Shown here in pieces: positions 1 to 64,000 of a stretch of 64,000 nt of DNA. The DNA is from Acanthopleura granulata (taxonomy: Eukaryota > Mollusca > Polyplacophora > Chitonida > Chitonidae). The notes below the pieces were generated by a model, which had not been told where the DNA came from, searched no databases, and saw only the letters and a program-made list of their open reading frames with translations. Location of the stretch: the NCBI GenBank assembly GCA_016165875.1, contig JABBOT010000016.1:8700946-8764945 (forward strand). Reading direction: 5' to 3'. The position numbers were made by a program, and so were the translations under genes. Every line of letters starts with the position of its first letter. The first letter of the stretch is position 1.

Positions 1-385
1 TAGTGTCCTGTCTGATGTCTATAGGGTGTCATATCTCTTGTCAATACACTGTGGCTGGGTGGGTGTCATGTCTGGTGTCAATATACTGAAACTGGAAGGG
101 TGTCATTTCTGGTGTCATGAGACTCTGGCTGAGTCATATCATGTCTGTATTTACTTGCACTATGGTAGGCATCAGGCCTGATGTCAACATCCCATGGAGG
201 GGTAGGATGTCATGCCTGGTGTCACGATACCATGGTTGTGTAGGATGTCATGCCTGCTGTCATGATACCGTGGCTGGATAGGGTGTCATGTATGGTGTCA
301 TGATACCATGGCTGGATAGTTTGTCATGCATGGTGTCCTCTGCATGGCATTCCGCTCTGGCAGCACTGTAAACAGGGCTGTGTCA
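1..385 (+). repeat. Minisatellite made from the inside of SINE-B
   Basis: About eight imperfect copies of a ~40-bp unit containing gggtgtcatgtctggtgtc and ataccatggctggat. The same words occur once, in the same order, inside the SINE-B copies elsewhere in the window (for example 3550-3610), and the array is followed by ggcagcactgt, which is also the next SINE-B segment. The array therefore looks like local expansion of an internal part of a SINE. Confidence 0.7.
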
Positions 386-580
386 ATATTCGGACAAGCC
401 GATCACTTTACTGTGATGGTACTAACACACACATTCACACAAGAAAGCAAATCTTTCAAATCACCACTCAGGTCATCAGATGTCTCACATGGCTTGATCT
501 AAAGTTGTCTGTTTTTTATTTTGAAATTGAACATTTTCCCTGAAAATGATCGGAAGTTGTTCTCTGCTGATGTGTTTCAG

Positions 581-624
581 TTTGTCCACCACTCCACCAG
601 TCAGCATGACCACGCCTACTACAG
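581..624 (+). CDS. Stalk exon, Thr/Pro-rich
   Basis: 44-nt exon after the acceptor tgtgtttcag and before the donor gtaata. Read with phase 2 in and phase 1 out it gives a Thr/Ser/Pro-rich peptide (LSTTPPVSMTTPTT), typical of an O-glycosylated extracellular stalk. The outgoing phase matches the transmembrane exon. It is short, so it is supported mainly by phase and composition. Confidence 0.5.
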
Positions 625-3600
625 GTAATACAGTCTTCTCAGCTCGCTTTTACTAAGTCAGGAGTTCAAGCCTATCTCCTGGCAATTCGTCTAACATTTA
701 TAATGTACTGTGCAGGGCTCCAGATAATTTTTTCAGCTGATGAATATTTCGTCGATTTGAAATAAGCAAGAGTGAAATAAGTCAAGTAATTTGCCTCTTG
801 GTTTTAAATGGCTCTATCGAAACGAGTGTTTTGCCATGGTTTCTGTGTTAAAGGTACACTGTATTTGCTCTGGCAAAGACACCAAGAAAATTTATTGTAA
901 TGATTTTACAGGTGACAATAATTAAATGTTCATGTAATAATTGTCATCTCTCATTACACCACCACGATAGTAAGGACATGACAATTGACCGTCCGAATGT
1001 TTTGTCGTGGATATTGCATCACATTTCCTCATTATTTCTGTCAAAGATTAATGTTCTATCAAAGGAATGATCACGCCATTATGAGATATTTATGTAACTG
1101 TTCTGTGTACGGCCAGAGGTATAAATACCACTGCGTTTCGGGAAAAGCCCGCATTTCTAAGCCTATTGGTACTTCTGTTGCTACCATTTCAGTTGCACGT
1201 GTTACAAGAATATAATTATCATCAGAAATAACTGCAAAGGTGTGGCCTTAAAATGTGCTCTGTTGATGTTGCTATCCCATATGTATAACTGCCCCTGTTC
1301 ATGCCCTTAGCTACAAGGGCTGCTGATATGCATAAAAAAATAAGGTTCTTAACATATCCTTATGTTTGGATGTGTAAGATTTTCAAAACTGATGTGTGTT
1401 TTGGGAATAGATATGTACCTGAATCCCTGACTGTCGTCATTGTTTGACCTTAGATTTGGACAAGTTTGAATGTGTGACTACTGAGTGGGTGTGGGAATGA
1501 GAAGGCCAGAGGGAAAATCAGGTGTATGTTGACTGAGCTTATCAACTCGTTATGAAATGCAGTCTATGAACCATTTGAAAAACTCTCATTCTTTTTTTTT
1601 TTCTTTCACAGATTTTCCTTCAAATGGAAATGGTGCGAAATTACATGCTCTTTGGATTTTATTACTTTTGGGCATATTAGGCATAGGTGGTAAGTGTTTT
1701 GTGTTCAATATTGGTAGATACATGCAACATGCACATTACATGTACAGGTACCTTGTTATGATTTTAAGTCCTGTGCCTGTGGAGTTTTCTAATGGCTTCC
1801 CTCAGCAGATAACTAGTCCTTGTCCACCCAGACCACCTGAATCCATGTCCCATGGGTGTGGCTGTGTATACATTGTATTTAGTAGGTCTGTATCCTGTGG
1901 TTTCTTGCTGTACCAGAGGCCGGACCACCCCGATGTCCTGGTGGTTAGAGTGTCCACCTCAAGTTTGGGTCGCAGTACAATGACCCGAAGCCTCCCACCA
2001 ATACGGTCGCTGTGAGTTCAAAACCAGGTCATGCTGGCTTCGTCTCCGGCTGTATGTGAGAAGGTCTGCCAACAACCTGCAGATGGTGTTGGGTTTTTCC
2101 CCGGGCTCTGCCCGGTTTCCTCCCTTCACAATGCTGGCCGCCGCCATATAAGTGAAGTATTTTTGAGTATGGCGTAAAACACCAATCAAATAAATAAATA
2201 AATAAGCCAAGGTTGGGAGATTCAGGTTCAATACCGAGTCGGGTCATATCAAAGATTTTAAAAATGATATTTTTTGCTGCTTCACTTGGTGCTCAGCACC
2301 GAGAGGTTAGAGCAAGGAAACAGGGCTGGTCACTATAATGTGGGGTGTCCCGTGTGGTGTCTTTGGCATGATGTTTGAGTGGCACCAGTACATTGACAAC
2401 ATGGACTCGCCCTGACATACCAGAGGCCATGCCCTCATCCTTACAGGGTTGACTTTACCATTACTGATGCAGGATTCTAGATGATTGGGTCACCTGAATC
2501 AGCTGTCACATCAATACGATTTTATATTTTTGTCATATGTTTTCAGGTGTTTTCTTCTACGGATGGAGAAGAAAATTATGTAAGTGTAAAGTGAGAAAGC
2601 TTTTTTCACATTCAAAACCTGCCATTTGGGCCATAAAGTTTTGCTGAGAAGGTCATTCTAACTTACAGAATGTTTCTTGACCATTTCACTCTGTACATAC
2701 ATCAGTTTGCCTGTAAATGAGATTGATTTGAATTGCATGTACTTGTGTATCAGTAATTTGTGATTGTCAGCCTGGAAATAAAAAAATGTGGTGTTGCCAG
2801 TACCCAACCATACCATTAAAAATGTATTCAGGGGGCCTCCATTGCCAAGGGGATTACCTCGCCAGCTTGACGTAATAATGCAGTTGTCTAGTCGTTGTGA
2901 GTTTAAGTCCAACTCATGCTGGCTTCCTCTCCGGCCGTACGTGGGTAACATCTGCCAAAAAGCTGTGGTTGGTATCCCTCAGGGTGTCTCCGTTTTTTCT
3001 CACCATAATGCTGGCAGCCGTCATTTAAGTGAAATATTTTTGAGTATGGCGCAAAACACCAAAAAATCAAATAAATGAAAAAAAACGTATTGAACAAAAT
3101 TAATTTTCTGTTTTCAAACAAAATCCTTTTTTTTCACTGCAAACAATAAACTGTGAACAAGAATGAGTGTTCATCATGTTTTGAGACAAATTGTTCATGT
3201 TTGTTACTCAGTCATTGACCCAGGGGTTTCGACATTTAGGTTTGCAGATCCGATGTCTGGGCAGGTTCTTTGGGGGTCAAAGCCAGCAAACACGGCATGA
3301 TAACGGACCAGTTGGAGACGGTGAGTGTTATTATAAGTAAAGATGACTGCCAAAAAAATGTCATTTATGTAGTTATTCATTTGATTGGGGTTTACTACCA
3401 AACATGCCAAACCCTAAGAAGCTTTCCCTTATCCAGTAACGGGGTTGGGAGATCCGGGATCAATCCTTGGTCGCATCATACCAAAGACTTTAAAAAATGA
3501 TACTTGTGTCTCTCTAGTACTGAGATGTTAGAACAAGGAAAGAGGAGTGGTCGGCCCTGTGTCAGTGTAATGTGACTGGATGGGGTGTCTTGTCTGGTGT

Positions 3601-6600
3601 CTTCAGCATGATATCTCACTGGTGGCGGCATGCCACAAGATGACACAGTATGTAGACATTATAAGCACCCCTCATCATCACATAACTGAAAAATTGTTGA
3701 GTAGGACGTTAAACCCAAACGTACGTACATGTACATACATATCTTATCCAACGACAGCATTTTTTTATATACATGTATTTACTTACCAGTGTTTTACACT
3801 CTACCCCAGAATATTTCCTCTATATGAAAGCAGCCAGTATTACAATGGATGGAAAACCCATGACCATCTGCAGGTTACTGGCACCCCTTCTAAGGTACAT
3901 ACCAGCAATCTAGAATCATTACACTGTGCTGGCACATTCACCCCGGTTAGTATTTATGAGCGGAGAAAACCATGCTCCCAGAGTACGCTAGCCCCATAAT
4001 ATCCGCTCTACCTGATAAGACCATATTAGCAGGAAATGCTTCTGTGCTTCAGTAACTGCAAGACTAAAGCTTATCTGGTACGGAATCCTTGACTTGCACC
4101 TTTTATAAAACAATTCACTTTGAGGTCACGAGATGTGGGACCCTTCTGGGTCAGGTCATACCAAAGGCTTTAAAAATGGTACTTGTTGCTGCCGCGCTTG
4201 ATCCTCAGTATTGTGAGGTTAGAGTAAGGAAACTCCAGTGTCAGTATAATGTGACTGAGTTGCTGTCACGTCTGGTGTCTTGGGCTCAAGTGGCGGCAGC
4301 ACTTTAGTTGGGTGGACTTGCCCTACCACAAGGAGACACAACATATCTACAGTCTAAGGACTTCTTAACATCATATGACTGAAAAATTGTTCAGTTCAAT
4401 GTAAAGGCCCAGGCATACATACATTACAGGTGAAGGAGCTAGACTTTCTGATGGAAATCTCCAGAATTCACACAGTAAGACTGGTCCTACAGAAGAGCAG
4501 GTCTCCCTCCTGGCTGAAATTCACCACTCTGAAGGTGATACAGCCTCTGGTCAAACCACTGGTAAGATTATCACTGTCTTCTGGTAAAAACATGAATGAG
4601 TTGGGGAAAAATTTCAGTGATGGGAATGTTTACAAACCGCAAGGGGACCACAGGCACAATACAAGCAGGCTACACACAAAACTACTAAGATGTTAAAAAC
4701 AAACCACTAGTACACTGCAGAAAAGTACAAGCAGGCTACAGACAAATTACTAAGATGTTGCAGGTACACCACTAGCAAACTACTGACAAACCACTATGGT
4801 GTTACAGATAAACCACTAAGATGTTACAGCCAAACATTAAGATGCTACAGACAAACCACTGAAATGGTATGGGCAAACCTCAAGCAGACTGCAGACAAGC
4901 CACAAGCAGGCTGTAGACGAAGCATTTTGAAGCTAGAGGCACACCACTAGCAGACTACAGACAAACCACTATGATGTTACGGACAAACCACTAAGATACT
5001 ACAGCCAAACAGTAAGATGCTACAGACAAACCACTGAAATGCTTTTACAAACCACAAGCTGACTGCAGACAAGCCACAAGCAGGCTGCAAATGAAGAACT
5101 TTGAAGCTGGAGGCAAACCACTCACAGGTCACAGACAAACCACAAACAGACTACAGACATACTATGATCCAATTACAGACAAACCCCCCACAGGTTACAT
5201 ACCAACCACTCAGAGGTCACAGACAAACCAATGAAAGGTTACAAGAAAAGCAATTGCAGGTTGCAGGAAAAACACAAGCAGGCTGTAGACAAACCACGTA
5301 GAGAGTAGAGGGACACCACTGCAGATTACAGACAAACCAAAAGGAGACTACAAACCAGAAGGCAGACTACAGACAAACCACAAGCAGACAACAGACAAGC
5401 TACAAGCAGACTAGACAAATCACAAGCAGATCAGAGACAAACTTACACAGGCTACAAACAAACCACTAAGATACTACGAACAAACAACAAGCAGACTACA
5501 TACGAACCAGAAGCAGGCTGGAGCACTTAGAGTCTAAAGACGAAGCATTTGCAGGTTGTAGACAAACTACAAAAACGTTGCACAAAGCACACGCCGGTTT
5601 CAGACAAACCACTCACTGGTTACAGACAAACCACTGGAAGGTTGCAGAAAAATCACACGCAGCCTTCAAACAAACCACTAAGATGCTATGGACAAACCAC
5701 AAGTGGACTGCAGACCATCTACAAGTTGGTTACACACACCACTCAAAAGTTACAAACAACCCATTCACAGGTTGCAGACAAACCACTCGCAGGCTATGGA
5801 CAACCCATTCGCAGACCACTAAGATGTTACAGGCAAACCACTAAAATGCTATAATGAAGCCAGCAAGATGCTACCGACAAACCACTGAAATGCTATGGAC
5901 AAACCATACACAGACTGCACACAAGCCACAAGCAAGCTGTGGACGAAGCACTTTGAAGCTAGAGGCAAACCACAAACAAACCACAGACAAACTATGATCC
6001 GATTGAAGACAAACTATTCACAGGTCACAGACAAGCCACCAACAGCTTACAAGCAAACCAATCGCAGGTTGCAGGAAACACACAAGCAGGCTGTAGACAA
6101 ACCACTTAGAGACTAGAGGCAAGCCACTGCAGACTACGGACAAACCACAAGCAGACTACAGACAAACCACAAGCAGACTACAGACAAACCACAAGCAGAC
6201 TAGACAAACCAAAAGTAGATTCAACAAACCACAAGCAGACTAGACAAACCACAAACCGACCACAGACAAACCACACACAGGCTGCAAACAAACCAGTAAG
6301 ATACTACGAACAAACCACAAGCAGGCTGTAGACAGAGCACTTACAATCTAGAGGCAAAGTATTTTCAGGTTCTAGACAAACCACAAAAAGGTTAAGCAAA
6401 GCACAAGCTGGTTTCAGACAAACCACTTGCAGGTTGCAGAAAAATTACATGCAGGCTATAAACAACCCACTAAGATGCTTTGGACAAACCACAAGAAGAC
6501 TGCAGACAAACTGCAAGTTGGTTACATGCACCACTCAAAAGTTACAAACAACCCACTGGCAGGTCACAGACAAACCACTCAAAGACCACTAAGATGCTAC

Positions 6601-9600
6601 AGGCAAATCACTAAGATGCTATAATCAGACCAGTAGGATGCTACAGGCTATTAACTAGGTCACTTGTAAGAGACATTGTACGAAGAGGGTATGGGCAAGT
6701 CACTCAAAGGATACAGACAATGACAGAAACCCCACCACTGGTAGCCTTTCTTTCTGAACAGCGCAGACAAACAGTGATTGAGGCTTACAAAGTCCATCGT
6801 TAGAAATCAAAAGAAATATTCTAATTGTATTTTCTTTGTAATAATGTGCATGTCCAACATATGGATGTGTTTTAGATATGGGATCATATGCATATCTCTT
6901 CGTCACATGTGAGACAGATTGTCAGTGAGAGTTTGGTGGTTTAATACACTAGGCACTCTTTCCTCCACCTGTGAAACCGTCCATCATCATGTCTGTGAGA
7001 GATTCTTGGGCATGGTGTCAAACAACAACCAATCAAGTAAATTTTAAAAAAATTACAGGTGAAAGGAGTGCCTCGTTGGCCTGGTGCTTTGAGCCTTCAC
7101 ATCGAGGTTGCGAGATTCATGATGCCTCTGGATCAGGTCATACCAAAGGCTTTATAAATGGTACTTGTTGCTGCCGAGCTTGATGCTCAGCATTGAGATG
7201 TTAGAGTAAGGAAACAGAACTGGTCAGCTCAGTGTCAGTATAATGTGACTGGGTAGGGTGTCTTGGGCTCCATTGGCAGCAGCACTGTGGGTAGATGGAC
7301 TTGCCCTACCACAAGAAGACACAACATATCTACAATCTAAGGACTTCTTAACATCATATGACTGAAAAATTGTTCAGTTCAATGTAAAGGCCCAGGCATA
7401 CGTACATTACAGGTGAAGGAGCTGGACTTTCTGATGGAAGTCTCCAGAATTCACACAGTGAGACTGGTCCTACAGAAGAGCAGGGCTCCCTCCTAGCTGA
7501 AATTCACCACTCTGAAGGTGACACAGCCTCTGGTCAAACCACTGGTAAGATTATCACTGTCTTCTGGTAAAAACATGAATGAGTTGGGGAAAAATTTCAG
7601 TGATGGGAATTTTCACAAACCACAAGGAGACTACAGGCATAATACAAGCAGGCTACAGACAAAACTACTAAGATGTTAAAAACAAACCACTAGTACACTG
7701 CAGAAAAGTACAAGCAGGCTACAGACAAATTACTAAGATGTTGCAGGTACACCACTAGCAAACTACTGACAAACCACTATGGTGTTACAGATAAACCACT
7801 AAGATGTTACAGCCAAACATTAAGATGCTACAGACAAACCACTGAAATGGTATGGGCAAACCTCAAGCAGACTGCAGACAAGCCACAAGCAGGCTGTAGA
7901 CGAAGCATTTTGAAGCTAGAGGCACACCACTAGCAGACTACAGACAAACCACTATGATGTTACGGACAAACCACTAAGATACTACAGCCAAACAGTAAGA
8001 TGCTACAGACAAACCACTGAAATGCTTTTACAAACCACAAGCTGACTGCAGACAAGCCACAAGCAGGCTGCAAATGAAGAACTTTGAAGCTGGAGGCAAA
8101 CCACTCACAGGTCACAGACAAACCACAAACAGACTACAGACATACTATGATCCAATTACAGACAAACCCCCCACAGGTTACATACCAACCACTCAGAGGT
8201 CACAGACAAACCAATGAAAGGTTACAAGAAAAGCAATTGCAGGTTGCAGGAAAAACACAAGCAGGCTGTAGACAAACCACGTAGAGAGTAGAGGGACACC
8301 ACTGCAGATTACAGACAAACCAAAAGGAGACTACAAACCAGAAGGCAGACTACAGACAAACCACAAGCAGACAACAGACAAGCTACAAGCAGACTAGACA
8401 AATCACAAGCAGATCAGAGACAAACTTACACAGGCTACAAACAAACCACTAAGATACTACGAACAAACAACAAGCAGACTACATACGAACCAGAAGCAGG
8501 CTGGAGCACTTAGAGTCTAAAGACGAAGCATTTGCAGGTTGTAGACAAACTACAAAAACGTTGCACAAAGCACACGCCGGTTTCAGACAAACCACTCACT
8601 GGTTACAGACAAACCACTGGAAGGTTGCAGAAAAATCACACGCAGCCTTCAAACAAACCACTAAGATGCTATGGACAAACCACAAGTGGACTGCAGACCA
8701 TCTACAAGTTGGTTACACACACCACTCAAAAGTTACAAACAACCCATTCACAGGTTGCAGACAAACCACTCGCAGGCTATGGACAACCCATTCGCAGACC
8801 ACTAAGATGTTACAGGCAAACCACTAAAATGCTATAATGAAGCCAGCAAGATGCTACCGACAAACCACTGAAATGCTATGGACAAACCATACACAGACTG
8901 CACACAAGCCACAAGCAAGCTGTGGACGAAGCACTTTGAAGCTAGAGGCAAACCACAAACAAACCACAGACAAACTATGATCCGATTGAAGACAAACTAT
9001 TCACAGGTCACAGACAAGCCACCAACAGCTTACAAGCAAACCAATCGCAGGTTGCAGGAAACACACAAGCAGGCTGTAGACAAACCACTTAGAGACTAGA
9101 GGCAAGCCACTGCAGACTACGGACAAACCACAAGCAGACTACAGACAAACCACAAGCAGACTACAGACAAACCACAAGCAGACTAGACAAACCAAAAGTA
9201 GATTCAACAAACCACAAGCAGACTAGACAAACCACAAACCGACCACAGACAAACCACACACAGGCTGCAAACAAACCAGTAAGATACTACGAACAAACCA
9301 CAAGCAGGCTGTAGACAGAGCACTTACAATCTAGAGGCAAAGTATTTTCAGGTTCTAGACAAACCACAAAAAGGTTAAGCAAAGCACAAGCTGGTTTCAG
9401 ACAAACCACTTGCAGGTTGCAGAAAAATTACATGCAGGCTATAAACAACCCACTAAGATGCTTTGGACAAACCACAAGAAGACTGCAGACAAACTGCAAG
9501 TTGGTTACATGCACCACTCAAAAGTTACAAACAACCCACTGGCAGGTCACAGACAAACCACTCAAAGACCACTAAGATGCTACAGGCAAATCACTAAGAT

Positions 9601-12600
9601 GCTATAATCAGACCAGTAGGATGCTACAGGCTATTAACTAGGTCACTTGTAAGAGACATTGTACGAAGAGGGTATGGGCAAGTCACTCAAAGGATACAGA
9701 CAATGACAGAAACCCCACCACTGGTAGCCTTTCTTTCTGAACAGCGCAGACAAACAGTGATTGAGGCTTACAAAGTCCATCGTTAGAAATCAAAAGAAAT
9801 ATTCTAATTGTATTTTCTTTGTAATAATGTGCATGTCCAACATATGGATGTGTTTTAGATATGGGATCATATGCATATCTCTTCGTCACATGTGAGACAG
9901 ATTGTCAGTGAGAGTTTGGTGGTTTAATACACTAGGCACTCTTTCCTCCACCTGTGAAACCGTCCATCATCATGTCTGTGAGAGATTCTTGGGCATGGTG
10001 TCAAACAACAACCAATCAAGTAAATTTTAAAAAAATTACAGGTGAAAGGAGTGCCTCGTTGGCCTGGTGCTTTGAGCCTTCACATCGAGGTTGCGAGATT
10101 CATGATGCCTCTGGATCAGGTCATACCAAAGGCTTTATAAATGGTACTTGTTGCTGCCGAGCTTGATGCTCAGCATTGAGATGTTAGAGTAAGGAAACAG
10201 AACTGGTCAGCTCAGTGTCAGTATAATGTGACTGGGTAGGGTGTCTTGGGCTCCATTGGCAGCAGCACTGTGGGTAGATGGACTTGCCCTACCACAAGAA
10301 GACACAACATATCTACAATCTAAGGACTTCTTAACATCATATGACTGAAAAATTGTTCAGTTCAATGTAAAGGCCCAGGCATACGTACATTACAGGTGAA
10401 GGAGCTAGACTTTCTGATGGAAGTCTCCAGAATTCACACAGTGAGACTGGTCCTACAGAAGAGCAGGGCTCCCTCCTAGCTGAAATTCACCACTCTGAAG
10501 GTGACACAGCCTCTGGTCAAACCACTGGTAAGATTATCACTGTCTTCTGGTAAAAACATGAATGAGTTGGGGAAAAATTTCAGTGATGGGAATTTTCACA
10601 AACCACAAGGAGACTACAGGCATAATACAAGCAGGCTACAGACAAAACTACTAAGATGTTAAAAACAAACCACTAGTACACTGCAGAAAAGTACAAGCAG
10701 GCTACAGACAAATTACTAAGATGTTGCAGGTACACCACTAGCAAACTACTGACAAACCACTATGGTGTTACAGATAAACCACTAAGATGTTACAGCCAAA
10801 CATTAAGATGCTACAGACAAACCACTGAAATGGTATGGGCAAACCTCAAGCAGACTGCAGACAAGCCACAAGCAGGCTGTAGACGAAGCATTTTGAAGCT
10901 AGAGGCACACCACTAGCAGACTACAGACAAACCACTATGATGTTACGGACAAACCACTAAGATACTACAGCCAAACAGTAAGATGCTACAGACAAACCAC
11001 TGAAATGCTTTTACAAACCACAAGCTGACTGCAGACAAGCCACAAGCAGGCTGCAAATGAAGAACTTTGAAGCTGGAGGCAAACCACTCACAGGTCACAG
11101 ACAAACCACAAACAGACTACAGACATACTATGATCCAATTACAGACAAACCACCCACAGGTTACATACCAACCACTCAGAGGTCACAGACAAACCAATGA
11201 AAGGTTACAAGAAAAGCAATTGCAGGTTGCAGGAAAAACACAAGCAGGCTGTAGACAAACCACGTAGAGAGTAGAGGGACACCACTGCAGATTACAGACA
11301 AACCAAAAGGAGACTACAAACCAGAAGGCAGACTACAGACAAACCACAAGCAGACAACAGACAAGCTACAAGCAGACTAGACAAATCACAAGCAGATCAG
11401 AGACAAACTTACACAGGCTACAAACAAACCACTAAGATACTACGAACAAACAACAAGCAGACTACATACGAACCAGAAGCAGGCTGGAGCACTTAGAGTC
11501 TAAAGACGAAGCATTTGCAGGTTGTAGACAAACTACAAAAACGTTGCACAAAGCACACGCCGGTTTCAGACAAACCACTCACTGGTTACAGACAAACCAC
11601 TGGAAGGTTGCAGAAAAATCACACGCAGCCTTCAAACAAACCACTAAGATGCTATGGACAAACCACAAGTGGACTGCAGACCATCTACAAGTTGGTTACA
11701 CACACCACTCAAAAGTTACAAACAACCCATTCACAGGTTGCAGACAAACCACTCGCAGGCTATGGACAACCCATTCGCAGACCACTAAGATGTTACAGGC
11801 AAACCACTAAAATGCTATAATGAAGCCAGCAAGATGCTACCGACAAACCACTGAAATGCTATGGACAAACCATACACAGACTGCACACAAGCCACAAGCA
11901 AGCTGTGGACGAAGCACTTTGAAGCTAGAGGCAAACCACAAACAAACCACAGACAAACTATGATCCGATTGAAGACAAACTATTCACAGGTCACAGACAA
12001 GCCACCAACAGCTTACAAGCAAACCAATCGCAGGTTGCAGGAAACACACAAGCAGGCTGTAGACAAACCACTTAGAGACTAGAGGCAAGCCACTGCAGAC
12101 TACGGACAAACCACAAGCAGACTACAGACAAACCACAAGCAGACTACAGACAAACCACAAGCAGACTAGACAAACCAAAAGTAGATTCAACAAACCACAA
12201 GCAGACTAGACAAACCACAAACCGACCACAGACAAACCACACACAGGCTGCAAACAAACCAGTAAGATACTACGAACAAACCACAAGCAGGCTGTAGACA
12301 GAGCACTTACAATCTAGAGGCAAAGTATTTTCAGGTTCTAGACAAACCACAAAAAGGTTAAGCAAAGCACAAGCTGGTTTCAGACAAACCACTTGCAGGT
12401 TGCAGAAAAATTACATGCAGGCTATAAACAACCCACTAAGATGCTTTGGACAAACCACAAGAAGACTGCAGACAAACTGCAAGTTGGTTACATGCACCAC
12501 TCAAAAGTTACAAACAACCCACTGGCAGGTCACAGACAAACCACTCAAAGACCACTAAGATGCTACAGGCAAATCACTAAGATGCTATAATCAGACCAGT

Positions 12601-15600
12601 AGGATGCTACAGGCTATTAACTAGGTCACTTGTAAGAGACATTGTACGAAGAGGGTATGGGCAAGTCACTCAAAGGATACAGACAATGACAGAAACCCCA
12701 CCACTGGTAGCCTTTCTTTCTGAACAGCGCAGACAAACAGTGATTGAGGCTTACAAAGTCCATCGTTAGAAATCAAAAGAAATATTCTAATTGTATTTTC
12801 TTTGTAATAATGTGCATGTCCAACATATGGATGTGTTTTAGATATGGGATCATATGCATATCTCTTCGTCACATGTGAGACAGATTGTCAGTGAGAGTTT
12901 GGTGGTTTAATACACTAGGCACTCTTTCCTCCACCTGTGAAACCGTCCATCATCATGTCTGTGAGAGATTCTTGGGCATGGTGTCAAACAACAACCAATC
13001 AAGTAAATTTTAAAAAAATTACAGGTGAAAGGAGTGCCTCGTTGGCCTGGTGCTTTGAGCCTTCACATCGAGGTTGCGAGATTCATGATGCCTCTGGATC
13101 AGGTCATACCAAAGGCTTTATAAATGGTACTTGTTGCTGCCGAGCTTGATGCTCAGCATTGAGATGTTAGAGTAAGGAAACAGAACTGGTCAGCTCAGTG
13201 TCAGTATAATGTGACTGGGTAGGGTGTCTTGGGCTCCATTGGCAGCAGCACTGTGGGTAGATGGACTTGCCCTACCACAAGAAGACACAACATATCTACA
13301 ATCTAAGGACTTCTTAACATCATATGACTGAAAAATTGTTCAGTTCAATGTAAAGGCCCAGGCATACGTACATTACAGGTGAAGGAGCTAGACTTTCTGA
13401 TGGAAGTCTCCAGAATTCACACAGTGAGACTGGTCCTACAGAAGAGCAGGGCTCCCTCCTGGCTGAAATTCACCACTCTGAAGGTGACACAGCCTCTGGT
13501 CAAACCACTGGTAAGATTATCACTGTCTTCTGGTAAAAACATGAATGAGTTGGGGAAAAATTTCAGTGATGGGAATTTTCACAAACCACAAGGAGACTAC
13601 AGGCATAATACAAGCAGGCTACAGACAAAACTACTAAGATGTTAAAAACAAACCACTAGTACACTGCAGAAAAGTACAAGCAGGCTACAGACAAATTACT
13701 AAGATGTTGCAGGTACACCACTAGCAAACTACTGACAAACCACTATGGTGTTACAGATAAACCACTAAGATGTTACAGCCAAACATTAAGATGCTACAGA
13801 CAAACCACTGAAATGGTATGGGCAAACCTCAAGCAGACTGCAGACAAGCCACAAGCAGGCTGTAGACGAAGCATTTTGAAGCTAGAGGCACACCACTAGC
13901 AGACTACAGACAAACCACTATGATGTTACGGACAAACCACTAAGATACTACAGCCAAACAGTAAGATGCTACAGACAAACCACTGAAATGCTTTTACAAA
14001 CCACAAGCTGACTGCAGACAAGCCACAAGCAGGCTGCAAATGAAGAACTTTGAAGCTGGAGGCAAACCACTCACAGGTCACAGACAAACCACAAACAGAC
14101 TACAGACATACTATGATCCAATTACAGACAAACCACCCACAGGTTACATACCAACCACTCAGAGGTCACAGACAAACCAATGAAAGGTTACAAGAAAAGC
14201 AATTGCAGGTTGCAGGAAAAACACAAGCAGGCTGTAGACAAACCACGTAGAGAGTAGAGGGACACCACTGCAGATTACAGACAAACCAAAAGGAGACTAC
14301 AAACCAGAAGGCAGACTACAGACAAACCACAAGCAGACAACAGACAAGCTACAAGCAGACTAGACAAATCACAAGCAGATCAGAGACAAACTTACACAGG
14401 CTACAAACAAACCACTAAGATACTACGAACAAACAACAAGCAGACTACATACGAACCAGAAGCAGGCTGGAGCACTTAGAGTCTAAAGACGAAGCATTTG
14501 CAGGTTGTAGACAAACTACAAAAACGTTGCACAAAGCACACGCCGGTTTCAGACAAACCACTCACTGGTTACAGACAAACCACTGGAAGGTTGCAGAAAA
14601 ATCACACGCAGCCTTCAAACAAACCACTAAGATGCTATGGACAAACCACAAGTGGACTGCAGACCATCTACAAGTTGGTTACACACACCACTCAAAAGTT
14701 ACAAACAACCCATTCACAGGTTGCAGACAAACCACTCGCAGGCTATGGACAACCCATTCGCAGACCACTAAGATGTTACAGGCAAACCACTAAAATGCTA
14801 TAATGAAGCCAGCAAGATGCTACCGACAAACCACTGAAATGCTATGGACAAACCATACACAGACTGCACACAAGCCACAAGCAAGCTGTGGACGAAGCAC
14901 TTTGAAGCTAGAGGCAAACCACAAACAAACCACAGACAAACTATGATCCGATTGAAGACAAACTATTCACAGGTCACAGACAAGCCACCAACAGCTTACA
15001 AGCAAACCAATCGCAGGTTGCAGGAAACACACAAGCAGGCTGTAGACAAACCACTTAGAGACTAGAGGCAAGCCACTGCAGACTACGGACAAACCACAAG
15101 CAGACTACAGACAAACCACAAGCAGACTACAGACAAACCACAAGCAGACTAGACAAACCAAAAGTAGATTCAACAAACCACAAGCAGACTAGACAAACCA
15201 CAAACCGACCACAGACAAACCACACACAGGCTGCAAACAAACCAGTAAGATACTACGAACAAACCACAAGCAGGCTGTAGACAGAGCACTTACAATCTAG
15301 AGGCAAAGTATTTTCAGGTTCTAGACAAACCACAAAAAGGTTAAGCAAAGCACAAGCTGGTTTCAGACAAACCACTTGCAGGTTGCAGAAAAATTACATG
15401 CAGGCTATAAACAACCCACTAAGATGCTTTGGACAAACCACAAGAAGACTGCAGACAAACTGCAAGTTGGTTACATGCACCACTCAAAAGTTACAAACAA
15501 CCCACTGGCAGGTCACAGACAAACCACTCAAAGACCACTAAGATGCTACAGGCAAATCACTAAGATGCTATAATCAGACCAGTAGGATGCTACAGGCTAT

Positions 15601-18600
15601 TAACTAGGTCACTTGTAAGAGACATTGTACGAAGAGGGTATGGGCAAGTCACTCAAAGGATACAGACAATGACAGAAACCCCACCACTGGTAGCCTTTCT
15701 TTCTGAACAGCGCAGACAAACAGTGATTGAGGCTTACAAAGTCCATCGTTAGAAATCAAAAGAAATATTCTAATTGTATTTTCTTTGTAATAATGTGCAT
15801 GTCCAACATATGGATGTGTTTTAGATATGGGATCATATGCATATCTCTTCGTCACATGTGAGACAGATTGTCAGTGAGAGTTTGGTGGTTTAATACACTA
15901 GGCACTCTTTCCTCCACCTGTGAAACCGTCCATCATCATGTCTGTGAGAGATTCTTGGGCATGGTGTCAAACAACAACCAATCAAGTAAATTTTAAAAAA
16001 ATTACAGGTGAAAGGAGTGCCTCGTTGGCCTGGTGCTTTGAGCCTTCACATCGAGGTTGCGAGATTCATGATGCCTCTGGATCAGGTCATACCAAAGGCT
16101 TTATAAATGGTACTTGTTGCTGCCGAGCTTGATGCTCAGCATTGAGATGTTAGAGTAAGGAAACAGAACTGGTCAGCTCAGTGTCAGTATAATGTGACTG
16201 GGTAGGGTGTCTTGGGCTCCATTGGCAGCAGCACTGTGGGTAGATGGACTTGCCCTACCACAAGAAGACACAACATATCTACAATCTAAGGACTTCTTAA
16301 CATCATATGACTGAAAAATTGTTCAGTTCAATGTAAAGGCCCAGGCATACGTACATTACAGGTGAAGGAGCTAGACTTTCTGATGGAAGTCTCCAGAATT
16401 CACACAGTGAGACTGGTCCTACAGAAGAGCAGGGCTCCCTCCTAGCTGAAATTCACCACTCTGAAGGTGACACAGCCTCTGGTCAAACCACTGGTAAGAT
16501 TATCACTGTCTTCTGGTAAAAACATGAATGAGTTGGGGAAAAATTTCAGTGATGGGAATTTTCACAAACCACAAGGAGACTACAGGCATAATACAAGCAG
16601 GCTACAGACAAAACTACTAAGATGTTAAAAACAAACCACTAGTACACTGCAGAAAAGTACAAGCAGGCTACAGACAAATTACTAAGATGTTGCAGGTACA
16701 CCACTAGCAAACTACTGACAAACCACTATGGTGTTACAGATAAACCACTAAGATGTTACAGCCAAACATTAAGATGCTACAGACAAACCACTGAAATGGT
16801 ATGGGCAAACCTCAAGCAGACTGCAGACAAGCCACAAGCAGGCTGTAGACGAAGCATTTTGAAGCTAGAGGCACACCACTAGCAGACTACAGACAAACCA
16901 CTATGATGTTACGGACAAACCACTAAGATACTACAGCCAAACAGTAAGATGCTACAGACAAACCACTGAAATGCTTTTACAAACCACAAGCTGACTGCAG
17001 ACAAGCCACAAGCAGGCTGCAAATGAAGAACTTTGAAACTGGAGGCAAACCACTCACAGGTCACAGACAAACCACAAACAGACTACAGACATACTATGAT
17101 CCAATTACAGACAAACCACCCACAGGTTACATACCAACCACTCAGAGGTCACAGACAAACCAATGAAAGGTTACAAGAAAAGCAATTGCAGGTTGCAGGA
17201 AAAACACAAGCAGGCTGTAGACAAACCACGTAGAGAGTAGAGGGACACCACTGCAGATTACAGACAAACCAAAAGGAGACTACAAACCAGAAGGCAGACA
17301 ACAGACAAGCTACAAGCAGACTAGACAAATCACAAGCAGATCAGAGACAAACTTACACAGGCTACAAACAAACCACTAAGATACTACGAACAAACAACAA
17401 GCAGACTACATACGAACCAGAAGCAGGCTGGAGCACTTAGAGTCTAAAGACGAAGCATTTGCAGGTTGTAGACAAACTACAAAAACGTTGCACAAAGCAC
17501 ACGCCGGTTTCAGACAAACCACTCACTGGTTACAGACAAACCACTGGAAGGTTGCAGAAAAATCACACGCAGCCTTCAAACAAACCACTAAGATGCTATG
17601 GACAAACCACAAGTGGACTGCAGACCATCTACAAGTTGGTTACACACACCACTCAAAAGTTACAAACAACCCATTCACAGGTTGCAGACAAACCACTCGC
17701 AGGCTATGGACAACCCATTCGCAGACCACTAAGATGTTACAGGCAAACCACTAAAATGCTATAATGAAGCCAGCAAGATGCTACCGACAAACCACTGAAA
17801 TGCTATGGACAAACCATACACAGACTGCACACAAGCCACAAGCAAGCTGTGGACGAAGCACTTTGAAGCTAGAGGCAAACCACAAACAAACCACAGACAA
17901 ACTATGATCCGATTGAAGACAAACTATTCACAGGTCACAGACAAGCCACCAACAGCTTACAAGCAAACCAATCGCAGGTTGCAGGAAACACACAAGCAGG
18001 CTGTAGACAAACCACTTAGAGACTAGAGGCAAGCCACTGCAGACTACGGACAAACCACAAGCAGACTACAGACAAACCACAAGCAGACTACAGACAAACC
18101 ACAAGCAGACTAGACAAACCAAAAGTAGATTCAACAAACCACAAGCAGACTAGACAAACCACAAACCGACCACAGACAAACCACACACAGGCTGCAAACA
18201 AACCAGTAAGATACTACGAACAAACCACAAGCAGGCTGTAGACAGAGCACTTACAATCTAGAGGCAAAGTATTTTCAGGTTCTAGACAAACCACAAAAAG
18301 GTTAAGCAAAGCACAAGCTGGTTTCAGACAAACCACTTGCAGGTTGCAGAAAAATTACATGCAGGCTATAAACAACCCACTAAGATGCTTTGGACAAACC
18401 ACAAGAAGACTGCAGACAAACTGCAAGTTGGTTACATGCACCACTCAAAAGTTACAAACAACCCACTGGCAGGTCACAGACAAACCACTCAAAGACCACT
18501 AAGATGCTACAGGCAAATCACTAAGATGCTATAATCAGACCAGTAGGATGCTACAGGCTATTAACTAGGTCACTTGTAAGAGACATTGTACGAAGAGGGT

Positions 18601-21600
18601 ATGGGCAAGTCACTCAAAGGATACAGACAATGACAGAAACCCCACCACTGGTAGCCTTTCTTTCTGAACAGCGCAGACAAACAGTGATTGAGGCTTACAA
18701 AGTCCATCGTTAGAAATCAAAAGAAATATTCTAATTGTATTTTCTTTGTAATAATGTGCATGTCCAACATATGGATGTGTTTTAGATATGGGATCATATG
18801 CATATCTCTTCGTCACATGTGAGACAGATTGTCAGTGAGAGTTTGGTGGTTTAATACACTAGGCACTCTTTCCTCCACCTGTGAAACCGTCCATCATCAT
18901 GTCTGTGAGAGATTCTTGGGCATGGTGTCAAACAACAACCAATCAAGTAAATTTTAAAAAAATTACAGGTGAAAGGAGTGCCTCGTTGGCCTGGTGCTTT
19001 GAGCCTTCACATCGAGGTTGCGAGATTCATGATGCCTCTGGATCAGGTCATACCAAAGGCTTTATAAATGGTACTTGTTGCTGCCGAGCTTGATGCTCAG
19101 CATTGAGAGGTTAGAGTAAGGAAACAGAACTGGTCAGCTCAGTGTCAGTATAATGTGACTGGGTAGGGTGTCTTGGGCTCCATTGGCAGCAGCACTGTGG
19201 GTAGATGGACTTGCCCTACCACAAGAAGACACAACATATCTACAATCTAAGGACTTCATATGACTGAAAAATTGTTCAGTTCAATGTAAAGGCCCAGGCA
19301 TACGTACATTACAGGTGAAGGAGCTAGACTTTCTGATGGAAGTCTCCAGAATTCACACAGTGAGACTGGTCCTACAGAAGAGCAGGGCTCCCTCCTGGCT
19401 GAAATTCACCACTCTGGAGGTGACACAGCCTCTGGTCAAACCACTGGTAAGATTATCACTGTCTTCTGTTAAAAACATGAATGAGTTGGGGAAAAATTTC
19501 AGTGATGGGAATTTTCACAAACCACAAGGAGACTACAGGCACAATACAAGCAGGCTACAGACAATACTAGGAAGATGTTAAAAACAAACGACTAGTACGC
19601 TGCAGAAAAGTACAAGCAGGCTACAGAGAAACTACAAAGATGTTGTAGGCAAACCACTAGCAAACTACAGACAAACCACTATGGGTGTTGCAGACAAACC
19701 ACTAAGATGTTACAGCCAAACATTAAGATGCTACCAATAAACCACTGAAATGCTATGGACAAACCATACACAGACTGCACACAAGCAGGCTGTAGACGAA
19801 GCATTTTGAAGCTAGAGGCATACCACTCGCAAGTCACAGAGAAACCACAAACAGACTGCAGACAAAACTACAATCCGATCGCAGAAAAACCACTGACAGG
19901 TCACAGACAAGCCACTCACAGCTTACAAGTTGGTTGCAGGAAACACACAAGCAGGCTGCAGACAAACCATGTAGAGACTAGAGGCAAACAAATGCACACT
20001 ACAGACAAACCAAAAGCAAGACTACAGACAAACCACAAGCGGACTACAGACAAATCACAAGTAGACTAGACAAACCACAAGGAGACTAGATACACCACAC
20101 ACAGGCTGCAAACAAACCACACACAGGCTACAAACAGACTACTAAGATACTACAAACAAACCATAAGCAGACTGCATATGAACCACAAGCAGGCTGTAGA
20201 CAGAGCACTTACAATCTAGGGGCTAAGCATTTGCAGGTTGTAGACAAGCCACAAAATAGGTAAACAATGCACAAGCTGGTTTCAGACAAACCACTCACCG
20301 GTGACAGACAAACCACTTGCAGGTCAGAGACAAACCACTTGCAGGACACAGATAAACCACTTGCAGGTTGCAGAAATGTCACATGCAAGCTACAGACAAA
20401 CTGCTAAGATACTATAGACAAACCACAAGTAGACGGCAGACGAACCACAGGTTGATTACAGACACCACTCAAAGGTTACAAACAACTTACTCGCAGGTTG
20501 CAGACATATGACTGGCACGTTACAAACAACCCACTTGCAGACCACTAAGATGCTACAATCAAATCACTAAGATGCCATAATCAAACCAGCAAGATGCTAC
20601 CGACAAACCACTGAAATGCTGTGGACAAACCACAAAGAGACTGCACACAAGCCACAAGCAAGCTGTAGACAAAGCACTTTGAAGCTAGAGGCAAACCACT
20701 CGCGGGTTACAGACAAACCACAAACAGACTACAGACAAACTACAATCCGATTGCAGACAAACCACTCGCAGGTGACAGACAAGCCACTCACAGATTACAA
20801 ACAACCCACCCGCAGGTTGCAGACAAACCACTCGCAGATTGCAGACAAACCACACGCAGACCAATAAGGTGCTAGAGGCAAACCACTAAGATGCTATAAT
20901 CAAAACATTAAGATGCTACAGGCACACCACTATCTCACTTGTAAGAGACATTCTACGAAGAAGGTATGGGCAAGGATACAGACAATGACAGAGAAACTGT
21001 TAAGAGACCAGACCCCACCACTAGTAGTCTTTCTTTGTGTTTTTTCAGAGTGTGGCATGACTGAAATGGACAAACATCGGTTGAGGTGCAACAGAAAGTT
21101 GATATTAGAACAAGTACGATTTAAGGATGTGAGAGATTTACTGTACCAGGAGAATATATTGAGCGAAGAAGACATGGATGAATGCGGGAATGAAAATAAA
21201 ACTGATAAGGAACAGATGTGTACTTTGCTGAAAATTTTACCATGTCGCGGGCCGAAGGCTTATGAAGTTTTCCGCTCGGCTCTGCAGAAGTCCCATCCTT
21301 GGGTGGTCAAGGAGCTTGACTCAACTAGAAAATGTAAGCAAAGGTATGTGTACTTCTGTTTATACATAATATTAGAGTGTAACAGGGTGGTTCTTGGTTT
21401 CCACAAGTCAATACACAGTCACATGATATTCCGCAAACATGGTGTACAATGGTCATGATGCAATGTTCAACGATCACATGACAATAGCCAGCGATCTTGT
21501 GCGTTCACTTCAAAAGGTTTTCTCCCTTTGTCTGTTGTCTTACGTCTACTTGTTTATAAAGTAAACAGTGGTGCAGAAGGCTTTTTCAGCTAGCAATGGT

Positions 21601-21706
21601 GTAGAATTCCAACAATTTATGTCTTCAGCAAAGCAGGTCATATCTTTTCGTTTTTCTTCCATTTTCTTTCAGTGTAATAAAACATGTAATTCATGCTGTG
21701 GGATGA
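581..21706 (+). CDS. CARD-containing single-pass membrane protein gene, 5' end outside the window
   Basis: Discontinuous gene; the exons are listed separately. In order: Thr/Pro-rich stalk, one transmembrane helix, basic Cys-containing juxtamembrane stretch, acidic/polar linker, then a CARD. A CARD is a homotypic adaptor domain of apoptosis and innate signalling, so a cytoplasmic CARD behind a membrane helix suggests a receptor or membrane adaptor. The ectodomain exons and signal peptide would lie upstream of base 1, so the receptor class is unknown. Phases agree throughout: stalk out 1, TM in 1; juxtamembrane exon out 0 if donor 2591 is used, next exon in 0 out 1; linker 1-1; CARD in 1 out 2. 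The 3' end is uncertain: a short terminal exon (21673-21706) or an exon at 24224. The linker region has been turned into a satellite array. Recognition of the CARD is strong; the exon chain upstream is inferred. Confidence 0.65.
625..1611 (+). other. Intron, no gene seen
   Basis: AT-rich sequence between the stalk and transmembrane exons. I see no conserved reading frame and no recognisable repeat. A long poly-T tract (about 1591-1609) forms the polypyrimidine tract of the next acceptor. Confidence 0.5.
1612..1689 (+). CDS. Transmembrane exon
   Basis: Exon behind a strong acceptor (long T tract, ttctttcacag). Phase 1 reading gives a short polar lead, then LHALWILLLLGILGIGG, a clear hydrophobic helix. 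Two donors three bases apart (gtggta at 1687, gtaagt at 1690) are both in frame; gtaagt is the better consensus and gives exon end 1689. The helix continues into the next exon (VFFYGW) and ends in a positive stretch, which places the downstream part in the cytoplasm by the positive-inside rule. Confidence 0.65.
1932..2204 (+). mobile_element. SINE-A copy (tRNA-derived, RUDI-like)
   Basis: Nearly full-length. It has the internal landmarks caatgacccgaagcctcccacc, gctgtgagttcaa, ctccggctgtatgtg, aatgctggccgccgcc, then aagtgaagtatttttgagta, ggcgtaaaacaccaatc and an aaat repeat tail. It is directly abutted by a SINE-B copy. Confidence 0.8.
2205..2480 (+). mobile_element. SINE-B copy
   Basis: A second SINE family. 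It has a box-B-like ggttcaataccgag, then gggtcatatcaaagattttaaaaatg, a cagcaccgagaggttagag block, ggtgtc words and a ggactcgccctg block. It sits head to tail behind SINE-A with no spacer, so one may have inserted in the tail of the other. Confidence 0.7.
2547..2590 (+). CDS. Juxtamembrane exon: end of TM helix plus basic/Cys stretch
   Basis: Acceptor tgttttcag; reading in phase 1 gives GVFFYGWRRKLCKCK. The first residues complete the transmembrane helix; RRK and the two nearby Cys suit a cytoplasmic face, the Cys possibly lipidated. Donor choice: gtaagt at 2580 (phase 1) or gtgaga at 2591 (phase 0). Only the 2591 donor joins in frame to the open phase of the next exon, so I chose it, although gtaagt is the better consensus. 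Confidence 0.5.
2827..3080 (+). mobile_element. SINE-A copy, diverged
   Basis: Shows gttgtgagtttaagtcc, ctggcttcctctccggccg, accataatgctggcagccg and the gagtatggcgcaaaacacc tail, with several small indels. Confidence 0.7.
3248..3320 (+). CDS. Cytoplasmic exon before the linker
   Basis: 73-nt exon after the acceptor taggtttgcag and before the consensus donor gtgagt. Read from phase 0 it encodes a Gly/Gln/Arg-rich stretch (starts IRCLGRFFGG) and leaves phase 1, exactly the phase needed by the linker exon. A second possible acceptor at 3262 would leave phase 0 and break the join. No domain is recognised. Confidence 0.45.
3420..3760 (+). mobile_element. SINE-B copy, most complete
   Basis: Runs from the ggttgggagatccgggatcaa box-B-like region through caaagactttaaaaaatga, the repeated ggtgtc words, ggcggcatgccacaag, to ctgaaaaattgttgagtagg acgttaaac and an acgtacat tail. 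Confidence 0.7.
3790..3885 (-). mobile_element. SINE-A fragment
   Basis: Reverse-complement 3' half of SINE-A: cagaatatttcctctatatg, cagccagtattacaatgg, catgaccatctgcaggtta. Confidence 0.55.
4112..4425 (+). mobile_element. SINE-B copy ahead of the first unit, diverged
   Basis: Carries caggtcataccaaaggcttta, ttagagtaaggaaac, ggtgtcttgggctc and actgaaaaattgttcagttc. It differs from the copies in later units by a deletion and substitutions, so it marks the left edge of the homogenised array. Confidence 0.7.
4430..4561 (+). CDS. Linker exon, copy 1
   Basis: 132-nt exon between acceptor acattacag and donor gtaaga. In phase 1-1 it encodes an acidic, polar, structureless-looking 44-residue segment (contains SKTGPTEEQVSLLAEIHHSE). 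Phase symmetry means that copies can be added or skipped without shifting frame. Phase 0 is also open here but contains a stop in copies 2, 3 and 5, while phase 1 is open in all six. The flanking stalk/CARD phases also select phase 1. Confidence 0.6.
4640..6660. repeat. 22-bp monomer block of unit 1
   Basis: About 90 degenerate monomers with the shared core acagacaaaccac, alternating with words such as taagatgctac, aagcaggct and tcacaggt. Runs of perfect monomers occur at 6130-6200. The same block recurs in every later unit. Because 22 is not a multiple of 3, all the short reading frames here are by-products of the repeat. Confidence 0.9.
6661..7070 (+). other. Non-satellite segment of each unit, with a relic of the CARD-exon acceptor region
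   Basis: Begins cacttgtaagagacattgta and continues aaggatacagacaatgacag, cccaccactggtagcctttctttctgaacag. The same sequence precedes the true CARD exon at 20936-21048, where it ends in ttttttcag. In the repeated units it runs instead into unrelated AT-rich DNA. The unit's right part therefore derives from the intron just upstream of the CARD exon. Confidence 0.75.
7073..7400 (+). mobile_element. SINE-B copy inside the repeat unit
   Basis: Complete copy starting near tgcctcgttggcctggtgct, with box-B-like ggttgcgagattcatgatg and ending actgaaaaattgttcagttc. It lies just before each linker exon and recurs at 10056, 13039, 16022 and about 18983. The SINE was thus captured in the unit and amplified with it. 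Confidence 0.75.
7413..7544 (+). CDS. Linker exon, copy 2
   Basis: Same acceptor and gtaaga donor. Open in phase 1-1; a TAG interrupts phase 0 (cctag). Relative to copy 1, phase 1 has four replacements and two silent changes, including the ctg-to-cta change that creates the phase-0 stop and stays Leu in phase 1. Confidence 0.6.
10396..10527 (+). CDS. Linker exon, copy 3
   Basis: Open in phase 1-1, TAG in phase 0. It differs from copy 2 at a single visible position (gctagac against gctggac). Splice sites are intact. Confidence 0.6.
13379..13510 (+). CDS. Linker exon, copy 4
   Basis: Open in phase 1-1 (and in phase 0). Splice sites are intact. Identical to copy 3 except for the silent Leu position (ctg). 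Confidence 0.6.
16362..16493 (+). CDS. Linker exon, copy 5
   Basis: Open in phase 1-1, TAG in phase 0. Splice sites are intact. Confidence 0.6.
19315..19446 (+). CDS. Linker exon, copy 6, nearest the CARD
   Basis: Open in phase 1-1. One Glu-to-Gly change (tctggaggt). It lies in the diverged last unit, so it is probably outside the most recent homogenisation. It is the copy whose donor most directly faces the CARD acceptor at 21048. Confidence 0.6.
19447..20930. repeat. Diverged 22-bp monomer block of the last unit
   Basis: Same monomer family as 4640-6660 but with many substitutions and a different monomer order. It includes perfect-looking stretches such as cttgcaggt...gacaaaccactt (20310-20370). 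This is likely an older part of the array. Confidence 0.85.
21049..21343 (+). CDS. CARD exon
   Basis: 295-nt exon with acceptor tgtgttttttcag and donor gtatgt, phase 1 in and 2 out. It encodes about 95 residues with CARD hallmarks: an N-terminal basic helix (MDKHRLRCNRKLI), DLLYQENILSEEDMDE as the helix 2-3 region, LLKILPCRGPKAYEVF (the L-P-x-R-G-P-x-A-F/Y signature of CARDs such as RAIDD and caspase-2), then ALQKSHPWVVKEL as the last helix. The single-exon CARD length (85-95 aa) is normal. It acts by CARD-CARD contact with an unknown partner. The fold call is firm; the assignment to the same gene as the TM exon rests on phase and strand. Confidence 0.88.
21673..21706 (+). CDS. Possible terminal exon of the CARD gene
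   Basis: A very good acceptor (cgtttttcttccattttctttcag) is followed, in the phase left by the CARD exon, by eleven codons and a TGA at 21704. That would end the protein shortly after the CARD. An aataaa lies about 155 bases further on (gtgaaaataaatgcc). The 24224 exon candidate is an alternative or a splice variant. Confidence 0.4.
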
Positions 21707-21803
21707 TATCACAGGAATTGAGATGTTCAACTTGTGCTCCACATTTGTTGAACATCAGTTCCCTCAAGCTGACAATTCCTTTGATATCATCCCACAGCAT
21801 GAA
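21690..21803. repeat. 31-bp inverted repeat (hairpin)
   Basis: Arms 21690-21720 and 21773-21803 are complementary apart from one or two positions (core ttcatgctgtgggatgatatc). A second, shorter pair (gatgttcaac / gttgaacatc) lies inside. It would sit in the 3' UTR if the terminal exon at 21673 is real. Confidence 0.8.
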
Positions 21804-21849
21804 CTACCTGTGTAATGTAAGACCTAAGCTTGCAACCAGTATGGAGCAT

Positions 21850-22020
21850 TTTTAGGTGAAAATAAATGCCATGAAATATTACCTGTAGTGCTGAAACATT
21901 CTCAGGTTCATTGTCATCCTGCCTTACAAACAAACCTTGAAACACCTGTTTCAGATCAATATAACTCAGAATCAATCAAAATGAGCGAATTAGCCATGGA
22001 CAAAATCTAGGATATTGAAA
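21850..22020 (-). repeat. Dispersed repeat D, copy 1
   Basis: Reverse-strand match to sequences at 47390-47660, 48715-48960 and, in the same orientation as this copy, 49330-49540. Shared words: aggtgaaaataaatgccatg, gaaatatta, gatgctgaaac-like, aacaaaccttgaaacacct, aatgagc...tagccatggac. Confidence 0.6.
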
Positions 22021-22208
22021 TCATTAAGTTCCTCATTTATTTCATTGGTGTTAGTGGTTAGAACGCTTGCACAGCATAGTGACTCTCCGGTCAAATAAAT
22101 AAATAAATCCTCCAGTGTCCAATAATAGTAAATGCAGTCTTAAGGTATATGTTAGCGTTGGTATCTTGATGGAAAGGGCCCCCATAAAGTTCCGTTGAGT
22201 CAAAACAC

Positions 22209-23057
22209 CATTAAAAACTGTGTCTGAAAATGCCTTCACTGGTTTTTTCAGATTTTTTTTTTTTTCACCAAATTAAATGCAGTCAAATATTTTGGTTGTA
22301 CGGTGAGCTTTATAGATGATGTTGTTATTGAGTGTCAACCTTGACGTCGCACCGAGATCTCTCTCTGGCCCTAAAGCAGAACTTAAATATCATGTTAGCT
22401 TTTCTGTATAACGGGAGGCATAACAGGAGTATGGTTATCAGGAGCATTATTCAGAGCTGAACATACAGGTGTACAAAAAGCTTTGTGACATCTGTTACGA
22501 GGCACATGTCGTGAGTACATGTGTCCGGGTTCGGAACCACGTAAGTTTAAGGCCCACACATGGTGATTAAATTCATGGTCGGGTTTAAACCCGTTTTGGG
22601 TTTAAAAAGATTTACTTGTTAGCTGCTATATATCTTTTGTGTCTATATCACCGGTTGTAAATTTTGAAGCTTGCGTTATCTCACTTTCATGTATCGTCTG
22701 CAGGTGCGCTCTTTCCGCTTTTGGATAACATTAATAGGAACCAACGGCGAGAACATCTTTGACACATCTGTGGGAATTTCAGCTTGGGCCATGGTGTAGC
22801 ATTGTCCCATCTGAACAATCAGCCACGACAAACGGGTTTAAACCCGACCGTGAATTTAATGACCATGCGTGGGCCTTAAACTTACGCGGTTCCTAACCCG
22901 GACACATGCAATCACAACACGTGCCTCGTAACACATCCTTATTGACATGCATTATCAATACAGTCCATGAAACCCACCACGCAATCAAAATATTTGACCG
23001 CATTTAATTTAGTGAAAAAATCAGGGAAGATGTTTTCAGATACAGTTTTTATTGGTC
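22209..23057. mobile_element. Foldback / MITE-like element with long inverted arms
   Basis: Left arm from about 22209 (aaaaactgtgtctgaaaa, then ccaaattaaatgcagtcaaatattttg) to about 22605 (gtcgggtttaaacccgtt). Right arm 22820-23057 is its reverse complement in two blocks. The inner block of about 105 bp (22490-22600 against 22825-22935, containing atgtgtccgggttcgg and gtaagtttaaggcccaca) is roughly 95% identical. No open reading frame of note, so it is non-autonomous. A related single arm lies at 27410-27560. Confidence 0.75.
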
Positions 23058-23284
23058 TTTTTACCAGTCATAACATACAGGATCTTTCCCTTTAAAAGAC
23101 ACTGTGTGTTGAGGCACTGCAGGTTTTGCAGACGTGTAAAGTACATTAATAGAAGGAAGATGTGCCATTTTCAGTGCCATATTTGCATATTAAATTACAA
23201 AATTCACAACTTAGCCTCTTGTGGATTGGAATCAGTTGTAATATGTTTGAGGTAAATGTTAAGAGGGTGGGTGTATCTTATAAC

Positions 23285-23520
23285 CTACTGCAGAGGGCTG
23301 CGTAGTGCAACATAATGACCCAGGATCCTCTTACCAATGCGGTTGCTGTTAGCTCACGCTGGCTTCCTCTCCACACGTAGCTGGGAAGATCTGCCAGCAA
23401 CCTGCGGATGGTCATGGGCTCCAAACCCTGCCCCCTCCCCACCTCTGCTCCCTCCCCACCTCTGCCTAGTTTCCTCCCACCATTATGCTGGCCGCCATTG
23501 TATAAGTGAAACATTTGTGG
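23285..23520 (+). mobile_element. SINE-A copy
   Basis: Contains cataatgacccaggatcctc, accaatgcggttgctg, ggcttcctctccacacg, gccagcaacctgcggatgg and ttatgctggccgccattg. It carries a local C-rich duplication (ccctccccacctctg) and ends without a tail. Confidence 0.75.
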
Positions 23521-23642
23521 TGGTTAGTCATGGGTTCCAACCATCCCGCCTCTGCCTAGTTTCCTCCCAAAATAATGCTGGCTGCTGTCATGTAAGTGAA
23601 ATATTCTTGTGTACCTTGTAAAATCCCCAAAAAATAAATAAA
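23521..23642 (+). mobile_element. SINE-A 3' fragment
   Basis: Second 3' half directly downstream (tagtttcctcccaaaataat, gctggctgctgtcatgtaag, aaataaataaat), as if the 3' half were duplicated. Confidence 0.7.
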
Positions 23643-23904
23643 TTTGTACTGCATGGATGGAGTTCAGTTGTGGTATTCTAGCAGAGAAACACACTGAGAA
23701 TTTTTCATTGCTCGAACCATGTATATTAGATAGTGTGTTATTTGAAGTAAATGTTAAGTTTCGTATCACAAGAACTACTGCATGCAGTGAGCTCCGGTTT
23801 TACTTACGTGTAAATCACAACAGCACAACGGGGATATTCTGTTGTTGATGCACTGTACATTTGTTTGCTGTCTCATGTGTGTATTCAAATCCATGTTAAG
23901 AATT

Positions 23905-24150
23905 ATTTATTTCACTGATATTTTATGCCATACTCAAAAATATTTCACTTACAAGAGAGCAGCCAGCATTATGGTGGGAGGAAACCAGGCAGAGCGCGAG
24001 GGAAACCCATGACCATCCGCAAGTTACTTGCAGACCTTCCCCTCATGTGGCCACAGATGAAACCAACATGAGATGCTCATGCACTCACAGCGACTGCGTG
24101 GATGAGAGGCTCATGGGTCATTATGCTGTGCTAGGTCCCAAACCACCTGT
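23905..24150 (-). mobile_element. SINE-A copy
   Basis: Reverse complement, tail first: tatttatttcactgatattt, atgccatactcaaaaatatt, cagccagcattatggtggga, catgaccatccgcaagttac, ending gggtcattatgctgtgctag. Confidence 0.75.
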
Positions 24151-24223
24151 GTTAAGATAGATGTTCATTTATAAAGCACTATATGTATTGAACTGAACTT
24201 TCGCATTCATATGTCTCCCATAG

Positions 24224-24348
24224 GCAAGTTTGCCAAAGTTATGAGCTATTTCAGAATTGCACGTCTCAGGGCAAACATTATAACCATAGATTCAAGTGGA
24301 AAGTATTTTTTTCTCCAGCTCTTGAGTTGTATCGAGGAAGAGCAACAG
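24224..24348 (+). CDS. Candidate exon, open in the phase left by the CARD exon
   Basis: Acceptor atgtctcccatag and donor gtgaaa bound 125 nt that are open when entered in phase 2 (begins QVCQSYELFQNCT). Another frame is also open (GKFAKVMSYFRIARLR). No domain is recognised, and the short terminal exon at 21673 is an equally good continuation. It may be no exon at all. Confidence 0.25.
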
Positions 24349-24544
24349 GTGAAATCTTTTAACACATTTAATGTGACATTTCAGAAACCAAGAGGGTAAT
24401 CTAAACTGTCACTTTTCATGACCTATTTCAGGACTGTGTGTTGTGAGACAAAGAAAAAGGAGGGTAGTGACCAGTGACAATGTTGAGGACCTGGAATGTG
24501 GCCACTGACAGTGTTGAATCTGAAGGTGTCCGTTGGCAATGTTG

Positions 24545-24785
24545 AAGAAGGTTACAGGTTAGAGCAAAGAAACAGCACTGGTCGGCCCAGTGTCAGTATC
24601 ATGTGACGCAGGGTGTCATGTCTGGTGTTCTCCGTGCAATGCTCCAGTGAGACAGGACTTTGGCATCATGGACTCACCCTGTCACAAGGAGAAACAGCAT
24701 ATCTCAGGACTCCTCCTCATCATAGACTGAAAAATGGTTGAGGCTAAAATTCAAGCATACATTCATACATATATCCAGAGGATCA
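24545..24785 (+). mobile_element. SINE-B copy, 5'-truncated
   Basis: Starts aggttagagcaaagaaacag; has cggcccagtgtcagtatcat, gggtgtcatgtctggtg, catggactcaccctgtcaca, actgaaaaatggttgagg and a catacat tail. Confidence 0.7.
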
Positions 24786-24789
24786 TTGT

Positions 24790-25735
24790 AGCATGATATA
24801 TTTTTGGAGTAACTTTCCTCCTATATCATACAGTACTGATGCACAACATGGGGGATTGCCAACAGGCCTCATCATTACATTGTGCAATACCATCGTGCTT
24901 TTTGTTTTTGTCTCTTTGTCTTGTCCGTAGTTGATGTACATATGATGTACACTGTTCTGATTTTAGAAGAAATTTTTAATATATTGTTTCTAGCTTTTTG
25001 ATTTAAAGGCTACATGAAACAGAACACCAAAATGAAATGTATATTTTTGAGACATGTTTTATATCTCTTAATAACCCCTCTGTTTTATGCATAAGTTTCC
25101 TCAGTGACCAAATATGACATTGTCAGTGAACTTACTGAGAATGGAGGTTTTATGGTCCAAGAAGAAATAAAGCAGAGAAGCTTTTTTTCACTTTTATATG
25201 TTAATTAGGACACATTCAAAGTTGCATATTATAGAGAAAAAAATAAGGTTTTATGTAAGGCTTAATATTTCTAATGCTTAGTAGTAGTTCTACTTACTGC
25301 CTAAACTGTGATACTCTTGATTAAGCGTTAATATCTCATATCACTTATATTATTCGTTGTTTTATGATTTAGATATATTTTAGAAATTGTTAGTGTTGTA
25401 TACATTGGCCAGGTAGGCCCCATTAAGTGTGATCATTTAATGATTCGATTGGGCCTCGCGAAATAATACATTAGTTATTGTCCCTGGCAGAGTACAAGCT
25501 TGTTATTTTGTAAAATCCTGGTTGGTGGTGGAGTGGGAGCGGATGGGAGAGAGGTGACGTAGCCATGTTGCCAACAGAGTTCTTATAGTCGGCGAATATC
25601 AGGTATTAAACAACAACAACTCGCCACCTATTAACCGAACCTCCAGCAGTATGAATATTTTTTGTACCTTGCTCTGTTCAGTGATTTCACACTTGATTCC
25701 TTGTTTTCCATCACCGCCTGCATCTTAGTGAGTTT
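24790..25735. other. AT-rich intergenic or intronic DNA, nothing recognised
   Basis: No reading frame, SINE or inverted repeat that I can support. Around 25540 there is an isolated G-rich patch (ggtggtggagtgggagcgga). Confidence 0.4.
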
Positions 25736-26250
25736 CTAGGCATGTCCCATGTGGAATTCTCAGATGTTAACAGTGAGTTTCTAGCGAATCACAGATTTCT
25801 CAAAGGATTGAAGAGAGTTTCTAAACAAATCACATTGATTTCTCAAAGGGTTAAAGTGAGTTTCTGTATGAATCGCATAGAATTCTTTTCGGCATACTCA
25901 AGAATATTCCACTTACACAACGGTGGATATGGTGGGAGGAAACCGGGCTCCCTGTGCGGGGGAAGTGCACGACCTTCCACAGGTGGAATGACTTAGAGGT
26001 CTCAAATGGTTAAAGTTAGTTTCTAGACGAATCACATAGAAACCTCAAATGATTAAAGCGAGTTTCTAGACGAACCACAACTGGAATTTTCATGTGGTTA
26101 AAGTGAGTTTCTAGATGAACCACAAATACAATTCTCAGATGGTTAATGTGCATTTCTAGACGAATCACAGAGAATTCTCAGATGGTTAAAGTAAATTTCT
26201 GTTGTAGAACCACGTGTAGAACTCTGAGATGGTTAAAGTGAGTTTGTAGT
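25736..26250. repeat. Minisatellite E1, ~43-bp unit, interrupted by a SINE fragment
   Basis: Roughly eight copies of a unit with gtttctagacgaatcaca, agaattctcagatggttaaa and gtga. The same unit recurs in the array at 40110-40330. A SINE-A fragment (25885-25985) lies within it. Confidence 0.8.
25885..25985 (-). mobile_element. SINE-A fragment inside minisatellite E1
   Basis: ggcatactcaagaatattcc, acttacacaacggtggatat, ggtgggaggaaaccgggctc: reverse-complement 3' half of SINE-A. Confidence 0.65.
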
Positions 26251-26514
26251 CGTTATTTACTTCCCCGCCTCCCTCCAAATGGGGACTCATCATTTCATTT
26301 TTTGCCAGAGGCTGTCATAAAGAAGGAGATAACCATAAAATCTAGCTAAACAATGATAATCGCAAATAAAAGTTGTTCAGCCTCGCACAGCAGTTCTCTA
26401 ATAAAATATTATAATTGAAAACAAGGGATCAAGTGTCATACCCCAATCAAATAAATGAATCCAAGAAAAAGAAAAAAAAAACAAAACAAAAGAAAATATA
26501 AATAGAGTAATAAA

Positions 26515-27018
26515 AATGTATTTATTTGATTGGTGTTTTGCGCCGTACTCAAGATTATTTCACTTATACGAAGAGAGGCCTCCCTGGCTCACTCGGCTGC
26601 TATCGCAGCACAATGACCCGAAGCCTCCCACCAATGCGGTTGCTGTGAGTTCAAGACCGGCTTCCTCTCCGGCCGTACGTGGGAAGCAACCTGTCGATGG
26701 TCGTGGGTTTCCTCCCACTATAATGCTGGCCGCCGCCGTATTAGTGAAATATTCTTGAATACGACGTAAAACACAAATCAAATAAATAAATAAATAAATA
26801 AACTTATACGATGGCGGCCAGCATTATGGTGGGAGGAAACCGGACAGAATCTGGAGGAAGCCCACGATCATCGGCAGGTTGCTGTTAGATCTTCTCACGT
26901 TCGGCCGGAGAGGGAGCCAGCAAGAGTTGGACTTTCACTCACAGTGACCACATTGGTGGGAGGCTTCTGGGTCATTGCGCTGCGTTAATGTGCTAACCGA
27001 CTGAGCCACGGAGGTCCC
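26515..27018 (-). mobile_element. SINE-A copy split by a second SINE-A insertion
   Basis: Outer copy in minus orientation, in two pieces: 26515-26571 (tail, gattggtgttttgcgccgta) and 26802-27018 (gatggcggccagcattatgg through to ctgagccacggaggtccc, the tRNA-like 5' end). The pieces rejoin when the inserted copy is taken out. Confidence 0.85.
26572..26801 (+). mobile_element. SINE-A copy inserted in another SINE-A, with target duplication
   Basis: Plus-strand copy from gagaggcctccctggctcac to an aaataaata tail, flanked by the 10-bp direct repeat acttatacga (26562-26571 and 26802-26811). This is direct evidence of retrotransposition, and it defines both ends of the family. Confidence 0.88.
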
Positions 27019-27029
27019 TAATAAGAAAA

Positions 27030-28280
27030 GAAAATAATGAAATATAGTTTGGGGCCATTTTTACCATCATGTTTTCTTGTAACTTTTTGGCGGAAGATAT
27101 TTATGCATCGTTTTAGTGCCTTACTGGTAAAAGATTGTGAAATTCAATAGGAAAGTTTCTAAAAATTTACTACTCAATCATTGTGAAAGTATTCATTGAG
27201 TTTCCAGCGCAACCTGAATAACTACCATGTGTCATGGTTTGAAATCAGAGTTCGAGAAAGCTTGGAGAATACTCTTGAAAACTGATTTTGTGTATCTTTT
27301 CTGGTACCTTTATAGATGTCAGGAGTTAAGAGCACTCTGAATTAATCTTTTAAAAGCGAAAGACCACTTGAAACTGAAGTTGTGGTGAGTAAAAAACAGC
27401 ATATACCAGCTGCATCTGAAAATACATTCACTGATTTTTTTACCCCAAATTAAAATCACTTCAGTGTTTTGATTGTGCGATGAACTATATGAACCATATT
27501 GAACAGGTTGAGGAACGATGACGCCACGCATCCCTCTCAGATGCTAAACAACCTGTGACTGTCAAATAGCCACGTGAAATACATATGTAGACATATACAG
27601 GTGTAGTTTACCACAGTTTTTTTTATGCTCCTTTCAGTTACCACAACTTCATTTTTGAGTGATTTTTCACTTTAATTGTTCGGACTTTTTACGTGTTTGC
27701 GAAGTGTTCATGTAAGCATATTCTGACAAAATTATCCTTCTTTGAGAAGCCCAGAAATAGGCCAACCCAATTAAATTGCGCTGAAATTTGCTGTTTAATG
27801 TGCAAAAAGATTTAGGAATTGTGGTGTTGTGAAATTCAAGAGCATCAGTACATTTGAACCAGATTGTCTTTTGGATTCAGTAGATTTGTCTTATACAGTG
27901 CATATGCTCCATATGGAACAAACATGTATCTATTTCGTCGATTTTTTCCGTCTTGTGCATTATTTGGTGTTGTGTTAATAGTGTTATGCTGTATACAGTA
28001 TGGTGCTACATGTATGTACTTTTAGGAAAAGTTAAAAGATTTATGGCAACCTAAACGATAAATTTTTAATAGACAGGTTAATTTGACGTGGAATGCTCAC
28101 AAGTCAAACTACCTGTCGATATCTGATGCAAAGTTCATTAGGTACCTGTGGAAACTGTTCAGGTATACTCCAGTTGAGAGTTAATGATCTAAGGGTCATG
28201 TGACTGCGATGACATCATTTTTAGGATGGCACAGAAAGTGACATAAATCCCAGGGCCTCAATTTCAATTTGAAGCTCGAA
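27030..28280. other. AT-rich intergenic DNA with one foldback-arm relic
   Basis: 27410-27560 resembles the left arm of the foldback at 22209 (ctgcatctgaaaatacattc, aaattaaaat, tgttttgattgtgcgatgaac). The rest shows nothing that I can identify. Confidence 0.5.
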
Positions 28281-28285
28281 GGGTA

Positions 28286-28413
28286 ATAATGCTGTATTCA
28301 GTGCCAGTGTGCTCAAATGGCTGTAATGCTGTATTCAATGACAAATTGCTCAAATGATTGTAATGATGTATTCAATGAAAAATTGATCAAATGGCTTTTA
28401 AATGCTGTATTCA
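28286..28413. repeat. Short tandem repeat, ~45-bp unit x3
   Basis: Three imperfect copies of the words tgctgtattcaatgacaaatt and gctcaaatggctgtaa. Confidence 0.7.
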
Positions 28414-28628
28414 CCATTGCGGATATCATTGAGGACAAATTACCTGGTAAGACCTTCCTTTGAATACATTATGCACTTAGAAATGTTTTGTTTTGCATAA
28501 GTCGTGTGCCATTACCGGCAGATGTAATATGATATATATGTAGGGGGTGAGTTTCAGAAGCCTGTGCTGGCTTTTTTTGGTACCATTTACATAAATGACT
28601 GAAAATGGTCTCCAAAAGAGCAGCAGGG

Positions 28629-28797
28629 AGTGTGAACATACTAACTATTGGGAGCCGACCCCCAAGGGAGGTCGCCAACCCGTGTTCCAGCCCAGAGCAC
28701 CTGGCAGGCCGTTCGTTTGTGTAGGTAGGAGCGCGTTCACGTTCATAGAAAATTGGCAATTATTCATGTAGGCCGGAGCTCAAGGGGGTTTTCGCCT
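28629..28797 (+). repeat. Left terminal inverted repeat of element 1
   Basis: agtgtgaacatactaactat, caagggaggtcgccaacccg, gcacctggcaggccgttcg, aattggcaattattcatgta, ggccggagctcaag: pairs in reverse complement, in order, with 37616-37461. Confidence 0.85.
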
Positions 28798-28799
28798 TT

Positions 28800-29014
28800 A
28801 AAGATACTGCTTAGATAAAACAATATATCGCAACATAGAGGTTTTATACGAACGTGAAAACGACCGCCGCGTGGAACAACTTCTCGAGGTTGGCTACCAC
28901 GTCATGAAAATCGAATACCATAAAAAATGGATTATTATGAAAAGACCGACCTCTGGCAAGTTTAAGGTTTACTACAGCACCGGCGAAGATTTGCATATAT
29001 GGAGCAAAAAGTGA
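28800..29014 (+). pseudogene. Small basic ORF next to the left repeat of element 1
   Basis: An open run of about 65 codons after a TAA, with no ATG at its start, ending in TGA at 29014. It is rich in Lys/Tyr/Trp with alternating charged residues (for example VEQLLEVGYHVMKIEY). No match recognised. An element gene fragment is the likeliest explanation. Confidence 0.35.
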
Positions 29015-29093
29015 CAGCCCACCACCCACGTCGGCCCAGGGAGGCTCCTTTAGAGATACACAATGTCTAGTGTATACTGTATTGAACTGCAAC

Positions 29094-29276
29094 ATGAAGA
29101 ATTATAATAAATGTGCATGGTTGAAAGTGGGTGAGCTAAAGATCTGCGGAAGAAGTTGTCTGGGGGAGTACTGTAAAGTCCAAATAGTCAAAATCCGGAA
29201 GCGGGATGAATACAACCTGTGTGAGGGATGTGCAGAGGTTTGGACGTATTACCGGCGTGTATTGTGCGCAGCGTAA
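29094..29276 (+). pseudogene. Cys-rich small protein, left copy (element 1)
   Basis: ATG at 29094 opens a short Cys-rich frame with the motif LKVGELKICGRSCLGEYC, which recurs at the right end of this element and in element 2. CxxxC and CxxC spacing suggests a zinc-binding fold. The downstream part appears in other frames (PCRVCG near 29313), so the gene is frameshifted. Function unknown. Confidence 0.55.
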
Positions 29277-29558
29277 TTACCAGATGAGGCACGAGGCACA
29301 GCCATACATCCCATGTCGGGTATGTGGAGCGGATGTCGTACCACCTATGGTGTGTGTTCAGGCTCTGCAGGTAATGCAGGGCGCAACCTTCATTATCGGG
29401 CTGATATGAAGGACCGGCAGCAGTACATAGTCCAGTTGCTAGGTGTAATGAACGAGACCCCCACGCGAGAGCCCCCTTATATTCGTATATTGTCATAGTT
29501 AGAGAGCTGCTTATGTCTACATAGGTAGCAAGACTCCCATTCGAGAACTGCCTTGTAT

Positions 29559-30330
29559 TTACATACCTAGAGAACTGTTTACCTCATCTATTTTATTACT
29601 GAGGTCTGATAACCCAGGTTCGAATAGGTCATTGAGTCTAATGATTTCATCTGTCTGGTATTGTATAGCGTTGTAAAGTTTGGGTATAATAGATGCAGCT
29701 AAACCCCACTTGACCCCAAATGCGGTCACAGCTAGTAAATTGGGTAAGCGTGATGCACACATCTTATAGCCCACTTGGGAATAATACTACAAGTAAATCA
29801 AACCCCGGTATCCCACCTCTCTGTTGAAAACGTCAATTGGAAAATTTTTTAATGAACTCCGGTCCAGTTTCTTCCCCTCCCTGTTGTACTATCTCTTCTT
29901 TGGTTTTATTATCTAATGAAATCGAGTTATGCGCTGTACCTACTCGAATCTGCCGTTTCATTTCTTTGTATTTCTCGACTTCACCGAGTATTAACAGAAA
30001 CTCGGCATCCAAAATGTTACAGTTAATCAGCGCTGCAGAGACGTGGTCTGAGATCGTATTAAGTTCACTCTCAGCCAGTAAGTGAATTTCATTGTGTTTC
30101 TTAATTTTGAGGGACAGGGGCCGGCTTACAAATTTACCCACCCCACTGAGAAGGCCACAGACTAAGGCCACCCCTTCCATGTCTATATCTATAGGCGTCA
30201 CAATTATCGTGGACAACACATTAACTCCGACCTCGCCCAGGCCCATACTTACCGTAGTCACGGTATCAATACAATCAACTGCGTTGACTAAAATGGTATT
30301 TTTGCATAAAGCAGCTCTGGCATTTCTCAC
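29559..30330 (-). pseudogene. Element 1 membrane-associated protein (hypothetical)
   Basis: The main frame, 29833-30330, has two hydrophobic stretches near its start (residues about 25-75), then a charged helical half. Its first codon is GTG, not ATG. A second frame, 29559-29774, continues on the same strand with a further hydrophobic stretch. It belongs to the leftward gene set of the element; no named family is recognised. Confidence 0.45.
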
Positions 30331-30371
30331 TTTCTAACTCTTTTTTTCAAGGTCCTAATATGTTGAAACCT

Positions 30372-30797
30372 CTACTCGTGCGGATCTTCAGTCGGAGGGG
30401 GGTTAGCAAATGGATCTAATGGTGGATATAGTTGCGCCGTTATAATGTTTAATTCTAAATCCGATATGAGTTCTGCACTTATTCGTAATTGCTTCAGCCG
30501 AATGCAATGCTCTAGATTTATTTCATCTCGCAACGCAGCGAGGCCAACCAAGCATGGGCCACCTTCCTCCTCGAGAAATCTGAAGGGTTTATCCAGGCAG
30601 GCGTAGAACGCGTGAACGACACCATTCGGACTCATGTTTCCTCCTAGAAGAGGCACAGACCGGCACAGTATCGTAGGCACGACATTTGAAGCGCAGAAGC
30701 AGTTCTTAGCTAATGTTGAAGACGCCATAGGAAGACCTGTTGACCGTCCCTCGGCCACAGAGCGGTACCAGAACGTCCTGAGGTACGCCAGCTCCAT
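30372..30797 (-). pseudogene. Element 1 hypothetical protein
   Basis: Starts at an ATG. The first half (to about residue 50) may be out of frame; from MSPNGVVHAFYACLD on it reads as a compact acidic protein ending in a Pro-rich tail (YPPLDPFANPPPTEDPHE). It lies upstream of the membrane protein on the same strand. Function unknown. Confidence 0.4.
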
Positions 30798-30944
30798 GGT
30801 GGATGATGCGTTTGTCGTGGGTCTATACAGTGAGTGCCGACTCCAACGCCAACTCCACTAGTGAAGAATTCACTGAGAGAGGACGACGAAGAAAAATTGG
30901 CGTTAGTCATACTTAGCGTCGCCCTCCGGCTTTCACTGGTTTCG

Positions 30945-31223
30945 TTACCCTATATGTGGCCAAACGGCCTCGTAAATGATTCCAACTATGGCGAAAACCA
31001 GAGCCCAAGTATTTTCGGCAATCGAGCTCACGACCTTGCCTAATGTGATGAGGAGCCAAGAGAGGATGCTGCCTATGATACCAGGAAGCGCTTCAGCGGC
31101 TTTACCGGCGAGCTTAGCTAGAAGCCTACCCAGGGCTCGCAGGTCCTTTTTTACCCATTCCTTAACGCCACCCGTTGACGGAGTTGGTGGGGTTGGTACC
31201 GCGTCACCGACTAGCGCAAGCAC
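30945..31223 (-). pseudogene. Element 1 small hydrophobic protein
   Basis: A Pro/Thr-rich lead, a Lys/Ala-rich amphipathic stretch (LGRLLAKLAGKAAEALPG), then two hydrophobic segments (about residues 48-66 and 71-88). Begins with GTG. Probably membrane-active, perhaps a virion or lysis-type small protein; this is inference from composition only. Confidence 0.45.
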
Positions 31224-31519
31224 CAGGGTCGGCGCGAGGCGGCGTCGAAGCAGGCCACTCTTTCATCCTTAAGAGCTTGCATTCCTTCTGCAATGCGGTG
31301 CCTTGAAATCTCATCGGAGCCTCATCAAGTCGCTTTTTCTTCAAAGGAATTTCGTTGTCCAGTGCAGTTCTTCCAGCCAGGTTGTTTGTGGGCTCCCCAG
31401 TCAACAACCCCAAGTCCATCCCCGATCACCACGGCTCCACCACGACCACTCCCTGTTGTCGATAGTTTGTATGGCTTACCTGTACTTTTGTTGATAGTCT
31501 CAAAGTTGCTATGAGCCAC
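31204..31519 (-). pseudogene. Element 1 minus-strand coding remnant
   Basis: Two overlapping minus-strand frames (31325-31519 and 31204-31419) with Gly-rich and basic stretches (KKKRL) appear to be one gene broken by a frameshift. Too short and broken to identify. Confidence 0.3.
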
Positions 31520-31582
31520 AATTCGTGGTTCATTGTTTCGAAGTGAAATTAGAAATTAGAATAATGTCTCCCTACAGGGGGG

Positions 31583-31780
31583 TCACACCGTCGCATTTCT
31601 CCATGGCATCATGATTGCCATGTATGGTTTTCCGTGTGAGCTCACGTGCAAGTGATTGTGTGTTTCCCTCTTTGGCTGCCATACGGTCACCCTTGAAGAG
31701 AATGAGATCTCTTGTGTCCCCTCGTCGTCTCGTTCATCAATATCAAGATCACCGACAAGGTCCAACCTGAAATCCGCCAC
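31583..31780 (-). pseudogene. Element 1 acidic N-terminal protein, divergent from the capsid-like gene
   Basis: Begins at a GTG with an acidic lead (ADFRLDLVGDLDIDERDDE). Element 2 has a protein in the same place and orientation that begins MADFDFDNPTFDHDD. Both read away from the capsid-like gene, so the ~50-80 bp between them is probably a shared promoter. Confidence 0.45.
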
Positions 31781-31826
31781 CGTTGATATATTATATTGAA
31801 GATATGATATAGTCGCCCATTACTTC

Positions 31827-33016
31827 ATGACATCAAGAGGAAAAATTCGTAGTCAATACGGACGAAAGCTAAATTCGAACCCCAAACTCCGTGGACCGTT
31901 GGGGCCAAAGGCGTCATCACAAATAACCCGAGTAAGATGGACCAGAACCAACAGCTTCTTGTTCGCTTCCCAAACCTCAGCTCTCATTGTCCCTGGGACC
32001 GCGAGACTTGCTTGTACCTTCTCCGAGACCTCGACCGACACTGACCAAACAGTGGTCCAAAACCTCGGCCGTGCTGTGTTAAAGAAGACCTCGGTTAAGA
32101 TCAGCAGTAATGAGGTGATGTCGAGCGATGACAGCAACGTCTACCACTGTTACATGTACCTTTGAAGGACGGCCCAGGAGAGAGATTGCCCAGTACCTTC
32201 GGCCGGCCGAAGTGCTACCAATATTCGCCTTGGTGTAGTGGAAGACGCAACCATTGCCACTGACACTGCTATCGCAGATGCCTATGGCAACCTCTACTAC
32301 GTCCTCCTTGACTTTGACCTGCTGGATATGTTATTCTACCAATCGGCCCTGGGGGAGAGGTTCGAATGCGAGCGAACTTTCAACGACTACAGCCGCGTAA
32401 TCTGGGTCACGGGGGACGCTGCTGCCGGTCACACCATCGAGGACATCAACCTCGAGTACGACATGGTCACCCAGTCCGAGCTCGCTCGGACGATCCATAA
32501 CCAGTACTCTGACACCGCAAAATCAGCCGTGACAAGAAGCGATACCCTGTGGAACATCAACCTCAACGTACCCGCCCGCAGTAGGAAAGGCATTTTGATG
32601 CTCTTCGAGGACGTAGCCACTGCCTTCGACCGGGTCACCGAGGCTTTCTACAACCCCAAAATAACCAAGGTGGAGGTGACAATCGAAGGTGTCCCCAACC
32701 AGCTGTACAGCCAAGGCTTGTGTGCCTACCAGCAGTGGGATGAGACAAGGAAGCGCCATCCCGAGGTGGCCATGGTAGCCGAAGACCTAGCGCTGGCGGA
32801 CTTGTCCCTTGACGACTTCTTAACCACCAAGTACGACCTGTGGCTTGACCTCTGCTCCACAGGGGACGACCAGCTACACGACAACGCCAGTGAGCTGGTG
32901 ACCATTCAAATGACGAAAAGGTAGAGGTGGCGGGCGCTTTAAACATCTACCTCTACGTGGTCATGGATGTCCAGCTTTATATTGAAGATATCAGGTTCGT
33001 CAGCGCAGTCTACTGA
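31827..33016 (+). pseudogene. Element 1 major-capsid-like protein remnant
   Basis: Colinear with the element 2 reading frames at 50661-51915. Frames: 31827-32165 (ends at a stop), 32238-32924, and a last piece in another frame to a stop at 33016. Conserved points include VPGTARLACTF, NEVMSSDDSNVYHCY, NVPARSRKGILMLFED and VTIEGVPNQLYSQG. I take it for the double-jelly-roll major capsid protein of Polinton-like elements because of its size, its beta-rich look and its place just before the packaging ATPase. At least two frameshifts make it non-functional. Confidence 0.6.
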
Positions 33017-33580
33017 CAGAATTCTCCCAAAGGATTCCCATCCGGCTGTCATCTGCGGGCAGACCGGATGTAGGAAAACAGTGTTTATTCTCGACCTGTG
33101 AAGCGGTTCCCTACCGCGGTGTGTTCCAGCAAATCGTGATTCTGTGCCCCACAGCGAAGTGCAACAAAGCTTACCAATCGCGCCGGTGGATTTGGGACAA
33201 ATCCGATATCTACGTTATCGATCCGGGCGAGAGACTGCATGACTACCTTAGAGCCCTCTACTCCCTGTTCCAAGGCGGGCGAAACCTATACATCATTGAT
33301 GACTTTCGGCTTCGAAGGTGCTGACCAAAAAGAGAGACATGCTGTCTGCGCTGGCCTTCTCCGGCGGACACGTACAGCAAAGCGGTTGGGTGCTCACCCA
33401 GAAATATAACTCAGTCCTGAAGGATATACCCGAGAACACGCGCTGGGTCGCCTTGTTTCACAGCAAAGATAGGGACATGTTTGAAGAATGCCTACAAGAA
33501 AATGATATAATCCTAACCAGAGAAGAATGCGCCGCATTGCGAAGCACGTTGCAGAGACCGACTATTCTAAGCTAATATTG
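33017..33580 (+). pseudogene. Element 1 FtsK/A32-like packaging ATPase remnant
   Basis: P-loop at 33057-33080 reads GQTGCRKT, where the family has Gly at the Arg position. A stop follows closely, then another frame carries IVILCPTAKCNK and NLYIIDD (Walker B-like, 33280-33302), then a third frame carries SALAFSGGHVQQSGWVLTQKY (sensor-like Q region). The order P-loop, Walker B, Q motif is that of the genome-packaging ATPases. At least two frameshifts plus the P-loop change. Confidence 0.65.
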
Positions 33581-33689
33581 AAGACTGATCGGCTGACTAA
33601 GTACATCGTGCTGTAACACTGATAATCAGTTGTTAAGCACTGATAATCAATTTTGTATTAAACTTTGAACAATAGGATACTGTCCTACC

Positions 33690-34260
33690 ATGGATTTCTA
33701 TGAAATTATCGACGAGTATATGCAGATGACCAAGGGGACACCAGTTCCTCATCCCATGGGCGGGGAAGACAAAGAGACGGATCGTGTCGCATGTCTGCAA
33801 AAACGAGAGGCTGACCGCGCTTGCTTCGGGTGGACGGTGCAGATAGTAACTGGGAAAAGGCTTTACTCCCGAGACAATAGACTGTATGGACGACAAAGCC
33901 ACTGAAAGACTCTACAACCGGTACGAGATGCAGCTTGGTAAGACTGTTACAGCGCTGTCCATGTACTCGGAGTTGGCGGGACTGTTCCTGCCAATTCCTC
34001 CAGAAAATCTACCAAAACTTGATGAACACGCCCTCATCAGTACCATATGTGAGCTGTACCACAGGTTGGGCATGTACTTCGCTTCTTTTGCAACAGCTTT
34101 CACTACCATGAAGCATCTTCGATTTGGACATGCATGGCCGAGAAGGTGACGACGATATCAGACAGCGCAATAGTAGCACGGGAGGCGGAGACTCCACCAA
34201 ATGAGACGTCTTCGGCTGAAGAGCGTCAAAAGAACATTAATGAAATGCCTTTGGCCGAGT
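33690..34260 (+). pseudogene. Element 1 hypothetical protein(s) between ATPase and integrase
   Basis: ATG at 33690 opens 71 codons (MDFYEIIDEYMQMTKG); an overlapping frame 33886-34149 follows (ERLYNRYEMQLGKTVTALS, mostly helical) and may be the continuation after a frameshift. A Glu/Arg-rich stretch runs on to about 34260. No family recognised. Confidence 0.4.
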
Positions 34261-34645
34261 AATGTGAAAAAGATACAAAGAAGATAACCACAGGACGAGT
34301 AGGGGCCGCGGCCAGGAAAGCAAAACAGAAAAAAATGTTGGGCGAAATCATTCCGCTAAATCACTGGTCGAGGGCGATAATAATGAGACGAGGAAAAGAA
34401 GAAATTCTGAAGGTGAGAACACCTACTCAACCTAGCATCGAAACGCAAACCAACTGGACAATATGTTACTTGGGCTCTTGGGCTAGCAGGAGTTATTTGG
34501 TGGTAGCGACACCTCGTGTCTCCAAAGGCACTCGAAGCAACACCTCGAAAGCCACTGTAGAATGTTGTTAACCAATTAGATATATGCCGAGACCCTTTCC
34601 ATGTGGAGTGAGCAACAAACATGAGTACCCCTGATCGAAACATTC

Positions 34646-35457
34646 TTGTCAATACGATTTAGCATAGTGCTGTTCTTTCTAGATCCAAAATTTGATGTTG
34701 GTGCACCAATTGCGGTTCTGCAAGCTGACCTGCTGTTTCTGCCACACGACAAGGTGGGCAAGTGCATTTATAAGTATGCCCTTACAGTGGTTGATGTCAC
34801 CAGCCGATTCAAAGCAGCTGAGCCTTTGTGCACAAAAGTGTCTAAAGAGATTGTTAATGCCCTGTGCCGTATCTGTAAGCATGGGGCCTCTGAGGTGGTC
34901 TAAACTGCTGCAGTTTGACCCCGGGTGTGAGTTCATGGGTGCAGTGAACCAGCTGCTCGCGAAGCGTGCGGACACCCATAAGGACCAAGGTGTCGTGGAG
35001 CGCTTCAACCGGACGTTGGCTTAGCGACTATACGGGCACCAATACGCCCGAGAGATGGGGCTCTGGGCGTTCTTCTGAGTGGGTGAAGCGGTTACCCGCA
35101 GTCGTGGCATCTTTGAACGGAGGTCACCCGAGTCACTGGCAAAGCGGCCTTCTGAGGCCATCAAGGCAAAAACGATGGCACAAAAGCCGTCCTCCACTGT
35201 TCCAGGCCGTCCTGCTGGCCTTTGTGAGCTAAAGCTCCCTTCTGGGGTTGACGTTCGTTCCCTGTACCTGCCCGGCGAGCTTGATTGCGATCGCCGTCGG
35301 GCAAATGATCCAGTGTGGTCCATGGGTGTGTATCGGCTCGGACGCTCCATAACGAAACCTGACGAGTTTGTGTTGTACTATCTGCAAGATGGCCCGTAGC
35401 CAGTTCCGCGAGGAACTACTGGTGGTGCCCCTCGACTCACAGCTTCCTCCGGATGGA
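34646..35457 (+). pseudogene. Element 1 retroviral-type (DDE) integrase remnant
   Basis: Core signs: LQADLLFLPHD (first Asp, about 34728), FDPGCEFMGAVNQLL (second Asp, about 34915) and DQGVVERFNRTLA (Glu, about 34995), in the spacing of rve integrases. The three lie in two frames, and stops follow the Glu. The C-terminal part (35079-35457) has the small-barrel look of Polinton integrase tails (DPVWSMGVYRLGRS). The N-terminal zinc domain is not seen. The catalytic triad residues survive but the frame does not. Confidence 0.75.
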
Positions 35458-37000
35458 GTCCTCAGGCGTTGAGAACCACAGTCTCTCTTCGCTTACACTC
35501 CAGAAAGGTCAGCATTATACTGTCACTGGAATGGTCTTTGGCATTGTGCACGCGGTCGACACTAAACTGCTGGGTATCCTTGGGCTGGTAGACCCAGAGG
35601 AGCTCGATATTGCAGGCCACACAACGGTTATTTTGCTCCTTGAGGTGCAGAATGTGATTGACCTTCAGGGTAAACCTGAGCTCCTTTGCTCTGTTCTGGT
35701 GCTTTCAGGCGACCAGCTCCCTCTCGATGGATTTACGCAGGTGCTGCTCTGTTGGGGGCCTGAACTCGGAACCCTCCTCCTGGGGACAGACCACCTGTTC
35801 GAGGTGGCTGAGATAGTCAAGGTTTGATCTCTTCAGGTAATCGTCGATGATCCAGACTTTTAGGGAATCGTTGATGGCGAGACCCTGTCGCGAGTGGACC
35901 GTCAGGACAGCCGAGAGCCCAATCTTGTCCCTAGTTGCCCTTCATGATCTCTTCGGCACAGCGGACGGGCACCTCAACGATGTCATGAAGGACGAGCTTT
36001 TCCTGCTCTGGCCTGCCATCGGAGACTAAAGGCCCTGGAATTGTGACGATGATGTTTTGTCTCCGCGTGTCCTTTGGTCGGTACAGCAAGGGGACGGGCT
36101 CATCGGTTAAATGATCTTTGTGGCGCTGGAATAGCATCTCCTGTGCTCGGTTGCGCACCTTCTGTCTCGAAGTCAAGATGAGGTTTCCTGGCTTCCAAGC
36201 TTCAATAAATCTGTCCCATCCAAGGCAGCTGGGGAGCGCTTTTCTCATCTCGTGGCACTGGACTTGGTCAGGCTGGATCCTGATAGCCCTTTTGAGTGCC
36301 TTTAGGGTGGCGTTTTTTGCTGTGTGGTCTTCTTCGACCTCTTCATAGTAGCTGACCCTTTTTTGCAGCCAGTCTTGTGGCGTCTCACGCGAAGTAGGTC
36401 TTTCTGGCTCTGATCGCCGCAGCAGATAACCTGAACCCCCCTGTGTTCGAGCCAATCAAGAAAGGTCTGCAGAATGGGGCGTGGCACAGTGCACACCTCG
36501 TCCCAGATGATCTTTCTGGCCCCTCGTGATCTCGATGACGCCCTGCCCCTTTTTCCTCCCAGCCCGGAACGGGTCAAATTTGTCTTCAACCAGCCAGTCG
36601 CCTTCATTCCGTTGACGCAGGAACTTGACTCAGAGTAGGAACTCGTCCCCCTCATGACGTACGGTGAGAAACTCAGCCGCCCTCGCATCAGTCATGCCGC
36701 ATCTATAGCCATGTATACCATCAGCGATTTCAATATCTCCCATGTCAAGTTGCTCCTCCGCTTTCACCCGTCATGTGGAGAAGACCGCAGTGGCGCCATC
36801 GACTTCAAACTCGTCCAAGGCATCGTTCAGAATCTTAACCCAGTCTTCAGCCGGGGGCTGGATCTGGGGAGGGGCCTGGTCATCTATGTCGAAGAATACC
36901 CGCTGCGGCCTCAGCTGCCGATGGAGGCGGTTTTCAGCGTCTTCCGGAATAGGTTTATCGAGAATTTATCCAGGCTCGTACTCAAGTACACCAAGTGGGA
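35455..37000 (-). pseudogene. Element 1 SF1-like helicase remnant with HNH-like C-terminus
   Basis: On the minus strand, in order: an acidic N-terminal part (about 37000-36660, includes QRVFFDIDDQAPP), a gap where element 2 has the P-loop, Walker B IIWDEVCTVPRP (about 36515), a long helical middle (36455-35931), and a C-terminal part with CVAC (about 35611), a VDRVHN centre and a final Cys-containing turn. The last piece looks like an HNH/EndoVII-type nuclease fold. The P-loop region is deleted and several frameshifts are present. Confidence 0.6.
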
Positions 37001-37095
37001 CCTCGTCTCTAAATGGAAATTTCAATACCCTCTTATCACGCCTCCTGTATGGGTATACGAAATGGGAACTCGTCTCTAAATGGGAATTTCAATAG
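37000..37095. repeat. Short tandem duplication in element 1
   Basis: The words gggaactcgtctctaaatgg and gaatttcaata occur twice about 65 bp apart, just inside the right end of the helicase remnant. Confidence 0.6.
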
Positions 37096-37332
37096 CGAGC
37101 AGACTTGCCAGCTCTTTCTGCCATACCCTCTGATCACGCTGCCGCACATTTCGATATCCACAAGCGAGACAAAGCCTTTGTTTGTTAGTAACACAAGGCT
37201 GCAAATTCGGTAAGGCGGTGTACATGAGCCCTTACGGAGTGTTGCCAGATGAACCTTACAGAAATCCCCAAGGCAGTTTTTACCGCAGAAGTCAGCTGAG
37301 CTTAATGTGAGCCACTTGCATGAGTGGTGTCC
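37043..37332 (-). pseudogene. Cys-rich small protein, right copy (element 1)
   Basis: Open frame on the minus strand without an ATG at its start. It contains FCGKNCLGDFCKVHL, clearly the same family as ICGRSCLGEYCKV at 29094 and ICGKSCLGEYCKVHL in element 2. The conserved part is about 37310-37230. Both copies in element 1 read inward from the ends. Confidence 0.55.
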
Positions 37333-37460
37333 CTAGGGCATGTTGGATTGTACTGGTATATCAGCAATATCCTGGGTATCTTTAAATTGGAAAAAAAACC
37401 GGCCTGCGAAGGTGGTGGGTCATTCCTTGGGTTCTTCCATATGACTTGAAGACGGAACCT

Positions 37461-37616
37461 ACTTGAGCTCCGGCCTACATAAATAATTGCCATTTTTTTT
37501 ATGTACGCGAGCGAGCTCCGCCCTACAAACGGCCTGCGAGGTGCGCTGGGGAGGAACACGGGCTGGGGACCTCCCTGGGGCCAGGGACGCCACCCAATGG
37601 TTTATATGCTCACACT
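37461..37616 (-). repeat. Right terminal inverted repeat of element 1
   Basis: acttgagctccggcctacat, aaataattgccat, ggcctgcgaggtgcgct, ggacctccctggggcc, acccaatggtttatatgctc, acact: the reverse complement of the left repeat, with small indels. Confidence 0.85.
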
Positions 37617-37712
37617 CTTTGATGCTAAAAGAAATCCAGGTTGTCAAATTAGGAAAGTTAGAATTGTGAATATATAATAAATTTCATGTATAATTTCATG
37701 TAATATGCAGGA

Positions 37713-37771
<59 letters not shown>
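37713..37771. repeat. (AT)n microsatellite
   Basis: About 29 uninterrupted AT dinucleotides between the right end of element 1 and the LINE remnant. Confidence 0.97.
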
Positions 37772-37773
<2 letters not shown>

Positions 37774-37789
37774 GCAAAATGCGGTCAAT

Positions 37790-39220
37790 AAAGGAAGAAA
37801 TGAAGACATTTATACATTGTACCCTAATCTCCTCCCTCGAATCGAAGAGAACCGAGTTGATGTACCACCTAACATACATGAGGTCACAAACGCCATTGAC
37901 CAACTCTCCTGTGGCAAGGTCCCTGGCGCTGATGCCGTACCTGCTAAGATCTACCAAGCCGGAGGTCAAATTCTCACACAAAGATTAACTGAGATGTTCG
38001 TAATACTCTGGGGAAGTCATTCCCTCCCTCAAGAGTTCAAGGATGCATCAATAGTCAATCAATAGGAAGGGAAGGAAGCAATCCTGTGACAACCACAGAG
38101 GAATATCATTACTGCCCATTGCAGGGAAGATATTAGCAGGGGTGCTGCTGAACCGCCTCACCAACTATTTTGAGCAGGGTCTGTTGTCAGAGAGTCATTG
38201 TGGTTTTCGGGCTGGGAGAGGTACGGTGGACATGACCTTTGCTGCTCATCAGCTCATCAAGAAAAGGCGCGGGAACATCAGCGAGCACTGCACATAACCT
38301 TTGTTGGCCTGACAAAAGCGTTTGACACGATGAATCGCAAGGGTCTGTGGAAGATAATGGCGAAGTTCGGCTGCCCTCCAGCCTTCGTTATTGTGGGGCG
38401 ACAGTTCCACGATGGTATGATGGCACGGGTACTTGATGATGGAGAAATGTTCAGAGACTTTCCAGTCAGCAATGGCGTGAAACAAGGATGCGTTCTTGCG
38501 CCTACGCTATTCTCTGTGATGTTCTCGACAATGTTACCAGATGCATTCTCTCCAGAGGACCCTGGAAAGATATACGATATATCACACAAGACGCCTCAAG
38601 GCAACCGCTAAATGCAGTTACAGCACTCCTCGTGACCTCCTCTTCGCAGGCGATTGTGCGTTAAATGCTTCCAGTGGTGAACAGATGGAAAAATGCATGG
38701 ACAAATTTTGAACTGCTTGCAACAACTTCCGTCTTACAGTAAGCACCAAGAAGACCGAAGTCATGTATCAGCCTCCTCCAGGTGTTCCATATACTGAACC
38801 ATATATCGAGGTTAATGTAACAAAACCACATGCAGTCGACAACTTCACAGGTCTTGGCATATCCCTATTACGCTGTGTGCATATTGACGACGAAGTCAAC
38901 AAACGCATAGCTAAGGCCAGTGCTGCATTTGGGAGGCTCTGTGCTATTGTGTGGGACAGAAGAGGCATCTCGATCGCAACTATACTCAAAGAGTACAAAG
39001 CGGTGGTACTCACCACTCTCCTCTTCGGCAGTAAAACCTGGACTGTTTACAGTAGACATGCAAGGAGGCTGAGTCATTTTCACACCAAAAGGCTCAGAAA
39101 GATTCTCAGTATCCGATGGCAAGAGAAGATCCCAGATATAGAAGTACTAGAGAGATCCAATTTCCACTCCATCCACACCTTACTACAAAAGAGTCAAGTT
39201 CGTTGGGCTGGCCATGTATA
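37790..39220 (+). pseudogene. LINE (non-LTR) reverse transcriptase remnant
   Basis: Successive plus-strand frames carry RT-family words in the right order: GKVPGADAVPAKIYQAGG (37915), SLLPIAGKILAGVLLNRL (about 38110), GFRAGRGTVDM (about 38210), a KAFD box (38312; the catalytic-Asp box of RT motif A), NGVKQGCVLAPTLFS (motif B, 38471), LLFAGD where the family has a Y/F-A-D-D box (38640), then a C-terminal LRKILSIRWQEKIPD...QVRWAGHV. No endonuclease domain upstream, several frameshifts and stops, and the catalytic box is altered, so it is dead and 5'-truncated. The clade is not resolved. Confidence 0.85.
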
Positions 39221-39224
39221 ATTA

Positions 39225-40105
39225 CAGTGACCGACTACAGATGTCCAACAGATGTGGACGCTACATCCGTGTCCGGATTGGATTGACAAGTAACCGCCAG
39301 ACACATTGACTCCAATCAACTTCGAGAAGCTGTGGTCATTGTCGACGACGAGAGACGAACATTACTTGTATATTTTGATCATTTTTATTAAATTGTTAAG
39401 CCTTTAAAATTAATTAATTCAAATTTAGACTTGCACGATTGAGTGGTTATAAGGTAAGCCTTTCAGTGGCTAGGACACTCAGACATGGAATTTGTCCATT
39501 CCCCGGTACTCTCCTCTTGTAGGACGTTGGTTTCGATTTTTTGACTGATATAATATAACAACGACCGATACTGTTAGAACTGGTCAACCGATACACCATT
39601 GTTATTTTGCACTGATAACATGAAAATGTCTTTTCCAAAGGATGCTGCAGTAAACTTTACCAAGAGTCTAGTAATTTGCGGAAAAGGTTTGAACATTATT
39701 GGTCACTTGTACAACATTATCGGCCGCCGTGATACAATTGGGCAAAAAGTGATTCAGTATCGGTCGGTTACTATAGTATTGGTGCTTACTACACCATCGG
39801 TGGCAACATCTGTGGTTCATGCAGAGCAGGGCCACCATCGTGATATAAGCGGAACATGTTTGAGTTGGTAAATCGCACGGGTTTACATCCAAGATCTCAC
39901 ACTGAACATCGAATTTATAGATTCGGTGTTTGTACGGTCACAGTGCAGACCACTAATCTTCAACGTCCACCGGTTCGGGAAAGAATTCTTGAGCACAACA
40001 ATAAAAGAAATAAAATTAAATCTCCATCGTGAGGTTTGTGACGTTAATTTCAAAAGACGTGTTCAAACCCCAGCCTGTGGGGACATCTCTGCCTTATAGA
40101 TGGCT
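39225..40105. other. Intergenic DNA, nothing firmly recognised
   Basis: 39225-39330 may be the LINE 3' end. Beyond that there are short reading frames without family resemblance. The words cgaccgatactg and ggtcggttactatagtattg recur loosely in 39540-39800. Confidence 0.35.
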
Positions 40106-40109
40106 AAAT

Positions 40110-40330
40110 TAAATTTCTAAATGAACCACGTATAGAATTCTCAGATGGTTATGTGTAAAATTCTGTTCAAGTCACAAGTAGAATTCTCAAATCGTTACAA
40201 CATGAAATTCTGGACAAGTCACAAGTAGAATGCTCAGATGGTTATATCATGAAATTCTGAACAAGTCTCATGCAGAATTCTCAGATGGTTGAAGTGAGTT
40301 TCTGGATGAATCACATTTAGAATTGACTAT
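40110..40330. repeat. Minisatellite E2, same unit as 25736-26250
   Basis: Five imperfect ~45-bp copies: tttctaaatgaaccacgtat, agaattctcagatggttat, aaattctggacaagtcacaa. The unit matches array E1, 14 kb upstream and on the other side of the Polinton-like element. Confidence 0.8.
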
Positions 40331-40660
40331 CGGGATCAATGTCAGGTAGGGTCATACCAAAGACTTTGAAAATGGTATTCGCTTGATGCTTAGCATCGAG
40401 AGGTTAGAGCAAGGAAAGAGGACTGGCTGGCCCGGTGTCAGTTATGATGTGACTAGGTGGGGTGTCACATCTCCTGTTTTTGGCATGATGTTCCAGTGGG
40501 GATAGCACTTTGAGGGCACGGATTCACCCTGATACAAGAAGACACAGTGTCTACTCATTCTAAGAACTCATCGTCGTCATAAGACGGAAAAATTGTTGAG
40601 TACGACGTAAAAGCATACATGCATACATATATACGCACATACACATACACGCATACATTT
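40325..40660 (+). mobile_element. SINE-B copy with CATACA tail
   Basis: gggtcataccaaagactttg, catcgagaggttagagcaag, ggtgtcacatctcctg, cacggattcaccctgataca, ggaaaaattgttgagtacga, then a gcatacatgcatacatat microsatellite. It directly follows minisatellite E2. Confidence 0.75.
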
Positions 40661-40664
40661 ATAA

Positions 40665-43140
40665 GTCTCTTCTGAGCTCTGCCCTGTACAGTCCAGGTTC
40701 CTCCTCCTGTGTTTGTCAAATGATGGGTCCCTTGAAACTCCAAAAAGCCTCGTATACCCCAAAAGACTGCAAAGACCTTATTATTTATTGAAATACACCA
40801 AAAATAGATTTAAACAACATATTTTTATTGTAAAAGGTCATAGATTCCATCTATCTGAGGAAATGATATTCATTTTGGTGTAAATCGGCCACTGTGATCA
40901 ACACGTTGTGAAAGGTATTCAGCACCCAGTCGCGCGTCGCTCAGAGGCCTCTTTTTTATGTGCCGAATAAGTAACACCGGCAAAATGCGTGTCAGACCAC
41001 CTTGATTCAGTTATACAGCAACAGGGGGAAAATTTTAGTGTTGCTATTAAAAAGAGAATGGTTGCTTTTAGGGGTGGGGAGGGGAGTTATTAGGCCTGCT
41101 ATAGGTGAATAAGAGCTAATGTAAGCTAACTTACAAAAATCATGCTATAATCACTTTATAAAATCATGCTATGAGATACAATCTCAGGGTTTTATGAACA
41201 CCCCTGGATAGCATTTGTGAGATGTTTTCCAAAATTTACGCATAAATTATGTTTGGCTACAACAGAACTTTGAAAATTTTCGTGATGTTAAATCTGCAGA
41301 AAAACAAAGGTAAATTGATCAATACTTTCAAATCTGGAATGCTCGGATAACTGCGTCCCCCAAAGCAGTCAATTTCTCGCTGTTCACAAGTAATCAAGTA
41401 GAAAGATACCTCATTTCTCTCCCCTTTAAGTTGAGAAAATGTTCGAGGAAATTTAGAACCCCTAATCATTATTTACTCATTGACATAAGCAGATGGAGGA
41501 ATATTGATACAATAGACAAGATGTGTTAAATTATATAGCCTAAGTCTGATAGGTAATGAATTCCATTATTTCATGGAAAAATGGGTAATATGTACATCAG
41601 GAAAAAAAAAGTCCGAACTGAATGGTGTTCAACTGAACGTACAGTTTCACATGTATATCAGTGAAACCAGGCAATAACCCAAGTATTTCAGTTTACAGAT
41701 GCAAACCTAATATAAAATCAACAATAACATACCGGAAGTATGCCTTTTTTACCTGAAGGAAAACAATATATTCCTGCTTATCAGCTACAAATGCCAACTT
41801 TAGAAAAGTATTTCCACCCCACCCGGTTAGAAAAACTGATCACCTGTACATTTTTATGAACACAAATCATCGCCTACAGCGTGCGTGTCTTTTGGGTTAG
41901 CCTACAGGAGTATTTGATGGGTATCTTTTGGGGTAATCGGTCAGTATGTCTTTGGCGTGTCTTTGGGGGTACAGGAGAAGATATAAGGGATTCTGTGATG
42001 GATAACTTATATCGAGTTATCTTCCCTTGCATGTTGTTGCGAGCAACCTGGCGTACATGTTATGCGTGTAACATCGATTTGTCTACATATATTCGGAAGA
42101 AATACACCTTGGTGTCTGCTGGGGTGATCGGTATCAGTACTGTAACATTCGTCATTTCAACTGTTGACCACAGCGGCCGATTTAGACCAAAACAAATATC
42201 ACTTCCTCAAATAAATGGAGCCCGTGATCTTTTACAATGAACTCTGTTGTTTAAACCTATTTTTAAAACCTGTTAAAGGTACAGTAAATTTAAAAATGCC
42301 TCGGTGCTAGTCACTTTGTTATCAGTTTAACACGTTCCTACCCTCAGTGATTTAGGAAGACCTCAAATCAGACCTATTTAGGCCTAATACGTTGTTCACT
42401 TAATTTTACAACTGACATTTCACGTACCTGTCAATGGTCTACTGTCAGCCCATAAAATGAAGCCCAACATATGGCTGTATTCCCTTACCCGCCCCTCTCC
42501 CCCCATACCCCTACTCCTCTATGATAATGACAGCTTAATTGACAACAACTGGAAAAAGGCTGGGCGCATGAATCTCTCTCATGTGCTCCGATGTCTACTC
42601 AGCATCAGGGGCAGAAAAATGCAGTATTTTAGCAACTGTTAAATCTGAAAAGGTGCCTTGGGTTAAAATTAATAATGTATATATTCTTAAATGGTGTGGC
42701 GGTGAACATATAACTTTCCTGAGACCATTGATGAACCCTAAAATGTATGCTTTTCCACATTTTTTAACACAATATGTAATTCCAACAGTATATTTGCCTA
42801 CAGGTATCGAAATAAAAAAATTGCCCAAAGCAAGATATTAAACATTAAACTCCTAGTTAAAGTATGAAAATTGATATGCAAGCAAATTTGCTGTTTTGAC
42901 AATATTTCCAGTCGTGGGTGTTAATTATAAATGGTAAAGGTTGATTGTAAAAGAATTAACAAACGTTTCTCGTTATAATAACATGTGTGGTGTGAAATCC
43001 ACTGGGTTCATGTAGTGCGACAAGATTGTTGTGTAAGCAGAGTTCGACAAGGATTGTCTCAGTATGTGGATTGGAGTGAAGAAAGAAGGCTGGCTGTATG
43101 TAACGATGGACGGACGGACAGATGGACGGACGGATGAATG
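40665..43140. other. Gene-poor DNA
   Basis: No conserved exon is seen. A 119-codon open frame at 41881-42240 starts with GTG and has no family resemblance; part of it comes from a repeated tgtcttttggg word. Direct repeats tggacggacggacag occur at 43108-43135. Confidence 0.4.
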
Positions 43141-43144
43141 GAAA

Positions 43145-43325
43145 AGATGACAACAAATCTATTTCGTTTGATTTATTTGGTTAATTCATTTGATTTGTGT
43201 TTTATGCCGCACTCAAGAATATCTCACTTACACGACGACGGCCAGCATTATGGTGGGAAGAAACCTGGCAGAGCCCGGGAAAAACCGACGACCATCCGCA
43301 GGTTGCTGGCAAGCCTTTTCGCGTA
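43145..43325 (-). mobile_element. SINE-A copy, 3' two thirds
   Basis: Tail first: gatttatttggttaattcat, ttatgccgcactcaagaata, cggccagcattatggtggga, gacgaccatccgcaggttgc. Confidence 0.75.
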
Positions 43326-43329
43326 GGAT

Positions 43330-44056
43330 CTATGGATATATTTCATTTAATAAAGGACGTAAAACAGATTAAGTGGTAAACAAGTAAAACAGTCTGGTAA
43401 ACACGTGTTTACTAAATACGATTAAACAACCAGCAGAAGAGTGCATTAATTAGAAATTTAAGAACATCATCTGAGCAAAGGCCATTGATGAAATGAACGG
43501 CATGATCATTTTTGACATTTTTCTTCAGTTCGCTCAGAATTCGGCTCTACTAGTCCTTTCATTCACGGACAGGAAATGTGCAGTTTTTAAAATATCGGCC
43601 TTGTCTCTACGCCAGTTTAGGTAGGAGGAGCCCCGATATCACAGTGATAAAACCAATAGCGAGATGACCGTGTATCAGTCAGTTTGAACTGTACAGTCGT
43701 TCACAACGTACAAAACTAACGCAGGTCAACAACATAAGAGATGGGGAGGGAGAGCGCCCCCGTGCAGGCGGGGGGGGGGGGACTCTGCATATACACTGAC
43801 GTAATGTGAAGCATATAAACAATACTTTGGCGTTATAATTAAATGTCGGACTAAAATTGCTTGTGTTAATGTCCTTTCTCGGCTTCCGTACAATGAACAC
43901 GTGATCCATCCTGGCACTTTCAAGATGGCAGATTCCAGAGGCATGTGGTTGTCAACGACGCTCGAGTATCTCCCTCTCTCCTGCGTCCCTGGAGAAATAA
44001 CACTTCGCATTCCCTGTACCGCCCAGATACAGTAATTTTGGAGTAAAAGACAGAGG
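43330..44056 (+). promoter_or_regulatory. Upstream region of the tubulin gene
   Basis: No coding sequence recognised. It contains a run of G (43770-43780) and GC-richer DNA near 43880-44050 than further upstream. It must hold the promoter and 5' UTR, but I see no TATA box or other site to name. Confidence 0.35.
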
Positions 44057-44151
44057 ATGTCTTCGGTAATTGTGCAAGTTGGACAGTGTGGGAACCAAAT
44101 TGGTCACAATTTCTGGAGCAAAGCGACCCGAGATGACTGCGCCGAGAAATG
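44057..44151 (+). CDS. Tubulin exon 1 (start codon, first GTP-binding loop)
   Basis: ATG at 44057 in agaggATGT. Encodes MSSVIVQVGQCGNQIGHNFW and eleven further codons, then donor gtgggt; phase 2 out. QVGQCGNQIG is the first conserved tubulin loop. Confidence 0.9.
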
Positions 44152-47100
44152 GTGGGTGTTTGCTACGTACAGTAGCGTATGTTGTAGCCGCAGCTGCTTC
44201 GAGGGTTACTGAACTAACGTACGTTGTCACTTCCACAAATCAACAACCGTTTCCAATACTGTATGTACTAACGGTAAAGTCAACAAGGTACACATCACAC
44301 ATCGTCTATCACACGGAACTTTAATCGCGAATGTGGCAAGGTGGTGACCAGTGATCTGTTCAGGTGAGCGAGTGGGAGATATTTCGTTCGTAGTGAGTCA
44401 CAGCGCCGATGTGGGAAAAATATGATTCAGGAGCGGGATTGCCTAATGTTTCTGCTTTACATGGAAGGCAGTTGTAGGGACGCTCGGGGTGAATTGAAAT
44501 GTGTGGGGTAGCTGTATGCTTATAGTCCAAGTAGTGGTACATCAACTATAGCTGGTTTAGGTGCATTATTTAGAGTAGCTTTAGGTGCATTAATTAGAGT
44601 AGGCTTAGGTACATTAATTAGAGTAGCTTTAGGTGCATTAATTAGATGCACCTAGGTACATTAATTAAAGTAGGTGTAGAAACATTAACTAGAGTAGGTT
44701 TAGCACAGCTAGCTGGTTGCGTTCGTACGCGGCCGTAGCACCCAGCACCAATCCCATCATGGAGATCAAATATTTTACCTACCTACATTACCTCCATGGT
44801 CTCATAGAAGTCCACATTGACAATTCACTGCAAATAACAGCTCGAACCCTACCATACATTTGGAATGAGCGGATTCCCCATGTCACCAGAAATGTAAATA
44901 TGAAAAAGCCATCACCAGTAAGCCATCTTTCAACAGTAATGAATCCAGCTTTTTAAAATTTTGAATCGTCCAAGCCGAGCGGACGTCCGACATTTCTTGA
45001 ATTGCCTTGAACAGCTACAGAAATTTTATCCCAAATAACAAATAGAGTATGCATAGGATGGGATTGAGAATGATCGTCCTCCACATTTCACAAGGTGTTG
45101 TAAAACTGAGGCTGCTGTCATGTGATAGAGTGAGGTCTGCTCACTCAAGGTTTGTATATTTCACATTTCCAAATTTATGTTTCACTTCAAGGAGAAACAA
45201 CACAAAAGTGTAGATATTTGCGAATATTTTTGGCTGACAGGAAGAGGGTTATATGTATTACAGGTACATGTAGTGCCAGGTTGATTACAGCGACAGCAAG
45301 TTTTCCGTGTGGGAAACTGCATGTTACAGGCATATACTACCTCCATATTTTATATTTTTGACATCCATTCGGTCTGTAGAGGTTTAACGCTGTTGAATTC
45401 GCCAGTCCTATAAATGACGGCAAACAAATTGGAGTGCAAAGAAACACTCCACGAACCTCTAGTTGGTCATGCATGATTCCTCGCTTTTCCATCACCAAAC
45501 ACGAATTTGTCATGGTAATCTGGATAACTGTCATTACACAGGAGTGGTAGAGTAGATGTATACACATGACCCGCAAGATTAGGGGACTGGCTAAATATGT
45601 ACTGTATGTAGCAATCAAGTCAGAAGATACCCTAATTCCTCAACCTTTTCGCATATGAAAGAGCAACTTTCAGTGCAATTTATGCACTACCTTGGTTGGA
45701 TTGGCCAGTTTCAGGACTTCACAAAGAGTATAATTTTGTCTGTCAACACAGAATAATGCCTTCAGGATATGCTTGAATAAACGCCTTACTAACATGGGAA
45801 GAGGTTGAAGAATTACAGCAGGCCTATAAACATTGACTGCATGGACATGGTCCGGTGTCAAATCTGACCGGTGTCTGTGGCAGTGCTTTTCAGTGAGACA
45901 GCACTACGAATATCTCGGCCAGGCAGAAGAATTTAAGTGTAATGATTTCTGTTATAGACTTTCAAAACAAATGAAAGGGAAATAATGGCTTTAATACTGG
46001 TGTAGCTGATGTGGCGTGAAAGGTGACAAGATTGTAATGAGGTGTCATTAAATATTCTATTTCACCAGGGACTGATCTAGGATAAAAGTTTGGGCACCCA
46101 CACAACATGGAAAAACATACGTTTTTTACATTTTGAATTCTTTAATTCTGCTTAACAGGCTATGTGAGGCAATGTTTTTACTTAAATAACCTCACGTATA
46201 TATGTTTTGGATTGTACACCAATTTGTTGTGACTTTTCATCATGTGTTTTTGTTTCGGTGCCCAAACCCCTTTTTAGGGGTTGGAACATGGCCTAGGTCA
46301 GGGCCTGGTCCCTATACTGTATGCGAGTATAGTTATATAAGTGTTTCATATTTCAGTAATGTATACACATCCCATGATGGATACCTGCGCGCAGTTTGTG
46401 TTGACAGCGAGCCCAAGGTTGTGCGGAAGATTCAGAGGGGGTTCAAAGTCAGGTGAGTACTTGCATGTCCTCTGTGGGCGAGTGGGTTAGAACGCTAGTG
46501 TAGCTGTATGACTGAGACGCCTCTCATGTTGTCGCTGTTTGTTCAGCTCATCCAGGCTTCCTCTTCGGTCCGCCAGCAACCTGTGGATGGTCGAGGGTTT
46601 TGTCCCAAGCTCTGCCCGGTTTCATCCCACCATAATGCTGGCCGTTGTCATACAAGTGAAATATTCTGGAGTGCAGCAATAAAACACCAATCAAATAAAT
46701 AAATAAATATAAATATGATGGTTGTCAGTTTTACAGGTGGAGAAACCTGAATGGCCCGGTAAACCACTGACCTTTGGCAAGTTTATACTAAGATTCTGAT
46801 GTACAGATATGCACACCATATTTATGGAAGACAAGAAGTCTTCCTTGTTAGTCTATGCAAATGGTTGTTCAACACCTACTGTCACCAAGGGCTGACTGGG
46901 GCAGATGAGAGTGGGGGGATCTCCAGGGTGGGTTACAGCCTGCACTTCTAGTGTAACAACAATTGAAAGAAGTTCTCTGTTAGAAAAACAAATAAAAGCT
47001 CTATCAAGGGAAGCTTTGTGAAACTGTATGAGTCTTAAGAAACGTAAACATTGTGGTATTCTCCGGGAATGAGATTGTGGTTTTCCTAACAGCAGAAAGG

Positions 47101-50100
47101 GTCTATGGATGATTTATTCTTTTCTGCATACATAAAATAAGATCAGCACCTTATTCAGGTAACTAGTTTCACTGCATCTACTTCATGGTAGCTGTTCAGA
47201 CTACCATGAAACAGATGTTATGAAACCAGTTACAGCAATAATGTGTTGATTTTTACTTTTTTATTTACAATCCTGGACATAATTTACTTTTATTTACTTA
47301 TATATAAATATATATATTTGTATGTTTCAGAGATACTAATGTTGTATGTGGTAAGCGAGGACGAGGCACAAACTGGGCATTAGGTAATAGGAGATGGACT
47401 TTCATACAAGTATTACCCTAAATGGTCTAAAATTTCGTCTGTGACAAAATTGCTTATTTTTCCTGATTCTGAGATTTGTGTTGATGTTAGAAAGTTGTTT
47501 TGGGGTTTGTTTGGAAGATATGATGATGAAAAATGAAAAATGAGGAGTACTAGAAAAATGAAAGATTCCGCACTAGAAATAATGTGTTGTGACAGTCGTT
47601 TGCATCAAAAAATGGACTTTTTTTTTGGACAAAATTTTAGGTCATTAACAGTACGTGTACTTAGGCAGCAACACTGAAGGTATTTATTTCAGATCAAATT
47701 GTCAAAATTTCTGACACCAATTCCTCACCACAGCATACTTCTGAATTGGTGTAATGCCATATTATGGCAGTGTCATGCACAAGGTGCGATTTGTTGTATC
47801 AACTTTAACATTCCCCCGTCGCTGTGTGAAAGGTCTATATAAAAAGGCCCTCCTGCAGCGTGTGGATGATCGTGAGTTTACGGGTTTCCTCCCACCATAA
47901 TGCTGGCTGCCATGGTATAAGTGAAATATACTTGAGTATGGCATGAAACACCAATCAAATGAATAAAATAAATATTTTCGCTTAAGCAGTCAGTTTGGCA
48001 AATAGCATTGTTTGAATACAGCTTTACTTTGCATGCCCGAAAATTGTCAAAGAGAGCAAAAAATCTGAAATGTATTAATTTTGCCACAATGCAAATGTAT
48101 TTGCACCTTGCCTAACAGGTTACCATGGATTACAGTCCAAGGGAGACAACCATGTGCTGGAGGATTCCATGGAGGCACTGAGGAAGGAGGTGGAAAGGTA
48201 CGCTGTTAATATATGCAAGTGGCTGCAACCAACAGGGGATCTCCTTAGCCAGCATGCTAGTGCAGCGTAATGACCCAGGTGCCTGTTACCAACGCGATCA
48301 GTGTGTTTTTATTTGTAATTGGATAAAAGTGTTTTTTATTTTTCTCTCTTTGTTAATTCCTTTAAAATCTCAATCTTTTCCAAGAACCAGAATAAAAAAA
48401 GAATTGCCTACTGCCCAACCTTTTTTTTCTCCCAGAATCCGGTTACACCTGACGAACCGTCCATAACCACCATTAGGAACCAAGAATAATGCAGGCATGG
48501 GAATTGTGTATCATTTTTGTTACATGTTGTCGTTCTTCAGTATTTTCTGTTCTATCAGGTAATCTTGTTATTCCATCTGTTCCAGGTGTGCTCATTTCTC
48601 AGGGACGATGATTTTTCACAGTCTCAGTGGAGGAACAGGTTCAGGTACTAGTATTTGATTGTTGTTTGTTTTTTCCCTTTTAAAAAAACTGAGTTTTACT
48701 TTTGTATAGTCCATTAGAAAAAATACCCTAAATCACCTAAAATTTGGACCAAGACCATGTTTCACATTTTGTGTGACTCTGAGAGCTCTACTGATCTTAG
48801 AGAGGCATTTTGAGATTTGTGTGGAATGTTGGATGACATTCTCTTAGAAAAAATGTCAGTTTGAGTACCAACAGTAATATTTTATGACGTTTACTTGTCT
48901 CTAAAAATGCACTTTCCTGGGCAGAATTTAAGGTCATTTACAGTACCTGTCTGGAAACATACACATGCATTTTAATGAAGTGAAAAATGTTAAGGCCATC
49001 CTTATAAATATGTTCGTTGGGTTTAACCCGATCAACCATCCAAAAAACACTCTGCTGCTTTCTTATTGGTATTTTGATGAACATTTTGTTTTCAATACAT
49101 ATCTTCCCATGTAAATTTATTTAAATTCCTTATTTTTTTCAACAACCAGGTGTCTGAGAATAAAGAATAGATTTTCCAACTAGCCAGCCCTTTTTTTGTC
49201 ATAGGGTGGAGTTATACTTAACAATGGCTCTTTCAAGGATGGCCCAAACCGCAAAGAACAGACACTGAGGTTACTTCAGCCGACATATAAAGCATCTTCA
49301 ATACTATAATAACTCCCCCTCTTGAAGTAGTTATCTACTGTAAGTTTTCATCCAAAAAGTGCATTTTTAGAGGTAAATAAATGTCATAAAATATTATATT
49401 TGATGCTGAAACTTACATTTTTGCATTAGAATATCATCTTGTCTTCCAAATCAAACCTCAAAATGCCTTCCTATAATCAGAGTCCCAGAATTAGGGAAAA
49501 TGAGCAACTTAGTCATGGACGAAATTTTACGTCAGTTAGAGCAGCAGGGGGGCAATTGGACTTCTTATTGGGAGCTGGCCGCCCCCCATGGAGCCTCCCA
49601 ACTCCCATTCCGACTAATTTCTGCTGCCCATCAAGCCATATACTGTCCAGCTACATAGATATTTGGCGATTGTTTATGTAGACAGACACCCGTTCACATT
49701 CATAAATAATTGGCGTACAGTGATAGCCCAGGGGACGGCTCACCACCCTCGTCAGCCGTGGGGCTCACAGCTAGAAGCACTCACAATGGCCGTTATTTAT
49801 GTACGCAGACACAACCGTCTATGTTGTGTTAAGATTAAGAGCCATGTGCAGTGGATATATTTCAGAGTTCACATACTTCCAGGTGCACAATATGATAGTA
49901 TATTGTAAATAACTAGCATGGGCCACAGCTGCCGATGGATATCAGGCTGAGATTAAAGGTCAGCCCAGAGCTCACATACTTCCGGGTTCGTCACATACAA
50001 CACATGTTGATAGTACACTTAAGGCCTCTGACCTATTTATGCATATACCAGGATGGTGTAAAAGCACTGGCCACGTAATCACTCCTCTATTGTGTATAAT

Positions 50101-53100
50101 TCAGTTCTAATGGTTGATAAAAATACAATCTACAACTTGCTGGTGTAAATACAGAAACATGTGGAGGTTATATTACCGATTTTCAGTGTGAACTGAGCTC
50201 TCAGCTTTTGATGCCATGTCTACCGCAAGGCCCTGTGAGATGGATGACCTGCATATTTTTATCTGCGGAATTCAGCAAAAATAGTTATTTTGGACAAAAA
50301 CTAATGTGATATTCTTTATCTGCACGTCTTTCTATATGAGATAGGTACTTTTTTGCGACCAATATATGTAACAGGGTGTAGGAGATATATCTTTATAAAT
50401 TTGTAGGTAAGATACTCAAACGGCATGTGGAGCAGTGGGGTACAGGGTGCGTATGCTTTTGGCAAGAGTTGTGTCCTCCAGTAGTTGATGGCATCCCGGA
50501 TGAGGTAGATCTGAGAGCGGAGCTCTCGTCTGGTGGCCGAAGCGGCCTCAAGGCTGGCCACCCTGTCTTCCTCGTCTTCTGCATCGTCATGGTCAAACGT
50601 TGGGTTATCGAAATCAAAGTCTGCCATGTTGGCTATTGAACATTGGCGGCACAACGTTCAATGACAATGACTTTGAACGTGTATGGACGAAAGGCTAATC
50701 CTTGCTGCTGCCTGAGAACCCCCTTTGGGTTCAAGGGTGTGCGCCAGTCGGTCGTCATCACAAATAACCTGAGTAGGATAGACCAAAACCAACAGCTTCG
50801 TGTTTGGTTCCCAAACCTTGGCGCCCACGACATTGTCCCTGGGACTGCGAGACTTGCCTTCACACTCTCCTTGGCCTCGACTGACGTCAAGCGAACAGTG
50901 GTCCAGAACCTCGCCTGTACTGTGATAAAGATGACCACGGTCAAGATCAGTGACAATGAGGTGATGTCGATCGATGACAGCGACGTCTACCACTGCTACA
51001 TGGACGTTTGGAAGATGGCCCAGGAGAGAGAGACTGCCCAGTACCAGGCAATGAATGTCACCCAAATCCGTGTCGGGGCTGAGAATAAAGACGAGACTGT
51101 ATCCAAAGACAGAGCCATTGCAGAGCCCTATAGCAACCGCTACTACATCCCCCTCGACCTTGAGCTGCTGGAGAATCATATGCCATTCCAGCAGTCAGCC
51201 CTGGGGGATAGGCTTAGATACAAGCTAACCTTCAACGACTGCAGCCGTGTAATCCAGGTTGCTACACAATCAAGAACATCAGCCTCGAGTATGACATGGT
51301 CACCCAGTCTGAGCTGGCCCTGGTGATCCGTAACCAGTACGCCAGCTGCCTGGCCATCCTGTACGACCGCGGGCTCCAGCACCGCTAAATTAGCCCTGAC
51401 ATTGGCAATACCCTGTGGAACATCAACCTCAACGTACAAGCCCGCAGTATGAAAGGCATCTTGATGCTGTTCGAGGACCCAAGAGCAACATTCCAGCGGA
51501 AGACCGAGGCTTTCGATAAACCCAAAATAACCAAGGTGGAGGTGACAATCGAGGGAGTTTTCAACCAGCTGTACAGCCAAGGCCTGTGAGCCTAAAAGCA
51601 GTGGGATGAGGCAAAGATGCAGCGTGCTGCAAGCGCCATCCCGAGGTGGCCATGGTCGCAAAAGACCTAGCACTGGCGGACGTGTCCCTTTCCAACTTCT
51701 TAACCACCAAGTACGCCTTGTGGCTGGACCTTCGCTCCGTGGACGGCGACCAGCTACACGGCAGCGGGCGGCGCATCGAGGACGCCAGTGAGGGGGGTGA
51801 CCATTCGGATCACAAAAATAGCCGAGGCAGCGGGAGCTTTGAACATCTACCTTTAGGTGGTCATGGAGGGCCAGCTCAGCATCGAGGATGGCCGATTTGT
51901 CTCAGTGCAGAACTAGCACGGCGGGCCTCTGGCTCAGGGCTCCCACTCGGCGCTTATCTGCGGAATGACGGAGGCTCCTGGTGTTGCAAAGCAGGCCAAC
52001 TGGACCCCATATATCATTGGGGTAGCCGGCCTTGCAAGTGTATATTATATATTTACTCATCACCAGCAGCTGCCGCCTCTTCCTGTTGCTCAAGTATAGA
52101 AAACTACACAAGCCACCTCTAAGCCCCCTGTGCTCAGCAATTGAAGATTCCCACCGATCCTCTCCATAAGGAATAACAACATGACAGCTCCAGCTACCGA
52201 CGGTAAGATGCTCGTAAACACGCTGTATCACAGCGCACTCGTTTCTGGCTTAGCTATGGGATACTCCAGATTGGGTGAGATGGTCATTGGAGGTGCCCCT
52301 TCCAAGCTAGACTTCACCCCCCGTGATATCGGGATGGTGGTCGTGGACGTGGCCCTCGCGATGGCGACCAAGGGCATGCTAATTAAATGGGATCATCCCA
52401 GCATATATTATCAAGTAGAAATATCCTTCATTGCAATGATGGTTGGGGGCGTTCTCATAAATGCACTTGCTTTCTCAGGTAGTAAGTGTAAACGCTGCGA
52501 TAAAGCTATACAACAGCTCCAGGCTGTGCAGGCGGCATGGTCTCAAAAAAGAGCGAAGCGTGTGGACTGGATGAATGACGAATTTCGTCAACAGGGCATG
52601 TAGAACACACATTTCGCAATGTCGCCGCCGCCATGCACGAGCACGTTTAGGTCACGGGGAAAACACTTAGCCCCACAGGGCCTGAACCTGTCCTAAGCAA
52701 TTTCTATACACCGTCGGAAGGCCAAAAACAATGCGAAATTGCCTTCATCCTCCTCGGGATGTTTGTAACTGGGCTGGTCACCTGTAAACTCACCGAGTAA
52801 TCCGAAAAGGCTGTGCTGGACTCTAGTAAGAGCTCCTCGCCGCAGTGGCAGACACGATATGAGTAGTGAGGCTCGAGTTATTTTTCCATACCATTTGTAG
52901 ATATCGCTGGGATATTGCGTGATGATGGGTTTGCCTGAAGAGACTAATCAGGCATCTGGAGTACCTTGCTTATGGTGCCTACTACTAGGGCCAACCATTT
53001 GTCTATTTGTCTGTCGAAGACATACTATAAACGGTTACCCGCAGTCGTGGGGGCTTTGAACAGAGAAGTGACCCATCAAGACTAAAAACGATGGCACAAA

Positions 53101-56100
53101 GACCCTCCTCCACCATTCCAGGCCGTCCTGTTGGCCTTCATGAGCAAAAGCTCTCTTCTGGGGTTGGCATTCGCTCTCTGTAGCAGCGCGGCGAGCTGGA
53201 GGGTGGTCGTTGTCGCATGACGATCCAGTGTGATCCCTAGATGTGTAACGGCTCAGATGCTCGGTGACTAAACCTGATGAGCCTGTGTTACACTGTTTAC
53301 TAGATGGCCTTCAGCGGGGGTTTGTCCACAAGGAACTTCTCGTGGTGCCCTGCGACACTCAGCTTCTGCCAGATAGGGCCCTCAGGAGCATACCCTTTTT
53401 CGGTTGCACTCGAAACAGGTGAACCTAATGTTATCATTACTGTGGCACCCTGGAGTTGTCCAACTGATCCACACTGAACTGCTGGGTATCCTTTGGTTGG
53501 TAAGCCCATAGGATCTTAATATTGCACACGGTTATTTTGCTGCTCCTTGAGATACAGGTTGTGATTGACCTTCAGGTTAAACCTGAGCCCCTTAGCTTGG
53601 TCCTGGAGCTTGTTGGCCACCAACTTTCTCTGGATGGTTTTGTGGAGGCTGAGATACTCCACTCTTGATACGGCAAGGTAGGCAAGGTTTGACCACTCGA
53701 GGTAATCGTCGATGATCCAGACTTTTTGGGGTCTTTGATGATGAGACCCTGGCTTGAGTATACTGTGATGGTATAACCAAGGTGCGAGTCATTGGTCTGG
53801 ATGGCTGCCTCTATGCTGACATCAAGGATGTCATTGAGTACCAGCTCTTTCCTACAGTCCGTGCCCGGGAGGAGGACTTGTATGTTTTGCTTCTGGCTGT
53901 CTTTTGGTTGGTACAGCAGGGGCACCAGAGTTTTGGTGAAGCTGTCCTTTGCCACTGAAATAGCAGCTCCTGTGCTCAGTCGCGGACTTTCTGTCTCGAG
54001 GTCAAGATGAGGTCATTGGGCCTCCATTCTTCAAAGAACCTACCCCATCCAAGACAACCGTGGAGAACCTTTCATGTTTCTTGCCACTGGATCTTGTGCG
54101 GCTGCAGGTGGATAACCTTTTTGAGAGCTCTAAGGACTGGATCTGTGCTGTGTGGTCTTTTTCGATGTCTTCATAGTAGCCTGCAGCTTGATCCAGCCAG
54201 CCATGTGCCATCTCACCTGTGATAGGTGGTGGCTGTTTTTGAGCCAAACGAGAAAGGTCTCCATTATGGACCGGGGCACAATGCACACCTCATCCCAGAA
54301 GATGACGCGAGAGATGAACTTCTGACCCATCCTTTCCTGGGTCCACTCAGTCTGACCACTCCAATGGAAGAAGCTGTGATGGGTCTGGGCTTTGACCCCT
54401 CTGGCACGCATCTCTTTGGCCAACCTATGAATCAGTGTGAAGACAAGGGGGTCTTTGTCGCGGAAGGGCTCGATAGCTCTCATCGTTCTGCCGCTGCCTC
54501 GGCCACCATTCAGGAAGCTCAAACAATGTCTGTCCGTGGGTCATCATGACGTCGTGCAGAAGAGTCTGGCATGTCTTTTTGCTGTCTTCAGTATTTGGGC
54601 TTGGCGAGGTAGGCTGCATGTTCCGTGGGCATGTTGAGCCTTCCTCCCTTGTCGCGCCTCTTGGCTGGCACAACTGGAGGAAGACGCGTTATCCCTGTGA
54701 GACAACAGGCTTCGTGGCAGCTGCAGGCTTTGGAGGCCACATTGGCCTCAATCCCTTTGAGCTTGTGCAGTGCTGCTTTCTTCACATGTCCTCGGCAGCA
54801 ATGTCCAGCAGGATGATTACCCTTTTAAGGACCGTTTCCAGTTCATGCACCCTCTCCTCCCACTCTTGGATATTCTGGCACGTTGTGGGAGTGAGGCCCT
54901 GACCCCTCAAGGCACCCTCGAAGTGCCCCACAGCTCGTTGAGCCACACAGTTAAGGTCGCCATCCTCAGTGGGGCTAAGTTGGCAGGGTCTGGGTCTCGA
55001 ACAGGGTAGATAACATACACAACTTCGGTGATAGGGTAAGCGTTCTGATGGAACACGGTGTCAATCCCCTCACAGCCCGAACTGGGTCAAACTGGTCTTC
55101 AACATCGCCTTCGTTCAGCTCACACAGGAACTTGATTCGGAATAAGAACTCGTCCCCCCCCAAGGAAGTGCTGTGAGAAGCTGAACCCCCCCCCCCTCGT
55201 CTGACATGCGGGCATTCAAGGCCAGTCGGCCGGCTCTAGAATGTATACCATCAGCAATTTCAATATCGCCGATGTCGAGTGGGTCCTCCACTTCCATCCG
55301 CCATGTGCAGAAGACCACAGTGGTGCCATCGACTTCAAACTTGTCTTTGGCATTGTTCAGAATCTCAACCCAGTCTTCAGCCGGGCGCTGAACCTGGGGA
55401 GGGGCCTGGTCATCTATGTCGAAGAATACCCGCTGCGGCCTCAACGGCCGATGGAGGCAGTTTTCAGCGTCTTCCGGAATAGGTTCATCGAGACAATACT
55501 CAGGCTCGTACTCTGCAAGAATCTTGTCAATCAAATCATCCGTAGTAGTCATGTTGTTGGATAAGTATGTCCTTAACACGGGATTGTCTAAATGGGAGTA
55601 CCAACTACAAGAAGTTTATTCAGCACCAAATGCAAGTGTCTTTTGGATTTCTTCTTCTACAGGGCTATGTGCAGGTGGTGAATATTATCTCGCCCACAGG
55701 ACCGACAGACTTGTATTTCGCTCCAAACCCCCTTACTGCAAGACATACAGGGCACAGGGATTTTGCTGCCTTTGGGGATATTGGTTAGGTGGACTTTGCA
55801 GTATTCCCCCAGACAGCTTTTCCCACAGATCTCTAGCTCACCCACTTTCAACTGAGCGCATTTATTATGACCCTTCGTGCTGCAGTTCAATCACCACAGG
55901 TATACACACAGCAACACATATCTCTAAATGGAGAGCCGGGCTGGCGAGGGTGGTGAGCCGCCCCTGGGGCTGCTATTTTAGGCCAATTATTTATGGATGT
56001 GAACGAGTGTCTGTCTACATAAACAGTCGCCAATTTTTTATGGATGTGAATGGGTGTCTCTTTACATAAACAGTCGCCAATTATTTATGATTGTGAATGG

Positions 56101-59100
56101 GTGTCTGTCTACATAAACAGTCGCCAATTATTTATGAATGTGAATGGGTGTCTGTCTACATAAACAGTCGCCAATTATTTATGGATGTGAATGGGTGTCT
56201 GTCTACATAAACAGTCGCCAATTATCTATGTAACTGGACACTATATGGCTTAATGTGCAGCAGAAATTAGTCGGAAGGGGGGTTGGGGGGCTCTGGGGGG
56301 CAGGGGCTCCCAATAAGAAGTCCAATGCTCCCCCCTCCAGCTACAAATTTCAACCAGTATAATTAGCACAGTACAGTTTTGTATATTTTGGTGTAAATTG
56401 ACCTTGCAAGGTATAGAACAGTAGAATAACGCCAGTAGCTTTGTGTTAATCCACAATCTGAAACAGAATTTCTTGACCATTCCACAAAAAAAACTTTATG
56501 AAATATAATTAATGCATCTTTTTAATTTGATTTCGTGTCTTTGAGTATGGTGTGAAACACCAATGAAATAAATTTTAATAATAAGCGTAATTTTGTTTAT
56601 TGAACTGCAGTGGATCAGCTGGTCATTTCACAAAAGGAATATTTTATCTCTCTAGACAGAGTCATGCCCTTAGAATATGCCTAAATAAACATGATTGGAA
56701 TTGCGGAAAATGACAGAAACACGAATTCCCACTTCTAATGCTTGGTCAGTATGATGTCACTATGATGTGAAATTTAACCTTGCAAACTAATGAACACCAG
56801 TATCCAGCCAAAGGCTTTGTGTTAATCCACAATCTGGATGTGTGTAAGATGAAATGGGATGTTTATGTTGGCTCAGGTCTTGGCTCGCGTCTCTGTGAGG
56901 AAATCCGTGATGCGTACCCCATGCAGTACCTACTGTCCTGTGCTGTAGCCCCTTGTGCTAGCGGAGAGAGCCCACTACAGCATTACAACTCAGCATTGAC
57001 GCTGTCCTGGCTGCAGAGGTAAGAAAGGTTGACTTGGGAGAATTGACGCTCTCCAGGCTGCAGAGGTAAGAAAGGTTGACTGGGGAGAATTGACACTCTC
57101 CTGGCTGCTGAGGCAAGAAAAGGTTGACTTGGGAGAATTGACACTCTCCTGGCTGCAGAGGTAAGAAAGGTTGACTTGGGAGAATTGATGCTCTCCAGGC
57201 TGCAGAGGTAAGAACAGGTTTACTTGGAAGAATTGACGCTCTCCTGGCTGCTGAGGCAAGAAAAGGTTGACTTGGGAGAATTAACGCTCTCCAGGCTGCA
57301 GAGGTAAGAACAGGTTTACTTGGAAGAATTGACACTCCCCTGGCTGCAGAGGAGAGAATAATTTGACTTGGGAGAATTGACACTCTCCTGGCTGCTGAGG
57401 CAAGAAAAGGTTGACTTTTTGACTTACTCAGAGGTACACACCATATTGGTATTCTGCAAACAGAAGTCGATCGTTATGGACTAGTGATTGCCTCTAAGGC
57501 CCCACGCTGTACAAAATCATCCCGTCAGTCCTGGGAATGGACTCGCAGCATGTGTGTCTCAGCGATAGAATGACAAGCTTAATCACTTTGCCCTGACCCA
57601 CTCTCTTTAACAATAAAGAGTTCAAGACATTCTGTGAGAAATCAAGAAGCCGAGTCGGTATTTCGAGAATCTCGGAAACTCACGCAGTTTGAGACAAGAC
57701 CAAGTGAGTACCCTGAAACTAACATGTCAGAAGACAGAATTTTACGATAGTTGTCTAGTGGCCTTCACTCGGAACACTTTCAGGACTTTTCCGTGGCCGA
57801 GAAGTTCCGAAATAATTGCCTTATCTATTAATGTAAAACTCTGGCTTGTGCAATGTTAGTTTGTGAGCGTTTCTTCCACTTGTCGAAATGCCGACTCAGC
57901 CTATAATGGAATGACAGCTAATATGTTTTCGATAGGCAGACTGTGTTTGCCTTGTTTCTGACATTAATTTTCTAGTGATGTTAAGCATTGTAATTATGAA
58001 AACATTTCATGAAATATTTTGTTAAAGTGTTCAAAACGTGCAGTTGCAGGTAAAAATTGTATCCTGTTATCATAGGTATACTGATGGCATCATACTGCTA
58101 CACAACGACGACATGCTGCAAAAGGTGAAAAAAAGATCTGAGCAGGAGAGTGCTGGTTTTGAAGACTTGAACTCTGCTATAGCAGGTTCTCTGTGCGGAG
58201 TTGTTCTACCCACTGACACGCTTAAGCGCAGGTGAGTATCCTTAATCACTATGCTGTCTTGCTGACTGTGCAGTTTGTCTTCCTTGCTGTTACCATGAAA
58301 GTGAAAGACTGAGGCACTGTTCATTAAAAAGATTACAAAATTCTCTCTTGAAAACAAGAGTTTTCTGTGCTTGGAACAATTATGTCACAGTCCACTCACA
58401 ATGGCTGCATTTCATTTTTGCCGATGGAGCATGGTCAAATGCCAATTTCCACTGTCATAGTAGTTCTTAGTAAAGAACACTTTACTGAAATGAACATGAT
58501 ATTGCCTAACCTGTTTGGCAAACTTAACTATGAAGTGGCCATGGGGTTTAGTGCCAGCACAGTCTGATGACCCAGGACAATGCGGTCGCTGTGAGCTGTG
58601 AGCTGTGAGCTCAAGTCCAGATCATGCTGGCTTCCTCTCCAGACGTGCGTGGGAAGGTCTGCCAGTAACCTGCAGATGGTTGTGAGTTTCCCCCAGACTC
58701 TACCTGCTTTCCTCCCACCATAATGCTGGCCGCTGTCGTATAAGCGAAATATTCTTGAAACAAAACCAATCAAATAAATGAATAACTGAATATTAGCATT
58801 AAATGAAGAAATTTTTTTCTGCCAATAAATGTAATCGTGAGTGGACTTCCTTGCTACAGTAACTTTATTTAGACCATTAGGCCTTGATCAATGATGTCAG
58901 GCAGTCAACTCCAGCTCCTACCGATCGAGAGTACTTACTGGTATTGGAGAGACCTCAGCGGGTTTTTACCTTTATCTCACGGGCTCTGTACATTGGCTGT
59001 CCTGTCTGTCTGTCAGATTGTCCGTTAGTGGGGAATCAATGACCATAAATAAGCAGATATTTACTGTAATTCCTTCATGTACATGCTGGTACAGTGGTAC

Positions 59101-62100
59101 ATGATTTTTCACACGATTATAGTACGTTGTCTGTCACCAGTTATACCACATCCAAGGATGTGCCACATTCTCCGTGTGGAAAATTGAGTTTCAGACAAAT
59201 TTTGTATTAATTTTTTTATGAAGGAAATTTAGTTTTTGATACATTTGGTATCACAGTGTTGGAAAATTGAGTTTCAGACAAATTTTGTATTAATTTTTTT
59301 ATGAAGGAAATTTAGTTTTTGATACATTTGGTAACAAAATATTGAGTTTTCGGTTTTCTTCAATATGAGTTTCTGAAATGAAATTGGGTTGAAAAGTCCC
59401 CTGCACATCAGCTAGATTTCTGGCAAATAAAGTTAAAATTTAATGTTGGCTAGCAAATTGGTGGTAACAGAGATGGTGTGGGAGTCATAAATTTGCCACC
59501 TCATTAAATTTGTAGAGTTTTACTCTAATCACAGAGTAAGTACCTTAAGATGGTAGACTGTAATTCCTGGTAAAGCCCGTGGAGCCATTTTTTTTTTTGT
59601 TGCTATGGTTACAGTGGGTTCAGCTTGGGAATGGAACCCTGGGAAATGGTTCGCTCGCTCTGTCCCATGCCAAGCCTGAAGTTCATGGATGTATCCCACG
59701 CTGCCAGAAGGTTGGTCACCCCTTTATTTTTGTTATTCTTGACCAGAATCTTAATGGATTCCCGGAGACGGAGATTTGTGGAAATCCACTGCAGTCTTGT
59801 CCACATTTAGTGCGTTACCACAAAACTGTTGCTCCAAGTCAAAGATTTAAAGTCACATTTTGTGGATTTTGTGTTACAGAGAATAACATGAATGATGTGA
59901 AGCTCTGCTGTCCAAAGGCAGTGCTGTAGTTAGGAATTGGCAACTGGACAACATTTGGTAATTTAGAAAAACACTTTTATGACTGTCTGGAAATCTGTTT
60001 GGATTCCTGTGATTTTGGTTTAAAATCAAACCAAGTCATTGATGATGAGAACTGGATTTCAGAATTCCCGTCAAAAGTAAACCTTGTTGCTAACTTACAT
60101 GCACGACGTCTGAGCGATAATTAGACATGGTTCATTAACATTGAGTGGTACGGTCAGTGCTCGACACTGGGTGTTGGCTGCATGTGCAGTTGTTTCCTTA
60201 CATTTAGAACTCCTTTTATGTTTTCTCGTTTGTGCACCCTAATTCTTCTAAGTTTTAGGACAGATATTGGTACTTCTGAGGGCAAAAAATCGCATTTCTC
60301 TCTCAATTTATGGGAAAAGTAAAGGTATGGATATGTTGGTCATTAGATGAACTAACGACGACAGGAAAAAGGAGCTGTGTGTTCTTGTTGCTAACAATTA
60401 CCCGTGGTTCAGTCAGTTAGCGTGCTAGCGCAGCGCAATGACTCAGAAGTCTCCCACCAATGTGATTGCTGTGAGTTCAAGTCCAGCTCATGCTGGCTTC
60501 CTCTCCAGCTGTACATGGGCTCTTCCCGGTTTCCTCCCACGATAATGCTGGCCGCCATTGTGTAAGTGACATATCCTTGAGTGTGGCGTAAAATACAAAT
60601 CAAATGAGTATATTCAAGCAGGATCCTTAGTGGCAGTTGCAGTGTAATGACCCAGGAGCATCTCACCAATGTGATCGATGTGAGTTCAAGTCCAGCTCAT
60701 GCTGGCTTCCTCTCCAGCTGTATGTGGGAAGGTCTGCCAGCAACCTGTGGATGGTCGTGGGTTTCTTCTGGGCTCTGCACGGTTTCCTCCCTTTATAATG
60801 CTGGCCTCCGTCATGTAAGTGAAATATCCTTGAGTATGACGTAAAACACCAATCAAATAAATAAATATCCAATATCCAATCACATGTACACTGGCTAAAA
60901 GGGTAGACCAGGTGTCCCCCAAATTAGACCAATTAAGATATAGGTATGTTTTTTTCATGGTTGTTGTATTATTTGTCTCGGTTCAGCATAGAATGCAAAG
61001 TCAGAACAGCACCGTCACATACTCCTCTTTGGTTGTGATACCTGAAAAATTATTTCAACCATTAAATCGTAGCACATAGTTTATGAGAAAAGCTGATAAG
61101 CGTGTGCTTTATATCATAGCATTGTATCATTAATACAAAGACATGGACGGCTTGATCTCTAGAGGGACTGACTGTGTGAGAAAAGACAAACTGTGTATTC
61201 CTGTTACAGGATAACACGTAGCCATACTGGCTGAAAAAAGAGAAGGCCCAAACATTAGAAGACTTAAGGTATACTTTTTAACTTGTTTATGTATCTATAT
61301 AGAGGGTCTCGTGGAAGAGCCATCTGTACAAGTTGTTACCCTCTTTCGATTAAATGTTTCACTCGTTCATTTTTTGTGTGTGTTTTTGGCAGTATTTGCC
61401 TTATACATGTTTTTTTCTTCTGTTTCAACAGCAGATTATCTTGGGAAGGATTGGTTTCCAGTATTTCTCAAGGTCACAGAAGACGTGACAGTCAAAATGA
61501 AATTGTATCCTTTTTAGGTATATTTTAATATTCTGACTCAAAATATAATTCCAGCACAATAAATGACATTGGTAATTGTTCAGCAGCAGATTTGCAAAGG
61601 TTAATAAAGAGACAGAGTCGCCCAAAATTTGCATTTTTAACAAATTCCCCGCCGATTGAGACGTCTTAGCGAAGTTTTGAAGTTTGTTCATAAACTAAAT
61701 CCGTCACGCTGAAATGAAAAATATTCATTGAGTATGTAGCTTGTACGAGTCTGGACAAGTTCTGTCGTCATTCAAATTCAACACAAAGCGGGCGGGCCAT
61801 GTCCGGCATTTAACGTCACAACAACAACAACAACATTTCCACTCGCCTGTCAAGCAGTGTAGTTTTGCGACAACTGACCACCAATTATTGCTGACAAGCA
61901 AGTCTAGAGTTGAGCTCTCTTTTGCGTCTCTCTTTTGGCCGATCCTGTTATGAGCGAGCTGTAAGTCCTCTTACGCGTGTCATCAACCACGTTTGTTTAC
62001 ATATGAAGTTTACTGAGCGCTGTGAGCATGCTCCAGTTCCACTGAATTGACAGCCCCTCATTTAAATATTCTGGCTTTTTTCAGTTTTCAGTTCTTTTGT

Positions 62101-63671
62101 TATTTTTAAACATTCACTTAATGTACAATGCTGGGGTTGGGATTAACGAAAATCTTGTAACTTTTACAAAAGTTACCTTTAGGAAAAATACCTAATACTC
62201 ATGTCATTCTGTAGTGACGCTAAAATACCTACTATTTGGATGACCATGTCCCTTTAAAACAAGTCCTTTTCTTCCATTAGCTCCATCTGTCTGTTTGTCC
62301 CTCTGACCATTTGTTTGTCGGTTTTATTGTACAACACAACTCCTCCTAGTGTTCACAGTTTATGTTGGTCATAAAACTTGACCAGTGTGTTAGGGACATT
62401 ATGTGGATGTGAAGTTTTTTTCAGATCCATTGAGTTAAATATTTTCCAAGCTGTCTCCGTTGGAAGATAGAATTTGGATTAAATGAAATGTCACCCTGTC
62501 AACAGACCTCCTCCTAAATTTCTCAACTGATTTTCTGATGTGTTTCATGGTTGTGTAGGCCTTGGACTACTTGCCACAAGCTGCAGATTGTCATGGTTTT
62601 CCTCCTGACTGCTCCCATTTTCCTCCCATCATAATGCTGGCTGTATCTGCATATGTGAAATATTCTTCAGTACATCATAAAACACCAGTTAAATAAATAG
62701 ACTGTCATATGCACAGTTTTAATTTCATTTTGGAGACAAAACTACACTGCTTGGATTGGCCAGTTTCAGGGCTTTACAGAAAGTAAAATTTTATCAGTCT
62801 GCACAGAATAATACCTTCAGAATATGCTTGAATAAACACCTTGCAAACATGCGAAAAAGTTGAAAAATTACAGTGGTCTTAAACAATGGTGGATGAGATT
62901 TTACTGTAGCAGGGCTAAGGGGGAATATGCAATGGCTCCTATTTTAATTACTGTATTCACCCAGAGTTCATTTTTTTTTCAAGGGACACATTTTGCAAAT
63001 TTCTTATTGATTTGTTCATGTTATAGGGCCACTTAAAGGTGTTCTCTGAAGTTCAGTTAATTTCTTATCAGAAGACCATAAGCTGCAGTAGCAAGTGTAT
63101 CATTTTCACACCTGTATGTGCTTCTGAAAGGGCATTTTTACTTGCCAAACTGTAAGCGAAATACCTGCATGGTAATTTGTGGAATCTTGACATCAGATCA
63201 GGTCCGGTCTTTGAGCACCTTGTTGGTTGCCAGGGGCGACGCAACAACTTCTTTTTTTAGGAACTTAAAAACAACGGAGGAGAAGATAAAGTCTGCGTAC
63301 AATGTTGTGAATTGGAATCCATTTCCTGTAGATGTCTGGACAGGTATGGCTGTTTGTTTTAAGCGAATTGTTTTGTGAAGATAAATCTTCCGTACTTCCA
63401 CAATTTCAGAACCTTTCACCAAAAGCTAAACTTGTATTTTTATATTTTGTCAGAGGTAAACTTGAGTTCATATTTTATTATTCATTTCTGCCTCTGTGTT
63501 CATTTCCCAGCTAAAGACTTCCCACCAGGACCTAAAGGTTCCTCCTCTGTTACCATAGCAGCGAACTCCGGATGTATCCTGGAATTCTTGGACACCGTTT
63601 CGTACAAGTCTCAGAAGATGTTCCAGGAGAAGGCATATCTTCACTGGTACCAGAGATTTGGGGTTAGCGAG
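44057..63671 (+). CDS. Tubulin of the zeta/delta group, 3' end outside the window
   Basis: Discontinuous; eleven exons are listed separately. Tubulins are GTPases; zeta and delta tubulins act at centrioles and basal bodies of ciliated cells rather than in ordinary microtubules. Seen: N-terminal VQVGQCGNQIG (GTP base contact), VDSEPKVV, RGTNWALG, the tubulin signature SGGTGSG split by an intron, HYNSALTLSWL, PWEMVRSLCPMP, a WEGL segment, LLVARGD, and a KAYLHWYQRFG C-terminal helix. All eleven exons join in phase. Compared with alpha/beta tubulin, about 20-25 residues are missing after exon 1, so one in-phase exon may be unlocated in 44152-46356. Against delta tubulin the RKEVE..FSG and YNS.LTLS segments fit; RGRGTNWALG and GESPLQHYN make me favour zeta. 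Alpha, beta and gamma are excluded by divergence. Confidence 0.88.
44553..44701. repeat. ~26-bp minisatellite in tubulin intron 1
   Basis: About six copies of ttaggtgcattaattagagt with agc/agg ends. One copy carries an inverted word (attagatgcacctagg). Confidence 0.85.
44702..46356. other. Tubulin intron sequence; missing exon not found
   Basis: Searched by eye for an in-phase (2-2) exon of about 60-75 nt and found none convincing. 45690-45850 is a copy of dispersed repeat C. The rest is AT-rich and unremarkable. Confidence 0.4.
45690..45850 (+). repeat. Dispersed repeat C, copy 1
   Basis: ttggattggccagtttcagg, cagaataatgccttcaggat, atgcttgaataaacgcctta. Similar sequence lies at 62750-62890 and, more diverged, at 56600-56720, all in introns of the same gene. 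Confidence 0.7.
46357..46452 (+). CDS. Tubulin exon, T2-loop region
   Basis: Acceptor catatttcag, donor gtgagt, phase 2-2. Encodes NVYTSHDGYLRAVCVDSEPK and on to RKIQRGFKV; RAVCVDSEPKVV equals the R-A-V/I-L-V-D-L/M-E-P segment of other tubulins. Confidence 0.88.
46470..46710 (+). mobile_element. SINE-A copy
   Basis: Starts 17 bases after the donor of the previous exon: gtgggcgagtgggttagaac, ccaggcttcctcttcggtcc, gccagcaacctgtggatggt, accataatgctggccgttgt, aaataaataaat tail. Confidence 0.8.
47131..47262. repeat. Long imperfect hairpin in a tubulin intron
   Basis: Arms 47131-47191 and 47201-47262 pair in reverse complement around a 9-base loop: ttcatggtag/ctaccatgaa nearest the loop, then aactagtttca/tgaaaccagtt and outward with mismatches. 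Confidence 0.75.
47331..47383 (+). CDS. Tubulin exon, T3-loop region
   Basis: Acceptor tatgtttcag, donor gtaata, phase 2 in and 1 out. Encodes DTNVVCGKRGRGTNWAL; the G-x-G-x-N-W-A core is the nucleotide-contacting loop of tubulins. Confidence 0.88.
47390..47660 (+). repeat. Dispersed repeat D, copy 2
   Basis: accctaaatggtctaaaatt, tgattctgagatttgtgttg, ggacaaaattttaggtcatt, acagtacgtgtacttaggc. Paired with copy 3 in the next introns. Confidence 0.6.
47845..47975 (+). mobile_element. SINE-A 3' fragment
   Basis: gcagcgtgtggatgatcgtg, ctcccaccataatgctggct, gagtatggcatgaaacacca and a degenerate tail. Confidence 0.7.
48119..48197 (+). CDS. Tubulin exon
   Basis: Acceptor tgcctaacag, donor gtacgc, phase 1 in and 2 out. 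Encodes YHGLQSKGDNHVLEDSMEAL and RKEVE; the RKEVE start of helix H3 matches delta/zeta tubulins. Confidence 0.88.
48232..48300 (+). mobile_element. SINE-A 5' fragment
   Basis: ggggatctccttagccagca, tgctagtgcagcgtaatgac, ccaggtgcctgttaccaacg: the tRNA-like 5' part only. Confidence 0.6.
48586..48644 (+). CDS. Tubulin exon with first half of the GGTGSG signature
   Basis: Acceptor tctgttccag, donor gtacta, phase 2 in and 1 out. Encodes CAHFSGTMIFHSLSGGTGS; the last Gly codon of the signature is split by the 8.2-kb intron that holds Polinton-like element 2. Confidence 0.9.
48715..48960 (+). repeat. Dispersed repeat D, copy 3
   Basis: accctaaatcacctaaaatt, gtgtgactctgagagctcta, cttgtctctaaaaatgcact, aggtcatttacagtacctgt. 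Confidence 0.65.
49330..49539 (-). repeat. Dispersed repeat D, copy 4 (inverted)
   Basis: aaaaagtgcatttttagagg, aatcaaacctcaaaatgcct, gagcaacttagtcatggacg, aaattttacgtcagtt: reverse complement of copies 2 and 3. Element 2 is inserted at its edge. Confidence 0.65.
49540..49715 (+). repeat. Left terminal inverted repeat of element 2
   Basis: aattggacttcttattggga, ttccgactaatttctgctgc, aagccatatactgtccagct, gtttatgtagacagacaccc, attcataaataattggcg: pairs in order with 56342-56150. Confidence 0.85.
49716..50310. other. Subterminal non-coding part of element 2
   Basis: No supported gene. Holds a further partial copy of the subterminal motif (ggccgttatttatgtacgca, 49790-49810). Confidence 0.4.
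50316..50627 (-). CDS. Element 2 acidic N-terminal protein
   Basis: ATG at 50627; begins MADFDFDNPTFDHDDAEDEE followed by a helical RRELRSQIYLIRDAINYW segment and a less conserved C-terminus. It reads away from the capsid-like gene, 33 bp apart, as in element 1. The C-terminal half may be out of frame. Function unknown. Confidence 0.45.
   Translation of the reverse strand: MADFDFDNPTFDHDDAEDEEDRVASLEAASATRRELRSQIYLIRDAINYWRTQLLPKAYAPCTPLLHMPFEYLTYKFIKIYLLHPVTYIGRKKVPISYRKTCR
50661..51915 (+). pseudogene. Element 2 major-capsid-like protein remnant
   Basis: ATG at 50661. The first frame runs to about 51260 (VPGTARLAFTLSL, NEVMSIDDSDVYHCY, PFQQSALGDRL); a frameshift near 51260 is followed by an in-frame stop near 51386, then another stop after NQLYSQGL (about 51587), then a third piece from 51646 (KDLALADVSLSNFLTTKY) that also shifts. 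Colinear with 31827-33016 in element 1 and retains a middle stretch deleted there. Same interpretation: double-jelly-roll capsid-like protein, inactive. Confidence 0.6.
52181..52603 (+). CDS. Element 2 small membrane protein
   Basis: Intact 140-codon frame from an ATG to TAG. Hydrophobic segments at about residues 17-33, 48-66 and 80-97, then CKRCDK and a Gln/Arg-rich helical tail. It follows the capsid-like gene. No counterpart is seen in element 1. It could be a virion membrane protein; I do not recognise the family. It is the only clearly unbroken frame of this length in either element. Confidence 0.5.
   Translation: MTAPATDGKMLVNTLYHSALVSGLAMGYSRLGEMVIGGAPSKLDFTPRDIGMVVVDVALAMATKGMLIKWDHPSIYYQVEISFIAMMVGGVLINALAFSGSKCKRCDKAIQQLQAVQAAWSQKRAKRVDWMNDEFRQQGM
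52610..52800 (+). pseudogene. Element 2 small ORF remnant with one hydrophobic segment
   Basis: Near 52640-52800 one frame gives SNFYTPSEGQKQCEIAFILL then GMFVTGLVTCKLTE and a stop, with an earlier stop in the same frame. Possible one-helix membrane protein; weak evidence. Confidence 0.3.
53030..53370 (+). pseudogene. Element 2 integrase C-terminal remnant
   Basis: Nucleotide match to 35085-35450 of element 1 (gttacccgcagtcgtgg, ccaggccgtcctgttggcct, ggaacttctcgtggtgccct). The catalytic core that should precede it is absent: sequence jumps here from unrelated DNA at about 53025, so a deletion removed the ATPase-to-integrase-core segment. Confidence 0.65.
53400..55552 (-). pseudogene. Element 2 SF1-like helicase remnant with HNH-like C-terminus
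   Basis: ATG at 55552 (MTTTDDLIDKILAEYEPEYC). The acidic N-terminal domain runs to about 55150. After frameshifted DNA the P-loop region reads NGGRGSGRTMRAI (about 54500; the family would have GKT), then Walker B FWDEVCIVPRS (about 54300), the helical middle, YTITVYSSQGL (about 53770, the SF1 TxxxxQG motif), and at 53400-53600 an HNH-like end with a terminal CFEC knuckle. Several frameshifts. It is more complete than the element 1 copy, which lacks the P-loop. Confidence 0.65.
55657..55890 (-). pseudogene. Cys-rich small protein (element 2)
   Basis: Open frame with LKVGELEICGKSCLGEYCKV, then PCMSC and CRSCG pairs: four Cys pairs suggest a two-zinc small protein. The codon matching the ATG of the element 1 left copy is ACG here (within NCSTKGHNK), so the start is lost. 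It lies upstream of the helicase on the same strand, reading inward from the right end. Confidence 0.55.
55983..56225. repeat. Subterminal ~47-bp tandem repeats of element 2
   Basis: Five copies of caattatttatggatgtgaa, tgggtgtctgtctacataaa, cagtcgc. The left end holds the matching motif about once, so the right terminal repeat has been expanded. Confidence 0.9.
56040..56342 (-). repeat. Right terminal inverted repeat of element 2
   Basis: Reverse complement of 49540-49715, extended inward by the 47-bp repeats; outer end cccaataagaagtccaatgc then ctccagct. Confidence 0.85.
56600..56720 (+). repeat. Dispersed repeat C, copy 2 (diverged)
   Basis: ggatcagctggtcatttcac, gacagagtcatgcccttaga, atatgcctaaataaacatga. 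A SINE-A tail-like stretch (gagtatggtgtgaaacacca) lies just before it at 56535-56572. Confidence 0.5.
56877..57018 (+). CDS. Tubulin exon after the signature motif
   Basis: Acceptor gttggctcag, donor gtaaga at 57019, phase 1 in and 2 out. Encodes LGSRLCEEIRDAYPMQYLLS, CAVAPCASGESPLQHYN and SALTLSWLQ; it completes SGGTGSG with the previous exon. Its last 23 bases and the donor have been copied downstream as a minisatellite. Confidence 0.9.
56996..57415. repeat. Minisatellite built on an exon-intron junction, 9 copies of 46-48 bp
   Basis: Unit: ttgacgctgtcctggctgca then gaggtaagaaaggttgactt and gggagaa. Copies begin at 56996, 57043, 57090, 57138, 57185, 57233, 57281, 57329 and 57377. The first copy overlaps the exon. 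Donors agaggtaag are intact at 57019, 57066, 57161, 57208 and 57304; copies 3, 6 and 9 have gaggcaag and copy 8 has gaggagag. Confidence 0.95.
58076..58231 (+). CDS. Tubulin exon
   Basis: Acceptor gttatcatag, donor gtgagt, phase 2-2. Encodes YTDGIILLHNDDMLQKV, then a charged loop and FEDLNSAIAGSLCGVVLPTD, matching the tubulin helix H6-H7 region (D-x-x-x-L-x-x-N-D). Confidence 0.88.
58540..58790 (+). mobile_element. SINE-A copy
   Basis: gatgacccaggacaatgcgg, gctgtgagctcaagtccaga, accataatgctggccgctgt, aatgaataa tail; the word gctgtgagct is duplicated. Confidence 0.75.
59178..59343. repeat. 83-bp tandem duplication
   Basis: ggaaaattgagtttcagaca ... gatacatttggta occurs twice, starting at 59178 and 59261, with no differences over most of its length; a young event. 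Confidence 0.92.
59615..59710 (+). CDS. Tubulin exon, C-terminal-domain start
   Basis: Acceptor atggttacag, donor gttggt, phase 2-2. Encodes GFSLGMEPWEMVRSLCPMP and SLKFMDVSHAA; corresponds to the N-L-V-P-x-P segment before the T7 loop region of other tubulins. Confidence 0.9.
60395..60605 (+). mobile_element. SINE-A copy, first of a tandem pair
   Basis: cccgtggttcagtcagttag, cgctagcgcagcgcaatgac (approximately), ccagctcatgctggcttcct, gataatgctggccgccattg, ending aaatacaaatcaaatgagt. Confidence 0.8.
60625..60870 (+). mobile_element. SINE-A copy, second of a tandem pair
   Basis: cagtgtaatgacccaggagc, gatgtgagttcaagtccagc, ggaaggtctgccagcaacct, ataatgctggcctccgtcat, aaataaataaat tail. Confidence 0.8.
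61432..61517 (+). CDS. Tubulin exon with NAGNAG acceptor
   Basis: Acceptor gtttcaacagcag offers two sites three bases apart (61432 or 61435), both in frame, differing by one residue. Donor gtatat, phase 1 out. Encodes RLSWEGLVSSISQGHRR and DSQNEIVSFL; the W-x-G-L matches the segment following the T-F-x-W of delta tubulins. Confidence 0.75.
62555..62700 (+). mobile_element. SINE-A 3' part, diverged
   Basis: caagctgcagattgtcatgg, ttttcctcccatcataatgc, tggctgtatctgcatatgtg, cagtacatcataaaacacca. Confidence 0.65.
62745..62890 (+). repeat. Dispersed repeat C, copy 3
   Basis: cttggattggccagtttcag, cagaataataccttcagaat, atgcttgaataaacacctt; close to copy 1 at 45690. Confidence 0.7.
63197..63343 (+). 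CDS. Tubulin exon
   Basis: Acceptor cttgacatcag, donor gtatgg, phase 1-1. Encodes DQVRSLSTLLVARGDATTSF, a charged helix and YNVVNWNPFPVDVWT; corresponds to the L-x-x-R-G strand and the following W-x-P region of the tubulin C-terminal domain. Confidence 0.85.
63511..63671 (+). CDS. Tubulin exon, near the C-terminus
   Basis: Acceptor tgttcatttcccag, donor gtgagg, phase 1 in and 0 out. Encodes a Gly/Pro/Ser loop, SVTIAANSGCILEFLDTVSY and then KAYLHWYQRFGVSE (tubulin helix H11, as A-F-L/I-H-x-Y of the family). One or more exons with the stop codon must follow beyond 64000. Confidence 0.87.
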
Positions 63672-64000
63672 GTGAGGTGGTGCTGAGGACAGAAGCAGCT
63701 ATTAGTATTCCACTGGAAGGAGTACCACAGGGAAGATGATCAGAGAATATTGTTCCTAGAGATTTTAGTTGGCAGGGGCTTAAGTTAAATTTATCAAGTG
63801 CAGTTACCATGGGGACGTGTGGCATCTCTTCAGTATGTGTTGTCATGGAAGGCTCGGTACAAATTGCAGCTACTTTGTGAAACGTGACGTGAGAATTTCA
63901 AGTAGACATAGAGAAAAAGAACTAAAAATTTTAAAAACTCTTCCATTACCGTTACAGTTACACGTGTGTTTGTATACTACCGTCCTAGTAAACTAGATTT

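Follow-up and report, generated by a model that had tools for sequence, protein, structure and literature searches.

A tandem array of six open, phase-matched candidate exons between a predicted membrane helix and a CARD in the chiton Acanthopleura granulata

Results and discussion

A tandem array, open and phase-matched candidate exons within it, and a CARD are directly visible in a 64,000-nt stretch of the Acanthopleura granulata genome (GCA_016165875.1, contig JABBOT010000016.1, positions 8,700,946–8,764,945, forward strand). We refer to this whole stretch as the window, and coordinates count from its first letter. On balance, we lean towards reading the array as an exon-carrying coding VNTR, like the KIV-2 repeat of LPA, situated in one small type I CARD-receptor gene and encoding a disordered cytoplasmic tether.

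The tandem array

Six units of about 2983 nt occupy positions 4114–20861 on the + strand, with a predicted transmembrane exon on one side and a CARD exon on the other, both on that same strand, where the preliminary description had placed them. Successive units start 2983, 2983, 2983, 2983 and 2953 nt apart. Comparison of units 2–5 found them almost identical, with differences at 4 points and one 22-nt deletion, which indicates that the copies are young; the outer edges of the array have diverged, a pattern of concerted evolution among the units. Rows of a 22-bp minisatellite form the bulk of the unit (4671–6648, + strand, in unit 1). The unit also contains a segment (6567–6756, + strand) homologous to 20842–21039, the end of the intron, which leaves 9 nt to the start of the CARD exon. 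The unit tail was also considered as the remnant of a decayed CARD exon; this was rejected, since 20.6% of 500 shuffles reached its local alignment score of 40.

When the third copy of the candidate exon was searched against its own genome, it matched at least six places, all of them inside the array; the search skips very common words, and its counts are lower bounds. The ~3-kb unit had earlier been called a satellite. Its tandem structure was borne out, but the term is not apt: judged on the exon part of the unit, the matches all fall in this one local array rather than in arrays around the genome.

The candidate linker exons

Every unit holds a candidate exon of exactly 132 nt that is open in the same frame (6 of 6). 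On the + strand the copies lie at 4430–4561, 7413–7544, 10396–10527, 13379–13510, 16362–16493 and 19315–19446, the last being nearest the CARD; copy 1 differs from copies 2–6 at 4 to 6 of its 132 nt. If these are indeed exons, all six multi-kb tandem units carry a complete exon with a length that is a multiple of 3. The candidate has phase 1 on both sides, matching the modelled transmembrane, juxtamembrane, cytoplasmic and CARD exons, and all ten exons modelled from the transmembrane helix to the CARD are multiples of 3, in phase 1-1 and on the same strand. The six in-frame copies and their phase agreement with the CARD exon, as previously described, both hold, and the phase symmetry of the 132-nt candidate upholds the logic that gain or loss of a unit would be frame-neutral.

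The candidate had also been credited with good splice sites, which proved right for the donor and too generous for the acceptor. Scored with a hand-written weight matrix of splice-site frequencies that was not trained on A. granulata, the donor ranks first among the 114 GTs of the unit. The acceptor is mediocre, with a score of -1.0 that ranks 15th among the unit's 273 AGs and is reached or exceeded by 697 of the 4431 AGs in the window. This weakness is not fatal, because the same matrix gives just 1.0 to the acceptor of the CARD exon in CRADD, a gene of the same genome. With the observed exon's own splice scores as thresholds, a phase 1-1 candidate of equal quality appeared in 17 of 300 shuffled units (35 of 300 for any symmetric phase). 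The same thresholds were reached in 4 of 54 natural pieces, which overlap by half, so that the 4 matches represent fewer independent events.

The encoded peptide is unusually disorder-like. Its order-promoting fraction is 0.116, against a median of 0.42, and no value as low was seen among 327 natural open stretches of 43 codons or among 2163 open shuffles. The codon-position bias was equalled by 7 of 2000 open shuffles. A general amino-acid score was less striking than the disorder measure: 9 of the 327 natural stretches reached it, as did 21 of 2000 shuffles. The exon shows no support for purifying selection: a hand count of its variable sites gave 5 nonsynonymous and 2 synonymous, against a neutral expectation of 0.70:0.27.

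A dispersed SINE-like element (7069–7405 in unit 2, + strand, by alignment) ends at the linker acceptor. Partial copies of it recur in the window near 2210, 3476, 24558 and 40350, and the name SINE is our own reading of this dispersed element rather than a library assignment. To its left is a target-site duplication, ATTACAGGTGAAAGGAG (7052–7068, + strand), which is repeated before units 3–6; the right-hand duplicate, ATTACAGGTGAAGGAG (7406–7421, + strand), contains the linker acceptor and the first 9 nt of the exon. Because both duplicates contain the acceptor, the acceptor is older than the SINE, and its birth from the SINE tail is ruled out. Splicing at the acceptor of the left duplicate (7059) was likewise rejected, since it scores -4.2 and its frame hits a stop inside the SINE.

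The predicted receptor exons and the CARD

The predicted transmembrane exon, FPSNGNGAKLHALWILLLLGILGIG (1612–1689, + strand, 78 nt, phase 1-1), has a donor of 5.5 and an acceptor of 12.0, one of 2 among 4431 AGs scoring at least 9. Its frame was chosen for the hydrophobic helix (hydropathy 2.32 over 19 residues); a second frame is open too. It would be followed by a juxtamembrane exon, cyt1 (2547–2579, + strand, 33 nt, phase 1-1; acceptor 7.0, donor 2.8), encoding the stop-transfer sequence VFFYGWRRKL, and by a cytoplasmic exon, cyt2 (3240–3320, + strand, 81 nt, phase 1-1; acceptor -1.8, donor 6.4). The cyt2 donor, one of 7 among 3692 GTs at 6.4 or above, calls for a partner downstream, just as the CARD acceptor does upstream; the interval between the two exons (3321–21048) has no acceptor of at least 5, the best being 4.3.

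Candidate exons for a signal peptide and a Cys-rich region were located upstream, beyond the start of the window. All receptor exons were predicted from score, phase and content, with the signal peptide judged by eye; its exon starts at an ATG, so only the end phase is meaningful. Left out were other candidates from -7703 to -5715 with a repetitive look or no cysteines, and a shorter signal-peptide donor. The Cys-rich exons gave no match to a Pfam family at E values up to 10, and their one PDB match was not credible; the TNFR_c6 repeat was not found in them, and their likeness to TNFR is by eye only. A collection of 5.8 billion proteins from public genomes and metagenomes yielded no protein homologues.

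Profile and fold confirm that the exon at 21049–21333 (+ strand, 285 nt, phase 1-1; acceptor 9.0, donor 3.2) encodes a RAIDD-like CARD. It matches the Pfam CARD profile at E 5.7e-17, its best PDB sequence match is RAIDD (E 2e-9), and the single-sequence AlphaFold model has a mean pLDDT of 92. Foldseek returned 116 matches to this model up to E 10, none below 0.001 (best E 2.4e-3); the 50 listed are mostly CARDs, at probability 1.00. A likely terminal exon (21673–21880, + strand, end approximate; acceptor 8.2) lies 340 nt past the CARD exon and would add Leu-stop after the CARD (T/TG TAA), with an AATAAA at 21861 and another at 21676.

The genome's own CRADD, with CARD and Death domain, is present elsewhere, and its CARD exon has the same cag/AG start, just before Met; the window's CARD exon has ATG codons 8 and 17 nt in. 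We found no Death domain on the + strand of 21333–29000, 39300–48301 and 56000–64000, and the CARD-plus-Death architecture of CRADD/RAIDD was rejected for the window gene within these scanned parts.

An inverted paralogue

About 139 kb away lies an inverted paralogue that can be modelled with the same layout as the window gene. Its cytoplasmic exons are followed by one linker-like, single-copy candidate exon of 105 nt, rich in S, P, Q and E. The scan of the paralogue listed phase 1-1 candidates only, so that its phase pattern is partly by construction; left out were a repeat-derived-looking 150-nt phase 1-1 candidate (6758–6907) and, for two of the exons retained, a shorter variant. The ~18 kb downstream of the linker-like exon yielded no CARD or Death domain, and none of the genome's 21 CARD matches listed is near the paralogue. 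Homology between the two linkers was not significant: of 2000 shuffles, 113 were as similar in local alignment and 62 in global alignment.

Alternative explanations

Several observations favour the coding reading: the shared strand and phase of all ten modelled exons, the lack of an acceptor of at least 5 between cyt2 and the CARD, the disorder-like and codon-position-biased linker with its first-ranked donor (of 114), an acceptor that predates the SINE, and a paralogue modelled with the same layout and a linker-like exon. It is weakened by the mediocre acceptor, the chance candidates (17 of 300) and the missing purifying signal, as well as by a paralogue with no detected CARD and a linker not significantly similar. 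Part of this evidence speaks equally for a receptor-CARD gene that is real but has the array as plain intron, cyt2 being joined to the CARD directly or via a single copy and the candidate exon being due to chance or decayed. Insertion of the SINE on the acceptor fits such a gene, and direct cyt2–CARD joining would preserve phase too. We regard it as a serious contender but somewhat unlikely, given that the disorder-like composition was matched in neither the natural stretches nor the open shuffles, that codon-position bias is present, that length and frame are kept in all six copies (though these are young), and that the paralogue has a linker-like candidate at the same place.

Quite unlikely, in our view, is a separate CRADD-derived gene that encodes only a CARD, with a 5' UTR exon and a coding sequence beginning in the CARD exon; the receptor would then end elsewhere, and the array would be intergenic or in a UTR intron. 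The RAIDD match, the CRADD-like exon start, the two ATGs, which make an own start possible, and the paralogous receptor with no detected CARD all suit such a gene; yet the cyt2 donor (6.4) has no acceptor of at least 5 ahead of the CARD, the scanned + strand parts hold no Death domain, a likely stop exon follows closely, and the exon phases agree. A wrong unit count, with near-identical repeats collapsed or expanded in the assembly, would be compatible with any of these readings. The near identity of units 2–5 would allow it, but we hold it highly doubtful: the units are individually marked by the left edge of unit 1, the right half of unit 6, a 22-nt deletion seen in unit 5 alone and point differences at scattered sites, and the array is embedded in an 11.5 Mb contig. 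Such marks and the contig support the array, though not the exact count.

Proposed mechanism and relation to known systems

Read as a coding VNTR, the gene would comprise a signal peptide, a Cys-rich ectodomain, one membrane helix, short phase 1-1 tail exons and a C-terminal CARD. Its receptor exons would splice to the CARD with most or all six 132-nt exons included, giving an acidic, disordered tether of up to 264 residues (6 x 44). Receptor clustering might then allow the CARD to recruit a caspase or other CARD partners, with the tether setting the reach and freedom of the CARDs toward each other. Historically, a block from ~300 nt upstream of the SINE to just before the CARD acceptor may have been duplicated, after which unequal exchange would have enlarged the array and kept its units alike, with 44 residues gained or lost in frame at every exchange.

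The window gene resembles CRADD/RAIDD in CARD sequence and CARD exon start, and differs in that no Death domain was found and in its apparent signal peptide, ectodomain and membrane helix. The repeats of NEB and DMBT1 are structural or extracellular parts and do not tether a death-fold signalling domain. Both are named beside LPA as long-unit coding VNTRs (PMC11201333), and resemble the present case in that a single repeat unit of a protein-coding gene exceeds the length of a short read. LPA KIV-2 is likewise built of tandem, nearly identical multi-kb units with complete exons and introns, whose number sets protein size (PMC11462820); it, too, has six copies in human reference assemblies. KIV-2 has two exons per unit, extracellular kringle domains and a reported 1–40 units per allele, whereas the window array, known here from one assembly's sequence, has one candidate exon per unit, which would encode a disordered cytoplasmic linker. 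Amphioxus TNFR-caspase hybrid receptors similarly join a transmembrane receptor directly to an apoptosis module, although their effector is a caspase domain rather than a CARD, and the excerpted account notes no repeated linker (PMC2575513). A narrow survey of open-access literature found no description of a receptor or array of this kind.

A CRADD-like CARD is apparently joined to a membrane receptor here, and the paralogue ~139 kb off, in which no CARD was found, offers a comparison. The product is a candidate cell-surface immune receptor in which block gain or loss could lengthen or shorten an internal tether with the protein frame intact. If the copies are spliced in, this fast-changing, frame-safe array would alter a CARD's tether and so let nature test how linker length affects death-fold signalling. 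Exon VNTRs of the LPA type, so far extracellular modules, would then also include a disordered signalling tether, and this outside vertebrates. It is unlikely, we think, that the tether works as a variable dial, with unit number varying by individual and exon skipping by cell, so that membrane–CARD distance and assembly threshold shift in 44-residue steps. By a polymer scaling law, adding a sixth unit to five, or a seventh to six, would change reach by only ~10%, so that coarse steps of such a dial would require a low copy number.

A proposed exon-carrying repeat in a putative receptor-CARD gene

We judge the chances even, or very slightly better, that the array is an exon-carrying VNTR within a receptor-CARD gene and that its copies are largely included in the transcript. 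The preliminary description reported six in-frame 132-nt linker copies, one per ~3-kb unit, separating the membrane helix from the CARD, with equal phase on both sides of the exon. Both points hold: all six candidate copies are open in one frame and phase-symmetric. The remaining two forward frames are interrupted by stops (copy 3 tested), and the lengths of all ten modelled exons are multiples of 3 (TM 78, cyt1 33, cyt2 81, six linkers of 132 and CARD 285 nt). Of the splice sites described as good, the donor stood, ranking first among the unit's 114 GTs, and the acceptor did not: on our generic splice matrix it scores -1.0, which is equalled or exceeded by 697 of the 4431 AGs in the window. 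Weak acceptors also occur in cyt2 of the same gene model (-1.8) and in the CARD exon of the genome's CRADD (1.0). The linker opens with GTGAAG after CAG (7413 and five equivalent places), an AG|GT as in recursive splicing, and its acceptor coincides with the second-best donor-like site of the unit (3.7).

The linker peptide has a fraction of order-promoting residues of 0.116, against a median of 0.42 among 327 natural open stretches; none of these stretches and none of 2163 open dinucleotide shuffles is as low. Its codon-position bias is attained by 7 of 2000 open shuffles. A general amino-acid score was counted against the exon: 9 of the 327 stretches equalled it, as did 21 of 2000 shuffles. 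As a control for chance, a phase 1-1 candidate of equal quality appeared in 17 of 300 shuffled units and 4 of 54 natural pieces; for any symmetric phase the count was 35 of 300 shuffled units. By hand count, the seven variable exon sites comprise five nonsynonymous and two synonymous changes, near the neutral expectation.

Inclusion of all six copies would give 264 residues. Under a polymer-type scaling law, reach would be ~5 nm for one copy and ~15 nm for six, rising by ~10% per further copy, so that copy number would matter most when copies are few, or if exons are skipped. LPA KIV-2 is closest in kind, and the array, with its candidate exons, shares its structural features.

Structure and origin of the array

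Repeat finding gave start-to-start spacings of 2983, 2983, 2983, 2983 and 2953 for the six copies, and self-alignment placed the array limits at 4114-20861. A 22-bp minisatellite makes up the bulk of the unit. Units 2-5 are told apart by four point differences and a 22-nt deletion. In the SINE-like part, the alignment of unit 1 with unit 2 shows 33 differences over 305 positions and a further 23 gap columns; the divergence of unit 1 rises toward the left edge, with 0 differences across most of the minisatellite, while unit 6 diverges toward the right. Homogenisation of the central units of a tandem array leaves this pattern. The earlier label of satellite does not apply in its ordinary meaning: the linker sequence was found at six places in the genome (606 Mb, 87 contigs; counts are lower bounds), all within the array.

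Of the four point differences that separate units 2-5, two (7424 and 7495) lie inside the exon (binomial P 0.011). We suspect that this excess reflects the exon's nearness to the array edge.

The dispersed SINE-like element lies directly 5' of the linker exon, and additional partial copies occur inside the window. In units 2-6 its left flank is ATTACAGGTGAAAGGAG and its right flank ATTACAGGTGAAGGAG, a target-site duplication. Because this duplication contains the acceptor and the first 9 nt of the exon, the AG|exon junction is older than the insertion. The unit also carries a copy of the end of the pre-CARD intron, with homology ending 9 nt before the CARD exon, and the first unit lacks its own left part, the break falling inside the SINE. 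In the simplest history, a single duplication that began upstream of the SINE and ended just short of the CARD acceptor would have been followed by expansion.

The predicted receptor and its CARD

The CARD identification (exon 21049-21333) is solid. Only two of the 4431 window acceptors score at least 9, those of the TM exon (1612-1689) and the CARD exon, and the splice-matrix scan found none scoring 5 or more between cyt2 and CARD. Past the CARD exon's donor, the next strong acceptor (21673, score 8.2) leads to Leu-stop, with AATAAA at 21861. A long inverted repeat is visible by eye at 21680-21800, likely 3' untranslated region.

Two exons are predicted in the locus upstream of the window (L013): one encodes a signal peptide and cysteines (L013:530-721, MGKPWIIIAIILFMIPTLEG..., end phase 1, donor 2.7), and the other is Cys-rich and 309 nt long (L013:1504-1812; its phase is 1-1, with an acceptor of 6.0 and a donor of 5.8). 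A stalk exon is possible around 580-624. Pfam and PDB searches gave the ectodomain no name, and Pfam did not identify it as TNFR.

The closest CARD in the genome, at 51% identity, is on contig C2, in a gene with CARD plus Death (Death E 2.8e-15), a true CRADD (G000:C2 14830576-14862345; L010, L016-L018). The candidate for its Death-domain exon, of phase 1-1, follows the CARD exon by ~650 nt, and the CARD exon starts with cag|AG just before Met, the same as in the window. The CRADD test found no Death domain for the window gene in the stretches scanned. Given the resemblance, a receptor may have captured the window's CARD exon from CRADD, or the exon may be a stand-alone CARD gene.

An inverted paralogue

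A single strong relative of the Cys-rich exon lies inverted on the same contig, ~66 kb past the window (~139 kb from the first exon, 49% identity). The 44 kb around it can be modelled to hold a matching Cys stretch (54%), the Cys exon, one TM exon with acceptor 9.7 and donor 6.7, two cytoplasmic exons (45 nt and 33 nt) and a further exon of 105 nt with peptide PEGQDIPCSWPPLPDDGPPHTQEQSIHSPGSEQS; because only phase 1-1 candidates were listed, their common phase is partly by construction. The 105-nt exon is what one would expect of a single-copy linker. Its similarity to the window linker does not reach significance (113 of 2000 shuffles were as good in local alignment, 62 in global), a search of ~18 kb downstream found neither a CARD nor a Death domain, and the 21 CARD matches listed for the genome all lie elsewhere. 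The acceptor stretch before the linker-like exon is duplicated 77 nt upstream (G000:C16 8820077-8820260, L029), giving two identical 12-nt acceptor ends.

Other features of the window

Tubulin-like exons at ~44067-44145 and 56870-57420 (Pfam E 9.6e-5 and 0.0025, both under the curated cut-off) belong to what we take to be delta-tubulin. A 48-bp minisatellite of about nine copies repeats the end of the second exon together with the splice donor; some copies carry a donor-like GTAAGA, forming a row of possible decoy donors. Two virus-like ORF sets (29833-36700 and 50640-55615) are mutually alike by eye, and for one of the two the Pfam search gave a weak match to Capsid_N (E 0.006, under cut-off). 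Reverse-transcriptase-like ORFs, recognised by eye, adjoin an AT repeat at 37694-39221; one ORF tested gave no reverse-transcriptase Pfam match. At 59177-59333, an 83-bp unit is repeated with 100% matches over 1.9 copies.
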